Below are positions 1 through 64,000 of a stretch of 64,000 nt of DNA, in pieces. The notes below the pieces were generated by a model. That model was not told the origin of the DNA. It ran no database searches and saw nothing but the letters and a program-made list of their open reading frames with translations. Origin of the DNA: Porphyridium purpureum (taxonomy: Eukaryota > Rhodophyta > Bangiophyceae > Porphyridiales > Porphyridiaceae); the NCBI GenBank assembly GCA_008690995.1, contig VRMN01000003.1, positions 1,984,001-2,048,000 of the forward strand, written 5' to 3'. The position numbers and the translations under genes were made by a program. Every line of letters starts with the position of its first letter. The stretch's first letter is position 1.

Positions 1-1586
1 ACCTGCTCTGGAAGCACAGTCTGGCCAGTCGACTTGACTGTCACGGGCCGTCCCGAGCGTAGCACGGCAAACTGTCGACCCTTCACACCAAGAGCACGCG
101 CCTTTTCCACGTCGATGTCACACACGTCTGCAAAGTCCGCGCCACGGGTGACAGAGTCAGCAGTGGGTCCTTCTGAGACTGATGCCACAGCACCTGACCG
201 GGCCATCGCGTCCGCAAACAACGCACTTCCACCCGCTTGCTTGGCTTGTGCATCCCGCGCTTCTCTGCCAAAACTTTCTCGTTCGCGAATCTCGTGGACG
301 CGGTCGTTTTCCGCAAACACGTACCCGTAGCACATGACGCGGTGCGTGAGTGGCGTGGCTGTAACTTTCACTCCGGAGCGCTCATCGTCAACAAGGTGCC
401 ACAAGCCGTCTTCAGATGCATGAATATCATCACCACGAACTTCTTCTGGATGTGGTGGAGGCACACCGTCGTCGCTCGGATGCCAATCGTCGGGCGAAAC
501 GCCGTCTGGCAAGAGATCTGCACTACCGGGCCGCCATCGCGTGGCTTCTGTTAAATGCGGAAAGTCAGAGTCCCTAGGCACGAGTTCGTGCACGCAGAAG
601 CGAATGCCAACCACGGCTTGAAAGAAAAGTGAGGTGCGTAGAAGCCCGCGCGTGCCGTACGGCCCAAAAATATGAATAATCGGATCTTCTCGCTCCTCGT
701 CTGGGTGCAGCAGAGCTTGTCGCCGCCGCTTCTGAGTGTAGAAACCGGCCTCAACCAACACGCCTGGCAGCCCATACACATGGTCGCCGTGCAGGTGGGT
801 GATAAAGATGTACCGCAACCAGTGGAAACCCTCTGCCCGAAACCATCTCAAGTCCAGCAACCGACGATACGTGTTCTCTCCTGCATCGACAAGAAACACG
901 GTTGGGATTTGGCTCGGGTCCAGAGGCTTGCAACCGATCGCCGCCGCACTAACGTTTCTTGCCTTCGTTGGGACAGCGGAGCTCGTGCCGAGAATAGATA
1001 GGCGCCACGCATTGTTCGCTTCTGGAAGTGGCAGAGGCCTGAATCCATCCCCCTCCCAGGAACGCTGCATCGAGTCGATTTTCTCCCAGTCTGGCTTGAC
1101 GCCCGTCGGCACATACTCGCCCGTATCAAGGTCGAACCGAGCCGTCAGCTTGTCCGGCTGCAGCAATTCTTGCATCTGCTCGGGTAATTCTGCAAACTGC
1201 TCATCCGTGAGCCCAAACTTTGGATCACTAAAAAGCTCACGCCCAATGTCACGCGCCTTGTCCTTGATGTCCTCCCATTTGATGCCCGCAAGATCCGGCA
1301 CGTCTGGGCCGCAGAACTGCACCTCTTCTTCCCACAGCGCGCGATAAAAGTCCTCATCTTCATGGTTAAATCCAAGAACAAGCGGCGATGGCTTGCCCGG
1401 GCGCGCGCGGGCCTTTTCTTCCAGCAGCTGCTGCAGTTTAGACTCTGGTTTTGGCTGCAGATTCAGAATCTCGTTCCGTCGTTTCTCTCTCTTCAGCTGC
1501 TTCTTTGTCATCGACATGTCCTTGACCCTCCGTCCACGTCGCGTACTTTTCTCAGCGCGACTCTTACCGTTGGAATTGCCAGTCAT
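1..1586 (-). CDS. tRNase Z (ribonuclease Z), partial, C-terminus beyond the left edge
   Basis: Metallo-beta-lactamase endonuclease that removes the 3' trailer from precursor tRNAs. Reading the minus strand, one frame stays open for about 528 codons to base 1. It contains the family opening motif LGTSSAVPTKARNVS (from about residue 199), then FLVDAGENT, then the zinc-binding FITHLHGDHVYGLPG (first His about residue 264), then IFGPYGTRG, and later TPLTHRVMCYGYVFAE. All are hallmarks of tRNase Z. The final histidine motifs lie outside the window. I start at the ATG at 1584-1586; the frame is also open upstream to an ATG at 1770-1772, which would add 62 residues and might be an organelle-targeting extension. 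The roughly 190 residues before the catalytic core are Lys/Arg/Glu-rich and may be a presequence plus linker. Family assignment is firm; start and organelle are not. Confidence 0.92.
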   Translation of the reverse strand, partial: MTGNSNGKSRAEKSTRRGRRVKDMSMTKKQLKREKRRNEILNLQPKPESKLQQLLEEKARARPGKPSPLVLGFNHEDEDFYRALWEEEVQFCGPDVPDLAGIKWEDIKDKARDIGRELFSDPKFGLTDEQFAELPEQMQELLQPDKLTARFDLDTGEYVPTGVKPDWEKIDSMQRSWEGDGFRPLPLPEANNAWRLSILGTSSAVPTKARNVSAAAIGCKPLDPSQIPTVFLVDAGENTYRRLLDLRWFRAEGFHWLRYIFITHLHGDHVYGLPGVLVEAGFYTQKRRRQALLHPDEEREDPIIHIFGPYGTRGLLRTSLFFQAVVGIRFCVHELVPRDSDFPHLTEATRWRPGSADLLPDGVSPDDWHPSDDGVPPPHPEEVRGDDIHASEDGLWHLVDDERSGVKVTATPLTHRVMCYGYVFAENDRVHEIRERESFGREARDAQAKQAGGSALFADAMARSGAVASVSEGPTADSVTRGADFADVCDIDVEKARALGVKGRQFAVLRSGRPVTVKSTGQTVLPEQ

Positions 1587-1876
1587 CTCTGCACAACACA
1601 CGCATATCGACGACTTGTTCTCCTTGGTCCTTGCACCCGCCGAGCTTTGACCGCGCGCGACTGCGGAGAAAGATCGGGCACATGCGCTCCACGCATCTTT
1701 ACACGGATAAATTCCAGCCCAGCCCAAGCCAATTAGCAGACGCCGCTCTTGCCGCGCGCGTGCAAACTCCATCTTCCCGCCTTGTGCGCAGTCACCCAAA
1801 CGCTTTGCGTCTGCTCGGTGCGTCCCAACATCCCGCACATGCGTCCGGCCCAAGCCAACCCCAACCTTCCTCAGCA

Positions 1877-1893
1877 ACTGTACAAAACTGTAC
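1877..1893 (-). promoter_or_regulatory. Paired GTACAGT elements upstream of tRNase Z
   Basis: Two copies of ACTGTAC (GTACAGT on the gene's strand) at 1877-1883 and 1887-1893, spaced by one helical turn and lying about 105 to 290 bases before the two candidate tRNase Z starts. The same 7-mer recurs upstream of other genes in the window. A promoter role is inference. Confidence 0.35.
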
Positions 1894-2431
1894 ATCAGTC
1901 GTAACTGAACCCCACAGACAGCCCAAGTGTACCTAAAGGGTTATTTCTAGGGTCGGCGGGAGAAGCCCTTGAGAATCTGCAAGATGTATGAACGCGAGAA
2001 TGGCGAGATGTGCGTAGCGGGCCAGCGTCAACGTCGTTTGGAGCTGCGCCGCTTGGCAGCCATGCGTTCTCAATGTGCAACGATGCCGCGGCGTATGCCA
2101 TGTTGAGCGGCCTCGGCAGGTCTGACAAGACTGGCGAATTGACCATCACGACATCCTTCCTTTGTGTCGACGACATACTGCATGCCGCATTGCCACACGC
2201 GGCAGCGCTAGCCGCAGTAAAAGTGCTGTGCAGTGTAGATTCAAACTTTTTCTAAAAAAAGCAGCGCGTCGACTTTTTTGCAGGCGCAGTAACATAAGCG
2301 CTGCTGCGTCAATTGAATGTGTGCGTGCTGTCGCAGTTGCACGACCTGTTCATTAAACTGTCCCCAGCCTTCCTTTGTTCCAGGCGTTCTCGTTCACCGG
2401 TACACTCGCCAGCGAAACGACATGTGCATCC

Positions 2432-2448
2432 CGCGCGCGCGCGCGCGC
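2432..2448. repeat. (CG)n dinucleotide run
   Basis: A perfect alternating CG run of 17 bases, a possible Z-DNA-forming sequence. A shorter CG run lies at about 62511-62522 before the polymerase alpha B gene. Confidence 0.8.
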
Positions 2449-2759
2449 AAGGAGGCTACACCATCTGGCGCAACTCGTGTATCGCGACACCACGCAAAGC
2501 CGATGCCATCTGTCTCACAGGACGACGCGCTTTGCCAGTAGTCGCCCATCGAGCATAGTCAAACGTGGTGGTTCAATGACACTCTTTGGGTTCGGTGTAC
2601 TTTGTAAGAGCCAGCAGCGCATGCTCGGGAACCCCACCAGGGGTGCGTGTGTGTATGTATATGTGGGAGGTTATTTTGATAGTGAACAGGTGCTGTCTTG
2701 ATAGGAAGGTTGATGTTTCCCTCCGATGGTGGTGGTGCGGCGGTGGTAAATCATCAAGT

Positions 2760-2960
2760 GGAAAATGAGAATGCGAATGAGAAGGGCTAAAGAGAAGAAA
2801 GTGAAAGGAGAGACTAAGAGAGAAAGGGAAGGAAGGGGGAGAGGGTAAGAGGGAAAGACGGGCGGAGCTAGTCGGCGTGAAGGGGAGGAGGTGGGGGGGG
2901 AAGGAGGGGGAACGATACGTGGGGGGGAATAGAGTGGGCGGGGATAGTGTGATGGTTTGT
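2760..2960 (+). repeat. G/A-rich (polypurine) tract upstream of eIF5
   Basis: The plus strand is strongly purine-biased (runs such as GGGAGAGGG and GGGGGG) for about 200 bases, a few hundred bases before the eIF5 start. It resembles the tract at 49310-49480 before clathrin heavy chain. Confidence 0.7.
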
Positions 2961-3416
2961 GTGAAGCGGAGGGGCTGTGTTGTGGCATGTGCGGGAACGG
3001 CGGGTGCGTTTGGAGGAGGGCAAGGCACAATAAACGCGGGCGGCTATCATGTTAAGTGAGTGACGGTGGCGTGGAGTAGGATCAGTTTGAAGTAAGGGGC
3101 GTAAGTGTCGCGGAGAGGGTTGGAGGGATAGGGAGAGAGTGCGGCGTTGTGATAGAGGCGACAGGGAAGGCGAGTGGACGGGTGTCTGCGTTTTCCGTTC
3201 TCAGTCTGCTGCTGTGGGCTCGCACGAGCGGCGCTGGCGCTACGCGAGTTGCATCCTTTTGGAATCGGTTTGTGCTCTACTCGCGACGAATTTGCGAGCA
3301 ACAATCGGTGTCTGTGCAATAGGCCGGTTCGGTTTAGTCTGACCAGTGGAGCTTCCACTCGGTGTGCGTGGAGAAAACACAAGTGCCAGACGTTGTACTA
3401 GCCAGCCAACGCAACC

Positions 3417-4868
3417 ATGAATACGGAAATGTCGGGCGCGCGTATCAACATCGGTGGTCAGGAGGATGACAAGTTCTTCCGGTACAGGATGCCTCCCATC
3501 CAGCCCAAGGTCGAAGGCCGCGGGAACGGTATCAAAACGCGAATTGTCAACTGTTCGACGATCGCCAAGTGCCTCAAGCGGCGCCCGGGTTATTTGTGCA
3601 AGTTTTTCGGCTGTGAACTGGGCGCCCAGACGACGATCAATGAGCCGGAGGATAAGTACATTGTGAATGGCGCGTTTGAGCAGAAAGTGCTGGCTGAGCT
3701 GGTGACCAAGTTCATCGAGTTGTTCGTGCTGTGCTCACAATGCAAGCAGCCAGAGACAGATCTCGTGGTGTCCAAGAAGGGCCTTATCACGCAGGAGTGC
3801 AAGGCGTGCGGGATGTCCTCGATGTGTGACATGACGCACAAGCTTTGCAACTACATCCTGAACAACCCGCCAGATGATAATATGACGAACCCGAAGAAGG
3901 CTAAACGGGGGATGGACAAGAAGGAGCGTCGCCAGAAGAAGGCGGAGCGCGCCACGGGTCTTAACGAAGAGGAAGAGGAGGCTGACACTAAACAGGAAAA
4001 GAAAAGTAAGAAAAAACGTGAGGGTGAGACAGAAGAGGAGGCAGCGGAACGTCGGGCGAGGCGCCGCGAGCGCAAGAAGAAGAAAGAGGCAGGTGAGGCG
4101 GAAAAATCTGAGGACTCGGACGATGTTGAGTGGTCGATGGACACCAGTGAAGCGGCCGTGGCTGCACGTCTCAAGGAGGCCGAGACAGCGGCTGCGCTCC
4201 TTCAAGGTACCAAGGTGTCAGGGTCATCAGCGAAAGCAGATCAGGTGTCGGAAGGAATGGAGCAGCTCTCACTGAATGGAAAGGCTCAGAACGGCGGCTC
4301 TCACAGCGACGATGATGACGTCGACGAAGATGCCGATGTTCAGCGTTTCAAGGAGGCCATCAGTGAAGCTGTAGAGAACGGAAAGGCGCTGAAGGGCAAG
4401 GCCCTTGCCGAAACTGCGCTGGGTATTTCGCGCAGCTCTCTGGATGAAGACGCTGAGCAGGGCGTCGTGGTAGCACATGCAGCGGGATTGATCATGGACA
4501 CCTTCTTGAACACGAGTACGGCTCTAGAGCCCGTCAAATTGGTCAAGAGAATTGTGCCTGCGCTGAAGGGATTGAGCACGATCGACGAACCGCTGGCTCA
4601 GATCGAGATTTGCAATCGCATGGATCGACTGTGTGAAAGTATTGAGGACATGCACGAGAACGAGGAGGACGAGTTTGAAATTCCTGAGGAGAAGGTTGTT
4701 GCACAGCTGCTGAAGGCCTTCTTCGACAACGAAGTGGTGGGCTCGTCAGCGATGTCGGAGTGGTACGAGCGCGAGAGCTATAGCTCCGCGTCGTCTCGTG
4801 CCCGAGAAGTAGCCAAGCCCGTCATCGAGTACATGCTCGCAGAAGAGGAAGGGGAGGATGACGACTAG
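3417..4868 (+). CDS. Translation initiation factor eIF5
   Basis: eIF5 is the GTPase-activating protein for eIF2 in the 43S/48S preinitiation complex and also bridges eIF3 and eIF1. The 483-residue frame starts at ATG 3417. The N-terminal eIF2-beta/eIF5 domain reads through DKFFRYRMPPIQPKVEGRG and IVNCSTIAKCLKRRPGY. Its zinc ribbon is intact: Cys106, Cys109, Cys128 and Cys131 (CX2C-X18-CX2C). A highly charged Lys/Glu linker covers about residues 160-230. The C-terminal part (from about 330) is the W2/MIF4G-like domain and ends in the acidic tail typical of eIF5, which binds eIF2-beta and eIF1. Length and order fit the family (about 400-480 residues). No intron is apparent. Confidence 0.96.
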   Translation: MNTEMSGARINIGGQEDDKFFRYRMPPIQPKVEGRGNGIKTRIVNCSTIAKCLKRRPGYLCKFFGCELGAQTTINEPEDKYIVNGAFEQKVLAELVTKFIELFVLCSQCKQPETDLVVSKKGLITQECKACGMSSMCDMTHKLCNYILNNPPDDNMTNPKKAKRGMDKKERRQKKAERATGLNEEEEEADTKQEKKSKKKREGETEEEAAERRARRRERKKKKEAGEAEKSEDSDDVEWSMDTSEAAVAARLKEAETAAALLQGTKVSGSSAKADQVSEGMEQLSLNGKAQNGGSHSDDDDVDEDADVQRFKEAISEAVENGKALKGKALAETALGISRSSLDEDAEQGVVVAHAAGLIMDTFLNTSTALEPVKLVKRIVPALKGLSTIDEPLAQIEICNRMDRLCESIEDMHENEEDEFEIPEEKVVAQLLKAFFDNEVVGSSAMSEWYERESYSSASSRAREVAKPVIEYMLAEEEGEDDD

Positions 4869-5241
4869 GATAAGCTTGTCTTCAGTGCGTTTTCGTGAAT
4901 CTCCGTGTGTGTCTAGTACGCGCTCACAACTACAAGGTGTATTACATTCGCGCTGTTGCTGGTGCCGCTTGCTTTCAAGTTTTTCTTCTTCTTTATGTGC
5001 TTTGTTCGGCCGTTGATCTGAGCCTTGTGCAAGTTGACAGACTTGCATTCTTTTCTGTGAAAGTAAATGGAACTATTGGTTAGATCTACCGTCATCCTGC
5101 CGATACATGTCGAATACCAAGGGTGCGTGCGACGTAGCAGCATTCGCAAAGTGGCTGGGCTCTGCTCCACGCAAAGTACGACAGAACGCTGAATGCATAA
5201 AATTGTGTTTTACTGCGGTTGCGCAACAAGGTACGACACGC
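4869..5241. other. Convergent 3' intergenic region (eIF5 / uL23)
   Basis: Both flanking genes end here, so the 373 bases should hold their 3' UTRs and polyadenylation sites. No gene or strong motif is visible. Confidence 0.6.
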
Positions 5242-5679
5242 CTAAATCAACCCCATTCGCGACGCCGAGTCGAGCGCATCGTAATCCTGCGTGAGGCGCA
5301 CGTACGCCTTCTTCAGGCCGTCTGGTCGGATGAGCGTGTTAACCTTTGCCGCTTGAATGCCGTACATCTTCTTCACCGCCTCCTTGATCTTTGGTTTGCT
5401 TGCGCGCAGGTCCACAATGAACACGAGCGTGTTGTTGTCTTCAATCTTCTTCATGGCCGACTCGGTCGTGAGCGGGTACTTGATCACACCAAAGCTGTCG
5501 AGCCTGACCTTGCTGGGCCTGCTCTTACGCACGTACTTTGGTGTCCTCGGCAGCGCCAGCGTTCTTGGCCGATGAAACTTGACCGACGTTCGGATCTTCT
5601 TCCCCGCGCGCATCTTGAGCACGCCGCTGCTCAGCTTCTTGGAGGCGCTCTTCGCCTTCTTTACTTCGTCTGCCGCCAT
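5242..5679 (-). CDS. 60S ribosomal protein uL23 (L23A/L25)
   Basis: Structural protein of the large cytosolic ribosomal subunit, at the polypeptide exit tunnel, where it contacts signal recognition particle and nascent-chain factors. From the ATG at 5677-5679 the protein has 145 residues. It has a basic N-terminal tail, then the core [20 protein letters not shown] and [19 protein letters not shown], then [18 protein letters not shown], and a terminal [11 protein letters not shown]. All match uL23. The frame stays open about 69 codons further upstream, but that part does not look like the family and is better read as leader. Confidence 0.96.
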
Positions 5680-6089
5680 CTTGCCGACTTTTCTTGTTCC
5701 AAAATACCGTCCCACACGTCGTCCAACCGCTTCCCTGTCCCTCCCCAACACAAAAACTTTCTGTTTCTCCCACCCCGCCACTACTCTGGCCACGTTTGTT
5801 CCCAGCCGTCGGGGCTTCAAGTCTCTCCAAGTGTTATCGCTAGTACTCGGCCCCGTTCCATATGTAAATAACCCCACCGTTCTCATTTTTGTGTGTCGCC
5901 GCCGTCGGGAATTCTAGGGTTTCGTCTTCCTATTTTTGAGGCCGCTTGGCTTTGAACCAAGCGGGCAAAGCGCGAATCAGAAAAGTGGCAACCCTGGATA
6001 TAACCAGACCGCTCGGTTATGTTTAGGGTTTGATGTGTACTGTGGATCGGCCAAGTTGTCAGCAGGTCAAGGAGGGAGGGAAGACGGGT
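5680..6089. other. uL23 promoter region and 3' side of the unknown membrane protein gene
   Basis: About 410 bases without a gene. The uL23-proximal half is pyrimidine-rich on the plus strand, that is purine-rich on the uL23 sense strand. It also holds one hairpin (listed separately). Confidence 0.5.
5942..5964. repeat. Short inverted repeat (8-bp stem, 7-base loop)
   Basis: CCGCTTGG (5942-5949) pairs with CCAAGCGG (5957-5964). It lies between the uL23 promoter and the 3' end of the next minus-strand gene. It does not extend into a tRNA fold. It could be a processing hairpin or chance. Confidence 0.4.
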
Positions 6090-7196
6090 TCACGGGTTGG
6101 CGGTGGTGGTGGCAGTGGTGTGCTGGTCGTTGGGTTCACGTGCTTTGATGCTCGAGCGCCATGTTTCTGGGTCCAGCGCAGAACGCGCTTGGCCGAGAAT
6201 GCCTCGTCCGGCGCGCACGAGCTTCTTGATTTGCACTTGGAGCTCGGGCGGCGTCGCCTCCTCCACCTCGTTCGTGAGGCGGTCCATGGTGCTCAGCGCC
6301 CGACTCGCGTCGCCGCGGATCACCTCCGTCTCCTTTTCAATCACTTTGAGCGCGTACGATCCGGCAGACGTGCGGAATTCTTTCGGCAGTGCCCCGGACC
6401 GTTTCAACATTTCCCGCACCGCCAGCGACTGGACCCATTTGGACACAGCGGGCAGGGACGTAAAGTCGTCGCGTCGGTAGTTGATGTCAGTGAGAACAAT
6501 GTCCGGGTGCAGGACAGGGTCCTCCAGGCATGTTGTGCGTAGCGCTAGCGTCATCCCGCCCTCGAGCTTGACACTGTTCAGCTGCCACGTCGCACCTTTT
6601 TGGCGCTCACCCCCGGCTTCAGCATCGGAACGTGATTTCTTGCTCGCATGCTTCCGAGATGCGCCGCCCGTCGTGGCCAGCGCAGGGCGCGCACGACCGC
6701 GATTCGCAATGTCGAACCAGTTTGAACTAGTCAGCGAGTAGTTCCGGAATTCTACAGTTGCCTTGGGCTGCCCAATCACCACGTCCAACTGTAGCTGCAC
6801 CCCCTTAGCACTCTTTTTGTCCAGCGGCTTGCTCCGCATTATCAACACGCTGAGCAGCGCAACAGCCAACGCATTCTGGCTCGCACCTGCATTATCTTTC
6901 ATGCAAAAGTCGTGGAAAGAAACTTGCCACGCTTGCTCGGGTTTCGCCTCGGTCCGAGTGGAGGGAGCTGCGGTGCTCGTGCCGCCGCGGCGCTCATCTA
7001 CGCTCGTGTCGCTTCCCTCCGTCACGGTCACAGGGACGCGCCGCACGCCAATCGAGCGCACACGGACAGGTGTGCGGGTGACGTGGCTCAGCGCTATCGA
7101 GACAAGCGGTGCGCGAAATACCCACAGCGTGACAACGCCTCCGAGCGCCACCGGTAGCGCGAAGCGCGCAAAGGTACCCGCCAACGCTGCTACCAT
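6090..7196 (-). CDS. Unknown protein with N-terminal membrane anchor
   Basis: I do not recognise a family. From the ATG at 7194-7196 the product has 368 residues. The first 45 or so form hydrophobic stretches (MVAALAGTFARFALPVALG, then VVTLWVFRAPLVSIAL), so it is probably membrane-anchored. The rest is soluble-looking: a Ser/Thr-rich linker, a region with beta-strand-like alternation (VQLQLDVVIGQPKATVEFR), a basic low-complexity insert around residues 185-205, then a helical C-terminus. The beta-rich middle could be a lipid-transfer or AsmA-like fold, but that is speculation. The frame continues upstream of this ATG only to a non-ATG codon. Its start overlaps the start proposed for the divergent BASS gene. 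Confidence 0.7.
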   Translation of the reverse strand: MVAALAGTFARFALPVALGGVVTLWVFRAPLVSIALSHVTRTPVRVRSIGVRRVPVTVTEGSDTSVDERRGGTSTAAPSTRTEAKPEQAWQVSFHDFCMKDNAGASQNALAVALLSVLIMRSKPLDKKSAKGVQLQLDVVIGQPKATVEFRNYSLTSSNWFDIANRGRARPALATTGGASRKHASKKSRSDAEAGGERQKGATWQLNSVKLEGGMTLALRTTCLEDPVLHPDIVLTDINYRRDDFTSLPAVSKWVQSLAVREMLKRSGALPKEFRTSAGSYALKVIEKETEVIRGDASRALSTMDRLTNEVEEATPPELQVQIKKLVRAGRGILGQARSALDPETWRSSIKAREPNDQHTTATTTANP

Positions 7197-8508
7197 GGCA
7201 ATGGTCAAGATACAGACGAGTCTCTCGTTCACGTTCGAATGTCGGATTGGCCAAGCCGACACCAAAGCCCAACAACTTCGCCCGGTGGTGTGCCAGGAAG
7301 CACCAAGGACTCAAAAAGACCGGACTGGGCATAGAGCAGTCGCGCTCATCAGAACGCGCGGTTGCTCGATACGCAAGGTGTCGCATGATCAAGCGCACGC
7401 GGTGCTTCGATGCGCTGCGACTGGTGACCACGAGCGCACGGAACACCCAGACCCGAGTCATCTGCAACGCAATGCTTCTCGAGATTTGGCGTCGTCACCA
7501 AGTTGGGCGCAGCGTGTAGCTAGTTGGATTACCTACGGCTTTCCTTTGATTTCACTGGCGTGCTCAGTAGCTGCGCTCCAGTTTCCATCCGTGTTCCTGG
7601 GCCTCATTGCTCCCAAGGCGATTACGGTGAGTCTCTGCGTGCTCATGCTTTCGACTGGGCTGACATTATCGCCTCGGCAGCTGCTGGACGCATTCAAGCG
7701 CCCGCTGCCCCTCGCGCTGGCGTTTATTGGCTGCTACGGATTAATGCCGCTGCTAGCTATGGCTCTGTCCAACACGCTTCTAGGTGGAGCAGCCGGGGAA
7801 ATGCGCGCTGGTTTGCTCCTGCTGGGTATTATCTCGGGCGGACAGGCGTCCAATTTGTGCACCTACATTGCACGGGGTGATACAGCGCTGAGCGTGGCCA
7901 TGACATCGCTCACCACACTGACGTCTGTCGTCATGCTTCCGCTGCTCTCGAAGGCCCTCATGGGCACTGTCGTCGCCGTCTCCGCCGCAGGAATCGCGCA
8001 GTCTTGCTTGCAGATTGTACTGGCACCCATATTCATCGGCACGCTGCTCAATCAGCTATTCTCCGCAACCGTTCAGCGCGTTGAACCAGCGCTCCCTGTC
8101 GTGGGCATCGTCGCCACCTCGATCATCGTACTGCGAGCCGTTGCATCGTCGCAGTCCCTGATCGCTTCCAGCATGAGCTCGGTTTTGCTGCCCGTCCTGC
8201 TTCTCCATTTCTGCGGTGGTCTGGCTGGGTATGGAGTTGCAAAACTCTTCAAGCAAAACGAGGCAACGAGCCGCACACTTGCCATTGAGACGGCTTTCAA
8301 GAGCCCGGCACTCAGCTTTGTTCTCGCCAAGGCGCATTTTTCGGAAGTGGTCGCTGTTGCCTCGGCTGTATCCATTTTTGTCCTTGCGCCCTTGGTCGCC
8401 TCTTTTGCGAGCGTTTTGCGTTACATGTCTGTGGCGGAACGAGCTAAAGGCGCAGCACAAAAAGATCCAGAGTTTCCGACTTACGACGTAGGAGATTATT
8501 CAATTTAG
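7195..8508 (+). CDS. BASS family carrier (bile acid:sodium symporter type), probably plastidic
   Basis: Members of this family move organic anions with sodium; plastid relatives carry pyruvate or other 2-oxo acids in plants. The hydrophobic core begins at WITYGFPLISLACSVAAL and runs for nine to ten membrane segments to about 50 residues before the end. Recognisable family pieces are VLMLSTGLTLSPRQL, GGQASNLCTYIARGD and IETAFKSPALSFVLAK. The proposed 437-residue protein begins at ATG 7195 and has about 100 hydrophilic, basic residues before the first membrane segment, suitable for a plastid transit peptide. No in-frame ATG lies between 7201 and the membrane core. The start is doubtful because it shares CATG with the opposite gene, so an unseen 5' exon is possible. 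Substrate cannot be told from sequence. Confidence 0.85.
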   Translation: MAMVKIQTSLSFTFECRIGQADTKAQQLRPVVCQEAPRTQKDRTGHRAVALIRTRGCSIRKVSHDQAHAVLRCAATGDHERTEHPDPSHLQRNASRDLASSPSWAQRVASWITYGFPLISLACSVAALQFPSVFLGLIAPKAITVSLCVLMLSTGLTLSPRQLLDAFKRPLPLALAFIGCYGLMPLLAMALSNTLLGGAAGEMRAGLLLLGIISGGQASNLCTYIARGDTALSVAMTSLTTLTSVVMLPLLSKALMGTVVAVSAAGIAQSCLQIVLAPIFIGTLLNQLFSATVQRVEPALPVVGIVATSIIVLRAVASSQSLIASSMSSVLLPVLLLHFCGGLAGYGVAKLFKQNEATSRTLAIETAFKSPALSFVLAKAHFSEVVAVASAVSIFVLAPLVASFASVLRYMSVAERAKGAAQKDPEFPTYDVGDYSI

Positions 8509-8688
8509 AAATCCGAAAGGCAAAGAGAAACTAAGGTAGGAACGAGCTCCGCCCTCATGCAGCTCATTTGAGCATCGACCCGCTTATCTTAATGGCTTCG
8601 ACACCTCACGCGTTGCTCATGCTGGGGATTACCATGAAGGGCTTCCAGCGCTCTTGTCTATTCAGTCTGTCATATTCATTTGCTCTCT

Positions 8689-10074
8689 TCAAAGCGAAAG
8701 TCTGGAACCATCCAACGGATCGCAAAACCGAGATATGTCTCCCCACCGGTGTATTTGGACCCTTCGAGCCATATCCATCTGCTTTTCGCCGCGATCCTTG
8801 ACCTGTGACGCATGGCGCACATCCTGGATGGCAATCGGCGGGTGTGCAACGCGAACCATGAATCCATGTTGCCAGAGATACGGATACATCGTGTCGAACT
8901 GAATGTTGGCCCCGGGCCCCTCGATCCACTTCATCACAGTCTGGAAGATAGACGTGTGGTAAAGCATGGCGAAAGAACCGTACGTTCTCGCATGCGCATT
9001 GATGCACTGTGGCAGGTTTGGAGTTTCTCCGAAGGGCGTCGACCGCACGGCCTCTCGGTTCAAGATTTCAATCTCAGCATCTGACAAAAACCAGCCAGAT
9101 ATGGACCAACCCTTCTGGGGGTACGTGCCGTTCACCCAGACCGCAGAGCCCAGCATGAGAATGCCTGCCGGATTTGAATTGGCCAACACCATGGTGCTGC
9201 ACCGCTGCTCGCTGAGTAGTCTCGTGAGCTTCTCCTTGAAGTCGCACTCAAACACCACATCGTCGTCGACCACCAGGATATTGCCTGATGCTATGCGGCC
9301 GGGCTCAGACAGCTCCGAGAAAAGCTTGTACATTGTCGCCTGGTACCCGCGCTCGCCCGGGCTCAAATAGCCTGGCCTACCCTCCACAAACCTTTGCTTC
9401 GTCTTCGGATCCACGTAGACGCTCTTGCCCTTCTCATCTGTCGAGTAATGCATACCAAATACCGCTGCGCCATCCACGGCCATCATTCGACGAAGCTCGA
9501 TTCCGTGCTGCTTAAGGAAGCTGCGACGAACCTCGTAGCGCTCTGCCGCACCATCCCGATCAAGGCTCAGCACGTATGCCTCCAGAGGCCAGCCTTGCAT
9601 TGGGTCGTCGGCCACATTCTGCCGAGGCGCACACTCTGGCTTCATCTTCATGCTCTTCTCAAAAAACAGGGGCGGGTTGATGTCACAGTCTGCCTCTGGA
9701 GGGGGCGTGGCGGCCACTTCTACTTGAGACAACCTGTCCGTGCGCACAGGCTTCAGATCGGCAGCCTTCGGTTGACTCGGTGCGACCGTCGCACGCGGCG
9801 CGGCAGAAGGCACCTGTTCGGGAAGCGAGTGCCTCTGTAATTCACCTGCGACACCAACACCTATGTCAGTCTGTCCCGCCAGCGCCGATTGCGACGAAGT
9901 GTCCGGGCCATGTAGCGGATGCAAACCCCCTGTTTGCTCGCCGGAGCATGCGCGCCACTGGCCATACAAGCTGGTCATCGGGAACATTGCGAGTCCGGAC
10001 AGACACGCTGCGAATATAATCACCAAGAGCACCTGCATGCGTCGATTCATCATGGGCGACGACACCATTTCCAT
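8689..10074 (-). CDS. Glycosyltransferase family 25-like type II membrane protein
   Basis: GT25 enzymes add sugars (galactose in animal collagen modification, various sugars in bacterial lipooligosaccharide). From the ATG at 10072-10074 the protein has 461 residues. The membrane anchor MQVLLVIIFAACLSGLAMF lies near the N-terminus, followed by a Pro/Ala/Ser-rich stem of about 130 residues, as in Golgi transferases. The catalytic domain starts at AYVLSLDRDGAAERYEVRR, followed by LSPGERGYQATMYKLF and a DDD metal motif in ILVVDDDVVFECDF (Asp270-272). These are GT25 signatures. A further in-frame ATG at 10183-10185 exists, but a TATA-like AT run lies only about 10 bases before it, so the inner start is preferred. 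Red algae secrete sulfated cell-wall polysaccharide, so a Golgi role is plausible but inferred. Confidence 0.85.
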   Translation of the reverse strand: MEMVSSPMMNRRMQVLLVIIFAACLSGLAMFPMTSLYGQWRACSGEQTGGLHPLHGPDTSSQSALAGQTDIGVGVAGELQRHSLPEQVPSAAPRATVAPSQPKAADLKPVRTDRLSQVEVAATPPPEADCDINPPLFFEKSMKMKPECAPRQNVADDPMQGWPLEAYVLSLDRDGAAERYEVRRSFLKQHGIELRRMMAVDGAAVFGMHYSTDEKGKSVYVDPKTKQRFVEGRPGYLSPGERGYQATMYKLFSELSEPGRIASGNILVVDDDVVFECDFKEKLTRLLSEQRCSTMVLANSNPAGILMLGSAVWVNGTYPQKGWSISGWFLSDAEIEILNREAVRSTPFGETPNLPQCINAHARTYGSFAMLYHTSIFQTVMKWIEGPGANIQFDTMYPYLWQHGFMVRVAHPPIAIQDVRHASQVKDRGEKQMDMARRVQIHRWGDISRFCDPLDGSRLSL

Positions 10075-11472
10075 TGCTGCCGGGCGCGCTCCCCACCTGC
10101 GCGCTGCTGTCGAATACCGCGTGTGGCGAGGAAAGAGGAGCGCCGCGTCGTCGTCACCAGCCGTGGTTATTGGTACCGATTTCATACACCTAAGTATATA
10201 AATAGCACGTGGATTTCGCCGAACGGGAACTCCCTCTTTGAACACCGAGCGCCACACACGCGTAGTGAGCGCGGTTTCCGGTTAATCCATGGACTGTGAA
10301 TTCACGATTAACCGATAACTAGTGCGGGTCCGAGAACGGGTGACTGATGAGCTGCCAGCTGTTAGTCGCTGGGTGAGGCCGTGGCCAAAGTGAGCACGTG
10401 AATGTCCGTCTGTTGGGACACGGATGGCGCGTCAAGCTCGATGCACAGAGCATGGCCAGTGTGGTCGTGAACAGAGCGAGCGCGCGTGACGAAGTGCTCT
10501 TCGTCTGGCATTGCTCTGAACAGCGAATTGTTTAGTGGCGCTTCTCATCGTCGCTGAGCGGTTTCCGAACGGGGGTGCGCAACAAGAAATATACGCATCC
10601 CGGTTCGGGTGTCAGGAGTAGACTTGTTAGTGTGCGCCGCATATGCTAAGGGGTTTTCTCTCCTCACCTTATCATGATTTCATGATTGCAAATAGACTCG
10701 CAAGCCCGACTTCTTGAGAACGCAAATGTTCTACCGACGTTCTCGCAAACAATGGCATGATGCCTCGAAGCTGAATAATTACACAACATGGTATATTCGA
10801 AAAGGAGCAGATAACGCAGCGAAGACGCTCCTCCACTTGAAACCCGATGCATATCCTCACGCCGCCAGCAACTTTGTCGTGAGCTCAGTCTCATGACCGC
10901 ACCCTCCAACACCTGTCCGCCAATGCCGAGGAATGAAGCAGGCACGTTGTGGCGTCTGTGCCCATCATGCGGCAGCCTGCACAGTCGAACTCGTCTTCAT
11001 TGCGCGGCGCGCGCGTTCTTGTGATGTTGAAACTTTGAGGTCTACGGCACAAACAGTTCAGGACAAGGCTTCGCTCCGCAATGGCTGCGTTAAAACCATC
11101 AACGCATTCTTTGCATGCCGTGGCGAACGACGTGTGCCTTCAAGGCGTCGAAATATCGTCAGCCCCGTTACATCAAGCGCCTTGCATGCCATTCATTCCT
11201 CAGAAGTATGCCGTACGTGTTCCATGTGCCAAGTGAGCTCGAGTGGAAAGTGCGCAGGAGAGTACGAGAGAGCGAGACGTAGGAGCCAGAGACGAAGCAA
11301 AATGGAGGCCTGGATTGTTGGTGTCAGGACGGGCGGAGTGCTCGGACTGACGCGCGGGTCGCACGCAAGCGTCCCAAGATGTGATGAAAGAAGGCGAGAT
11401 GTAAGTGCTGTGCAGCGTGCCGGGAGAGCACGAGCGGGCGTGGCTTGCCGCTGTGGAAGTGTAGGCAAAGAG
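10075..11472. other. Divergent intergenic region between GT25 and HPPD
   Basis: About 1.4 kb with no supported gene. A TATATAAATA box lies at 10195-10204 on the plus strand (CTATTTATATA on the GT25 strand) and could position GT25 transcription about 100 bases before its start. The HPPD frame is open upstream to about 10933, but that sequence is Cys/Arg-rich and unlike the enzyme. A purine-rich patch at about 11260-11300 precedes HPPD. Confidence 0.5.
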
Positions 11473-12666
11473 ATGAGTGAGCCGGCGTCGCCAGGCGCGG
11501 GATTGATGGACGTGAGTTTCGAGAAGAGCGGCGCCGGTGATGCCCTGGATCTGGGAATCCTCGGATTCGATCACGTTGAGTTTTGGGTGGGCAACGCGAT
11601 GCAGAGCGCGACATACTTTGTCGCCCGGTTTGGTTTTGAGCCATACGCCGAGACGGGCTTGCAGACTGGAAGCCGAAAGGTCATGACGCGCGTCTTGCGT
11701 CGCAATAACGTGCTGATCAGTTTTTCGAGCGCACTCGAGCCTCATGACGAGCTCTTTCGAGAGCAGCTGGCCCGAAGTGGCGATGGCGTGAAAAGCGTAG
11801 CATTTAGCGTGCGCGACTGCGCCCATGCGTTCGATGCGGCCGTTCAACGAGGCGCCAAGCCCGTGCAGCCCGTGCGCACATTGAAGGATGAAAATGGAGT
11901 GGTCAAGGTGGCAATCATCGAGGCCGGGTACGGTGGGACCTGGCACACATTCGTGGAGCGCCACGCGTTTACAGGGAGCTTCATGCCGGGCTTCCGTGCC
12001 ATGAATCCACACGAGGAACCCCTAGTCAAGTATGGAGCACCCCCTCCCGAGTTCGAGGTTATTGACCATTGCGTGTGCAATGTCTTTGAAGGCGACATGG
12101 AAGAGGCCGCCGAATGGTACATCCGAACGCTGGGCTTCCAGCGCTTTTGGTCTGTGGATGACAAGCAAATTCTAACCGAATACTCTGCAATGCGCTCTGT
12201 CGTTGTCACAGACCCGACAGAGAAAGTCAAGCTACCGCTGAACGAAAGCGCCAAGGGCAAGCGCAAGAGCCAGATTGAGGAATTTTTAGACTACTTTGGT
12301 GGTCCCGGGATCCAGCACATTGCTATCCGAACGGGTGATATCGTGAATGCGGTTGCGGCGTTGCGCAAGCGAGGAGTTGATTTCATCTCCGTGCCGGACA
12401 CCTATTATGAGGATCTGAGAGCGCGGCTGGAACAGTACGGCGTCTCTTTGCGTGAAAACTTGGACGATATACAAGAGCAAGGTCTGCTGGTCGATTTCGA
12501 TGAGCGCGGTTACTTGCTGCAGATTTTTACGCGGCCGCTGCAACCGAGACCCACTCTATTTCTGGAAATTTTACAGCGCAGGAGTCATGAAGGCTTCGGC
12601 GTGAACAATTTTAAGACTTTGTTCGAGGCCATCGAGCGCGATCAGGCGCTTCGTGGCAACTTGTAG
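11473..12666 (+). CDS. 4-hydroxyphenylpyruvate dioxygenase (HPPD)
   Basis: Converts 4-hydroxyphenylpyruvate to homogentisate, which feeds tyrosine breakdown and, in algae and plants, plastoquinone and tocopherol synthesis. From ATG 11473 the protein has 397 residues, the usual length. It has two vicinal-oxygen-chelate repeats: an N-terminal one beginning LGFDHVEFWVGNAMQ and a C-terminal catalytic one beginning VIDHCVCNV. The iron ligands are His199 (VIDHCV), His282 (GIQHIAIR) and Glu365 (LFLEIL). The C-terminal GFGVNNFKTLFEAIERDQ helix is typical. No clear transit peptide is present from this start, so the product may be cytosolic. Confidence 0.96.
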   Translation: MSEPASPGAGLMDVSFEKSGAGDALDLGILGFDHVEFWVGNAMQSATYFVARFGFEPYAETGLQTGSRKVMTRVLRRNNVLISFSSALEPHDELFREQLARSGDGVKSVAFSVRDCAHAFDAAVQRGAKPVQPVRTLKDENGVVKVAIIEAGYGGTWHTFVERHAFTGSFMPGFRAMNPHEEPLVKYGAPPPEFEVIDHCVCNVFEGDMEEAAEWYIRTLGFQRFWSVDDKQILTEYSAMRSVVVTDPTEKVKLPLNESAKGKRKSQIEEFLDYFGGPGIQHIAIRTGDIVNAVAALRKRGVDFISVPDTYYEDLRARLEQYGVSLRENLDDIQEQGLLVDFDERGYLLQIFTRPLQPRPTLFLEILQRRSHEGFGVNNFKTLFEAIERDQALRGNL

Positions 12667-12860
12667 TTCACTTAAACACTATGGAAATCGCAGCCGCGCG
12701 GTAATACGCGCAAAGTCCCGACTGTGCAAAACTACCTACTGGCCTTGTCCGTTTTGAGCTGTTCTGATCCTGAAAGGATCCGCGCGCCGCGCGCCCTCTT
12801 GCGGTGAGCAGCTCTCTAGTTGGGGAAAGTCCAAAACTGCGTTGACCGCGACGCAAGGTT

Positions 12861-13094
12861 TCACTTTGAAGCCATTGTGGAAGACACGGTATTCATGCCG
12901 TCCACAAGCCGGTCCACGCAGTTTTCCAAGCACGTCTTCTCGCGCTCGGACAACTTTGTTGACGGCGACGTGACACACTGCTTGAAGCATTTCCTCACAG
13001 CCAGTTGCATCATCTCCTCCATGAATCGCGCTTGCAGTTGAGACGCGACAGCATGTTCGACTTGCTGCATGGACGGCAATTCACCACTGTCCAT
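12861..13094 (-). CDS. Mitochondrial intermembrane-space chaperone Tim13
   Basis: A small Tim that pairs with Tim8 to escort hydrophobic precursors across the mitochondrial intermembrane space. From the ATG at 13092-13094 it has 77 residues. The twin CX3C motif is intact (CFKQC and CLENC, 14 residues between), followed by VDRLVDGMNTVS. This matches Tim13 better than Tim8, 9 or 10. The frame stays open far upstream of the chosen ATG, but that part (residues such as KKYKKYSGQF) does not resemble the family and is read as leader. Confidence 0.92.
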   Translation of the reverse strand: MDSGELPSMQQVEHAVASQLQARFMEEMMQLAVRKCFKQCVTSPSTKLSEREKTCLENCVDRLVDGMNTVSSTMASK

Positions 13095-13420
13095 CGTACT
13101 GCCTTTCTCCTTGTGTGCCCTTGCCCGCGCCCGTCCCCGACCGCCCACCTCTCTCCTTGCGCTTTTCTCGCCCCTCACACGCCTATAAGCCACGCGAACG
13201 ATTCCGTCCGTCCGTGAGTCGTCCTCGCGAGTGAACTGGCCGGAATATTTTTTATATTTTTTTTTATTCAGAATGTGGGGATGCATATCGACATGCTTCT
13301 TACGCGCTCGCGTGTAAACGCATCGTCCATATTGCTCAATACCACGACGCACGAACACTGCTGGTCTCCATCGAAAGAGCACTGTCTGCTCACGGGCGCT
13401 ATAAGTCGTTACAATTAGCG
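13095..13420. other. Spacer between UCH37 and Tim13 genes
   Basis: About 326 bases between two minus-strand genes. It should contain the Tim13 promoter and the UCH37 3' end. An A/T-rich run (TATTTTTTATATTTTTTTTTATT) at about 13245-13267 is the only notable feature. Confidence 0.5.
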
Positions 13421-14476
13421 TTACTCTGGTTCGTCCCCAAACCGCGTCATCCTTTCTCTCTCGAACATCTCGTGCAGTGCGCCCTTTGACGCCAAGAGTT
13501 TCAGCATCTCCAGCATAAATGGCACGTAGTTGTGTTTTCTTCTCGCATTTTCGGTGGCGTAATTGGCGTGCCGTGCTCTCTCACGAGCAAGCTGATGTTC
13601 AATTTCGACTAGCCGGGCAGTTGCTGCCTGGCGGTCTTCATCGCTAGTCGAGTCCGCTTGCGCGACTTGACGATTCAGCGCGTCGCGCTCCTCGAGCAGT
13701 TTCTTTTCGCGGTCCGCCACCACCGCCATCAAGTTGAAACGGATCTCGTTCGCACTGTAGTCATAAATTCGACGTTGGATGGCCGGCACCGCGACTCGCC
13801 ACCACTTCTGCTGACTAGATGTGCTCGCTGGTGACTCGTGGTCAGTTACATACGAGCCAAGAAGGATAGGCCCTTCTTGCAGGCCGTCTAGCTCGTAGAC
13901 GGCGCCGCGATGCGGGACATAGCTCACAAAATGGTAGATGTCTTCCTCTGCGTCAGCGCTCTTCTCCTGTTTTTCCGCGTCGAGCTGCTGGTTGGGCCCA
14001 AACTCGTTGTGCACGGCGCGGATCTTCTCCGAATTCGAGATGGCAAGCCCTTTCAGCTGCGGGTCAAACCCAGCTGTGAACTGCTTCAACCGCGTGAGCT
14101 CCTCCCCTATCGAGACGTCAGTTCCGTGAGCGGTGTCGAGATTCAGAAGGATCGACAACAGCGCCTGTGTGGCACAGGCGTTGTTGATGACCTGATTTGC
14201 GAAAAACAAGTCTGGCACCATGTCAAACGAGATCAACTGACGAGGTTGTTGCTGCTGCTCCTGCTTCCCGTCCCGATCTGCCGCAACGGGCACCATGCGC
14301 GGCACCCACTTGAATAGAAAAATTAGGCCGAACACCGCGTCGCCTAGTGCGCCAAAGTCATCGTCGTCAAGCCCATACAGCTCGTCCACTTCGACCCCGC
14401 TCACACCCATGTTCTGAATCATCTCCGTGAACACGCCCGGGTCGCTCTCAATCGTACACCATCCTTCCAAAGACAT
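13421..14476 (-). CDS. Ubiquitin C-terminal hydrolase UCH37/UCHL5 type
   Basis: Peptidase C12 deubiquitinase that in other eukaryotes binds the 26S proteasome through Rpn13 and trims ubiquitin chains. From the ATG at 14474-14476 it has 351 residues. It opens with WCTIESDPGVFTEMIQN. The catalytic residues are visible: Cys101 in NNACATQALLSILLN, His182 in YHFVSYVPHRGAVYELDG and Asp197 in the same stretch, with the oxyanion Gln in FANQVINN. A coiled coil follows (about residues 250-310), then the UCH37-like terminal helix region RRKHNYVPFMLEMLKLLA. That C-terminal domain separates UCH37 from short UCH enzymes. A proteasome alpha-3 gene lies 2.4 kb away, but no co-regulation can be claimed. Confidence 0.95.
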   Translation of the reverse strand: MSLEGWCTIESDPGVFTEMIQNMGVSGVEVDELYGLDDDDFGALGDAVFGLIFLFKWVPRMVPVAADRDGKQEQQQQPRQLISFDMVPDLFFANQVINNACATQALLSILLNLDTAHGTDVSIGEELTRLKQFTAGFDPQLKGLAISNSEKIRAVHNEFGPNQQLDAEKQEKSADAEEDIYHFVSYVPHRGAVYELDGLQEGPILLGSYVTDHESPASTSSQQKWWRVAVPAIQRRIYDYSANEIRFNLMAVVADREKKLLEERDALNRQVAQADSTSDEDRQAATARLVEIEHQLARERARHANYATENARRKHNYVPFMLEMLKLLASKGALHEMFERERMTRFGDEPE

Positions 14477-14678
14477 GGCGGGCTGTACGCTGTCGTTGTG
14501 TTCGTCTCTCTGTCTTCCGCCCTTCTTTATTTTACTCTCGGACGAATCGCTCGGCGAGTTCCTCGGACGAGTTTCCGCTTTGTCAACTCGTTCGATTTGC
14601 GAGGCGAGAAGTTTGGTGCAAGGCTCATGTACTGTGAAACGTGCTTTTGTTCTTTATGTAACTCGAATGGGTTGCGTG

Positions 14679-15695
14679 CTACCAGAATCTCGATAGAAAA
14701 GAGAATATCCTGGAACTTTCTTGGGCAACCTCGTCCTTCAACGCAACCTCGTCCTTCAACGCCACCTCGTCGCTACCTTGCAACGAGCCATGACTATTCC
14801 TCGCATGGATGGCATTCGAATGTGGTTTCCCAGACGCGCCGTGCTCCGATTCCGACGCGCTGTCACTTGAACATGAATCCGATGTGATTCGACCGCTCTT
14901 GCATGAGGTGGAGCCGCGGCTCCCTGTTCTTTTTCTTCTTCTGCCTGCTTTGCCTTGGGTGCCATCGCTGTCGCTCGGGATGCCATCGGCGGACCGATCT
15001 CGGGTCTGGACACGAAAAAGCATGCTCGCTTCGGACGGCATGGTGGGCCCGCGTTCCTTCTCTGGTCCCATTGTGGTGTTTGCAGTGCCGCTGCTGCTTT
15101 CAGGGCAAACCTCCTTCTTCTCTCCTTCTGGACGAGGAGCATCCGGTTGCGTATCTTCCCGAGCTGCGCGTGCAGCTTCTACGGATGCAAGACGCATTCT
15201 GAGCGAGCGATGAGCCTGCCTAAGCTCATTAACACGGTCGCACGGGCATGTCAAGAACTCTTCCTCCACTTTGCCCACCTGAGCACTGAGCTTATCCACC
15301 AACGCTTGGACGTGCGCGTCGCTTGCACTGAGCACATACAACTGCAACTCGATCGTTTTCGTGAGCGTCAACTCTGTGCAGTCCATCGCAAACGCCGGTG
15401 ACTCAGCGTCCAGTCCACGCGCCGCCGCGGCCGCGGCAGCCGAGCCCAGACGCCCGTGAGCGGCTGGCTGAGCCGCGACGCCAGGCGCTCCGTCCTGCTG
15501 ACCACCTTGGCCAGCGCATTCTACCTTTCCAGTGATGTCCGGCACCGCATTTTCTCCCGCACGCAATCCAGTCGGCCGGTACGGTTTCCGCGGCGCCACT
15601 ACTGCCATCCTCACGGCCTGTGGCTTCTCCATCTCCGCATTCAACTCACCACCACCACCGATTTCACTCACTACTCGCCCCACCACTCGCGCCAT
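14679..15695 (-). CDS. Unknown protein with coiled coil and Ser-rich tail
   Basis: No family recognised. From the ATG at 15693-15695 it has 338 residues. The N-terminal third is Gly/Ala-rich, with an alanine run. A helical segment (about residues 105-190) contains ALVDKLSAQVGKVEEEF and VNELRQAHRSLRMRLASVEA, likely a coiled coil. The C-terminal half is Ser/Lys/Glu-rich with nuclear-signal-like RRRKRTGSRG. Near the end a six-residue unit (DEVALK) is repeated, from an 18-base DNA repeat. Several GTACAGT elements lie just upstream. The single long frame and promoter context support a real gene; function is unknown. Confidence 0.6.
   Translation of the reverse strand: MARVVGRVVSEIGGGGELNAEMEKPQAVRMAVVAPRKPYRPTGLRAGENAVPDITGKVECAGQGGQQDGAPGVAAQPAAHGRLGSAAAAAAARGLDAESPAFAMDCTELTLTKTIELQLYVLSASDAHVQALVDKLSAQVGKVEEEFLTCPCDRVNELRQAHRSLRMRLASVEAARAAREDTQPDAPRPEGEKKEVCPESSSGTANTTMGPEKERGPTMPSEASMLFRVQTRDRSADGIPSDSDGTQGKAGRRRKRTGSRGSTSCKSGRITSDSCSSDSASESEHGASGKPHSNAIHARNSHGSLQGSDEVALKDEVALKDEVAQESSRIFSFLSRFW
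14726..14771. repeat. 18-base tandem repeat inside the unknown minus-strand gene
   Basis: The unit CAACCTCGTCCTTCAACG occurs twice exactly (14726-14743, 14744-14761) and a third time partially. It encodes the repeated DEVALK unit, so copy number can change without breaking the frame. Confidence 0.85.
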
Positions 15696-15731
15696 CTCTA
15701 GCGGAAAAAAGGGAACCCCCAGAAAAAAGCC

Positions 15732-15787
15732 ACTGTACACACTGTACATACTGGGCATGCAGTGTACCTCATAAATGAGAACTGTAC
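15732..15787 (-). promoter_or_regulatory. GTACAGT cluster upstream of the unknown coiled-coil gene
   Basis: Three exact ACTGTAC copies (15732-15738, 15741-15747, 15781-15787) and a near copy AGTGTAC at 15761, all 35-95 bases before the start at 15695. This is the densest cluster of the element in the window. Confidence 0.45.
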
Positions 15788-16692
15788 CGCAAAAATGTTG
15801 CGCGGTGCGTTGAATGGCCGGCTCGGCATCGGGTGTGAAGGTTTGCGGCTGCTGTGTGCCTGTGTGTGAATCTGTTGACTTGGGTTTCGTCGTCATCAGC
15901 GTGTCGCACGCACGCGTGACTCGTTAGTGGCTCGCTTGTGGGCGCCGACAAGATGTACGCTGTCGTTGACGGTAAATGTGATTCACGTGTGCTGAAGAGA
16001 AGGCTGCAAGTCGCGCCGCGACGCCATGCGATGACTCGCATTCATGCTTGTTCTGAGTCTATCTCTGACGGAGGGAAAATGACAAGGTGGTGCGTGGGCT
16101 GTCTTTCAACCCGCACGGAGCAAAGTGGAAGAAAGAAAGACGAACAGGGCCCAGGGAGCACGGTGCCCGAAGCCTGTGAGCGCAAGCTCCAGCGCCAGTC
16201 ATTGCAATCCCAGGATCTAGTGCGGACATTCATTTCGCGATCAACGAAGACATCTCGCTCATTCCGCACTCGACGTCGCTGCGTCGCGAAAAAAATGAGA
16301 GCCATCAGCAGCTCTTCGAGTGTGGGTCAGGTTTGCCAAACGCATGGGCAACACGCAAACTGGCAAGGCGCCATTCAGTCATCTGTCAGAGCTTGGCGCT
16401 TGTACATACGAGAGCGCGTCGGCAGAGTTGCTAACATCCTCCCTTCCAACTTTCCTGCGCAGTGAACAGCCAAACATCGTTGCGTACCTCGCCAGTACCC
16501 GAGATCCGCGTGAACGCCGACGGCAACCGCACTCTTTGAGGTGCCGACGCATACAGAGTAGTAGCCGCGATTTCTTCGGACCGGGCTGGATACCGCGACC
16601 CGCGCTGGCTTCTTTGCAGCCGCCTCAACATCTACACCAACACCAGGGCGCTCTGGCAAAGCGTGCGCGTGACCATTTGTGTACAGGTGTGC

Positions 16693-16699
16693 ACTGTAC
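16693..16699. promoter_or_regulatory. GTACAGT element upstream of proteasome alpha-3
   Basis: One exact ACTGTAC, about 220 bases before the proteasome alpha-3 start. Confidence 0.3.
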
Positions 16700-16919
16700 A
16701 CGCGCGCACGAACCGATGAAAATATTAAAATAATCCTTGAAAGTTAAAAATGAAAAGGCGCGTGCTGGCAAGTGGCGCGGGAGGCGAGTGAGAATAGCGA
16801 AGGAGAGGCAGGCAGAGAGAGACACAGAGAGAAGAAGAGAGACGGGATCGGCGCCTGCGAGGGAGAAGTAGGGGCGGAGGCGGGATCGAGCAGGATCAGG
16901 ATACCGTTTGCTGTTAGCA

Positions 16920-17681
16920 ATGAGCGGAATCGGGACAGGGTATGACCTGTCGACGACAACGTTTTCGCCGGACGGACGGGTGTTTCAGGTGGAGTACTCG
17001 AGCAAGGCGGTAGAGAATAGCGGGACGCTGGTCGGTGTGCGATGCAAGGATGGGGTCGTCATGGCGATTGAGAAGATCGTGACGTCAAAGATGATGGTCA
17101 AGGGCTCGTGCCGTAGATGTCACATCGTGGATCTCCACGCGGGGTTGTCGGTGGCCGGCATGGGCGCAGATGGGCGCGTCATTGTGGATCGAGCAAGGCA
17201 GGAGGCAGCACAGTACCGCTCGATCTATGGTATTGAGATTCCAGGTCGGGTACTCGCTGAGCGCATTGCTTCATTCGTGCATATGTACTCGCTGTATTGG
17301 TTTGTCCGACCGTTCGGGTGCGCAGTCATGTTCGGATCGTACTCGGAAGAGGAAGGCCCGCAGCTGTACGTCATAGAACCGTCTGGCATTGTGTATCGCT
17401 ACTTTGCCTACGCGCTCGGGAAAGGCAAGCAAATTGCAAAGACCGAACTGGAAAAGATCAAGTTTGACGAAATTACGTGTCGCGAGGCCATCAAGGAACT
17501 CACGAACATTATTGTCGGCAAATGCCGCGATGAGTCTAGAGACAAGGCATTTGAGCTCGAAATGCTATGGATCTGTGACGAAAGCCTAAGAAAGTGCCAG
17601 TTGGTGCCCAGCGCACTGGTTGATGAAGCGCTTGAGCTAGCCAAAGCAGCCGCAGAGTCGGACGACGAGGATATGGAATAA
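16920..17681 (+). CDS. 20S proteasome subunit alpha type-3 (alpha7)
   Basis: Outer-ring structural subunit of the 20S proteasome. From ATG 16920 the protein has 253 residues, normal for the family. It begins with the alpha-type signature GTGYDLSTTTFSPDGRVFQVEY, shortened here to its key parts YDLSTTTFSPDGR and QVEYSSKAVEN, followed by VGVRCKDGVVMAIEK. Type-3 identity comes from the N-terminal GTGYDLS form, the IVTSKMM segment and the acidic terminal tail ESDDEDME, which in alpha-3 contacts regulators and can be phosphorylated. Another ATG four codons upstream (16908) gives MLLA in front; the family normally starts at the chosen Met. Confidence 0.95.
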   Translation: MSGIGTGYDLSTTTFSPDGRVFQVEYSSKAVENSGTLVGVRCKDGVVMAIEKIVTSKMMVKGSCRRCHIVDLHAGLSVAGMGADGRVIVDRARQEAAQYRSIYGIEIPGRVLAERIASFVHMYSLYWFVRPFGCAVMFGSYSEEEGPQLYVIEPSGIVYRYFAYALGKGKQIAKTELEKIKFDEITCREAIKELTNIIVGKCRDESRDKAFELEMLWICDESLRKCQLVPSALVDEALELAKAAAESDDEDME

Positions 17682-17864
17682 TTCTCTGCGTCCTGTTTTT
17701 TCGTGTTTGTCTTTCCTGTTCAGTGCATTTCGATAAACCACCTTTACATTTACCACGAGATCACGCGAGATGTGTCCAGTTGCGAGACTGTGCCCACGCT
17801 GTAGGGAGTTGGAAGTAAGGGACACTGTTCAGGAAGCTCAAGTCACAAAGCGGGGACCCAAGGC

Positions 17865-18719
17865 ATGGCGTTTTGCAGCGCTCTAGTTCCAAGCGGCGCG
17901 CAGCGCCGCGTCAAGATGGCCGCAACAAGCCCGTCGACGGGACGGGGCATTCCGTCGCGACGCGACTTTCTGGGGCTGGCAGCTTGGTCTGCAGCGGCCC
18001 TTGCCATGCCAAAGAAGGCGAGTGCTGCGGAGTCTGCAGTTGAGGCACCACCCGTCTTGCCCCTCCCGCCTTTGCCTTACAGCTACACTGCGCTGGAGCC
18101 TGTGATTGACGAGGAAACCATGAAGCTTCACCACGACAAGCATTTTGCGACCTACACCAAAACACTGAATGCTGCGCTGGCTCAGCTCGCAGTGACTCAG
18201 CGCGACTTGCTGCCAAAGGATCTTTCCACGACCAACGCGGTGACGGTAGCCGCATTGGTCAGCTCACTGAAGCAGATCAAGGACGAAAAAGTGCGGTCGA
18301 CCATTCGCAATCATGGCGGCGGGTACCTTAATCATCTTCTCTACTTCAGCACGCTGAGGCCCATGCGTGAGAAGAACGCCCCGAAGGCCGGTTCCAAGAT
18401 CGAGGCCGCGCTGATCAGCTCGTTTGGATCCGTGGAGGCATTCAAGCAGGAGCTGATCGACAAGTCCATGTCCCAGTTTGGAAGCGGTTGGGGTTGGCTC
18501 TACTACGACGGCTCCGCTCAGAAACTCAAGGTGAGCAACACGCCAAACCAAGACACGCCTGTAATGGAATCCGTGAACAATATTTGTCTGTTTGGAATCG
18601 ACGTGTGGGAGCACGCCTACTATCTTCGCCGAAAGAACGATCGCGGCGCGTATGTAAAGGCGATCTTCGACCTCGTCGACTGGGACACCGTTGAGGCGAT
18701 GTACACTGCACATGTGTGA
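17865..18719 (+). CDS. Superoxide dismutase, Mn-type, with Tat thylakoid-lumen signal
   Basis: Dismutates superoxide to oxygen and hydrogen peroxide. The 284-residue frame starts at ATG 17865. Family signatures are LHHDKHFATYT, FGSGWGWLYY and FGIDVWEHAYYL. Residues that separate Mn from Fe enzymes point to manganese: Gly in NHGGGYLNH and Gln in NTPNQDTPVM, where Fe enzymes carry a helix Gln and no NQD. The N-terminus is bipartite: a basic plastid-type region, then Arg32-Arg33 in SRRDFLG, a hydrophobic core LGLAAWSAAALAMP, and an Ala-x-Ala site ASA before residue 55. That is a twin-arginine signal for the thylakoid lumen. The mature protein would be about 230 residues. Lumen location is inferred from this signal. 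Confidence 0.93.
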   Translation: MAFCSALVPSGAQRRVKMAATSPSTGRGIPSRRDFLGLAAWSAAALAMPKKASAAESAVEAPPVLPLPPLPYSYTALEPVIDEETMKLHHDKHFATYTKTLNAALAQLAVTQRDLLPKDLSTTNAVTVAALVSSLKQIKDEKVRSTIRNHGGGYLNHLLYFSTLRPMREKNAPKAGSKIEAALISSFGSVEAFKQELIDKSMSQFGSGWGWLYYDGSAQKLKVSNTPNQDTPVMESVNNICLFGIDVWEHAYYLRRKNDRGAYVKAIFDLVDWDTVEAMYTAHV

Positions 18720-19126
18720 GTTTGGGACTTGAAAAGCTGGCCGAGACCGTGTATGTTGGAAAGAAGAACCCTTGATGGAGCAGTGCGCTAGTGCGTCACC
18801 GATCGTTTGCTCGGGAGTGGGTGGAGCGTTCCAGGGAGAGGAAAAAAAGGTGAGAATGTCGCGAAAGAGGCGGTCGCATGACTCTTCAGCCGTTGGTTCG
18901 AAGAAGCTTCACCACACCCGAAACCAACCATATGCACGCAGGAACACATGGTGGCGACATGCCACAGAGAAACGCATGATGAGAGACCTGCATGCGCATG
19001 TCGTTTATCTTGAGAAGCACCGCACCAGTGTTCCGGGCCGCCAGTAAATTTCTTCTTCCCTCTTTCGTTCTTTTTCCTTTGTGACCTACAGTACGTTGAT
19101 GAGAGCCTGCTGGCTATGGAAAGGTC

Positions 19127-19153
19127 TTTTTTTTTTTTTGTTTGTTTTTTTTT
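19127..19153. repeat. T-rich run
   Basis: Near-continuous run of T broken by single G bases, about 400 bases downstream of the SOD stop. Probably neutral low-complexity DNA. Confidence 0.7.
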
Positions 19154-19962
19154 CTGCTGAGGCTATGTGACCAGGTCGGCGTTGGCTTTTGCCGCCATGT
19201 ATCTTTTCGCTTTCTGTGTCATGCCCTCGTGGCACGGAACAGGCGAAGCTAGAGCAACACTGGATTCCGAGTCATGCGGCAAGGGGTCTTGAGCGAGGCA
19301 GACATACACGTGTGCATGAAGCGAAGAACACACATCAAAAACGTTTCCTGCAGTCCCATTTGCATTTTGGTGCAATGGGGTCGCAAATGCGCGCAGGCGA
19401 AACCATCTTCCAGATTTTACCCTAGACGTAGGGTATCGATGCGAATCTGATTAGATAAGGGTGTTTTGATAGAAAGACGGTACAGTTCGGTGCGATGCGC
19501 AGCTGACGGGGCGCGAACGGCGCGCCGCAAGCGCCCCTTCGAATTTAACGGAGCAAGGTTGAAACCGTGTGTCGACAAGGCGCAAAGCGGAATGGGCGAC
19601 TGGCGCTGCGTGCCGTCTGTGTTGCGTGATTCGCAGTGCGGGCGGTTGCCGCAAAGGTATAAGAGGGCGGAGGACTGGATCCAGAGCGGTCGCAATATGG
19701 GGCCGTGGTTTGGAAATCATGGCTTCGTGTGGGTCTGGCACGCAGACAGGAGTCTCGGTTGCCCATGCGAGACACAGCAGCAGCTTGAGAACGAGTGGCA
19801 CCTGCGACGGCGTGCTTTCCGAGAATTCCACAACTCGGAGAGAGACAAGAAACAGGTAAGGGCGTGGCTAAACTTTCCAATCCATCCATACCAGGTCGAA
19901 CGGATTCGTGTCCTGACTTGAAAGGAAGACAAGCAAGTGGGCGTCGAAAACTCGGAATTGAA

Positions 19963-19992
19963 TCACGATCACGATCACGATCGCGATCGCGA
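19963..19992. repeat. Hexanucleotide repeat TCACGA/TCGCGA
   Basis: Three TCACGA units followed by two TCGCGA units, ending about 70 bases before the RWP-RK-like start. In one frame it would encode Ser-Arg repeats, but that frame has no supported gene. Confidence 0.7.
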
Positions 19993-20060
19993 CCGTCCTC
20001 GTCTGCCGTCATTTGGTCCGAGGCCCCCTCTGACAAGTCGAACAAAGGTAAGCACGCGCC

Positions 20061-22088
20061 ATGAATGGCACCCAGCTTGCGGCCGTCCATGTTGGGAACA
20101 CAAGCGTCCGTGCTCGGCCGCTGGAACCCAGGGACCATGAGCGGCACGTGCAGCAGCGGACGCTGCCGCGGCTAAGCGGTCTACGGCGCGGCGTTTGCCT
20201 CGAAGAAGACCCGGACGGGGGCATCGATGATTTGCTGGATATAGGACTCTTGGGCCAGCACGATGTTGGCACGGCGATATTGCACGACTTTTCGATCGAG
20301 CCAAACGTGAACTCATCGCAGTCATTTTTGCAGGATTTATGCCCTTCAAACCATCGGATGGCCGAGAGCTCCGCGTCTTCGTCTCAAAAGAACGTGCGAC
20401 GCGACCCGTGGTCATCACAGAGCTTTGAAATGGCGATCGACTCGTTGAGCGACGCCATGCAAAGCTCACTGAAGATGTGCGACGGCGTGTGGACCAGAAC
20501 CAACATTTGGTGTGACCCTCCGCTTGAACCTACCGCCGCGGCTCCTGTACCGCTCCAGATCCAGAGATCATCAATGCCCGGTGCGACCGCAACAGCAGGG
20601 GCCAACATCGAGTCGGCGTCTCCGAATGTGATGACGCTCAAGCTGATGGTACAATCACCGTGCGCTGATATTGCGTCAGGCTTACGCTTGATGCTTTGGA
20701 CTTCTGTTGGCATTCTCTGGGCGTCTCCCGGGCTCGGTAATGCATGCTTGGAGGTCAAAGTGGATGTTTCACGACTGGATGGTCCGATCGAGGTCTTTGC
20801 ACTTTGTGGGAGCGCCATGCTGGAGCATTTGAACACCGCCATTCTAGTGGCAGTGACAGCTCAGGGCGAGATTCTTCGCTATCAGCACACTCGTCCATCA
20901 CCGACCCTCCAGGAAGACGCGTACTCCTTGCTCCGTACCGATGCCAAATTTTTCGAGACGCCTTCAGTTGTGCCGGCCCTGTGTAATCCTGTGGATGCTT
21001 CTCCTGTCGCTGCGGTTCCAGAACCAGCGGCACTTCCTCCTGTATCTTCGGCCCAGGAAGCAAAGGTCTCATTCAAGCGAGCGCGTGCGCCGCGTGCGCC
21101 GCGTCCCCCGCCAGCCCCGCACCGAACCGCAAGTGCACCGGATCGTATCGCGGATCCCTCGACTTTAAAGAACGCAGAGCTGCATTCGGGCAGTAGCTCA
21201 CCTTTGGGCCCGCCACATAGTCTGCCAGTGCCGGTGTTGGCTTTAGACAAGCGCACGGACTTTCGCAGCAAGAGGCGCGGCGAATGGCGGACCGTTGCCG
21301 AAGTCAACGACTTCTGTGCGGCAGAGGGTGACTTGACGGGCATGCTGTGGCTGGACCACGAACACGACAACCACCACGACGCTTCTCAATTCAAGCAGGA
21401 GAGACTCCCCTCTCTCGGCCACGGCTGGTCCAGTCCCGCACGACCCAGGGCCAGCCCGTCCGGCGAGTGCTCAGAGACAACGACCTCGTCGCTTGCTACA
21501 AGTGTGCGAACTGGCGGCTTGTTTGGGACACCAAAGGACCAGGCCGGATGCGGCGGCCTTCACAAAAGCAGCAAGAGCAGGCTGCAGTCGCCTTACGAGT
21601 TCGGGGAGTCCGAGTCGTTTTTCAGCGCACCAGACTTGCGTTCGGCACCTTCACGAGAAGCGCTGGTAGGCAGCGCTATTTTGTCCGAGCCATCAACAAG
21701 CGTCGCGTCGGGATGCACGTACGTCACAGACGCATGGCTCGAACGCAAGGGCAGAATGACGCTTGCGCTGCTGCGCTACCGCCTGCAGGCAACGCACAAG
21801 TCCAAGTACATCAAGGTGATTACCAAGGATGACCTTCGCGGACTGCTGATGTTCTCGCGCGAGCTGATCGCCGAGGAGCTGAACATCTCCGTCACGCTTG
21901 TCAAGAAATTCTTCCGAGCCTGCGACATTGACACGTGGCCCTACCGCAGGGTGTACGTTATCCGCAGGCGGCTGCGCGAGTGCGAGCAGCAGCTTGCGGG
22001 GCCAGACGGAGCGCGCATGGCGCTTGAGATGGCACTTCTGACCGAAGAGTACAATCAAATTGAACGAGAAACTTTGCCATCTCAATAA
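20061..22088 (+). CDS. RWP-RK-like putative transcription factor
   Basis: RWP-RK proteins are DNA-binding regulators (nitrogen response and gamete or germ-cell programs in plants and green algae). The frame encodes 675 residues from ATG 20061. Most of it is low-complexity Ser/Pro/Ala. A conserved block at about residues 587-640 reads ITKDDLRGLLMFSRELIAE, then ELNISVTLVKKFFRACDI, then DTWPYRRVYVIRRR. This matches the RWP-RK order: leading helix, helix-turn-helix, then the W-P-x-R core. The name-giving RWPxRK is changed to TWPYRR, so it is a divergent member. A short Gln/Arg helix follows (LRECEQQL). The start is uncertain because donor-like sites lie upstream. No GAF or PB1 domain is seen. Confidence 0.72.
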   Translation: MNGTQLAAVHVGNTSVRARPLEPRDHERHVQQRTLPRLSGLRRGVCLEEDPDGGIDDLLDIGLLGQHDVGTAILHDFSIEPNVNSSQSFLQDLCPSNHRMAESSASSSQKNVRRDPWSSQSFEMAIDSLSDAMQSSLKMCDGVWTRTNIWCDPPLEPTAAAPVPLQIQRSSMPGATATAGANIESASPNVMTLKLMVQSPCADIASGLRLMLWTSVGILWASPGLGNACLEVKVDVSRLDGPIEVFALCGSAMLEHLNTAILVAVTAQGEILRYQHTRPSPTLQEDAYSLLRTDAKFFETPSVVPALCNPVDASPVAAVPEPAALPPVSSAQEAKVSFKRARAPRAPRPPPAPHRTASAPDRIADPSTLKNAELHSGSSSPLGPPHSLPVPVLALDKRTDFRSKRRGEWRTVAEVNDFCAAEGDLTGMLWLDHEHDNHHDASQFKQERLPSLGHGWSSPARPRASPSGECSETTTSSLATSVRTGGLFGTPKDQAGCGGLHKSSKSRLQSPYEFGESESFFSAPDLRSAPSREALVGSAILSEPSTSVASGCTYVTDAWLERKGRMTLALLRYRLQATHKSKYIKVITKDDLRGLLMFSRELIAEELNISVTLVKKFFRACDIDTWPYRRVYVIRRRLRECEQQLAGPDGARMALEMALLTEEYNQIERETLPSQ

Positions 22089-22313
22089 AGGAAAGGGAGG
22101 TGCTTTGCACTCTTTGATGATGTCCTGGGACTCGAAAGACTCTGATTTACGCTTCTACTACCTCATTCGCATTGTTCTACTTTTACGTATTTTCACGAGG
22201 ACTCACTATTCACTTTCGAACAAGGCTGCAGTTCAAGATTCTTTCACTTTCGCAACCCGCGGACTTACCCGTCTTTCCTTTCACTACTCGGACTCCCGAG
22301 CTGCACGACGACA

Positions 22314-25300
22314 TTAAACATAGTTCTCCAAGGATTTCTTCAGTTCTGCAAGCTTCAACTTGAGCTTTTCCGGTACGCCACCCAACTGCTCGTAGAACGC
22401 CTCGTAGCGCGGAATGTCCACGAGCCAGTTGTCGCGATCGACAGAGAGAAGCGCCTTCAGATCCTCTGGGCTAATCGACAGCCCACTCACGTCGAGCGCA
22501 TCAACGGGCGGCAAGTTGCCAATGGGTGTGGCCACCGCTGACGCTGTTCCTTCGATGCGCTCTACGATCCACTTCAGCAAACGGACATTCTCACCGAAAC
22601 CTGGCCACATAAAGCGGCCACTCGCGTCCTTACGGAAAAAGTTCACGTAAAAGATGCGCGGCGCGTGTTCGCCCAATTTGGCTCCCATCGACAGCCAGTG
22701 CTCAAAGTACTGCGTAACAGAGTAGCCAAAGAAGGGCAACATTGCCATGGGGTCAATACGGAGCGAACCCACCTTGCCCTCAGCAGCGGCAGTCTGTTCC
22801 GATGAGCACACACTGCCTGCAAAAACGCCGTGCACCCAATCGCTTAGCTCGTTGACCAGCGGAATGGTCGTCTCGCGGCGGCCGCCAAAAATAATGGCCG
22901 AGATGGGCACACCTTCGGGATTCTCCCAATCGGGGTCAATCACCGGACAGTTCCCTGCGGGAGCCGTGTAACGCGCGTTCGGGTGCGCAGCCTTACGACC
23001 ACAACCAGGCGTCCATTTCTGATACGTCCAATCTTCCAATTCGGCTGGCGGCTCCGTGCTCATACCCTCCCACCATACGTCGCCGTCCGGCGTCAGTCCA
23101 ACATTCGTGTAGATAGAGTCCGACTTGAGTGCTTCCATAACTGAGTGATTCGTCAGGTCGCTTGTACCAGGCGCAACACCAAAGAAGCCAGACTCGGGAT
23201 TGATTGCACGTAGGCGGCCATCCTTACCAATATGCATCCAAGCCAGGTCGTCCCCAACCGTGGAAACCGACCAGCCTGGGATCGTCGGAACCATGAGCGC
23301 AAAGTTTGTCTTTCCGCATGCACTCGGGAATGCAGCGGCGACGTAGTACTTTTTGCCCGCCGGGTTCGTGATACCGAGAATCAGACAGTGCTCCGCCAGC
23401 CAGCCTTCGCGTCTCCCCAACACGCTCGCCATACGCAGGCCGTAGCATTTTTTGGGCAACAGCGCGTTGCCGCCGTATCCAGAGCGCAAACTGATGACCT
23501 GCGGATTCTCGCCGTCCGGGAAGTGGCAAATGTACTTGGGGTCATCGCATGGCCATTTGGAATCCACATCATTCGGCTTCAAAGATTTGCAAACCGAGTG
23601 GAAGCATGGCAGCCAGAACTTACCCTGCATAGCGCGCAGCACGTTGAAACCGATGCGCGTCATAATCTTGAGATTTACCACCACGTACGGCGAATCCGTG
23701 ATCTCAACGCCAAAGCGTGCGTACGGCGAGTCAATTGGTCCGCACACAAATGGAATCACATACATCGTTCGCCCGCGCATGCATCCTTGCATAATTTCGT
23801 TTAGCTCCTTCTTCATGCCCTCTGGTTCGCGCCAGTTGTTTGTCGGACCGGCATCCTCCTGCTTTTCTGAGCAAATAAATGTGCGCGACTCTACGCGAGC
23901 CACATCTTTTGGATCTGAGCGCGCCAAGAACGAATTCGGTCGTTTCTTCGGGTTCAGTCGCACAAACGTGCCGGCCTCAACCAGGACATCACACATGAGC
24001 TGGTATTCTTCTTCCGATCCATCACACCAGTGCACGTGCTCTGGCTCGCACAGCGCCTTCATTTCCTTGACCCAGCCGATCAACTTGGCGTCGGTGCACG
24101 GTACCTGCTCAACGGCGGCAAAGTGCAGCCGCTGCTCGAGGCTTGTCAGCTCACGATGGATCTCCTCCGGCCAATGGGCTTCCAGCTTGGCGTGGAACTT
24201 TCGCACCTGCGGCAACTCGTCAAGCCATTGCTGCGCATCCACTTTGAGCAACTGCTCTAGCGCACCAGGTGCTAGCTCTAACCCACTGAGATCCAGGGCA
24301 CCGGGCGCCGGCAGAATACCGATCGGGGTCGATACGCCGCCCGTGCGCTGGTTCTCCACGCGCTGCACCACCCACTTCAGCACGCGGGCATTATCGCCAA
24401 AGCCTGGCCATAAGAATCTCCCGTTCTGTGGATCTTTCTGGAACCAGTTCACGTAGAAAATGCGCGGCATCTTCTTTTCATTGATGTCGGCCAGGCGCTT
24501 GCCCATCGCCAGCCAGTTGTCACGCATATAGTCGCCCATATTGTACCCACAGAAGGGCAGCATGGCATACGGGTCAAAACGAAGCTCACCCAGTTTGCCC
24601 TCCGCAGCGGCGGTCTGTTCTGACGCACACATGGCGCCCATGAATACACCATGCTGCCAGCTGAAGCTCTCAGTGACCAGCGGAATGGTGCTGCCGCGAC
24701 GTCCGCCGAACAGCACGGCCGAAACGGGCACGCCTTCAGGATTTTCCCAGTCCGGGTCGAGCACGGGGCAATTGATTGCTGGCACCGTGTATCGTGCGTT
24801 CGGATGGGCGGCAAGTCGCCCACAATCTGGTGTCCATTTCTGCCCTTGCCAATCTTCCAGTTCGGCTGGTGGCTCGGGTGTCATGCCCTCCCACCACACA
24901 TCACCGTCGGGCGTAAGTGCGCAATTGGTGAAAATCACGTTTTCGCCGAGGGCGGCCATAGCGCTGGGATTGGTAAAGCTGCTTGTTCCAGGCGCAACCC
25001 CGAAGAATCCACTCTCAGGATTCATCGCGCGCAGCGACCCGTCGGGTGCTGGGTGCATCCACGCAATGTCATCGCCGAGCGTGGTCACTTTCATGCCAGG
25101 AACGGTAGGCACGAGCATCGCCAAATTCGTCTTGCCACATTGGCTCGGCAACGCAGCAGTGATGTAACTCTTCTTTGAACCACTCATCTCCAGACCCAGA
25201 ATAAGCATGTGCTCGGCCATCCAGCCCTCGCGGCGGCCCATCTCGCTGGCAATGCGAAGCGCGAGGCATTTCTTACCGAGAAGCGCATTCCCACCTCCGC

Positions 25301-27824
25301 CACTACCAAAGCTCATAATTTCCGGACCGTCGGCTTCGTGCGGGAAATGGGAGATGTATTTGGTCTCGTTGCACGGCCACGCAACGTCCAGCTCAGCGGG
25401 CGCAAGAGGACGACCAACAGAATGCAAGCACTTGACAAACGATCCGTCCTTGCCTAGCATACGAAGCACGCGGAAGCCTACACGCGTCATGATGTGCATG
25501 TTGGCCACGACATACGGACTGTCAGTGATCTGCACGCCGACGCGCGAGTACGGCGAGTCAAGTGGGCCCATGGAAAAGGGAATAACAAACAGCGTGCGAC
25601 CTTGCATGGCGCCGTCAAATAGACCCTCCAAGATCTTGCGCATCTCAGCCGGGTCAAACCAGTTATTTGTCGGGCCAGCTTCCTCCAATGTCGTCGTGCA
25701 CACAAATGTGCGGCTTTCAACACGGGCGACATCGTTCGGGTGCGAACGCGCAAGGTACGAGTTGGGGCGCTTCTTTGGGTCAAGTCGCACGAATGTGCCT
25801 GTTTCAACGCAAATGTCGCACATGAGCTGATACTCTTCGCGCGATCCATCGCACCAAAAGACGTGCTCCGGTTTGCACAGAGACGTCATGCGGCGGACCC
25901 AGTCCGAGAGGCGCTTGTTGGTGGTCGGTGCATTGTCCCGCAGTGCGAAATGCAGTCGCAGCTCGAGCTCTACAAGCTCGTGGCGCAGAGCGGGTGGGAG
26001 AAATTCACCCAACTTGTCCTGGTGCGCTCGGATTTGCGGCAGCTCATCAAGCCATTGCTGCGGATTCACTAACAGCAGCTCTTGCATCTCTTGCTTGGTC
26101 ACCTTGAGCCCGTGCAGGTCTACTGCGCCCTCGGCTGGCACCACGCCGACGGGGGTGTGGCGTCCACGCGCCGAGCCGTCAAGGCGGCCGAGCATCCACT
26201 TGAGCACACGCGAGTTCTCGCCAAAGCCGGGCCACAAGAAGCGGCCAGAACCACCTGCATCTTTGCGGAACCAGTTGACGTAGAAAATCTGCGGTGCCTG
26301 ACCGCCTAGTCGCTCGCCCATATCGAGCCAGTGCTTTTCGTACTCACCGCAGTTGTACCCGATGAATGGCAACATCGCGAACGGGTCAATGCGGAGCGTG
26401 CCGGCCTTCCCTTCAGCGGCCGCGGTCTGCTCGGACGAGCACATGGAACCCATGAAGACGCCATGCTGCCAGCTGAACGCCTCCGTGACCAACGGCACCG
26501 TGGTGGCACGGCGGCCACCAAAGACAATGGCCGAGATCGGAACGCCCTTGGGGTCCTGCCAGCGCGGGTCCATCACGGGGCAATTGGCGGCCGGTGCCGT
26601 GTAGCGCGCGTTCGGATGCGCAGCTGGGCGCCCACAGTCGGGCGTCCATTTCTGGAACGTCCAATCCTCAAGCTCAGCTGGTGGTTCTGGCGTCATGCCA
26701 TCCCACCACACATCACCGTCGGGCGTCAAAGCAACGTTGGTAAAAATGCAGTGCTCGGTGAGCGCCGCCATCGCGCTCGGATTTGTAAAGCTGCTCGTAC
26801 CGGGCGCTACGCCAAAGAATCCGTTCTCCGGATTAATGGCGTACAGGCGATTGTCGTCCTTGTCCTGGCGCATCCAGGCAATATCGTCACCGACCGTCGT
26901 CACCTTGAGACCCGGAATCGTCGGCACGAGCATGGCCAGGTTGGTTTTGCCGCACGCGCTCGGGAATGCAGCCGCGATGTAATGAGTCTGATTCGTGGAG
27001 GTCTGCGTGAGGCCCAGAATCAAGCAGTGCTCCGCCATCCACCCTTCTTCCAGTCCCATTGTACTTGCGATGCGTAGTGCAAAGCACTTTTTCGACAACA
27101 GTGCGTTCCCTCCGTACGCGCTGCCGTACGACATAATCGAAGGATCCTCAGGAAAGTGGCAAATATACTTGTTCTTGTTGCATGGCCAGCGCACGTCCTT
27201 CTCGCCTGGCGCGAGCGGTTTGCCGACGGAATGCACACACGGCACAAAGTCCCGCTTCTTGCCGATGCGCTGCAGCACGGCGGTGCCGACGCGCGTCATG
27301 ATGTGCATGTTGACCACCACAAATGCGCTATCCGTCAGCTGTATGCCGCAGCGCGACAGCGGCGAGTCAATGGGACCCATGCAGAATGGAATGACATACA
27401 TGGTTCTGCCACGCATGCAACCTTTGTACAGTTCGTGCAGGGTCTGCTTCATCTCGTCCGGCTCGGCCCAGTTGTTTGTCGGTCCTGCGTCCTCCTCGTA
27501 CGTTGTGCAAATAAACGTGCGGCTTTCGACGCGCGCGACGTCACTGGGGTCGGAGCGGGCCAAGTAGCAGTCCTTGCGCTTTTTTTCGTTCAACTTGATC
27601 ATTGTGCCAGCCTCGACGAGCTCCGCGGTCAAGCGGCTCCACTCGTGCGCCGACCCATCGCAGATCACGACGCTCTGCGGCTCGCACAAGGTGGCGTACT
27701 TGACAATGAACTTTTGCAGATGCTTGTTGTCGAGCCAATACACTGGCGCGAGATCTGGCGGCCCCTTACCGGCGGCGACCACGGCAGTGGCGGCGGCCAC
27801 CTCCTCCTTTGCGGCCGTGTCCAT
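22314..27824 (-). CDS. Tripled GTP-type phosphoenolpyruvate carboxykinase (three tandem enzyme units)
   Basis: PEPCK interconverts oxaloacetate plus GTP with phosphoenolpyruvate plus GDP and CO2, in gluconeogenesis or anaplerosis. From the ATG at 27822-27824 the protein has 1,836 residues, three times the usual 600-odd. Each unit carries a GTP-family set: an N-terminal CDGS substrate motif, GPTNNW, MTRVG or MTRIG, the PEP/metal-site GGNALL-KKC, the kinase-1a loop (FPSACGKTN at Cys291, LPSQCGKTN at Cys896, FPSACGKTN at Cys1503), GDDIAWM or GDDLAWM, ENGFFGVAPGTS-like, and FYVNWF or FYVNFF. Units are about 606 residues apart, joined by short helical linkers of the LDELPQ type. The frame is open throughout with no stop. 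The tyrosine before GGN is Tyr237 and Tyr1450 in units 1 and 3 but Gly843 in unit 2. There is no obvious organelle signal. Identity as GTP PEPCK is firm. Confidence 0.97.
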   Translation of the reverse strand: MDTAAKEEVAAATAVVAAGKGPPDLAPVYWLDNKHLQKFIVKYATLCEPQSVVICDGSAHEWSRLTAELVEAGTMIKLNEKKRKDCYLARSDPSDVARVESRTFICTTYEEDAGPTNNWAEPDEMKQTLHELYKGCMRGRTMYVIPFCMGPIDSPLSRCGIQLTDSAFVVVNMHIMTRVGTAVLQRIGKKRDFVPCVHSVGKPLAPGEKDVRWPCNKNKYICHFPEDPSIMSYGSAYGGNALLSKKCFALRIASTMGLEEGWMAEHCLILGLTQTSTNQTHYIAAAFPSACGKTNLAMLVPTIPGLKVTTVGDDIAWMRQDKDDNRLYAINPENGFFGVAPGTSSFTNPSAMAALTEHCIFTNVALTPDGDVWWDGMTPEPPAELEDWTFQKWTPDCGRPAAHPNARYTAPAANCPVMDPRWQDPKGVPISAIVFGGRRATTVPLVTEAFSWQHGVFMGSMCSSEQTAAAEGKAGTLRIDPFAMLPFIGYNCGEYEKHWLDMGERLGGQAPQIFYVNWFRKDAGGSGRFLWPGFGENSRVLKWMLGRLDGSARGRHTPVGVVPAEGAVDLHGLKVTKQEMQELLLVNPQQWLDELPQIRAHQDKLGEFLPPALRHELVELELRLHFALRDNAPTTNKRLSDWVRRMTSLCKPEHVFWCDGSREEYQLMCDICVETGTFVRLDPKKRPNSYLARSHPNDVARVESRTFVCTTTLEEAGPTNNWFDPAEMRKILEGLFDGAMQGRTLFVIPFSMGPLDSPYSRVGVQITDSPYVVANMHIMTRVGFRVLRMLGKDGSFVKCLHSVGRPLAPAELDVAWPCNETKYISHFPHEADGPEIMSFGSGGGGNALLGKKCLALRIASEMGRREGWMAEHMLILGLEMSGSKKSYITAALPSQCGKTNLAMLVPTVPGMKVTTLGDDIAWMHPAPDGSLRAMNPESGFFGVAPGTSSFTNPSAMAALGENVIFTNCALTPDGDVWWEGMTPEPPAELEDWQGQKWTPDCGRLAAHPNARYTVPAINCPVLDPDWENPEGVPVSAVLFGGRRGSTIPLVTESFSWQHGVFMGAMCASEQTAAAEGKLGELRFDPYAMLPFCGYNMGDYMRDNWLAMGKRLADINEKKMPRIFYVNWFQKDPQNGRFLWPGFGDNARVLKWVVQRVENQRTGGVSTPIGILPAPGALDLSGLELAPGALEQLLKVDAQQWLDELPQVRKFHAKLEAHWPEEIHRELTSLEQRLHFAAVEQVPCTDAKLIGWVKEMKALCEPEHVHWCDGSEEEYQLMCDVLVEAGTFVRLNPKKRPNSFLARSDPKDVARVESRTFICSEKQEDAGPTNNWREPEGMKKELNEIMQGCMRGRTMYVIPFVCGPIDSPYARFGVEITDSPYVVVNLKIMTRIGFNVLRAMQGKFWLPCFHSVCKSLKPNDVDSKWPCDDPKYICHFPDGENPQVISLRSGYGGNALLPKKCYGLRMASVLGRREGWLAEHCLILGITNPAGKKYYVAAAFPSACGKTNFALMVPTIPGWSVSTVGDDLAWMHIGKDGRLRAINPESGFFGVAPGTSDLTNHSVMEALKSDSIYTNVGLTPDGDVWWEGMSTEPPAELEDWTYQKWTPGCGRKAAHPNARYTAPAGNCPVIDPDWENPEGVPISAIIFGGRRETTIPLVNELSDWVHGVFAGSVCSSEQTAAAEGKVGSLRIDPMAMLPFFGYSVTQYFEHWLSMGAKLGEHAPRIFYVNFFRKDASGRFMWPGFGENVRLLKWIVERIEGTASAVATPIGNLPPVDALDVSGLSISPEDLKALLSVDRDNWLVDIPRYEAFYEQLGGVPEKLKLKLAELKKSLENYV

Positions 27825-28609
27825 TGAATCTCTCTCTGCCTGTGCTCCCTGCGCTCCTCTACACTTGGCAGTCCCCAGATCCCCTCTCAATCCCCGTTTG
27901 CTGTGCTTGCGCTCTCCTTGTTCTCTCTCTGTGTGCCTCTCTCTATGCTCCTTGCTCTCCTTGCGCCGCGGCTGCGTGGTTGGCGTGGTAGGCGTGGTAG
28001 GCGAGCAAGCGGCAGTGGGATCAGCGCTTAAGTAGCTGCGCGTGCGCGAGGCTGCGGTACCGCAGACGGTGTGTGTTTATGACACGCGTGCATGTCCGCC
28101 CTCACATGCAAGGACCGCTCTTCTGCGCAACGCGTGTGCCGCATGGTTGCATGCATGCGCCTGCCCTTCAAACGAAGCGGGCAACTGCTAGCTCGTGCCA
28201 CCAAGATGCGCACGCGGTGTGCGTGGAATGCAACCACGCGCGCGCCGCTACTAAAACAGCGCCGGAACATACGGACACAATATCCACACACGCACGCGGC
28301 GCTGACACGTCGACGCACAGGCAGCGCCCGCGCCCGAAAATCTCGGAACAAGATTACATCGTGCTGTACACCCGGAAACGTCATCGTGCGGCGGGGTACA
28401 GCGACAGCGGTGCGGCGGCATGGCGCACGCGGTGCAGAGCTCGAGCGCATCAAAGTTCTCTTTAACCTAGCACGGACTGGACGGGGGACTATTCTGGACA
28501 GACGCGTCGTGTCGCAGGCTCGCGCCGCGCCGTGCACGCTGGTTGGCAGGTGGGGGTTCGGGCACTTGTGTGAGAGCGGGAGCGAGAGGATCGGTGGCGC
28601 GCGGACGGT
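27825..28609. other. PEPCK promoter region
   Basis: About 785 bases. The first 150 bases upstream of PEPCK are CT-rich on the plus strand, so purine-rich on the sense strand. The rest has scattered CpG-rich words and no gene. The phycoerythrin gamma gene ends at its far side. Confidence 0.5.
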
Positions 28610-29482
28610 TTAATATCCGTAGCTCGACGCGCGCTTGGCCGCGGCCATCGCCGGGTACGTGTTCGCGTAGCCCTCCTCAAAGTGTGTGGACGAGAACAGG
28701 TCGCGGCCGTACTTGCTCTGCGCGTAGCGCTCGGCAGCAAACTGCGACGCAGACTTCTGCGCCGAGCGGAACGCGACCGCGAGCGCGGCGACGCGCGCCT
28801 GCTCGGCCTGGCCCTTCGCGTTGCCCTCCACGCACGAGCTCTTGTACACGCCGCTCGCGGTGGTTCCGCGCATCTTGTTCACCTTGTCCACCGACGCCGC
28901 CAGGAACTCCTCCTCAATGCTTTCCGGCACCGCGTAGCGTTGGCATGCGCGAGTGACTTCCGTGCTTGCCATCAGTGCGGCGGCGGCGAGCTTCGGGTAC
29001 TTGATGTACTGCTTCTCCTGGTGGTCGTTCTGAGCCAGGATCAGCGCAAGGCGGCGGTTCTCGTACATGGCGCCGGTCTTCTCGGCCGCCGAGCGCTGGT
29101 TCATGCGGAATGCCGCAGACAGGGCCATGGCGCGCTTCTCGTGGGCCATTCCCTTGGCCGATCCCTCCATGCACTGGATGCCGTACACGCCGTACGGAAT
29201 CGCCGCCGCCTTGCCCTCCATGGTCACCGACTTGGCAAAAAACATGTCTGCCTTGTCCAGGGCCTTGTTGACGTTTTTCTTGGTGACCTTGGCGGAAAAT
29301 CCGCTCACCTTGGGTACGCGCTGGAAGCGGCGCATGTTGACAGACGACACGGCGCCCGTCACCATGTGCACCTGGCTGTTGCTGCTGCTGCTGCGACGCG
29401 CCGTCTTGTCGCATACCGCTGTCGCCCCAAACTTGGCCACGGCCGCCTTGCCCATAAACCCACTTACAAACGCCGTCTCCAT
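28610..29482 (-). CDS. Phycoerythrin gamma chain (phycobilisome rod linker with bilins)
   Basis: Gamma chains sit in the central hole of phycoerythrin hexamers in red algae, link them in the rods and carry phycourobilin or phycoerythrobilin on cysteines. They are nuclear-encoded and imported. From the ATG at 29480-29482 it has 290 residues, the normal length. Two internal repeats carry the family pattern: GVYGIQCMEGSAKGMA followed by RAMALSAAFRMNQRSAAE, and GVYKSSCVEGNAKGQA followed by RVAALAVAFRSAQKSAS. The Cys in each CxEG is a likely bilin site, and TRACQRYAVP may be another. The N-terminal 70 or so residues are Ser/Val/Lys-rich and probably the transit peptide. Assignment rests on remembered gamma-chain sequences. 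Confidence 0.85.
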   Translation of the reverse strand: METAFVSGFMGKAAVAKFGATAVCDKTARRSSSSNSQVHMVTGAVSSVNMRRFQRVPKVSGFSAKVTKKNVNKALDKADMFFAKSVTMEGKAAAIPYGVYGIQCMEGSAKGMAHEKRAMALSAAFRMNQRSAAEKTGAMYENRRLALILAQNDHQEKQYIKYPKLAAAALMASTEVTRACQRYAVPESIEEEFLAASVDKVNKMRGTTASGVYKSSCVEGNAKGQAEQARVAALAVAFRSAQKSASQFAAERYAQSKYGRDLFSSTHFEEGYANTYPAMAAAKRASSYGY

Positions 29483-30028
29483 CTTATCCCAATCCAAATC
29501 GATCGTACCTCCACTTTGCTCCCTCACACACACAACACCAAGCTCGTCGTCCGTTGCTATTGTTGACTCGACAGCTCTTCTATCGTCTCTCTCCCTTGCT
29601 CGTCTTATCGAAGCCTTTGTTCCTTCTCCTCCTTAAACTGTGGTATTCGAAGTGCCTTTTCCTATCAAACTAAGCCGCGACAATAAGACCGCAACCCAAA
29701 AACATCCTCCCTCCTCCCTGCTTATGCTGAACAACCGCACTTGACAGGGAAATCAAGAAAAAACCGCCATCCGCGTCAAATCATCAAACTAGCGCGATCC
29801 AGTATGACCTCGCGCACTCCGCTCGACGAGATCTCTCGCACTGTACCTACGCGCGCACGCCAGGGTACAGTGAGTACAGGACGTCAGTATTAATTAATAT
29901 TGTGTTAAACTGTGATGTTTAATGTGTTTGGTGGAGCTCGAGTGGGAGGCAAAATGGTCGTGGAGGTTGGGTGGTGTAAAAGTGGTTGATGGGGCAGTGG
30001 GGAAACGGAGGCAGCGACAGCGACAGCG
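29483..30028. promoter_or_regulatory. Divergent promoter region, phycoerythrin gamma / acyl-CoA oxidase
   Basis: A 546-base head-to-head spacer. It contains two exact GTACAGT elements in opposite orientation (29840-29846 and 29865-29871) about 160 bases before the oxidase and 360 before the gamma chain, plus a related GTACAGG at about 29874. The TAATTAATATTG run at about 29890 is the only AT-rich core. Confidence 0.4.
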
Positions 30029-32008
30029 ATGGGGATAGAAGCAGATGTTGCGCACGCTGGAGCTGCGGCGGCAGCGCCGAAGAAGGCATGGGATACGCGA
30101 GTGATGTTTCGGGAGCTCATGATGCATGATGTCGAGCTGCGTGAGTATGTGTTGAACCACGTGTTTGGCGAGGAGCTGTTCAAGCTCGCGCCGCAGTACG
30201 GAATGACCGTACGGCAAGAGCGAGATCTGACCATGGCGCGATGGGCGCGTATGCGTGAGCTGAAAGTGTACGATAATGTGCTTGCCGTCGGAGTGGATGA
30301 CCCGAGCGGCAGGCGAGCCGCCGTCCAAAAGTACGATTGTCTGTCCGAGTGCGTCGGCCTTCTTGACCACTCTTTGGAGATCAAGACGGGTGTGCACTAC
30401 GGGCTGTTTGGTTCAACCATTGCACGGCTTGGCAGCAAGCACCAGCGCGAGCTCTACTTGCCCAAAGTGCAGACGTGCGAGATGCTCGGCTGCTTTGCGC
30501 TCACAGAGCTCGGCCATGGCTCCAATGCGCGCGGCATCGAGACTACCGCCACGTACGCACCAGAGACGGACTCCATTGTGCTCCACACGCCAACTGAGAC
30601 CGCACAAAAGTACTGGATTGGCGGCGCAGCAGAGGACGCGTGCTGGACAACGGCAATGGCACAATTGTATGTGAACGGCGAGTGCCATGGCGTGCATGCA
30701 TTTATTGTGCGGCTGCGGAACGACACGGACAAGCAGCTATGCCCAGGCGTCTGGATCGAAGATTGTGGCCACAAATGCGGGCTCAACGGCGTGGATAACG
30801 GGCGCATCTGGTTTGACAACGTGCACATCCCGCGCTCGCAAATGTTGAGTGGCGTGGCAAGCATTGATGATTCAGGCAAGTACCAATCTGCGATCAAGAA
30901 CCCAGATCAGCGCTTTGCTGTGCAGCTGGGTGCGCTGAGCGGCGGCCGAATCTCGATTGCAGTCAACTCCACACGGAACGCAGCGCTGGCGTTGACCACG
31001 GCAATCCGATATGCGCATTCGCGGCGGGCGTTTGGGCCCGACGGAGCCGCCGAGGTTGCGCTAATGCACTATAGGAGCCACCAGCAGCGCCTCTTGCCAT
31101 ACCTGGCACGCACGTACGCCATGTCCTTTGCCGTCAACGAACTTAAACGTATGTGGTGGGACAACTGCCAGCTGCTCGGTACCCCGGTGAGCAAAGACGT
31201 GCACTTTGTGTCTAGCCTATTCAAGGCTCTGATGACATGGAACATGCGCGACTCTATGCAGGAATGCCGCGAGTCATGTGGTGGCCAGGGATACGCAAGT
31301 ATAAACCGCATTGGGCCGGTGAAGAACGATCGTGATGTGATGATGACGTTTGAAGGTGACAACTCGGTGCTTTTACAGCGCGCGGGTAAAATGGTGATGG
31401 ACGACTATGCACGTACGGTGAAAAGTCGAAAGCGGTCTGGCTGCTTCAAGTGGCTGTCCGAGGAGTTCGACACTAAAGTGAATAGTCCGGCTCGGCGCAC
31501 GGGCTCCGAAGATCTCTCGCAAGATGAGCAGGATTTAGAGCGGCTACTTGAAACAGCGTTGCACAGACGCCTGTATGCGTTGCTCGAAAGCCTCGCCCAA
31601 GAGGTTCCAAAGCTTCAACGCGAGCTCGCGGGCGACGCGTTTGAGGTCGCCAACATGATCTCCAGCGACGCCTCGGAGCTCGGCTACGCGTTTGCGGAGC
31701 TGCTGATTTGGCAGTGGTTTCGTCGAGACGTGGCACGCATTTCAAACGCGTATCCGGACATGGCGCGCGTGCTGCAGATGCTGTCGTCGCTTTACGCGCT
31801 AGACACGGTCGATAGATCACCGTCCTTCCTCCGCCTGTCCTGCATCTCACAAGCCGAGGCCAGCGTTGTTCGACACGCTAAACGTCGCCGATGTGCAGAG
31901 CTCGCACCGCACAGCATGGACCTCGTCAACTCGTTTGGAATACCAGACCATTTGCTCGGGCCTATAGCTGGCGACTGGGAGCTCCAAAACCGACGGAGCA
32001 AGCTGTGA
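30029..32008 (+). CDS. Peroxisomal acyl-CoA oxidase
   Basis: First step of peroxisomal beta-oxidation: acyl-CoA plus oxygen gives trans-2-enoyl-CoA and hydrogen peroxide. The 659-residue frame starts at ATG 30029. It has the N-terminal helical domain, the flavin-binding middle with FALTELGHGSNARGIETTA and YWIGGAAEDACW, GPDGAAEVALMHYRSHQQRL, and the substrate region YASINRIGPVKNDRDVMMTFEGDN. The C-terminal helical domain is present. The protein ends in SKL, the canonical PTS1 peroxisome signal. Length and layout are like plant ACX3-type enzymes. The RRAFG motif typical of these enzymes is present. No intron. Confidence 0.95.
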   Translation: MGIEADVAHAGAAAAAPKKAWDTRVMFRELMMHDVELREYVLNHVFGEELFKLAPQYGMTVRQERDLTMARWARMRELKVYDNVLAVGVDDPSGRRAAVQKYDCLSECVGLLDHSLEIKTGVHYGLFGSTIARLGSKHQRELYLPKVQTCEMLGCFALTELGHGSNARGIETTATYAPETDSIVLHTPTETAQKYWIGGAAEDACWTTAMAQLYVNGECHGVHAFIVRLRNDTDKQLCPGVWIEDCGHKCGLNGVDNGRIWFDNVHIPRSQMLSGVASIDDSGKYQSAIKNPDQRFAVQLGALSGGRISIAVNSTRNAALALTTAIRYAHSRRAFGPDGAAEVALMHYRSHQQRLLPYLARTYAMSFAVNELKRMWWDNCQLLGTPVSKDVHFVSSLFKALMTWNMRDSMQECRESCGGQGYASINRIGPVKNDRDVMMTFEGDNSVLLQRAGKMVMDDYARTVKSRKRSGCFKWLSEEFDTKVNSPARRTGSEDLSQDEQDLERLLETALHRRLYALLESLAQEVPKLQRELAGDAFEVANMISSDASELGYAFAELLIWQWFRRDVARISNAYPDMARVLQMLSSLYALDTVDRSPSFLRLSCISQAEASVVRHAKRRRCAELAPHSMDLVNSFGIPDHLLGPIAGDWELQNRRSKL

Positions 32009-32405
32009 GACCAATTTCAGCCACCAATATGATCGTGCTCATGACACGGAGAGACCATGTTCCTAACACACTTGATGCGCTCCAGCACCAGACGTGGAAT
32101 TCAGCCTGAAGCGATTAGTCTGTGGCGCTTCATAGTCTGATGCTGACAAGTTAAAAAGGGCCTTTCCGTGGCCCGCCAGTCTCAAAGTAGGACCAGAGGC
32201 AAAGAGCGCTCTGCTCATGCTGCAGTAGGTTCCGCAATTTACGCTTATTGCGAAAGCCGTCATTGTCTGTGAAGCTAAACTTCAACGCAATCAAAAGTTC
32301 AAAATCTAGCAAATGATGTCACCTTGCTGTAGCTGTAGACTTTCCGCGCTTCCGAAAGTCAATGCTCGTAAGAGAGTTGGTCCTGATACTGCAGACCAAG
32401 AATCT

Positions 32406-33016
32406 CTAGGTCATATCAACGTCGAGAAAAATGTCGTTTGCTCCTTTCCTATCGCGAACCATCACTTCTCCGACTTTGCACTGCCAAAATCTACTTGAGA
32501 TGGCTTGAGCAAGTTCAATTCTTCCCGATAAAGTCAACATCAACGACGGTAATCTTGCAGTCATACTGGCGACATCGGAAAACAAATCGCTGATAGAACC
32601 ATTTGCCAGCGTATGTTAGCATTTCCCGGTTCGCCTTTGACCTGACCTTTCCGTCGGCTTTTCGAATCATCTGGCGGACTTGCCGCTCAGATTCCGATCG
32701 GATCACGAGCATGCGTAAGATGGCTTGCCAGCTACCTTTGCTTTTCGCCCATGAGATTCAAAGCCTGTCCCATAGCCGGCAAATAGCTCGCCTCAGGTTT
32801 GGCCTTTAACATTTGCTCAATTGTCTTGTTGAAGACTAACAATCATGTCCCGAACACAAGCGCAATACCCAATGCATATCTGCAACGCCAACTTGAAGCG
32901 CAGAACCTTGGCCAACATCAAATTACGTCTGCAAGATTCTTGTGCCAGGAGCGAAAGAACAAACCGCCGTCAATTAGGCACACTCGTGGATTCGGATTTA
33001 GTTTCCAATTCAGCCT
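32406..33016 (-). pseudogene. Decayed TnpB/Fanzor-like RNA-guided nuclease gene (IS607/Fanzor2-type)
   Basis: TnpB and its eukaryotic relatives (Fanzor) are RuvC-type nucleases carried by DNA transposons. The minus strand preserves the family's motif order in separate frames. At 33016-32918 there is PRVCLIDGGLFF, matching the RuvC-I segment (usual form VVALDPGVRTF). At 32886-32869 there is VADMHWVLRL (usual DLHWKTVRFL). At 32748-32515 come RQMIRKADGKVRSKANREML, then TYAGKWFYQRFVFRCRQYD, then CKITVVDVDFIGKN (usual HYRFRQRL, CKV, VDExYTSKTC). At 32516-32406 there is FWQCKVGEVMVRDRKGANDI, matching the zinc-ribbon end and RuvC-III (usual DRDVNGARNI). Stops and frame changes separate all pieces, and the RuvC-III Asp equivalent appears kept (VRDR). 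It is inactive. Less certain remains may run upstream to about 33650. Gene identity is inference from motif order. Confidence 0.75.
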
Positions 33017-33479
33017 CTCCTTCCTTCATATTGCCGTGATCTGCAAGCAGAGTTTGCTGGTCTTGGTATTCGCCAGCGAAACCAGGCACACCGCCAGAAG
33101 AGCTATCAGAAGAAGAGCACGCACGTCGTCAATCTCTTGCGGAATACTTAGAGGCTAACGAAAGTCCATGCTCGCCATAAGCAACAACAGACTGAAATAC
33201 CACCATACCTTTTTCCAGGTGTATTCGAAAGTCCAGAGTGATTGCGCAAGGTTCTTTCGGTCATTTTCACGAGTATCCGTGGGTGCTATGAGAAACTGCG
33301 GGCTCTTCTCTTCACCAGCTGCGTCATCTCCATCGATGTTCTGATCACAAAGACATTTCGTGCAGCAATCTGTCATCCGGTTTCAGAGTTCGCTTTCGCC
33401 TCATCTTCGCAATGCTCTGCCGAACCAGTCACGGTGCGATTGCACGCCATTTTACGTCCGTCGCTCGGTTCCCACGCTT

Positions 33480-34353
33480 TTTTTTTGAAGCAGATAATCG
33501 ACTTCCTCATTTTCTTGAGGACGCTTGATCTTGAATGTCATCCATGGAGTACCGACGTCTTTTGTCATTGTCTGCTTGCCGCCTCTGTCCGTGGAATCTT
33601 CACCCGTCTGCTTCGAGTAAATTTGACACCGCGGAGCTGCTCGCATTCCCATCGTCTTGTTCACCTAGTAAAACAAACCGCAAGCGAATCTTCTGCGAGT
33701 TCCTAAGTACCATCGTCTGCGGCGTCTTCGTAGCGCGAAACCACGTCGAGTGCCGTGCTCAGTTTTCGGCACCTACAGTCAAGTGAAATAATCTACAATC
33801 AAGCAAGTCTGTCACGGTAGGTGACCGCAAATGCTTTGACGTACCCTTCTTCGACTACGTTCAAACGGAACAATAGACCTTTGCACTTGAGGTTCAGACC
33901 TGAGCCGATGCCGCGCATAAACTTCTTGTGCGTCGGACAACGATGTTTTAGGCATGCTGATCTACCTGTCGAGGTCACCTACCTCACGTCGCCTTTCGGA
34001 TTGAACACGCGCGCGAATGATGTCGAGCCGGCGCTGCATGTTCTCTGCTTCTTCAATTGCTAAGGGTTCGAACTGGACACAACTGTCGTTGGTATATGAA
34101 CAATGGACTTCCGCGGATTCGGAAAGTGGATGCATAGCTCAGCCTGCCCGCTTTCGCCCACCTGAGCAATGCGGCTCTTGACACCCCATGCGTCTTGGAA
34201 GCCGTACGTGGTGGAATACGGACGCCACCGACAATCGTTGTTGCGTAGTTTGCGAAGGAAAACCAACGTCAGCGCTTTCTTCAACTGGTTGAGCGCGATC
34301 CAGAGCGAGCAACTAGGTTTCTTGTCCGGTGTACTTTTCCCCGGACGCTCCAA
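33480..34353 (-). other. Possible N-terminal or neighbouring remains of the TnpB-like element
   Basis: Upstream of the RuvC-I piece the minus strand has short protein-like stretches in several frames, such as TFKIKRPQENEEVDYLLQKK (about 33480-33545), GLLFRLNVVEEGYVKAFAVT (about 33815-33870) and QVGESGQAELCIHFPNPRKS (about 34090-34160). I cannot tie them firmly to TnpB. They could be its N-terminal part or a second decayed gene. Confidence 0.3.
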
Positions 34354-34378
34354 GATTTAGCTGAGTTGGAGGGGAAGC

Positions 34379-34399
34379 GAGAGAGAGAGAGAGAGAGAG
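34379..34399. repeat. (GA)n run in the TPS-like leader
   Basis: Ten GA units about 50 bases before the start codon of the TPS-like gene. Confidence 0.9.
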
Positions 34400-34449
34400 G
34401 TGAAGTCTGGATCTGTGACCGCAAATGGGGCACGGTGCGCTGTGTCACG

Positions 34450-37400
34450 ATGGCAGAGGATGGGCCGCACGATCGAGGAGAAAGAGCGATGCCGCAGCGG
34501 GACAACACCAGTGTGGAAAACAGCCGTGTCAGCTCCATCCTTTACAATAGCGAGGCATCAGCCGCACTCGCGCGGCCGTCGCCGGTGTCGCTGTCGCCGA
34601 ACTCTGTGGATTCGGCCGAGCGAGAGGGTGGTGAGTGTGCGGAACTCGTGGAGAGCTTGAGTGCACTTGAAAGCAGTGGGTTTGACAGTTCACAAAAGCC
34701 GCTGACGGCGCTGCCGAGCACGGTCGTCGACGAACAGTTTGTGACGTCGATCGGGCTCGTGTCGAAGGAGGATGGACTGGATGCGTTAGGGAGCGACGAG
34801 GCCGACGCGGACGCAGGACCAGAGCTCCTTCTGAGCAAGCGACTTGCATTCAGTCTCGAGGACGCGGCAAATGCGGGATCCCAGGAAGCCGCAGAAGCTC
34901 TGGCCGAGCTGGCGGCCTCTTCACATCATCCCGAGTCGGGTACATTCAGTATTGCGTCCCAATTGTCATCAGCTGCGGCGGCATATTGGGCGCAGAATCA
35001 GCAGATTCAAGAGGAGCATCAGAAACAGCAGCATGAGCAGGAACATCGGCAGCAACAACAACAGGAGGACAGAAACCGTGGCGGAAAGGAGCAGTCGGTA
35101 CCTCCACAGGGCCAGCCAATCTCTTCACGCAAATCGCCTGCCTTAAATGCGGCGCCCGTGGCGCGGCCAAGCCCCAGGAGTGAGGCGACGAGGACGTTGC
35201 CATCACCTCAGCTGCAAGCTTTGGTGCGGAGGGCGAGCGAGCTTACTCGAGACAGCGGCTCTGTGGCCAACTCAGTGGCCAAGCACCACCGTGAATTCTC
35301 GGATATAGAGGAAATTCTGTTCGAGAACCTCTCGAGCGAGGCGATCCAGTCACGGTCTCTAGAGGAAGTGCTGGCGGACGCTGATTCGCTAGAACAGGTG
35401 CTGCTGTCACACCTTCACGACGTGCTAGCCAACTTGAACGCGGTGCGAGGTAAGAAAAGATTGCTGCGAAACCGGCGCGTATCGGCAAACTCGAAAGCAT
35501 TTGGGAATGAAAAAGACAAGAATCGCCGTAACGGACCTCTCGGCAATGACGCCTTCGAGTGGTCTTCTGCACAGGAGCAGCAAAATCCGAAACGTATTAT
35601 TTCAATATCAGCGTGCCTGCCGTCCATTGAAGAGCGGAAGAACCCGTTGTTCTCGCTACACATGCCCGCGGCGGGATTTCCTCCCAATGCAATGGGTCTT
35701 GTAGAGGAAGCAACGGACTTGAACTTTGTATGGGTAGGGCGTTATCTTTGCGACGATCCGGACCAGTACCCACCGGGACGGAATTGGCGCCGTGTGATGA
35801 GCGATCACAAGGACACGCACACACATGCGCACCCTTTACATTCATCCCATTTGTACACGGCGCACGGCTCCGCAGGCGGCGACTACGGCTCTTCAACAGT
35901 TTCTACGAGCTCGGCAATACTCAGCGGGTCAATAGCCGTACGTATTCCGGAAGAGCTTATCGAGAGCTTTTCAAACTTTTGCAACAATACCCTGTGGCGG
36001 CTGCTGCACTATGACTACGACTCGCTGGGTGACGAGAAGGAGGAGGTCGAGTGGGAGGCGTACAAAGCCGTTAATATGCGCTTCGCCGAAGTCGTGGCAG
36101 AGTTTTATGAGGAGGGCGACCTAATCTGGGTGCATGATTACCATTTGCTGCTTTTGCCCGCGATGCTCAGGAAGCGTCTTTGGAAAGCAAAGATTGGCGC
36201 GTTCTTGTATGTGCCTTTCCCTTCGCAAGAAATCTTTAGAATTTTGCCACAGCGCGTCGAAGTCTTGCGGGGCATCCTGGGCGCAGATCTGGTTGGATTT
36301 TACACGTACGCCTACTCGAAGCAGTTTGTTGCGTCGTGTTTCAGGTTGCTGGGGCTGGAAGGGACACCCAAGGGCATTGAGACAGACGAGCCAGGCAATC
36401 GCACGTGCGAGCTGGGTATCTATCCGGGTGGGAGCAATGTAAACGCTCTGCGACGGCTTCGACAGAGTCCGATTGTGCATGCACGCGTCGACGAGTTCCA
36501 GCGCTCTTTCGCTGGTATGCAGATTATCGTGGGCATTGACTACATGGATGATCTATTTGCCGGCTTGTTACACAAGCTGCTAGCGTTTGGTGAGTTCCTA
36601 CGTGAAAACCCGAGCTTTTTGGGTAACGTAGTGCTGGTGCAGGTCGGGCTCGAACTCGATGACGTCTCTAACGAATCGCATGGCCCGTTTTTGAATTCAC
36701 TGGGCATTGCGCACTCGTCAGTCCAACACCTTTCGACTCTTGTGAATGAGCACGTTGGCCGCATCAACGCCAAGTACGGAACTTTGACCTACTCGCCCGT
36801 GCACTTTGTCCGCTCGCGACCAAATACAGTGGAGCTTGTGAGCCTAATGGCTGCGGGACACGTGTGTATCATGTCGTGTGTGAGAGATGGTATGCGGCTA
36901 CTACCGCACGACTGGACAGTGTGCCAGCACGGTGGGAACATGGGTCCACTCATTCTGTCAAACTTCTCGGGCTCGTCGCAATCCTTTGCGCTGGCTGTGC
37001 ACGTGAACCCTTGGGACACGACGGCCGTCGCCACTGCGTACCTTGACTGCTTGAAAATGAGCCCAGAGGAAAAGCGCATGCGCGACGACGCGGCATACCG
37101 CTTTGTCTCAACACACACTGCACAGTTGTGGGGAACAAACTTTCTCGAGGATCTTGCATCAGTGCAAGTGAATCAGCGCTGGACGGGCCCGCTACCGGCA
37201 ATGCAAGTGCCAAGCATGCGCGACGCGTTTGCCAGCTCTCAAAAGTACCGCATGCTGATGTTTCGACTAGAGGGTGCACTCATGTCGCACCAGAACGTCG
37301 TGCAGCTCGCAGCACCGTCATCGTCTGTGCTGCAGCTGCTCAGCACGCTTCTTGACGACACAAGAAACCTGGTCTTTGTGCTCACCTGGCGTGACCGTCG

Positions 37401-38877
37401 TATCGCATCTAGATGGTTTCGACGACTGCTCCTATACCCGAACTTTGGTCTGATATCTGAGGACGGTTGCTTTGTTCGCTGGCCAGCGGCCAGCGCGGTG
37501 CCTGACGGTCAGCCAGAGCATGTGGCCGAGGACATGATTAGTACACAAATTGCAGATGAGGACACGATTGAACGCATGCTGGAGGACGCGCTTCGGGCTG
37601 AGCAGCGCGTGCCGGAAAGAAACCAGCAGGACTGGAACGAGATCGGCGATGGCGCCCAAACGATGACAAGGAGGGGCAGTGACACTCTTGTAGGAGGCGC
37701 GAATGGGTCGGAGAATGCGAGCAGCATTCGCTCGGCGGATGTCTTTGCCGGGGACGTAGAGAATGTGGAAAACTCGAGGAGACTTTTGGGCAAATGGGAA
37801 TCGTTTGTCCAAGGCATTGCGCTGCAGGAGCGTGTACCGATCACAGACTTGACCATAGTCGAGGGCTCATCGCCGGCTCAATGGGGTACTCACGCGAGCA
37901 TGTACAGCCACGTTCCGTCCCCGCAATTTACCATCAACACACGGAGCCCGCATGACTCGCGACCGAGAAGTCCGAATTCGCTCTCTGGATCTGAGGTGAC
38001 TTACGCTGATGGCGGTGTCGACGATGCATTGCCTGCGGCTTCTGCGCGCTTTGCAGCAGCGTCAGACGCACTTGAGAATGCAGCAGATTTAGGGACCGCA
38101 AATCGCGCCTCCGTCCCGGTACCCTTGCCAATGCCCGTGCCAGTGCCTGTACCTGAGCGCTCGCGCAGTCGCAATGTTCATGGCGGGGGAAGCAGCACTG
38201 ATTTAAGCCGTGCAAACAGTGCCAGTGGGCCTCGTAGCTTTTTAAGTGCAAGTGGTATGTCAGTTTCAGACCGTTCGCCTTTCCGTCGCTTTCTGGTCGA
38301 CTCGGAGCATGCACCGGACGTTTTGGAAGAGTTGGTGGTGTCTGATACACTTGAGTGGAAGGAGTCTGTGATTTCCGTGATGAAGCACTTTTCGGAGCGC
38401 ACGCCGGGCGCGTTTCTCGAGGAAGGCGAAGCGATTGTGACTTGGCACTACCATGACGCAGACGCTGACTTTGGCAAGTGGCAGTCGCGCGATTTACATC
38501 GCCACCTTGAAGCATTCATGCTGCGCAGCGTCATCTCAAGCGACCAGGTCGCCAAGTGGATCCGCGTGTGCCCTGTTGGCGCAGACCGCGTGTCATCTGT
38601 TGAGCGCGTTTGCCAGGTGATGTGCCACCTGTGTGACTACTTTCTGTACGTCGGCTGCGACGGGACGGATAATCATGTGTTCGAGACGATCCGCAGGAAC
38701 AACGGTGAGCTCCTACAGAAAGCGTCGTTTGTCGGTGAAGTGGAGACTGTCTTTGTGGGCTCGCGAGGGCTAAACTCATCCGCGCGGTATTGTGTTGACT
38801 CACCGGCGGCATTTCTCGATGCTTTGCGCGTCATCGTGGGCATTGCGCCTCCCAATCTTCCCAGTGGTCGATCGTGA
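34450..38877 (+). CDS. Trehalose-6-phosphate synthase/phosphatase-like protein (class II type), probably non-catalytic
   Basis: Class II TPS proteins fuse a GT20 synthase domain to a HAD phosphatase domain. From ATG 34450 it has 1,475 residues. The first 400 or so are low complexity with a His/Gln/Glu run. The GT20 region begins near NFVWVGRY, with EEGDLIWVHDYHLLLLPAML (His-Asp at about 562), LGADLVGFYTYAYSKQF and VRDGMRLLPHDW. The normal VDRLDYTKG, whose Arg and Lys hold the donor phosphate, is replaced by IDYMDDLFAG (Tyr at about 698), so both are missing. In the phosphatase domain the HAD motif DYDGTL is replaced by FRLEGAL (about 939), losing the nucleophile Asp, and the final GDDxSDE motif is GCDGTDNH. 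ERTPGAFLEE and WHYHDADADFGKWQ are retained. A regulatory or scaffold role is inferred. Confidence 0.88.
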   Translation: MAEDGPHDRGERAMPQRDNTSVENSRVSSILYNSEASAALARPSPVSLSPNSVDSAEREGGECAELVESLSALESSGFDSSQKPLTALPSTVVDEQFVTSIGLVSKEDGLDALGSDEADADAGPELLLSKRLAFSLEDAANAGSQEAAEALAELAASSHHPESGTFSIASQLSSAAAAYWAQNQQIQEEHQKQQHEQEHRQQQQQEDRNRGGKEQSVPPQGQPISSRKSPALNAAPVARPSPRSEATRTLPSPQLQALVRRASELTRDSGSVANSVAKHHREFSDIEEILFENLSSEAIQSRSLEEVLADADSLEQVLLSHLHDVLANLNAVRGKKRLLRNRRVSANSKAFGNEKDKNRRNGPLGNDAFEWSSAQEQQNPKRIISISACLPSIEERKNPLFSLHMPAAGFPPNAMGLVEEATDLNFVWVGRYLCDDPDQYPPGRNWRRVMSDHKDTHTHAHPLHSSHLYTAHGSAGGDYGSSTVSTSSAILSGSIAVRIPEELIESFSNFCNNTLWRLLHYDYDSLGDEKEEVEWEAYKAVNMRFAEVVAEFYEEGDLIWVHDYHLLLLPAMLRKRLWKAKIGAFLYVPFPSQEIFRILPQRVEVLRGILGADLVGFYTYAYSKQFVASCFRLLGLEGTPKGIETDEPGNRTCELGIYPGGSNVNALRRLRQSPIVHARVDEFQRSFAGMQIIVGIDYMDDLFAGLLHKLLAFGEFLRENPSFLGNVVLVQVGLELDDVSNESHGPFLNSLGIAHSSVQHLSTLVNEHVGRINAKYGTLTYSPVHFVRSRPNTVELVSLMAAGHVCIMSCVRDGMRLLPHDWTVCQHGGNMGPLILSNFSGSSQSFALAVHVNPWDTTAVATAYLDCLKMSPEEKRMRDDAAYRFVSTHTAQLWGTNFLEDLASVQVNQRWTGPLPAMQVPSMRDAFASSQKYRMLMFRLEGALMSHQNVVQLAAPSSSVLQLLSTLLDDTRNLVFVLTWRDRRIASRWFRRLLLYPNFGLISEDGCFVRWPAASAVPDGQPEHVAEDMISTQIADEDTIERMLEDALRAEQRVPERNQQDWNEIGDGAQTMTRRGSDTLVGGANGSENASSIRSADVFAGDVENVENSRRLLGKWESFVQGIALQERVPITDLTIVEGSSPAQWGTHASMYSHVPSPQFTINTRSPHDSRPRSPNSLSGSEVTYADGGVDDALPAASARFAAASDALENAADLGTANRASVPVPLPMPVPVPVPERSRSRNVHGGGSSTDLSRANSASGPRSFLSASGMSVSDRSPFRRFLVDSEHAPDVLEELVVSDTLEWKESVISVMKHFSERTPGAFLEEGEAIVTWHYHDADADFGKWQSRDLHRHLEAFMLRSVISSDQVAKWIRVCPVGADRVSSVERVCQVMCHLCDYFLYVGCDGTDNHVFETIRRNNGELLQKASFVGEVETVFVGSRGLNSSARYCVDSPAAFLDALRVIVGIAPPNLPSGRS

Positions 38878-39239
38878 ACGTTCTCACGGAGTGCAAGCAT
38901 GCTTGAGCGCTTGCGCTTCCACGAATTGCACTCTTGTAAATGTTTACCGTGCTTATGCGACGACTTCTGTGCGTGCATGCGCGCCGCCACTTGTGTTGGG
39001 AGTCGCAATTCAAATAAAGAGCGAGGCTTCAGCCCGCCTTGGTTTTATCAGCCGTTCATAGTGTGTAGTCCGATGCTAAGACGCCAAGCCAGATGCAGCC
39101 GTGATTGTAGTGTGAGGGGGTGTCGGAATGTACTCCAATGACCGAGAAAGGGGAATCGCGCTGGTAGCCCAGCACCGTGCACGCGAAGAGACCCTTCTCC
39201 AATACCCAGAACACACTCACGGAAAGAAGCAAACGACAT
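38878..39239. other. Convergent 3' intergenic region (TPS-like / eL18)
   Basis: 362 bases holding the 3' ends of the two genes. AATAAA-like CAAATAAAGAG occurs at about 39012-39022 and could be the TPS-like polyadenylation signal. No gene seen. Confidence 0.5.
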
Positions 39240-39824
39240 TTACACGTTCGGGCGCGGCTTCGTCTTGTAGCCTCGCGAAGAGCGCCTTCCGCGTGCCATT
39301 TCCTGCTTGCGGTTCTTGGTACTTGAGCGAACATACGGCTTGACGTGACCCTTGGCGTGGCCCCTGAAGTGCTTGTACACTTCTCTGCAGTGCTTCTTGC
39401 CGCGCAACAGCAGCGTGTTCTGGCCGAGCGGCGCACGCAATGCGAGCTGGTCGAAAGTGATGCATTCACCCCCGGCCTTTTGGATCCTGTCCCTGGCCGA
39501 GTCTGAGAACTTGAGCGCGCACACGGTCATCTTTGGCACGTCCAGGAGCCGCTCGTCATCAAGCACCTTGCCGACGATCACCGCGACCTTGCCCTCGCCG
39601 GCGGCGGCGTGCTGCGCCAACTTTGACAGCGAAATCGGCATCGCGTTTGTTCTGCTCATAAACATGCGGCGCAGCACAACTTTGTTGAACTTTGCGTCTG
39701 TACGGCGCGCGAGGAAGCGGTACAACTTGACCAGCAGCAGCAGGTACGGATCCTCGCTCTTTGGTGCCTGCCGGCGGGACTTTTTCGCAAAGGTGTTTCC
39801 ACCCTTTTCCAGATCGATACCCAT
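39240..39824 (-). CDS. 60S ribosomal protein eL18
   Basis: Structural protein of the large cytosolic ribosomal subunit. The 194-residue protein starts at the ATG at 39822-39824. It opens [18 protein letters not shown], then [17 protein letters not shown] and [20 protein letters not shown], and includes VVGKV-like [18 protein letters not shown]. It ends with the basic tail [20 protein letters not shown]. All parts match eL18, and the length is close to the usual 180-190. The plus strand upstream is CT-rich, so the leader is purine-rich on the sense strand. Confidence 0.96.
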
Positions 39825-40507
39825 GTCTGCACCGAACCGCGCGGGGCGTTATCCCTTACTCCCTTTCTTTCTCTCTCCCCTATCCAACCTCCCGCAACAG
39901 CCTCCTCCTCTTCCCTTCGCACACCATCTTGTTCTACTCCCCGACTAAACATGGCGCTCCCGCTTTCTCAGTTGCACACGACGGCCGCGGACGATAGAGG
40001 TACAGCAAACCCGCACACCCGAACTCCTGCAAAACACGCTCGTTTATAAAAGGTACAGTGATGGTGATAGCGCGTATGTGTGTTTGTGTGTTTTTGCGTA
40101 GGAGTGCTTGGGCGTAAAATGAAAGGATGGAGCAAGAAACCCTGGAGCTAACCGATGGGGACAAGTCAGAATGAGGGTTTTCGACGCTGCTGTGCGCTCA
40201 CGCGCGGAAGTACAGTTGGCCGAATGGTAAGGGAGGTACAGGCAGTGAACGAGCTGCTGTGCGGGCTGCGCTCCGGGAGATTCCCAGCAACAGCAAAGAC
40301 GGTTTCATAGGAGCGCAGCGTTTGCGTAGTAAAGAAGGGCGCGTTAGTAGAGAGCGATGTGGATGAGTGAAGGTGCGCAGTGAGAGGTGTAGGGGGGAGG
40401 GAGAGAGAGAAGGGACGGCACGAAGAGAAAGGGGCAAGGCTGTGAACGTGCGTGGCTCATGTGCGGTAGGTATCGGTGCGTGTAGGAGAGAGGAACATAC
40501 AGGGGAT
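39825..40507. promoter_or_regulatory. Divergent promoter region, eL18 / phycobilisome linker
   Basis: A 683-base head-to-head spacer with two exact GTACAGT copies (40053-40059 and 40210-40216) and a related GTACAGC near 40000. A TTTATAAAAGG box at 40043-40053 directly abuts the first copy. The last 130 bases before the linker gene are purine-rich (GGGAGGGAGAGAGAG). Confidence 0.45.
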
Positions 40508-41980
40508 ATGGCGTTTGTCAATGGGTTTAGCGGCGGCGCGGCGGCCGTGCCGCGGCGAGGCGTGGCGAGAGTGTGCGCGCAAAGGGTGGTCATGAAGGTG
40601 GTGGATCGCCTGGATAGCCAGCCCAGCGCGGCGTTCGAGCAGACGAAGCAGGTGTATACCTTCTCGCGGTACATTCTGGGCCCGCACCGCGCCGTGGTCG
40701 CGCCGGTCGCCATGGATCCGTCCGAGAAGGAGGTCGTGCTGCGCGCGGTGTACAGGCAGGTGTTTGGCAACGCATACATCATGGAGGAGGAACGCGCGGA
40801 GCTGCGGGTGATGGAGTCCCAGTTCCTGCTGGGAGAGCTCTCGGTGAAGGAGCTCGTGCGCGCGTTGGCCAAGAGCTCCACCTACAAGGTGCGCTTCTTC
40901 GAGGGCGCTGTCCAGTACAGGTTCATTGAGCTGTGCTTTAAGCATTTGCTGGGTCGCGCCCCAGATAACCACGAGGAAATCGCGGTGCACATGCGCAAGT
41001 ACCAGCAGGAAGGATATGACGCGGAGATCGACAGCTACCTCGACGCCGGCGAGTACGACAACGTGTTTGGTGATGACACGGTGCCGTTCCTGCGCTTCCG
41101 TGGCGTGTACACGCCGTGCGACTCGTTCAACCGCCAGTGCGCTCTGCAGGGTGGATGGGCTAACTCGGACAAGGCAATGGGTGGTGCGGCGCTGTCTGGC
41201 TACAACGGGTCGGACGGTCGCCAGATGAGCACGATGATTGGAAACTACATTTCCGGCAAGCCCATTCCGTATGAGAAAGTTGCCGCGGATACGCCGCTCA
41301 AGTCGACCGCGCCCAACTGGTACGCGCGCCCGAACCCGGCGCTCGCACCGCAGCCGGCTTATGTGTCTGCCAAGGAAATCGCCGAGCTGAGGAGCCGCGT
41401 CAGCAAACTGGAAGCAGCGTGGTCCGTGGCAGTCAAGCAATCAGCAGCGGCCAAGGACACTGTGGAGACGTGGCGTGCTGCAGCGAAGGAGATGGCCGCC
41501 ATGCGGGGCATCTCGCCCATGGGCGAAGCTTACTTTGGCGGAATTGCGCAGAAGGTTGACAATGGAGCGCTTGCGCAGCTTGGCAACAAGGCGTCTTCGT
41601 ACAAGAAGTACTTGTACGCGATTGAGACGGACGAGGTGAGTCGGCTTGAGGTGGATCTGGAGGAAGCCAAGGGTCAGCTGCGCGTCCTGGAGGCGGCGAT
41701 GGCGAAGAGCACACCCATGACCCGCACGGCTGAATTCAAGACCTTGACGAAGAATGTGGCGGCCGTGACTGCGGCCGAGAAGGCCGATCCGCTGTCAAAG
41801 CGCCCGCGTATCTCCGCGTCCCGGCCAAAGCCCACCCCAGCGGCGGCCAAAATGGCAGCGGCGGAGAAGAAGAAGGGCCCATTCGGCTTGTCGGTGCCAA
41901 GCTTGCCAAATCTGCCAAACCTGCCGAAGCTGCCGAGCCTTAGTCTGCCCAAGGTGAGCCTGCCGTTTGGCAAGAAGTAA
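40508..41980 (+). CDS. Phycobilisome linker polypeptide (Pfam00427-type rod linker), nuclear-encoded
   Basis: Rod linkers sit inside stacks of phycobiliprotein hexamers and set rod length and energy flow. From ATG 40508 it has 490 residues. About 35 N-terminal residues (FVNGFSGGAAAVPRRGVAR) form a plastid transit peptide. The linker domain spans about residues 60-200: AVYRQVFGNAYIMEEERAEL, LLGELSVKELVRALAKS, RFIELCFKHLLGRAPDNHEE and DNVFGDDTVPFLRF. After it come NWYARPNP, a coiled coil (about 300-350 and 380-420), a Lys/Pro/Ala linker and a Leu-Pro repeat tail (SLPNLPNLPKLPSLSLPK). The long C-terminal part goes beyond a minimal cyanobacterial linker and fits red-algal rod linkers. Which rod position it occupies is unknown. 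Confidence 0.93.
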   Translation: MAFVNGFSGGAAAVPRRGVARVCAQRVVMKVVDRLDSQPSAAFEQTKQVYTFSRYILGPHRAVVAPVAMDPSEKEVVLRAVYRQVFGNAYIMEEERAELRVMESQFLLGELSVKELVRALAKSSTYKVRFFEGAVQYRFIELCFKHLLGRAPDNHEEIAVHMRKYQQEGYDAEIDSYLDAGEYDNVFGDDTVPFLRFRGVYTPCDSFNRQCALQGGWANSDKAMGGAALSGYNGSDGRQMSTMIGNYISGKPIPYEKVAADTPLKSTAPNWYARPNPALAPQPAYVSAKEIAELRSRVSKLEAAWSVAVKQSAAAKDTVETWRAAAKEMAAMRGISPMGEAYFGGIAQKVDNGALAQLGNKASSYKKYLYAIETDEVSRLEVDLEEAKGQLRVLEAAMAKSTPMTRTAEFKTLTKNVAAVTAAEKADPLSKRPRISASRPKPTPAAAKMAAAEKKKGPFGLSVPSLPNLPNLPKLPSLSLPKVSLPFGKK

Positions 41981-42641
41981 GAAAGCGCGTAAACGTACAC
42001 CTGTGGATTTGTTGGCATCCTGACGTGGATTGAAGAGTTAGCCCAACAGTAATAAAAACCAATGCGAATCTAAATCTGCGTCGGTGTGCAAGCCCGCGTG
42101 AGTTGGTAGCTGCGACTTGCGCCTCGCGCGTCAGGCGGACACGCTCGGCCGCCTTCCTGTCCCGGGCGCCTTGTCCACGACGTGCTCTTCGCGGCACCGC
42201 AGCCACGCACGCCACCCTGCTGCCTCGCAGCGCCCGCGCGCGACTCGGCCGCGTGTGATGCGGACCGCGCTTGCTCCGTCGCGACCGCGGCGTGCACGCT
42301 GTGCCCCCCACCGAACCCTCGTTCAGTTTGTGAGAGTGCACAGGGGCGTGGCGCACGCGCGCGGATGGGTACGCATGCTTTCCGACACAAGACGCTGTGC
42401 TCACATACGAAAGGAGTCGATTTTGATAGAAGAGTCGACGCGGTGGAGCCGGTTCGTGACTTGAGCCGTGCGGTCACGCAGGGGGTAAGAGAGAGACAGA
42501 GAGAGAGAGATAGCCGAGAGGGAAAGGGAATCAGCGGACTGGCGGTCGGGTGACAGAGACAGGGACACACAGAGAGAGACAGAGAGAGAGGTGGAAGGGG
42601 TGGTGGTGAGGGGGAGGGTGTGAGGCTGGGTCTCGGTAGGA
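41981..42641. other. Intergenic region before the sugar transporter
   Basis: 661 bases. AATAAA at about 42050 may end the linker transcript. From about 42480 to the start codon the plus strand is a GA-rich leader (GAGAGAGACAGAGAGAG). No gene seen; minus-strand frames here are translations of the repeat. Confidence 0.5.
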
Positions 42642-43787
42642 ATGGACGGGATGTCGAATGGACAGCCGGCCGGAGGCGGGCTGGAGAAGGAGCGCGTGGC
42701 GGTGGCGGTGCAGCAGCAGCAGCAGCAGCAGGCGCAGGCGCAGATGCAGGCGCAGCAGGGCAGACATGCGCATGTCACGCGCACGTATATGGGCGCGGTG
42801 ATCATGTCGTACGCGTCGGCGTCCCTGGGCGGCGTGTTTGTGAACAAGGCATGTCTCTCCGGCTTCAATTTCCAGTTCCCCATCACCATTGTGTTCCTCC
42901 AGCTGCTCGTGTCGGTCGCCGTCATGTCGCTGCTCCGCCTGTTCAGACTCATCGAGATCCCAAAGCGAACCACAAAGCAAATCGCGTTTCTGCTCTATCC
43001 GGCCGTTTTCTTCGTCGCAAACGTGTCCGTCGGCCTCACCGCGCTGGGGCTCGTCAATATCCCCATGTTTTCTGCGTTTCGCAGACTCACCGTCCTGAAC
43101 GTGATGGTCATGGAATGGTACGTACTGAAAAAGCAATCCTCCATGGCGATCAAGTACTGCGTGCTCTTCATGGTCTTTGGATCGATCGTTGCGGCGTACG
43201 GCGACATCACGTTCGACCCGCTCGGCTACTTTCTGGTCTTCTTGAATAACTTGCTTACAGCGGGCAACCTGGTCTCCATCAAGAAGGCAACGCAGGTTGT
43301 TCAGCTAGACGCCATGGCCATGTTTTATTACGTTTCGCTGGTCTCACTGCCCATCGTGCTCGCGCTTGGCCTTGCGACGGGCGAGCTGGCGCGAGCCTAC
43401 CTGGACTTTTCAAGCCGGCCAGAGCTCCATGGCCCTGGCTTTGCGTTCGCACTGGTGCTGAGCGCATCTTCCGCGTTTGCAATCAACTATACGACCAACT
43501 TATGCACGCAGGTGACATCGGCGCTCATCACGTGCATTACAGGGCAAACGAAGAACGTGCTGCAGACCTTAATCGGGATATTTAGCTGGGGTTACGAAGC
43601 GTCACCTTTGAACTTGTTGGGCCTGTTCTTGGCACTCGTGGCCAGCTGCTTCTTCGCGACGGTTAAATACAGGGAGGGTCGCGAGAAGGAAAAGGACCCG
43701 TCAAGCCTTCCCGCGGGTGAGAAGTCGTCCGCGCTGGAAGAACTAGACGAACGCATACCGACAGCAGAGGAGGTAAGGCAACAATAG
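42642..43787 (+). CDS. Nucleotide-sugar transporter (SLC35D-like, NST/TPT family)
   Basis: Exchanges a cytosolic nucleotide sugar for the nucleoside monophosphate across Golgi or ER membranes. The 381-residue protein starts at ATG 42642. After a Gln-rich N-terminus come about ten membrane segments. Family-like pieces are ASLGGVFVNKACLSGFNFQF, AFRRLTVLNVMVMEWYVLK, GDITFDPLGYFLVFLNNLL and CTQVTSALITCITGQTKNVL. The tail is Lys/Glu-rich and cytosolic. The FRRLTVL and NLLTA pattern resembles SLC35D (UDP-sugar or GDP-mannose carriers). Substrate cannot be named from sequence. It could serve cell-wall polysaccharide synthesis together with Golgi transferases such as the GT25 gene in this window; that is inference. 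Confidence 0.88.
   Translation: MDGMSNGQPAGGGLEKERVAVAVQQQQQQQAQAQMQAQQGRHAHVTRTYMGAVIMSYASASLGGVFVNKACLSGFNFQFPITIVFLQLLVSVAVMSLLRLFRLIEIPKRTTKQIAFLLYPAVFFVANVSVGLTALGLVNIPMFSAFRRLTVLNVMVMEWYVLKKQSSMAIKYCVLFMVFGSIVAAYGDITFDPLGYFLVFLNNLLTAGNLVSIKKATQVVQLDAMAMFYYVSLVSLPIVLALGLATGELARAYLDFSSRPELHGPGFAFALVLSASSAFAINYTTNLCTQVTSALITCITGQTKNVLQTLIGIFSWGYEASPLNLLGLFLALVASCFFATVKYREGREKEKDPSSLPAGEKSSALEELDERIPTAEEVRQQ
42711..42731 (+). repeat. (CAG)7 run encoding polyglutamine
   Basis: Seven exact CAG codons in the N-terminus of the sugar transporter, followed by a mixed Gln/Ala stretch. Confidence 0.95.
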
Positions 43788-43959
43788 TCCTTTGTGTTTT
43801 GCTCCTTCTGTGTCCTATTGTTTTTCTCTGCTTCACATTTCCTCGCGATGTGCACGGTAATCGCTCACCTCCAATTCACTCCATATTCGTGTAAATAAAT
43901 GCAGCGCACGGTCGTTCCTTTTCTGTACAGGTTCGCAGCACCTGGCTGCAACTACGGGG

Positions 43960-45564
43960 CTACCTACCTACCTGGGAGCCGTTTTCGCCTTCACGCTTCT
44001 GCCTTTGATTTTGCCTGTACAATTCCACTGTGCGCGTGACTTTCTCCCGCGTGCGAAAACTCCGACTGATGAGAGGTCTTACGTCGTCCGAGTCGATCAA
44101 ATGCGACAGGAAATCGAGCAAGATAAGCAGCTCGCGATCGCTGTCATCGTCAAACCACGTGGAGATGGGAATCAGATTATCAATGTGCACGAGCGGGCTG
44201 GCCTGCGGCGAATTATCGACCAGCACGAGATGCCGTAAGTCGCGCCCAAGCACGGTCAAGTCCTTGATGTAATTGCTGTTGATTTGCAGACAGCTATCTC
44301 GGAAGCAGCGGTGATGAATCCACTTTTTCTGCGGATCAATAATGTCGAGCAGGCGGTCCGCATACGCCTCATGGGACGCTGTGAAGATCACCACCTCAAA
44401 GAAACCGCTTACCTCTGCGAGAAAATGATCCAGAAACGGCCGCTTCTTCGCATAGACTGTATGCGTGGCACCGCCAAAGTCCACATCGAAAGTGACGTCC
44501 CATTTGCGCACAGCGTCTGTGGAGCAGTGCACCAGCGTTTCGTCGAGATCCAGCACAAGGGTTACACGCGGTGCGCCCGCCATTTTCGGGCTCAGGCTCG
44601 GCGCGCGCTTGGGGAAAAGCGACAGCGGCGGTAGCGAGGCAATGAATAAATAAATCTCGTAATCTTCCAAGAGTTCTTGTGAGGCTGAGGCTACCAGTTC
44701 TGCGGCAGCGTCCACATGAGTTTGTGGTATCACTGGTTCTGGAGCAAATACCGCATCGCGCGCATCAGATTCAGAAGCAGTTGTAGTGCCGAGGGCCGGC
44801 TCCTCTGGCTTTGTTTCGCTTGCATCCACCGCCACTGCGAGTGGTACGCTCTCAAGCACAAGGTCGGAAAGAAGCACAACTTGTCCGCTTGCCGCGTCGG
44901 GCTCTCCAGCACTGTATGTTATGTCGTCGTCTTCTCTGCCCCGCTTTTTTTGCCGTGATGGATGATGTTCCTTCTCGTTTCCGAACGATTCTTCCTGCTC
45001 CATTTCGACTAACTCGACTCCTGAAACGCCCGCCGCATGTTCAGGTAAGAGGGGCGGCTTGCGTGCGGTTGCTGAAAATAATGCGGTGATTGGCATCAAC
45101 AAGTATTTGAGCGAGCGTCCAATCGCAAGCGTTGAATTCTCCAGCGATCTTGCCAGCGAGGTAGGCGCGGAGGCGGCGCTCTTGTCCTGCGTCTGCGGCG
45201 CGACGACATCGACGCATGGCCCGTCTTTCCTGTCCGGTGCCGCTTCTCGCCGCGCAGTGTCACTGTGCTTTTGTTCAACCGCCGCGGCGTCGCTGTTTCC
45301 ACCAACAACAGCCCTTCGCTTGCGCGCTCGTCCTGCCACACGGTCATCTCCCAGCTCCAGACCTTCTGAGTCCCGCGAAGCAGAAACCCCTCCAGTTGCA
45401 CGTTCAGCCGCCATGTAGTGCACAGACCGGCGCGTGTGCCGAGCGGGCACCGACTTTGCGTGCGACAGTGTTTCCGTTGCATATCTTCCACGAAGTCGTC
45501 GCACACGGAGCATTGCCGGTACCAGCGCGGAGCCCCGTCGTGGTCGAGAAGAGGACGGTTCCAT
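43960..45564 (-). CDS. FCP/SCP-type (HAD) protein phosphatase
   Basis: Ser/Thr phosphatases of this family act on the RNA polymerase II C-terminal domain, SMADs or lipin (Dullard type). From the ATG at 45562-45564 it has 534 residues. The first 330 are low complexity and charged. The catalytic domain starts with VTLVLDLDETLVHCS (DxDxT, Asp339 and Asp341), continues with YAKKRPFLDHFLAEVSGFFE, VVIFTASHEAYADRLLDIID and LTVLGRDLRHLVLVDNSPQA, and ends with LLDFLSHL. These are the motifs of SCP and Dullard enzymes, and no BRCT domain follows, so it is not full FCP1. An ATG at 45622-45624 would add a short hydrophobic stretch (ACWLWLCLCFSLCL) that could be a membrane anchor. Start uncertain. Confidence 0.88.
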   Translation of the reverse strand: MEPSSSRPRRGSALVPAMLRVRRLRGRYATETLSHAKSVPARHTRRSVHYMAAERATGGVSASRDSEGLELGDDRVAGRARKRRAVVGGNSDAAAVEQKHSDTARREAAPDRKDGPCVDVVAPQTQDKSAASAPTSLARSLENSTLAIGRSLKYLLMPITALFSATARKPPLLPEHAAGVSGVELVEMEQEESFGNEKEHHPSRQKKRGREDDDITYSAGEPDAASGQVVLLSDLVLESVPLAVAVDASETKPEEPALGTTTASESDARDAVFAPEPVIPQTHVDAAAELVASASQELLEDYEIYLFIASLPPLSLFPKRAPSLSPKMAGAPRVTLVLDLDETLVHCSTDAVRKWDVTFDVDFGGATHTVYAKKRPFLDHFLAEVSGFFEVVIFTASHEAYADRLLDIIDPQKKWIHHRCFRDSCLQINSNYIKDLTVLGRDLRHLVLVDNSPQASPLVHIDNLIPISTWFDDDSDRELLILLDFLSHLIDSDDVRPLISRSFRTREKVTRTVELYRQNQRQKREGENGSQVGR

Positions 45565-45915
45565 CTCTCTGAGACACAAACTGAAACACAAACACAACCA
45601 CAACCAACACGCTGTTGCCCCCATCCATCTCCCCAATACCTCCTCCCATATCGCGGCACTCACCGTTCCCCGTCAAACTTTTGAAACGGTACGTACACTT
45701 CACTGTACTCCAAAATCTCCGAGGAACCGTACCCCCTCCAAATCAGAAGTACAGTTGGAGGATATAGCTACGTTAATTTCTAATGTTAAAAAATGCGATG
45801 TGAAAGTGAGCTGGTGCGGGACCCAAGTGCGAGTCTCGGTGAAGACCTTAAAAGGTACAAAGCAGAGCGAACAACAGGCGGAGAAAGGGCTCACGGGGGA
45901 AGGGGGAAGTATGCT
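45565..45915. promoter_or_regulatory. Divergent promoter region, FCP/SCP phosphatase / DCUN1
   Basis: 351-base head-to-head spacer with two oppositely oriented GTACAGT copies: ACTGTAC at 45702-45708 (about 138 bases before the phosphatase) and GTACAGT at 45749-45755 (about 161 before DCUN1). The DCUN1-side leader is purine-rich. Confidence 0.5.
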
Positions 45916-46864
45916 ATGAGCGGTCGGAAGCGGGCGTACTCTGCAAAGGAACCGGGGTCAGCGATACAGCGAGCGACCGCGAGCAGTAAGCGCGCGGCAA
46001 AGTATCACCATAGCAGTATGGGGAAGAAGGAGGGCGCGTGTGGCCCGGATCCGCACGAAAGCGCAGCGTGCATTGACGCGCTGTTCAAGCGCTACCAGGA
46101 GAGCAGCCGAGGAGGTACGTGGTATTGCACTGCAGTGCTGGTGGACTTTGGTTTCGGTATGGGCGGTGTCTCCCAGGATGGAGTGCGGAGACGCTGCACA
46201 GGCGGCATGACAGTGACTGACCTTCTTCACGTTTTGGCCTACGCCGCTGTTTTTTTTCTCTTTCTGTGTCTTTTCTTGCGAATTGCGGGGGCCCATGGGT
46301 GACACGTGTCTGTTCCTCTTGCTCTGTTGCGGGTAAACAGACAAGATAGGGCCCGAGGGTATCCAGAATCTGTGCGACGATTTGGGCATCGACCCAGAGG
46401 AACTGAGCATCTTGGTGTTTGCATGGAGCTTGCGCTGCAAGGTGCCGCTCGAGTTCTCGCGGCAGGAGTGGTGCGATGGACTCAAGCGGTTGAAAGTGGA
46501 CTCGCTCGAGTCGCTCAAGGCCAAAATCAAGGAACTTCCCGAAGTGCTGGAGAATCCAGAGTCGTTCCGTGACTTTTACCAATTCGCGTACAATTTCAAC
46601 AAGCCGCCGGACCAAAAGAGCTTACCGGCTCCCACCGCGCTCGCGCTGTGGACGCTCATCCTCAAAGACCGCTTCAAGTTTCTCGACCTGTGGCTGGAAT
46701 TCCTGAACGACAGGACCCATTCCATCCCGCTCGACACTTATATGCTCCTGCTCGACTTTGTATACAGCATTAATGACGACATGAGCAACTACGACGAGAA
46801 CGGCGCCTGGCCGGTCCTCATTGACGAATTTGTCGAGTGGGCCCAGCCGCGACTCGCTCGGTGA
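45916..46864 (+). CDS. DCN1-like (DCUN1) cullin neddylation factor, two exons
   Basis: DCN1 proteins act as co-E3s that help Ubc12 attach NEDD8 to cullins. Joined exons 45916-46114 and 46341-46864 encode 240 residues. The first exon starts at ATG 45916 and ends in YQESSRGG. The 226-base intron begins GTACGT and ends AAACAG. Splicing restores the domain junction at [18 protein letters not shown]. The PONY (DCUN1) domain continues with [40 protein letters not shown] and [19 protein letters not shown], ending five residues later. The basic N-terminus ([10 protein letters not shown]) replaces the usual UBA domain, and no clear UBA is visible. This is the only firm spliced gene in the window. Confidence 0.92.
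46115..46340 (+). other. Intron of the DCUN1-like gene
   Basis: 226 bases with GT donor (GTACGT at 46115) and AG acceptor (AAACAG ending 46340). A T-rich patch (GTTTTTTTTCTCTTTCTG) sits at about 46249-46267 before the acceptor. Confidence 0.85.
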
Positions 46865-47002
46865 GCCATCTGCAAAAAACGATTCTTACGCACGACGTTG
46901 TCTTCATGTTCAATAAATAGGAACCTTCCACCCACTATACTCACATTCGCGGAGCCACGGAGCTGAATGAAAACTTTTTGAAGGTTTGTTCGTCTTCATA
47001 GC

Positions 47003-48421
47003 ATGGCACAGGGTGCGTTCGTGGGGACACCGACACTGTCGGCACGGCTTGGGCATCCATTCAGTCGGCTCCAGATCGCGGCGCGGCAAGGGAGGTCCGG
47101 TCGCTCGACGCTGGCTGCGCGTCGGTGCAGGGGAACAATTATGTCTGCCGCGGATCAGAGCGTCGCTCACACTGTTGGGTGGACGGCTGTGGCAAAGAAA
47201 ATTGATCCCTTCTGGATGGCGCCCGAGTATGAAACGGGGCCATACCGCTCCTCTCGGCCGTGGGAAATCGAGACGCAACGCCTGTTCGGGCACAAGGAAC
47301 CAGCGCTAACTTTTTACCGCGACACGTTTTTCTGGTGTCCGTACTGCGAAAAAGTGCAGCTGCAGCTGGAGCTCAAGCAGATTCCGTACAAAATCGTCAA
47401 GATCAACATGAATTGCTACGGGAGCAAACCTGCAGAGTTTCTGCGCAAAGTGCGCAACGGGTTGCTCCCTGCAGTCGAGATGAACGGCGAGGTATTTGTC
47501 GAGTCAACCGACATCATGTACCTAATTGAAAACAGATTTGCGTCCCACCATCCGCTTTTGCCACCGAAAACAGACCGTCAACGAAGCGGGGACGTGGACC
47601 GAATGATGAAACTCGAACGCAATCTTGCAGGGAGTTGGCTGAATCTGCTGCGAGGCGGTGGGATGCTGAGTGCACTGGGGCGCCGCGCCATTCAACAGGA
47701 TCTAGACGAAGTCAATGAGACGCTTGGCCTCTACTCTGATGGACCCTTTTTCCTCGGTGGAAACGAGCCGTCCTTGGTTGATGTGCAGTATTGCAGTTTC
47801 CTGGAAAGGATCGCTGCGTCAGTGCCCTATTTCCAGGGTCTCGAGGTGGTCGGTACGGGCCGCTGGCGCCATATTGAAGCATGGTTTGAAGGTATGGACA
47901 GCGTCCCAGCGTACCGTCACTTGAAAGGCGACGCGTACACGCACGTGCGCGCACTTCCACCGCAAATTGGGAGATGCCCCATCGTGGAGAGTGCCAAGCC
48001 TTTTGTTGATCGCGTCGAGAGCGCTCCCTTGAAACAAGTACTGCTTTTCACTGACGAAAATCGGGCAGACAGGCACGAAGCTGCGGCAGCCATTTGCCGC
48101 AACTATGCTGCAGTCACTCGAGATGCCATGAAAGGCGCGCAGATCTCTGCAGACGATGTGGCTTTTGAAAGGCTCTTTGACGCCGCTTTGCAGTGTGCAG
48201 CTGTCGCGCTGGTTGACGGCCCCGAGGCGGCTCGTGCGACATACCAGCAAAGCGCACCGGCGTTTGCAGCTTCTGGACGCCTGGACAATCTTGCGGCTGC
48301 TCTTGCGTATGAGGCTCGCCGTGTGTGCACTCCCCGAGACATGAGTGTTGCCGCGGCTCCTTTGTTTCAGGGCGCGCTCAACTTTGTCCGTGCCGAACTT
48401 GGCGCGGCGCGTGCATCCTAA
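47003..48421 (+). CDS. Plastid glutathione S-transferase-like protein with CPYC site and extra C-terminal domain
   Basis: GSTs with a Cys-Pro-Tyr-Cys active site (lambda, omega, DHAR and related types) do glutathione-dependent thiol chemistry. The 472-residue protein starts at ATG 47003. Residues 1-50 are basic and Ser/Ala-rich (plastid transit type). The thioredoxin-fold N-domain is at about 100-180: FYRDTFFWCPYCEKVQLQLE (Cys112, Cys115), then FVESTDIMYLIENRF. The all-helical GST C-domain follows (about 185-310, GGNEPSLVDVQYCSFLERIA). After residue 325 there is an additional helical region of about 145 residues (DAALQCAAVALVDG, LAAALAYEARRVC) not part of a GST. That makes it a fusion-like form. 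Its partner domain is not recognised. Confidence 0.85.
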   Translation: MAQGAFVGTPTLSARLGHPFSRLQIAARQGRSGRSTLAARRCRGTIMSAADQSVAHTVGWTAVAKKIDPFWMAPEYETGPYRSSRPWEIETQRLFGHKEPALTFYRDTFFWCPYCEKVQLQLELKQIPYKIVKINMNCYGSKPAEFLRKVRNGLLPAVEMNGEVFVESTDIMYLIENRFASHHPLLPPKTDRQRSGDVDRMMKLERNLAGSWLNLLRGGGMLSALGRRAIQQDLDEVNETLGLYSDGPFFLGGNEPSLVDVQYCSFLERIAASVPYFQGLEVVGTGRWRHIEAWFEGMDSVPAYRHLKGDAYTHVRALPPQIGRCPIVESAKPFVDRVESAPLKQVLLFTDENRADRHEAAAAICRNYAAVTRDAMKGAQISADDVAFERLFDAALQCAAVALVDGPEAARATYQQSAPAFAASGRLDNLAAALAYEARRVCTPRDMSVAAAPLFQGALNFVRAELGAARAS

Positions 48422-49625
48422 ATGTTTCGCCTCGCGGAAGACCGAACCGAGATTTCAAAAGGTTTTGTTTCTTGCCAAGCCATTCCTTGTTTGTCGGAGC
48501 ACGTAGAGGTCAAGCATGCTGCTGAACTCCATGGACAGCTGACACCTAAACACACTGAACAAGCCGCCTGGCGGGGACGGGCTGACGTGCGTGAGACTGT
48601 GTTTTAAAGTTACAAAATGGGGTACAATCGAACCGTTCACACATTGTGCTACGAGGAGCCCGCTCTCCAAGCAGGCGTGTTGGTGATGGTATCTGTGAGG
48701 TCGTGGACAGTGCTCGACTGCTCAAGGAGACAGGGAACCACGCAGAAAGCCGGAAGCTACGCTGTTGCGTCGGCACAGACGATCTCCTTGTCAGTAAAAA
48801 CAGTAGAGCGAGAAACAACGCCAGTGAGTCTATACTCACGATGCGCGACCGCCGACGGTGTTGAATGACGCAGGTCACCGCCACCTTTGGCAACACATGC
48901 GGCATGCATGTCGCGACCCAGACACCGCTCTGCTCTTCTGCTCTTCCACAACCCACCACTTGCCCTGCTGCTTCAACCCGTCTAACCACGCCCCGCCCGA
49001 GGTACAGTCCGGCACGAACCGCCACTGAACACACACGCGGTACACACCGTACCTTATTAGAAACACCGCGCGCGGTAAACCGAACCGATAAGGAAACCGG
49101 TTGGGAGGCAGCGTGTACGTGGCTCGCCGACGCTCCCAGATACACGAAGGCGGGACGAGGACCGCCAGAACCGCGCGCGTGGCCGGTAGAACATTAGCCA
49201 ACCCGGCTTGTGCTGTGTTTGGGAATGAGAAAGGGTAACTAAATGTTTTGGTGGGGGTACAGTTGCTTCCTAGCCACGGAACTCTTTCATGGCGTGGGGT
49301 GTTCAGTTGGCGATTAGGAATAACAAAATGAAGAAGAAGAGGGGAGAAAATACGAGGAGGGAATGCTGGGAGTGTTGGTGAAAGGGGAAGACGGGTGAAG
49401 GGTTGGATCGAGGGAGGGGTGTGTGAGGAACGGAGGCGTGTCGGGAAAGGGAAGGGGGGGGGAAGAGGGGGGTAGATTCGTGGGATAGATGAGTGGGAGT
49501 GCGTGTGTGTAGTGCATGCATGGTTGTGCGCGTTAGGTGAGGGGAGGGTAGTATTGTGCAAAAGGGGTAGAGGCGGTGGGGAGGGCGGCGGGGACACGCC
49601 GGGGTGTGTGGGTGACGCGTGCAAG
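48422..49625. other. Clathrin heavy chain upstream region
   Basis: 1.2 kb with no supported gene. Two exact GTACAGT copies lie at 49002-49008 and 49257-49263. From about 49300 to 49490 the plus strand is a G/A-rich tract. Long minus-strand frames over this part are Pro/His/Ser-rich translations of the tract. Confidence 0.5.
49310..49490 (+). repeat. G/A-rich (polypurine) tract upstream of clathrin heavy chain
   Basis: About 180 bases of strongly purine-biased plus strand (GAAGAAGAGGGGAGAAAAT, GGAAAGGGAAGGGGGGG). Similar to the tract before eIF5. Confidence 0.7.
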
Positions 49626-52600
49626 ATGGCCGAGACACAGCAGCCGTTGAGGCTGCAGGAGGTGGCGAATCTGGCGGCGATCGGGGTGCCGCAGCACGCG
49701 CTGACGTTCAGCACGCTGTCGATCGAGTCGGACCGGTACATTGTCGCGCGCAATGTGCCCGAGGCGCAGCTCATTGTGGTCGACATGACAAAGCCCTCGC
49801 AGCCGATCCGCCGCAGCGTGGCCGCAGATTCCGCGCACATGAATCCAAAGACAAGCGTGATGGCCCTCAAGACGGGATCGACGCTGCAGCTCTTTGACAT
49901 GGACGCGCAGAAGCAGGTCAAGCAGGTGCAGGTGATGGAAAAGGTCGTCTACATGACGTGGATTTCCGAGATCACGTTAGGTGTTATCACAGACTCCGCC
50001 GTGTACCACTGGGCAGCAAACGACGCGTCGGAGCCAGTCAAGATGTTTGATCGGCACGAGAACCTCAAAGGCACGCAGATCATTTCGTACAAGGCCGACG
50101 CCAGCGAGCAGTGGCTCTGCGTGACGGGCATCGGCAGCGGCAAGGATGGCAATGTGAAAGGCGCAATGCAACTATTCTCAGTGGACAAGCGCATGTCGCA
50201 GGCATTGGAGGGCCACGCGTGTGCGTTCAAGACGCTGCACATGGAAGGTCACCCGTCTATTTTATTTGCGTTTGCGAGCAAGTCCAAGACCTCTGGCCAG
50301 AGCAAGTTGCATGTGATCGAAGTGGGTCATGAGAACAAACCCGAGGGTGCGCCCAAGTTTGGGCGCAAGTCGTCGCCCATATTCTTTCCACCAGAAATGG
50401 GAGACCAGGACTTTCCCGTCAATTTGCTCTCGCATCCCAAGGGCAGCCTGCTGTACATGTTCACCAAAGCGGGCTACTTGCATATCTTTGATCTTGAGTC
50501 TGGTTCTGCCATTTACATGAACCGTATCTCGGAGACCACCATGTTTGCGCAGTGCACGGTGCCAGACGCGCACGCCGTGATGGCTGTCAATCGAGGAGGC
50601 GCCGTGCTGCGTGCATCATTGCTCGACGACCGCGTCATCCCGTACGTGACGTCCAAGCTGAAGGATGTCGAGCTGGCGATTCGGCTAGCATCACGGAACG
50701 GATTCCCGGGAGCCGAAAGCGTCTTTGTAGAACAGTTTAACGAGCTGTACGCGTCGGGTCAATTCAGTGATGCGGCGGTGGTGGCAGCCGAATCACCCGC
50801 GGGCTTTTTACGCACGCCAGATACCATTGAGCGTTTTCGCGCCTGCCCGCCGCCAGAGCCCGGCATGCCCAGCGCGCTTCTGATGTATTTTCAGACACTG
50901 CTGACGCGTGGCGCGCTGAATGAAATCGAGTCGGTAGAGATCGCGTACATGGTAGTTCAACAGGGGAAGGCTCACCTGCTTGAGAAATGGATCCGTGAGG
51001 ATAAACTGACCCCGACAGAGCAGCTTGGTGAGCTGGTAAAGCAGGGCAACCCGATCATGGGTCTGGCTGTATTTATCAAGGCTCAAGCACATCATAAGGT
51101 GATCCAGAGCATGATAGAAACCGGGCAGACGTCCAAGGTGGTGGCATACGCTCAGAAGGTCGGGCTTTCTTTGGACGCGCAGGAGATTGTGCAGCTTGCG
51201 AACAACATTTCACCCTCCGCAGCGCTTGAACTTGCGAATGCCATGTCGCGCGCGGTCATCCCAGCATCGCGCTCTGCAGTGGCCGAGAAAATCGCAGCAG
51301 AGGCGCAGCAAATGTTTGACATGTTCATGAGTCGCGGTATGCTGTCTGAGGCCACTGCGTACTGCCTTGACAATCTCAAAGACGACGCGCCCGAGTTTGG
51401 CGAGCTTACCACAAAAGTACTAGAAGCAAACTTGATGAACGCACCACAGGTTGCAGACATGATTTTGAGCCAGGACCTATGGCACCACTACCACAAGCAA
51501 AAGATTGCCATGCTGTGCGAGCGCCAGGGTCTATTCCAGCATGCGCTGGAAAACTACACCGACCTGGAAGACATCAAGCGCGTGATTTCAAACACGCATG
51601 TTCTGAATCCAGCTTGGCTGCTCAACTTTTTTGGCACAATGCAGCCGGAACACGGTGTCGAGTGTCTTGATGAGCTCACGAAAACCAACCCCAAGGCCAA
51701 CCTGCAATTGTGCATTATGATTGCAGCAAAGTACACCGAGCAGTTCGGAGCAAAGCGGCTTATGGAAATTTTCGGCGCCATGAAGGCAAACGAAGCGCTG
51801 TACTTGTATCTCGGCGCGATTATCAACTTCTCGGACGACCCGGAAGTGCACTTCAAGTACATTGAAATTTCATGTAGCCCAGGTGTGGCTCAGTTTTCGG
51901 AAGCGGAGCGCGTGACGCGAGAGTCTAACTACTATGATCCAGAGCGAGTCAAGACATTCCTCATGACCACAAAGCCGAAAGATCCGCGTCCGCTGATCAA
52001 TGTGTGCGACCGCTTCGGCTACATCCCGGAAATGGTCAAGTTCATGGTGAAGAATGGGCAAATCAAGTTTGTGGAGGGCTTCGTGCAGCGTATCAACCCG
52101 TCGCGCTGTCCGATTGTCGTGGGTGCGCTGTTGGACCTGGACCGAAGCGAGGAATCGATCCAAAAGCTGATCATGTCGGTGAAGAATCACATTCCGGTGA
52201 CGGCGCTGGTCACCGAATGCGAGAAGCGCGGCAAAATCAAAATGCTTTTGCCGCTACTCGAGTCACTCGTGGCAGACGGCTCGACAGAGGTTGAAGTGCA
52301 CACGGGTATCGCGAAATGCTACATTGAAACCAACAACACGCCTGAGCACTTTTTGAACACGAACATGTACTATGACTCGCGCGCAGTGGGAGCATTCTGC
52401 GAAAAGCGCTACCCAGCATTCGCAGTGCTATCGTACGCGCGCGGTAAGTGCGACGAGGAGCTTTTGGAAGTGACGAACACGCACGCGCTCTTCAAGGAGC
52501 AAGCCAAATATCTCGTTGACCGAGCTTCGCCGGAGCTCTACGCGCTTGTGCTTACACCGGGCAACGTGCACATGCGCCAGGTTGTGGACCAAATGATCCA

Positions 52601-54998
52601 GTACGCGCTGCCGCAGGTGACCGAGCCCGAGAAAATTGGTGCCACGGTCAAGGCTTTCATGACTGCCGACTTGCCGGATCTGTTGATCGAAATGCTAGAG
52701 CGACTGGTACTGCAATCGTCCAACTCGGTATTCACGCGTAACACGAATCTGCAGAATCTGCTTATCCTGACCACCATTCGCGCAGACAAGGAGCGTGCCA
52801 TGGAGTATATCCGGCGGCTCGAGAACTATGACGCTGGCGACATTGCGGAACTGTGCTTGCAGGCCGGCATGTTTGAGGAAGCTTTCACCATCTACGTTCG
52901 CTTTGAGAAATACGTGGAGGCCATCAAGGTTTTGCTGGACGATAAGCAGATCCACGACTTTGTGCGCGCCGAAGAATTTGCTCTGCAGCGTGGCGACGAG
53001 CATTTAGAGGTTTGGTCAGCGCTGGCCTCGGCGCAGTTGCGCGCTGGCAAGATCAGCGCAGGTGTGAAGTCGTTAATGAAGGCCAAGGATGGATCGGCAG
53101 CGCAGGTTGAGCTGGTGGTCACGTCTGCGAGGGAGCACGCCAGCCACGCCGACTATGACGTTGTGATCAAGTATTTGAAGACGGTGCGAAACAAGTCGAA
53201 AGATATTCGCATGGTGGACACTGAAATTGCGTACGGTCTGTGCAGGCAGAACAAGCTCGGCGATTTGGAGGAGATGATTGGTTTGCCGAACGCGGCCGAC
53301 TTTGAGGAGGTTGCGGAGCGATGCATGGACGAGGAACTATACACGGCGGCGAAGATCGTTTTGTCGCATGTCAAGGACTTTGGGCGGCTGGCAGTGGTTC
53401 TCGTGCGGCTGGGTGAGTTTCAGGCGGCCGTGGAAGCCGCGAAGAAGGCAGATCGCGTCCATGCGTGGAAAATGGTTTGCTTTGCGTGTGTCGACGCAGG
53501 CGAATTTCGCCTGGCGCAACAGTGTGGTCTGAAAGTGGTTGTTGAAGCAGGTGAGTTGCCGGAGGTGATCACGTATTACGAGGAGCGCGGCCACTTTGAG
53601 CGCCTGATGGATATGTTGGATGCTGGGCTCTCCCTCGAGCGTGCGCACCAGGGCATGTTCACGGAAAATGGCGTCTTGTACACAAAGTACCGCAGCCACA
53701 CCGAACCCAACTCCACGCGCGTCATGGATTATATGAAGATGTGGTGGCGTAAGGCCAACGTTCCGCGACTGATCCGCGCATGCGAGACTGCGTGGCTCTG
53801 GGCTGAGGCCGTGTACTTGTACATGGCGTACGAGGAGTTTGACAACGCGGCCAAGGTGATGATGGAGCACGGCCCCAGTGCCTGGAACGCCAACACGTTT
53901 ACGGATGCGATTTCGAGGGCTGGCTCATTGGACGTGATGTACAAAGCGGTTCGCTTTTACATTTTGGAGCACGCCGAACTTGTGAACGACTTGCTGTACG
54001 TTCTCGCACCGAAAGCCGAAGCGACTAGGCTGATGGGCATTTTGCGTGGCTCTTACAAGGATGTGTACGGCGAGCTGGGTATTTTGCCGCTTTGCAAACC
54101 CTTCCTCAACAAGGTGCAGGAGCAAGATGTACCAGAGATCAACACTGCCATGAATGATATTCTGATAGCGGAGGGTGACGTGGACGCGTTGCGTGACAGC
54201 GTGGGTACGTTTGAAAACTTTGAGCAAATTGCACTGGCTCGCAAGCTCGAGTCGAATGAGCTCATCGCGTTTCGTCGTGTTGGTGTTGAGCTGTTCCGCA
54301 AGAACGCCAAGTTTGAGCAGGCCATCGAGGTTTCAAAGCGCGATCGCCTGTGGAAGGACATGATCGAAAGTGTTTCTGCATCGGACGACCCCGAAATCAT
54401 GGAAGATGCGATCAAGTTCTTCGTGGAGCAAGGTCTGCGCGAATGCTTCACCGCGCTGCTGTTCGCGTGCTTCGAGACGTGCCCGCCGGACCTCGCGCTT
54501 GAGTATGCCTGGATGTACGATTTGATTGACTTTGCGATGCCCTTCTTGATTCAGACTATGCGCGAGATTGGGCAGCGCCTCATGGGCCTGGAAGAGGAGT
54601 CCAAGGAGCAGCGTCAGATCGAGCAGGACAAGATTCAAGAGGAAGAGGACGAGATCAATGATGATCCGTCTGTGCTGCTGTTTGGCGTGGGCCACCACGG
54701 CAAGGGCGACCAGCCACTGCAGATAGGCTACACGCCGGGCGTCGCCGCGCCGTCCGGACCCATGGCTGCTGGAGCTGTGCCACAGATTGGGTGGGTGCCG
54801 CAACCGCAGGCAACCTACAATATGGCAGCTTACCAGACACAGGCCGCGTACCAGACACGGGCGGCGCAAGCGCAGCAAGCAGCCTACATGACTCAGGCAT
54901 ATAGGACACGACAGGCGCAAGCTGCATCGCAGGCGTATGCCACCCGAATGGCTCAAGCATATGCCACGAACGCGCAGTATCAGACTCAAAAACGGTGA
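49626..54998 (+). CDS. Clathrin heavy chain
   Basis: Forms the triskelion legs of clathrin coats on endosomes, trans-Golgi and plasma membrane. From ATG 49626 the protein has 1,790 residues, about 110 longer than the usual 1,675. The N-terminal beta-propeller runs through LQEVANLAAIGVPQHALTFS, SDRYIVARN and KTSVMALKTGSTLQLFDMDA. The repeated CLH alpha-zigzag leg fills residues 500-1,550, and the trimerisation end is LEYAWMYDLIDFAMPFLIQT. The extra tail (after the acidic EEEDEINDDPS stretch) is rich in Gln, Ala, Tyr and Thr, with repeated AYQTQ/AYQTR-like words. It is intronless in a single 5.4 kb frame. The Q-rich tail is unusual and lies where light chain or Hsc70 contacts occur in animals. 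Confidence 0.97.
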   Translation: MAETQQPLRLQEVANLAAIGVPQHALTFSTLSIESDRYIVARNVPEAQLIVVDMTKPSQPIRRSVAADSAHMNPKTSVMALKTGSTLQLFDMDAQKQVKQVQVMEKVVYMTWISEITLGVITDSAVYHWAANDASEPVKMFDRHENLKGTQIISYKADASEQWLCVTGIGSGKDGNVKGAMQLFSVDKRMSQALEGHACAFKTLHMEGHPSILFAFASKSKTSGQSKLHVIEVGHENKPEGAPKFGRKSSPIFFPPEMGDQDFPVNLLSHPKGSLLYMFTKAGYLHIFDLESGSAIYMNRISETTMFAQCTVPDAHAVMAVNRGGAVLRASLLDDRVIPYVTSKLKDVELAIRLASRNGFPGAESVFVEQFNELYASGQFSDAAVVAAESPAGFLRTPDTIERFRACPPPEPGMPSALLMYFQTLLTRGALNEIESVEIAYMVVQQGKAHLLEKWIREDKLTPTEQLGELVKQGNPIMGLAVFIKAQAHHKVIQSMIETGQTSKVVAYAQKVGLSLDAQEIVQLANNISPSAALELANAMSRAVIPASRSAVAEKIAAEAQQMFDMFMSRGMLSEATAYCLDNLKDDAPEFGELTTKVLEANLMNAPQVADMILSQDLWHHYHKQKIAMLCERQGLFQHALENYTDLEDIKRVISNTHVLNPAWLLNFFGTMQPEHGVECLDELTKTNPKANLQLCIMIAAKYTEQFGAKRLMEIFGAMKANEALYLYLGAIINFSDDPEVHFKYIEISCSPGVAQFSEAERVTRESNYYDPERVKTFLMTTKPKDPRPLINVCDRFGYIPEMVKFMVKNGQIKFVEGFVQRINPSRCPIVVGALLDLDRSEESIQKLIMSVKNHIPVTALVTECEKRGKIKMLLPLLESLVADGSTEVEVHTGIAKCYIETNNTPEHFLNTNMYYDSRAVGAFCEKRYPAFAVLSYARGKCDEELLEVTNTHALFKEQAKYLVDRASPELYALVLTPGNVHMRQVVDQMIQYALPQVTEPEKIGATVKAFMTADLPDLLIEMLERLVLQSSNSVFTRNTNLQNLLILTTIRADKERAMEYIRRLENYDAGDIAELCLQAGMFEEAFTIYVRFEKYVEAIKVLLDDKQIHDFVRAEEFALQRGDEHLEVWSALASAQLRAGKISAGVKSLMKAKDGSAAQVELVVTSAREHASHADYDVVIKYLKTVRNKSKDIRMVDTEIAYGLCRQNKLGDLEEMIGLPNAADFEEVAERCMDEELYTAAKIVLSHVKDFGRLAVVLVRLGEFQAAVEAAKKADRVHAWKMVCFACVDAGEFRLAQQCGLKVVVEAGELPEVITYYEERGHFERLMDMLDAGLSLERAHQGMFTENGVLYTKYRSHTEPNSTRVMDYMKMWWRKANVPRLIRACETAWLWAEAVYLYMAYEEFDNAAKVMMEHGPSAWNANTFTDAISRAGSLDVMYKAVRFYILEHAELVNDLLYVLAPKAEATRLMGILRGSYKDVYGELGILPLCKPFLNKVQEQDVPEINTAMNDILIAEGDVDALRDSVGTFENFEQIALARKLESNELIAFRRVGVELFRKNAKFEQAIEVSKRDRLWKDMIESVSASDDPEIMEDAIKFFVEQGLRECFTALLFACFETCPPDLALEYAWMYDLIDFAMPFLIQTMREIGQRLMGLEEESKEQRQIEQDKIQEEEDEINDDPSVLLFGVGHHGKGDQPLQIGYTPGVAAPSGPMAAGAVPQIGWVPQPQATYNMAAYQTQAAYQTRAAQAQQAAYMTQAYRTRQAQAASQAYATRMAQAYATNAQYQTQKR

Positions 54999-55831
54999 TG
55001 GTAGTGGTTGAGAAGGCCAATGGGAGTAGATTTGCTCACGATCTAGCGTAAGTCTTTGTATCAAACGAAACACTTTGTCCTTTTGAAGAAATGAAAAGAA
55101 AAGAAGACCGAATCTTTGCTGTTGTCGAGGGCCGAAAATCCGTCCCGGTTCGCTTGAGTCGCGACGGAGCGTGCACATTCTTTTCCCGTCTGTCCAAGGA
55201 CACAGGAGAGATCGAATTGCAAACATGTTCGACGCATCCATTTACCATTTCGTGCGGGAAATTTAGGGAAGTGTCCTTTGTTTGACGAGTTGGGCAGCCA
55301 TACCCCCAAATTCACAGGAGGAAAAAGAAAAAAAAAATAATAAGAAGCATTTGAAGAAACAGGTGCTTTTCTGCCTCTTGATGTTGTCGAAGGCTGCACC
55401 TGCAGGTTCGCTTCCCCGTAACGAAACGAAGCTCCTTGCGCAGGAGATCGCGCCGCTGGTCAGAGTCTCCAGATACGGTGCGTGTGCCTGCAGTCACCGA
55501 ATGCGGAACATCCTTCCCGCTCGTAGCTTCCTCTTGGTCGACGTCTTACGCCAGCAGCTCCAGATTGTGTTCAAACCGAATCAAGTCGTCTCTGAGCGTG
55601 CCCTTAAGCTAGCATTGAAAAGAGGAGCTTCCTGACAGCGTCTTGAAGTTGTGGAACTGAATAAGTCGTCCTATTAATGCTGCGCTTCTAGAGTTCTCCT
55701 CCCCAACAACACACACATGAGCGGAACTTTGCGCCAGAATGCGGTTTTCTCAGCTCTAGAAGGAACTGACCTCACGTTCTGATCCCACTTAAACAGGCTT
55801 TACACTTAGAATACAATCAGTCCAGTTTCTT
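54999..55831. other. Convergent 3' intergenic region (clathrin / IBtk-like)
   Basis: 833 bases. Both flanking genes end here. Exon-like sequence on the minus strand near 55555-55615 (LKGTLRDDLIRFEHNLELL, flanked by TAG and GTAAGA) hints at a small spliced gene, but no complete frame can be built. Confidence 0.35.
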
Positions 55832-58800
55832 TCAGCGAGAGCTGATGTCTACGTTCGCACCGGAAATTCGCACACCATGATATCCGCGAGCACGCAGCGC
55901 ATTCATGGCTCGCTCTTCAGTCTCAATGTGCCGAAAGTCTTTGAGCTGAACATCCTCCTTGAGCCACGCGGACTCGACACGACCACTTGATGTTCTCTTC
56001 ATGCTTGCGGCCACCGCTTGACTACGGCGAGCTTCTTCTTCCGACATGATGTCACGAATTGAAATGGGAGTCATCGGATTCGAAATATGTGCCGTTGGCC
56101 CCCGACTGGAATTATTTCCCCCCAAACTCGCGCCCCATCCAGTCCACTTTTCCGATTCCAATGAGCTGCTCACACTAGAAATACCCGAGCACAGGCTTAA
56201 CGGGCTCATGTTGTGAGTTTGCACGTGAGCATGCGCTGACGCCACGGCCATTGACTTTAGCTGGCGCCGCGCGTGCATCTCTTCCTCCTGAATCTGTGCA
56301 AAACTCTTCATCGAGGCTGGCGACGACAACGCGCGGCCTTCCGGACTCGACCACGGCGCAAGCGATGGAGACTTTGGCTGCTCTTTGACAGTCTCACTGG
56401 ATTTTGGCTGAGAAGGCAGGCCAAGTCCTCGAGTAAACAAAGTGGTCCCTTTCCTTGGCCTCCGCACAGGACTCTGAAACACGTTTGGAAGGACAGGGCC
56501 ACGATCATCGACAGGATGATACTCCACCATGTTTGTATGACGAGTAATACTCGACGTGTCGTTCATCACCAAGGTCTCCCAGTTGGGAATGTCTGCGTCA
56601 GCCACTTTCTCAGCTGAATCTGGAAGGCTCTCGGAATGCGCGGCTTTTGCTGTATGATTTGACGTAGCCTTTAGACTTTGCTTCTTGGATTGAGCCCCCT
56701 GCCCACGAACCAACGTCCCTGAAGTCTCATGAGCCAGCATGGCACCATCTACGAACCGTTGTCGCTCTTCATTTTGAGAGCTTAAATAACTTGCAAGATG
56801 GGTCCGGCGACTTGCTCGTCCGTTCCCAGCCGCTGGAGATTGCCACATCCAACCGCCGCGCACAGATCGGGCGACGAGAGCATCTTGAAGGGCAGCCAGG
56901 AGTGTGTCGTGCATGCGGAGAAAGTCTCGAGAATGCATGGTAAGAATGATATCGATATGCTCGGCGATGTATACGAGAAGCGCCGAACGCATCATCGATC
57001 CTGGGTCAAACCCTACCATGCCAAGCATCGCGCAGGCACGGCCTGGGTTTTGTCCGATATTTGCCAGGGCACTTTTCTCACATAAGAACCGCAGCGACGG
57101 GAAAGGCTTCGGTACCGACTTGCCGTTGAAACTCGAATTTGGGTCCGGTTGCGGCTGATCATCCAGTGCCGACTGTTCGGCCACAAGCAAGCCAACGATG
57201 TGCTTGGTGCCTGTTTGGACTTCCACACAGCCGCGCATGTTTGCCACAACAACTCCGCCCCTCGCGGGCCCGCCCGCGGCAACTATTTCAGAGTAATGCT
57301 CGAACACGACTGCATCGCCGTAGTCCATTGTTGTTACCACAATGCGCGCTCCACACACATGCACACTTCGGCATTTCAGATGCGGGATGAGCCGCCACGC
57401 CAGAGAATTCGATCGATGGTTTCCATGTGTTTCATTTTCCTCCGTCCATATGAAAAGTTCACAAAGACTCGTTCGGAGAATACAAAAGTCTTCGCCGGCC
57501 GCGCCGTCAACCACTTGAATGGGCTCCGCGTGATGGACAAAGAAACCGGATTGCTTTTGCGTTTTCATAGACGAGCCTGGTGGGCCGATGCTTTGTGAGG
57601 CTCGTGCGTGGCTCCAGCGGTTCAAATGCGCCCGCTTCGGATCCATGTTATACCCAAACAAATAAGCCTCGCCCTTTTCCGTGATCGCAATGGTCTTCTT
57701 GGTCGATGTGAACACGCGGACCACGAACTTGTCTTGAAAAAAAGGAATTTTGCGGGGAGTCGCCACACTGGTGATCACCGCTTCGTGAAAGCACAAGCGA
57801 GCGCCTTGATTAGAGCCCCAACCGTACAAGTTTCCCGCTTGGTCAACAGCAAACGTGACGTGCTCGTTCATCGCAACGTGCACAACAGCGCTGTCCGCAA
57901 AGCCCGAGACTTTCCGGTGTGAAAACATCTTCCCGGCATCTGCCTTGGCAGCGCCTTTGGGTTTGGTAGGTTGGCTGGTAGCTGCTTCCGCTGTAGGACT
58001 TATGTATAAATCACCCGAAGTTGATATTAGTGCTGAGCGTGACGCACTCGTGTGCACTGAAGAAATACGGATGCTGCGGAACGCACATAATAATCTGGGC
58101 TCAGCAACCACGTCGACGCCCTCCACAAACAATCTGCCGTTTTTCGTCACGCCCATGCCATATACAAGCCCCATTTCGGTGAGCAGCAATGTATGCCGTG
58201 TGCCTGTTGCGATGCCAACAAGTCTGTCACCGCTTTCTTCTCGGGCGACGACGCGCAAGGGCTTGCCGAACATCCGGAAATCCCCCGAACCGAGCTGGAA
58301 ATCTTCGTTGCGGCCGTACCCATACACCCGCACTGAAGAGCACGTACCTAGATCAGCATGAAAGCTTGGACTTTTTGTACCGCCAAGCAGTCGGTGCGGC
58401 CGGAGAACTTCTCTTCGTAAATCCACATCCCGACACAAATCGACAGCTTGCTGCCGCGTTTGTGACGCTGGCTCACGGCATGACACTCCGAGCTGCATAA
58501 GCTCTTTTACCGCAATCATATTCTTCGCATACATGGCGTGATGCAACGGTGTCCAGCCTTCGGAGCCTCGGTCAGGTAACTTCACTGACACGTTGTGAGC
58601 CACGTGCAACCGAAGCAGGGCGCGAAACACGTGTGCTCGTGCGCTTGCGGCGGCGACATGCAACAGCGCCATACCTGTCGCTGTCTCATGCTTCTGCAGC
58701 ACCTCCACCATGTGCGTGCTTGTCGAGGCACGAACGAACGTCAACAGCTTGTCCAGATGCTGCTCTGCACAACCTTCTTCCGACGCCCGCATCGCGTTCA

Positions 58801-58900
58801 TCAACGCCGCCCACAGAAGTTGAACATCGTGTCCGGGCTGACTTCCATGTTCAGTCGTACATCCGGGCGCAGGCGCTCCGCCCTTTTTTCGCCGCCCCAT
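55832..58900 (-). CDS. Ankyrin and RCC1-repeat protein, IBtk-like
   Basis: IBtk proteins in animals are Cullin-3 adaptors with ankyrin, RCC1 and BTB parts. From the ATG at 58898-58900 it has 1,022 residues (a longer frame begins with a non-ATG codon). Ankyrin repeats lie at about 80-170 (GMALLHVAAASARAHVFRAL, GWTPLHHAMYAKNMIAVKEL). RCC1-type blades follow at about 190-480 (VYGYGRNEDFQLGSGDF, LYGWGSNQGARLCFHE, AYLFGYNMD). A BTB/BACK-like helical region is near PGSMMRSALLVYIAEHIDII. The tail is Ser/Pro-rich and contains PISIRDIMSEEEARRS, which resembles the IBtk C-terminus. A full BTB domain is not clearly visible, so the Cul3-adaptor role is uncertain. Confidence 0.78.
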   Translation of the reverse strand: MGRRKKGGAPAPGCTTEHGSQPGHDVQLLWAALMNAMRASEEGCAEQHLDKLLTFVRASTSTHMVEVLQKHETATGMALLHVAAASARAHVFRALLRLHVAHNVSVKLPDRGSEGWTPLHHAMYAKNMIAVKELMQLGVSCREPASQTRQQAVDLCRDVDLRREVLRPHRLLGGTKSPSFHADLGTCSSVRVYGYGRNEDFQLGSGDFRMFGKPLRVVAREESGDRLVGIATGTRHTLLLTEMGLVYGMGVTKNGRLFVEGVDVVAEPRLLCAFRSIRISSVHTSASRSALISTSGDLYISPTAEAATSQPTKPKGAAKADAGKMFSHRKVSGFADSAVVHVAMNEHVTFAVDQAGNLYGWGSNQGARLCFHEAVITSVATPRKIPFFQDKFVVRVFTSTKKTIAITEKGEAYLFGYNMDPKRAHLNRWSHARASQSIGPPGSSMKTQKQSGFFVHHAEPIQVVDGAAGEDFCILRTSLCELFIWTEENETHGNHRSNSLAWRLIPHLKCRSVHVCGARIVVTTMDYGDAVVFEHYSEIVAAGGPARGGVVVANMRGCVEVQTGTKHIVGLLVAEQSALDDQPQPDPNSSFNGKSVPKPFPSLRFLCEKSALANIGQNPGRACAMLGMVGFDPGSMMRSALLVYIAEHIDIILTMHSRDFLRMHDTLLAALQDALVARSVRGGWMWQSPAAGNGRASRRTHLASYLSSQNEERQRFVDGAMLAHETSGTLVRGQGAQSKKQSLKATSNHTAKAAHSESLPDSAEKVADADIPNWETLVMNDTSSITRHTNMVEYHPVDDRGPVLPNVFQSPVRRPRKGTTLFTRGLGLPSQPKSSETVKEQPKSPSLAPWSSPEGRALSSPASMKSFAQIQEEEMHARRQLKSMAVASAHAHVQTHNMSPLSLCSGISSVSSSLESEKWTGWGASLGGNNSSRGPTAHISNPMTPISIRDIMSEEEARRSQAVAASMKRTSSGRVESAWLKEDVQLKDFRHIETEERAMNALRARGYHGVRISGANVDISSR

Positions 58901-59820
58901 TACTCCCGCTCTGCCCGTACAAACCTGCTCCAATCTCGCCCTTCTTCCACTGTCCGAAGCTCGGAATCAAGACAGATCAGTTCAACTGAAAGTGGCGATC
59001 GAACACTCATGCCGAGTTCCGAACGAGCGTACTTTCACGTGCGGGCTTTTCTGGGTCATCCGATAGGTGAAGGCGCAGCTTGGTGCCACACTCGACTCGC
59101 GCTTAGTGTCGGAGCTGCGACGCGCAACGCGAAGAAGCCGCGTCGCAGAAACAACTGGGAGCGGCACCAAGTTCGGAGCCGAATCGAAAGTTTGGGTGTC
59201 GATTGTGGCACACGCAAGTTGAGCATTTCTGGACTCAAATTCGTGAGAAGACAGAGCCGTAGAGCCACACCCAGATACATGAGCGGCAATTCGACTAGCA
59301 GAAGTAGAAGATCGAGTGGTAATGTGATGAAGGCGATTCACAGGCGGTGCGTATGAGCGCGCGCCGCGCCCGTTCATCTACGCATTCGTGAGACTGGCCG
59401 GAGCAAATCACGTATCGTACATCAAAGTACGTGTACTTCTAGCAAGAGCAAACGATCTTGTAGATCCTGTGGGCCATCCATACTGTACGAGTTTAGAGAA
59501 ACGGATTGAACGTCGGCTTGGCCAGTAGCAAGCTTACGGGTGGCATTGTAGCCAGCAGCTGTTTCTGCGTGGCAGTTCGGGCAAATTCGATGTCGCTGGC
59601 CGTGGCGTTTCGACCGACGCGTCTCCTTGCTCAAGTCAGTCTCGTAGACCTCGGCCTGGCCATCACATCCGTTTACGATTCCATGAAAGTTTCTCGTCCG
59701 GGAGGTGTCGCCCACTCAGCATCCTTCCTGAGCAAACGCCTGGAAAACAAAGCACTGGGTGCTGGGGTTAAACATGTAGTGTGGTATTTCCGAGTATCAT
59801 GTGATGTGGGTGGCCTGGTG
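58901..59820. other. Intergenic region upstream of the IBtk-like gene
   Basis: No gene supported. A plus frame running across 58595-59356 is a shadow of the IBtk-like gene plus spacer. A minus frame at 59422-59715 has CPNCHAETA but no further zinc ligands. Confidence 0.4.
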
Positions 59821-60651
59821 CTACAGCTTTGGCAGTATCACTCTGCGAGGTCCTTCCCAAGCCGTTATTGTGGCCGTTCCGGTCGCGTCGAGCATTTCTA
59901 GACTGACTCCAAACGCGTTCTCTTCGTTTGATAGTGCATCATAGGTGGTTTGGTGGTGCTGAGAGAGGGCGATTGACACTCGAAAAGGTGAATGGTTCGG
60001 CATCTGCGACTGAAGGGACTTGGCCACCCGGTACCAGTGAGCTTTGGGCATTGCGGCGCAGCACTGATCGAGGTGAAGATCAGCTTCAAGTGTGCTTGCT
60101 CTGCATGCGCTTCCGCCATCGTTCAGCTGCAACTATGCTACTGAAAATGTCGATAGACAAAGGACTCCGCAACGCAATCTGTTTGGGAGATCTGAAACGT
60201 GTACGCCACCAATCGATGAAGCCATTCCTGCAGCAACAGCAGCAGCTCCCTTCGTCTTAAAAGCTCGCGCCCTTTCCTCTCTGTTACATGCTCCGTATCC
60301 TTCTCGGGTCCAACTCTATGTCCTGCCTTGTTCTTTTGTCTTTGCCTTTCGCCACCGCAAAAAGAAACTACGCGCGGTGCCTTTGATATACCGGCTTTCC
60401 TTGCGAGGACTTTGCGAGAGAGAGATGCTCACAGAGGATTCAAGCGCCTTGTCGAAGAACTGCAGACGACGTGCGGCAAATTCACTTTCTGTCTTTCTTC
60501 CTGTTCCACCAAAGTCCGCGATGACCCACCGACCTGATTCCGCTACGCCCCAACTAATACCAATGCGGTCATTATATTGGGCATGCAAATATGCAGCCCA
60601 AATACCGCAGCTCTCATGACCCCACACGTCGAACTGCGCATGGTCTGCCAT
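59821..60651 (-). CDS. Possible multi-exon gene, function unknown
   Basis: Two protein-like stretches on the minus strand look like exons of one gene. The first begins at the ATG at 60649-60651 (MADHAQFDVWGHESCGIWA, then YNDRIGISWGVAESGRWV and RRLQFFDKALESS) and meets a GTGAGC donor-like site at about 60430. The last (AHWYRVAKSLQSQMPNHSPF, then RVSIALSQHHQTTYDALSNE) runs to a stop at 59821. A middle stretch (RRRELLLLLQEWLHRL, about 60215-60275) may be another exon. A GTACAGT copy at 60779-60785 lies about 130 bases upstream. I cannot fix the splice sites, and no family is recognised. The last part faintly recalls a calpain-type beta-sandwich, not enough to call. Confidence 0.35.
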
Positions 60652-60778
60652 CGCTGCGAACGCGCGGCACACCCGGATCGGAGCTACCGACGCCACCGGT
60701 GTTTCCCAAACCCTAATCGCACGCTCAACAATCTCAGTTTCACGTTTATAGTAAAACGCGGGTGTTTTTATTGTGGGT

Positions 60779-60785
60779 GTACAGT
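60779..60785. promoter_or_regulatory. GTACAGT element upstream of the possible spliced gene
   Basis: One exact GTACAGT, about 130 bases before the candidate start at 60651. Confidence 0.3.
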
Positions 60786-60799
60786 GACAAACCACGCGG

Positions 60800-61290
60800 T
60801 CAGCCACATTGCCAGCTGACCGCTCCCGCGCGCTGAGTGGCGCCGGTTGAATTTCTTAAATTGGGTTCGTGATGTTTCGTAGGTAAATGGAATGGGTTTC
60901 TCCAAGATCTCAGTCTCTCAAAGGGTATCATGGTAACATGGAAGCAGCTGCTCGAGTGCGTTGGTGCGTATGGCATTGCCGTGGTGGCTGATTGCGTCTG
61001 CGCTTTGCACAAAATGCAAGGAATGGGGTGTAGAGGACACGTATTTGGTCGGCCATAGGAGCGCAATACACGCGAGACCGTGTTCGCAGCCAAATGGCTG
61101 CGAGCGCCACAGCAATGTGTGTAAAATGGTGGGACAGACCTTCGGTAGTCGGATGAGAAAGTTTCTTAAATCACCACGGTGTGAATTATAGCATTTTTTT
61201 TGGTCCGACCGAGCAGATCGGCACTTTACGACCGTACATTCAAAGCTTCTGCTTCAGACGGGAGACGTTCAAGACAGGAAGCTTGAGCAG
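60800..61290. other. Intergenic region
   Basis: About 500 bases with short frames only. Nothing recognised. Confidence 0.4.
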
Positions 61291-61293
61291 GCA

Positions 61294-62180
61294 ATGGCCG
61301 CCTCTTACATGGTGTGTATGCCTGTCGGTGCATTCACGGCCATAGCTGAAAAGAAAAAGAAGTCAGCACCGAACGTGAACGTGGACGGCAAGATGCTGCT
61401 GAACGACGGGGCGATAAGGGTTGGCTTTGAATATCACTGTGTTACTGGCTGGAACTTCAAGACCGTGAGGCGCTGCGCGTGTCGCTCAGAGCATTGTCCA
61501 GTGAGCACACGATGCGACTGTCTCTCGCCGCTGCGATTTTCGCAAAATGCCCCATGACATTTCGACTCTTGAACTTTTCACCGCGCTTGCAACTGAGCCG
61601 CGAAGTTTAGGACAGACAAAAGCTATTATCGTGCGCAACTGAGGCAGTACCATGTCGTACGGCAGCCCAATTATGGAGGTGCATGGTGACGCTGAGGAAG
61701 TCGACATTGAGGACGAGCTCAAGGTAGCCTCTCAATTTGTTCCGTTGGCAGCTCCTCAGCCGACGGAGACCAATCAAATTTGGCAGGATATTCCTGATGG
61801 AGCCACTAGGCTCCATATAAATGAAATGTGCCGAGGTTCAGAGTGTTCCACAGGAAGGCTCCAAGCAGCGTTACATCCAGCTGGCGCGAAAACTGCAAGA
61901 AAACGCAATGTCCAAGAGCAAGTAACTTGGCAGAGATGGTCACTATCATGCCATGTGACGTCACAAAGCGCAACCGCGAGTCTGGGTGCCTAAAGAAGAA
62001 TGTCCGGCAAGCATTGGGCACGACATTCGGGCGTGCATTTGTGCACAAGGTCCCACATGCGATTGGGCACACCTTCACAAGCTTAGCGGGGGTGACAGTA
62101 CGGATGACCCCGTCATGGTCCGAGCTGAACGTGTGCCATTCGCTCTGTCGAGCACTCCGAACAGGCGACAGTGATCTCGT
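61294..62180 (+). other. Exon-like segments of an unresolved plus-strand gene
   Basis: Three plus-strand frames look coding-like but do not join obviously. ATG 61294 starts MAASYMVCMPVGAF and reads on through VDGKMLLNDGAIRVGFEY, ending in a Cys-rich stretch. ATG 61652 starts MSYGSPIMEVHGDAEEVDIE, an acidic stretch. A third, around 61986-62174, has CPASIGHDIRACICAQGPTC followed by DWAH, with Cys/His spacing (Cx10Cx7Cx3H as one reading) slightly longer than a CCCH zinc finger. Stops separate them. They may be exons of a CCCH-type gene or a decayed gene. No function assigned. Confidence 0.25.
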
Positions 62181-62686
62181 CACGCACATTTGCGAGTGCT
62201 GCATCGTAGCTGCTTGCTACAACAATGCCCATGATCCTCGTTTCTATCGGCACTCGAATAAGATTCTTTGATTGTGCGCAATCACATGCGCACTTGCCTC
62301 CATGGCACGCTCTACGACGTCTGGAGCACGACCGCCGTTTGTGCAAGCGACCGCGGATGCAAGACCCACTTGCGTCTTCAGCTCGAGCATGCGCGACACG
62401 CCACCTCATCGGCTCCTTCACTTTTGGCGCGAAACGCATGGCCAATGAAACGATAATTACTAATAAAATGAGATTGTTCTAATAGAAGAAAGGAACTTGG
62501 CGCCTTCGAGCGCGCGCGCGCGGGTTGGGAGAAGCCAACTTGGTTGAGGGAGAGCGTTTGAGGGGCGCTGGCATGGTTAAGAGAGCGTCCGTTTGCCGGG
62601 CTTGCACGCGACATTGCTTTGGCGTTTCTTGGTTGGGAATCGCAGCGAACTAAGTGGGTTTTCGAAGGTTTAGTAAGGGCGGTGGT
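62181..62686. other. Polymerase alpha B upstream region
   Basis: About 500 bases with no gene. A CG run lies at about 62511-62522. The sequence after it is G-rich (GGGTTGGGAGAAG, GAGGGAGAGCG) as the gene is approached. Confidence 0.4.
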
Positions 62687-64000
62687 ATGGCGGGCGCTGC
62701 GATGGAAATGACGCGCACGCGCCTGTGCGAACTCTTGTTCGGTCACTCTGGTGGCTCCGACGATCAGACCGCGCAAGAAACACTGCTCGATAAGATTGTG
62801 CAGCTGTGTTCGAAGCACGCATTGTCGGCTGACGAGATGTTTGCGCGATGGGAGGCGCTCGCGCTGGAAAAGAATATTGAGGTTAGTACGCCGACCATGG
62901 CGCACCTTGCCCAGATCGAGGACAAGCTCAACAAGTCCAAAGCCATGGCATCCGCCTCATCGTCGGCCAAGAAATCAGAAGCAATCTTGGCTCCTGCGAG
63001 CATGATCACTCCGGTTTCGACGGCGAAAGGACGAGGCGGTGGTTTGAGAAAAGGCGTTGCGGTAAAGAAGTCTCCAGCCGCCGGTCGGAAAGGCAGTGCG
63101 CAGACCAAAACCTCCGCAGCGTCCAAAGGGCAAGAAAGCGTGGGCGCTTCGTCTGTCCCGCTGTCCATGCTCAGTACGGACATGTTCTTCGACCTGGACA
63201 TGTACGCAATGCGCGATGACGTGCAGTTGGCACCCAAGAATCTCGCGCGCGCGTTTGATGACGCTGCAGCGATGGAAGATGTTGGTGACGCAAAGAGTGT
63301 GACGCTCGATGCAAACGGATCGAACCCTGCGCAATCGCAGGATCGAGTGGGATTTCGCGGACAGGGCGCTCTGGAAGTGGAGCCGATCTTGGCTGACGAG
63401 GACTGGGACATTTCGAGCGAGTGCGCTGAGGAGCTGCTGCGAACGACAGACTCGGAAGACAAGCTGGTGTCATTCTGCAGTTCGGGATTCTGTACTGATT
63501 TTCAGCGCGTGCATCGCGTCGAGCAATTGCACGTGCACTGTATGAACGCGACGCTCGGTGAATCGTCATCCTTATTTGAAGACACACACTTTCGATACAT
63601 GAACGACCCGCGCTCCATGATGACAACCTTGCTGCGCAGTCGCATCAAGGAGGTTTCCGAGCGCATCTGCACCACAAATCGATGCTTTGAGCCGACTCTG
63701 GAAGCATTTGATACGCCTACACAGCAGCTGCGGACGATTTGTGGCCGCGTACGCTGGGAGCTGGAGCAAGGCAGTGAAGACGACGACATCGACCCAAACG
63801 GTCTTGATGAAAAGGGTAGAGATGGGAAGGAAGACGTGGAGGATGATCAAGCGGCTTCTGCCGCTGCGACCGCAGTCAAGGTTCCGGCAACTAGCACCTC
63901 GCAGTCTTGCGCACAGGTCAAACAGCTCCGCGCCAACGGCAATGCTGTCCTGCTCGAATCCATTGAAGGGCACTGCGTCAAGCTCGACCTAAGCATGGTG
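62687..64000 (+). CDS. DNA polymerase alpha subunit B, N-terminal part (runs off the right edge)
   Basis: Regulatory B subunit of the polymerase alpha-primase complex, which starts DNA synthesis at origins and on the lagging strand. From ATG 62687 the frame is open for 438 codons to the last base. The first 90 residues form the small helical N-domain (TLLDKIVQLCSKHALSADEM, then RWEALALEKNIEVSTPTMAHL). A long Lys/Ser/Ala linker follows. The beginning of the OB/phosphoesterase region appears near LEAFDTPTQQLRTICGRVRWE and VKQLRANGNAVLLESIEGHC, then VKLDLS. These match POLA2. A Glu/Asp-rich insert of about 40 residues splits the OB region (QGSEDDDIDPNGLDEKG), longer than usual. The calcineurin-like domain lies outside the window. 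Confidence 0.85.
   Translation, partial: MAGAAMEMTRTRLCELLFGHSGGSDDQTAQETLLDKIVQLCSKHALSADEMFARWEALALEKNIEVSTPTMAHLAQIEDKLNKSKAMASASSSAKKSEAILAPASMITPVSTAKGRGGGLRKGVAVKKSPAAGRKGSAQTKTSAASKGQESVGASSVPLSMLSTDMFFDLDMYAMRDDVQLAPKNLARAFDDAAAMEDVGDAKSVTLDANGSNPAQSQDRVGFRGQGALEVEPILADEDWDISSECAEELLRTTDSEDKLVSFCSSGFCTDFQRVHRVEQLHVHCMNATLGESSSLFEDTHFRYMNDPRSMMTTLLRSRIKEVSERICTTNRCFEPTLEAFDTPTQQLRTICGRVRWELEQGSEDDDIDPNGLDEKGRDGKEDVEDDQAASAAATAVKVPATSTSQSCAQVKQLRANGNAVLLESIEGHCVKLDLSMV

Follow-up and report, generated by a model that had tools for sequence, protein, structure and literature searches.

The 64,000-nucleotide stretch of Porphyridium purpureum DNA analysed here (the window) contains one unbroken reading frame for three full-length GTP-type PEPCK units, U1, U2 and U3, whose coordinates are given in Table 1. 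Our preferred reading, to which we assign a probability of roughly two in three, is that of an internally triplicated GTP-PEPCK made as one ~200 kDa polypeptide, in which U2 is weakened, altered or regulatory and lies between two working units.

Table 1. The three-unit PEPCK gene and its parts (positions in the window)
Feature	Position	Strand	Description
Three-unit GTP-type PEPCK gene	22314..27824	minus	ATG to stop, 1,836 aa; Pfam and NCBIfam profiles
Unit 1 (U1)	25935..27824	minus	residues 1-630, full-length PEPCK, P-loop Cys291
Unit 2 (U2)	24117..25934	minus	residues 631-1236, full-length PEPCK, P-loop Cys896
Unit 3 (U3)	22317..24116	minus	residues 1237-1836, full-length PEPCK, P-loop Cys1503
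Junction 1	25917..25952	minus	about residues 625-636, limits inferred
Junction 2	24090..24113	minus	about residues 1238-1245, a loop of 8 residues with a predicted helix on either side
Gly843 codon (human Tyr235) in U2	25296..25298	minus	Tyr in 80/80 bacterial rows, human PCK1, U1 and U3
Phe1729 codon (human Trp516) in U3	22638..22640	minus	Trp in 80/80 bacterial rows, human PCK1, U1 and U2

The frame runs from an ATG at 27824 to a stop codon at 22316-22314 on the minus strand, and this terminal stop is the only one in it; the other two sense frames of the interval contain 59 and 60 stops, and the plus-strand translation has numerous stops. Against Pfam, the 1,836-aa protein matched PF17297 (PEPCK_N) three times and PF00821 (PEPCK_GTP) three times, and the NCBIfam equivalog profile for GTP-PEPCK, NF003253, scored 2,728 bits over three stretches (cut-off 504). 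The cysteines of the P-loop motif CGKTN are found at residues 291, 896 and 1503, with spacings of 605 and 607 residues, and U1 is extended at its N-terminus by about 35 residues. These results bear out the initial annotation, which had described three full-length PEPCKs in a single unbroken frame, with cysteines at the same positions about 606 residues apart; it had given no strand, and the confirmed frame is on the minus one. Its description of each unit as complete holds for length and main motifs and fails for every active-site residue being present, as U2 and U3 carry contact changes.

The units were next aligned with 80 bacterial homologues, which were the best 80 of 582 relatives and were picked by likeness to the units, and with human PCK1. 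A set of 210 columns has the same residue in at least 95% of the 80 bacterial rows, and there U1 and U2 deviated 15 times each and U3 21 times; the bacterial rows, which themselves define these columns, deviated 1.9 times on average, with a maximum of 10. PMC4631375 provided a set of 36 residues that contact GTP, oxaloacetate, PEP or a docked inhibitor, 34 of which fall in conserved columns. At these 34 columns U1 showed no change, U2 showed two (Tyr235Gly and Ala287Gln, in human numbering) and U3 one (Trp516Phe). Moreover, U2 carries Phe284Leu and Arg518Gln near the site, at positions that we added beyond the contact set. Tyr235, Phe284, Trp516 and Arg518 are found in 80/80 bacterial rows and in human PCK1, and Ala287 in 77/80 bacterial rows. 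The position of Tyr235 is occupied by Tyr in U1 and U3 and by Gly in U2, and Tyr235 mutants of human PEPCK are impaired. The aromatic residues contacting GTP, Trp516, Phe517, Phe525 and Phe530, are all present in U1 and U2, and in U3 Phe replaces Trp516 and the other three are kept.

The number of changes within the contact columns was then set against that expected from the deviations of each unit, and we found 0/15 against 2.4 for U1 (P 0.06), 2/15 against 2.4 for U2 (P 0.55) and 1/21 against 3.4 for U3 (P 0.11), where P is the probability of so few. The count in U2 is thus at chance level, and the protection of the contact residues of U1 and U3 is suggestive only. In the alignment, U2 stands out by lacking a contact tyrosine that is present in every comparison row. 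U2 is not the sole unusual unit, because U1 (Gly234Ala, Gly242Ser and Met265Cys) and U3 (Gly232Arg, Gly242Pro and Met265Cys) are both changed beside the site at near-invariant positions, conserved in 79-80/80 bacterial rows. The unit specialisation raised by the initial annotation is therefore suggested, not proven: in its favour, U2 has contact changes where U1 and U3 are unchanged, and against it, U1 and U3 are altered beside the site too.

All three units keep the P-loop Lys and Thr with the active-site Cys, as well as Lys244, His264, Asp310, Asp311, Arg87, Asn403, Arg405 and the conserved lid residues. Of these, Lys244, His264 and Asp311 are metal ligands, and Arg87, Asn403 and Arg405 are substrate residues. 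AlphaFold modelling covered U2 and U3, and the model of U2 reached a pLDDT of 86 and a pTM of 0.87. With its key residues intact and its fold well predicted, U2 is not a decayed remnant and could be active; the P-loop lysine and threonine, the metal ligands and the lid residues that it retains indicate that it may be.

This conservation bears on a reading that we consider rather unlikely, in which the same fusion holds three ordinary and equally active PEPCKs, giving three sites per mRNA (a dosage effect), and the unit-specific changes are tolerated. The residues just listed are present in every unit, the changes at or beside the site affect all three units and not U2 alone, and carbonic anhydrases with functional repeats are described for maize and P. 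purpureum in PMC2718502, all of which would fit equal activity; however, Tyr235, Phe284 and Arg518, invariant in the bacterial rows, human PCK1 and the other two units, are changed in U2, together with the nearly invariant Ala287. An unlikely extension in the other direction would make the protein a covalent PEPCK heterotrimer, with U2 as a pseudo-enzyme or sensor that binds nucleotide and metal without normal turnover of oxaloacetate and tunes the flanking units. U2 keeps its P-loop and metal ligands, but the tyrosine that contacts the substrate is gone and three further residues at or close to the site are changed. In the triplicated enzyme that we favour, U2 is therefore most likely weakened, altered or regulatory, placed between two working units, and U1 and U3, which look more canonical, would be the likelier catalysts.

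The junctions between units were analysed for signs of separate genes. At junction 1 no Met occurs from residue 581 to 645, and the first predicted helix of U2 begins at residue 637. At junction 2 there is no in-frame ATG between residues 1182 and 1255, and the first Met of U3, residue 1255, is already within the first predicted helix of this unit. Similarity between units fades only over the last 10 or so residues next to each junction, and the linkers are estimated at 8-12 residues. The triple PEPCK is therefore a fusion, since its junctions have no ATG, its linkers are this short and there is no room for UTRs. Collectively, these observations support that a covalent triple PEPCK is encoded, as the initial annotation had proposed, and we infer one polypeptide product.

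In agreement, the AlphaFold model of U2 and U3 together (residues 637-1836; pLDDT 80, pTM 0.58) joins the last helix of U2 to the first helix of U3 by an 8-residue loop. At this pTM the predicted model gives no reliable information on the packing of the units. When it was compared with the PDB, the 50 of 242 matches listed were all PEPCKs, each of one unit's length, and the half of the model that was matched is not specified in them. The predicted loops bear on a second alternative, a 1,836-residue precursor from which cleavage at the linkers would release three single PEPCKs. As short predicted loops between helices, the linkers could in principle be accessible to cleavage, but inspection by eye recognised no processing site or targeting signal, and we regard such processing as very improbable.

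The units share 60-65% identity in protein and 62-65% in DNA. Their four-fold sites agree at only 35-42%, against 29% expected from composition, and so the copies are old. Pairwise comparison (NG86) gave a dN of 0.31-0.35 and a dS of 2.0-2.6; although dS is saturated, this is the pattern expected if the protein sequence of the units had been maintained under selection. Copies that are 60-65% identical in amino acids are too divergent for reads to collapse, which rules out an assembly collapse of tandem genes, one of the conditions that the initial annotation had named as fatal to the fusion. It is extremely improbable that the open frame is accidental or an assembly join that conceals introns or three tandem genes: we found no point in favour of this, and separate genes are contradicted by the divergence of the units and by junctions with no in-frame ATG (ATG starts only) between residues 580 and 646 or 1182 and 1255, no internal stop, no room for UTRs and similarity running almost up to them.

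The relationships of the units were analysed by phylogeny. U1, U2 and U3 formed a single clade with support of 100/100 against 35 bacterial rows and human PCK1, a set with no red-algal outgroup, and with an SH-aLRT value of 100 against the 80 bacterial rows. Eight residues are common to the three units, found in at most 2/80 bacterial rows and absent from human PCK1; at positions 384, 390, 412 and 460 the common residue occurs in 0/80 bacterial rows and is absent from human PCK1. Relative to the sequences compared, the three units have a common origin. Their branching order differed between regions: the tree of the body columns joined U1 with U3 (95/86), not with U2, and that of the N-terminal columns joined U2 with U3 (97/93), in a group that also took in one long bacterial branch. 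The branch of U1 in the N-terminal part is very long (1.74), and in the tree with 80 bacterial rows the long branches of U1 and U3 meet.

U2 up to residue 689 groups with U3 at 22/24 informative sites, against 36/112 in the rest (permutation P 0.0002), and the pattern held at 15/15 sites with the residues before 655 removed (P 0.0002). When only the 42 sites sharing a residue that bacteria rarely have were counted, the breakpoint had a P of 0.012. As controls, sites where U1 equals U3 against those where U2 equals U3 also showed a break at 689 (P 0.003), and sites where U1 equals U2 against those where U1 equals U3 showed no significant break (P 0.11). An origin of U2 by unequal crossing-over or exchange between repeats is thus only partly supported by the alignment, and it is weakened because the body tree joins U1 with U3 and the N-terminal branch of U1 is so long; faster change of the U1 N-terminus may lie behind much of the pattern shared by U2 and U3 in this part.

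The fetched DNA contained no multi-unit PEPCK at any of the bacterial loci, again the best 80 of 582 relatives. Likewise, no fused PEPCK was found in 904 genome searches covering prokaryotes (900 distinct genomes, 4 of them counted twice), where open frames matching PF00821 reached 896 aa at most. The genomes with such a match numbered, by batch, 10/10, 41/149, 27/249, 33/249 and 90/247; the batch of 10 was picked because its genomes carry a PEPCK locus, and 4 of the 27 matches were weak (E ~1e-4). A scan of viral contigs gave a PEPCK relative on 6 of them. The initial annotation knew of no described triple PEPCK, and we found none either among the best-matching open-licence papers on fused, tandem or Porphyridium PEPCK. 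To our knowledge, GTP-PEPCK is known only as a single-unit enzyme.

Each Porphyridium unit shares the domain order, P-loop, metal ligands and conserved lid residues of ordinary GTP-dependent PEPCK, whose known structures include those of human PCK1 and of the rat, Corynebacterium, Polaromonas and mycobacterial enzymes; the units are 49-51% identical to human PCK1 and at most 61% identical to a bacterial row. The ordinary PEPCKs examined consist of one unit of some 600 aa, whereas the Porphyridium protein has three per chain and a divergent middle site. Tandem hexokinases, with two units and a different fold, also arose by internal duplication, and one of their halves is less active or regulatory. 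A closer likeness is found in the multi-unit beta-carbonic anhydrases, where a carbon-metabolism enzyme is also repeated in frame: PMC2718502 describes two repeats with two sets of functional sites in the enzyme of P. purpureum and two and three functional units in those of maize, and explains the grass forms by recursive tandem duplication and fusion. This enzyme is unrelated to PEPCK, and a further difference is that the triple PEPCK lacks the contact tyrosine in one of its three sites.

The other genes of the window were also inspected. Self-BLAST with masked pieces of 18 window proteins (of 26 ORFs) detected internal repeats only in the PEPCK and, weakly, in the phycobilisome linker LR8 (gamma chain; 28610-29482, minus strand), whose residues 51-134 and 157-247 are 34% identical. 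LR8 over 290 residues and the linker LRC2 (40508-41980, plus strand) over 490 residues are identical along their whole length to chains of entry 6kgx, the phycobilisome of Porphyridium purpureum, and so identify this alga as the source of the window. An Fe/Mn superoxide dismutase (17865-18719, plus strand) has an N-terminal stretch, SRRDFLGLAAW, that by eye resembles a twin-arginine signal and might direct the protein to the thylakoid lumen. An acyl-CoA oxidase identified by Pfam (30029-32008, plus strand) ends in SKL, presumably a peroxisomal signal. A 498-aa open frame (8689-10185, minus strand) had no Pfam match at E 0.001. When G+C is taken in 2-kb bins, it is lowest at 32001-34000 (0.487), and no ATG frame of at least 250 aa lies between 32009 and 34000. 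Pfam also identified a 1,475-aa protein with trehalose-phosphate synthase and trehalose-phosphatase domains (34450-38877, plus strand). According to PMC10991915, a PEPCK gene of P. purpureum is up on days 5 and 15 of nitrogen starvation, and TPS/TP genes are up on day 5 as well; we assume that this PEPCK gene is the three-unit one.

The triplicated enzyme would have arisen when one PEPCK gene was repeatedly duplicated within itself and lost the stop and start codons between the copies. Translation of the gene would give a single polypeptide of ~200 kDa, in which each unit is expected to fold as a normal PEPCK followed by a short loop to the next. No clear targeting peptide was seen in the protein by eye, and the triple protein is very probably a cytosolic PEPCK that converts oxaloacetate and GTP to PEP, GDP and CO2, an activity that would feed gluconeogenesis and polysaccharide synthesis.

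GTP-PEPCK is a key gluconeogenic enzyme, and if U2 were a sensor, an otherwise monomeric enzyme would have built-in cooperativity or allostery. Repeat-fused enzymes are already known, the double carbonic anhydrase of P. purpureum (PMC2718502) being one. Since the same species has this repeat-fused carbonic anhydrase, Porphyridium may favour repeat fusion for larger enzymes. With a three-unit PEPCK carrying unit-specific site changes, the choice between dosage, channelling and regulation by repeat fusion becomes testable.
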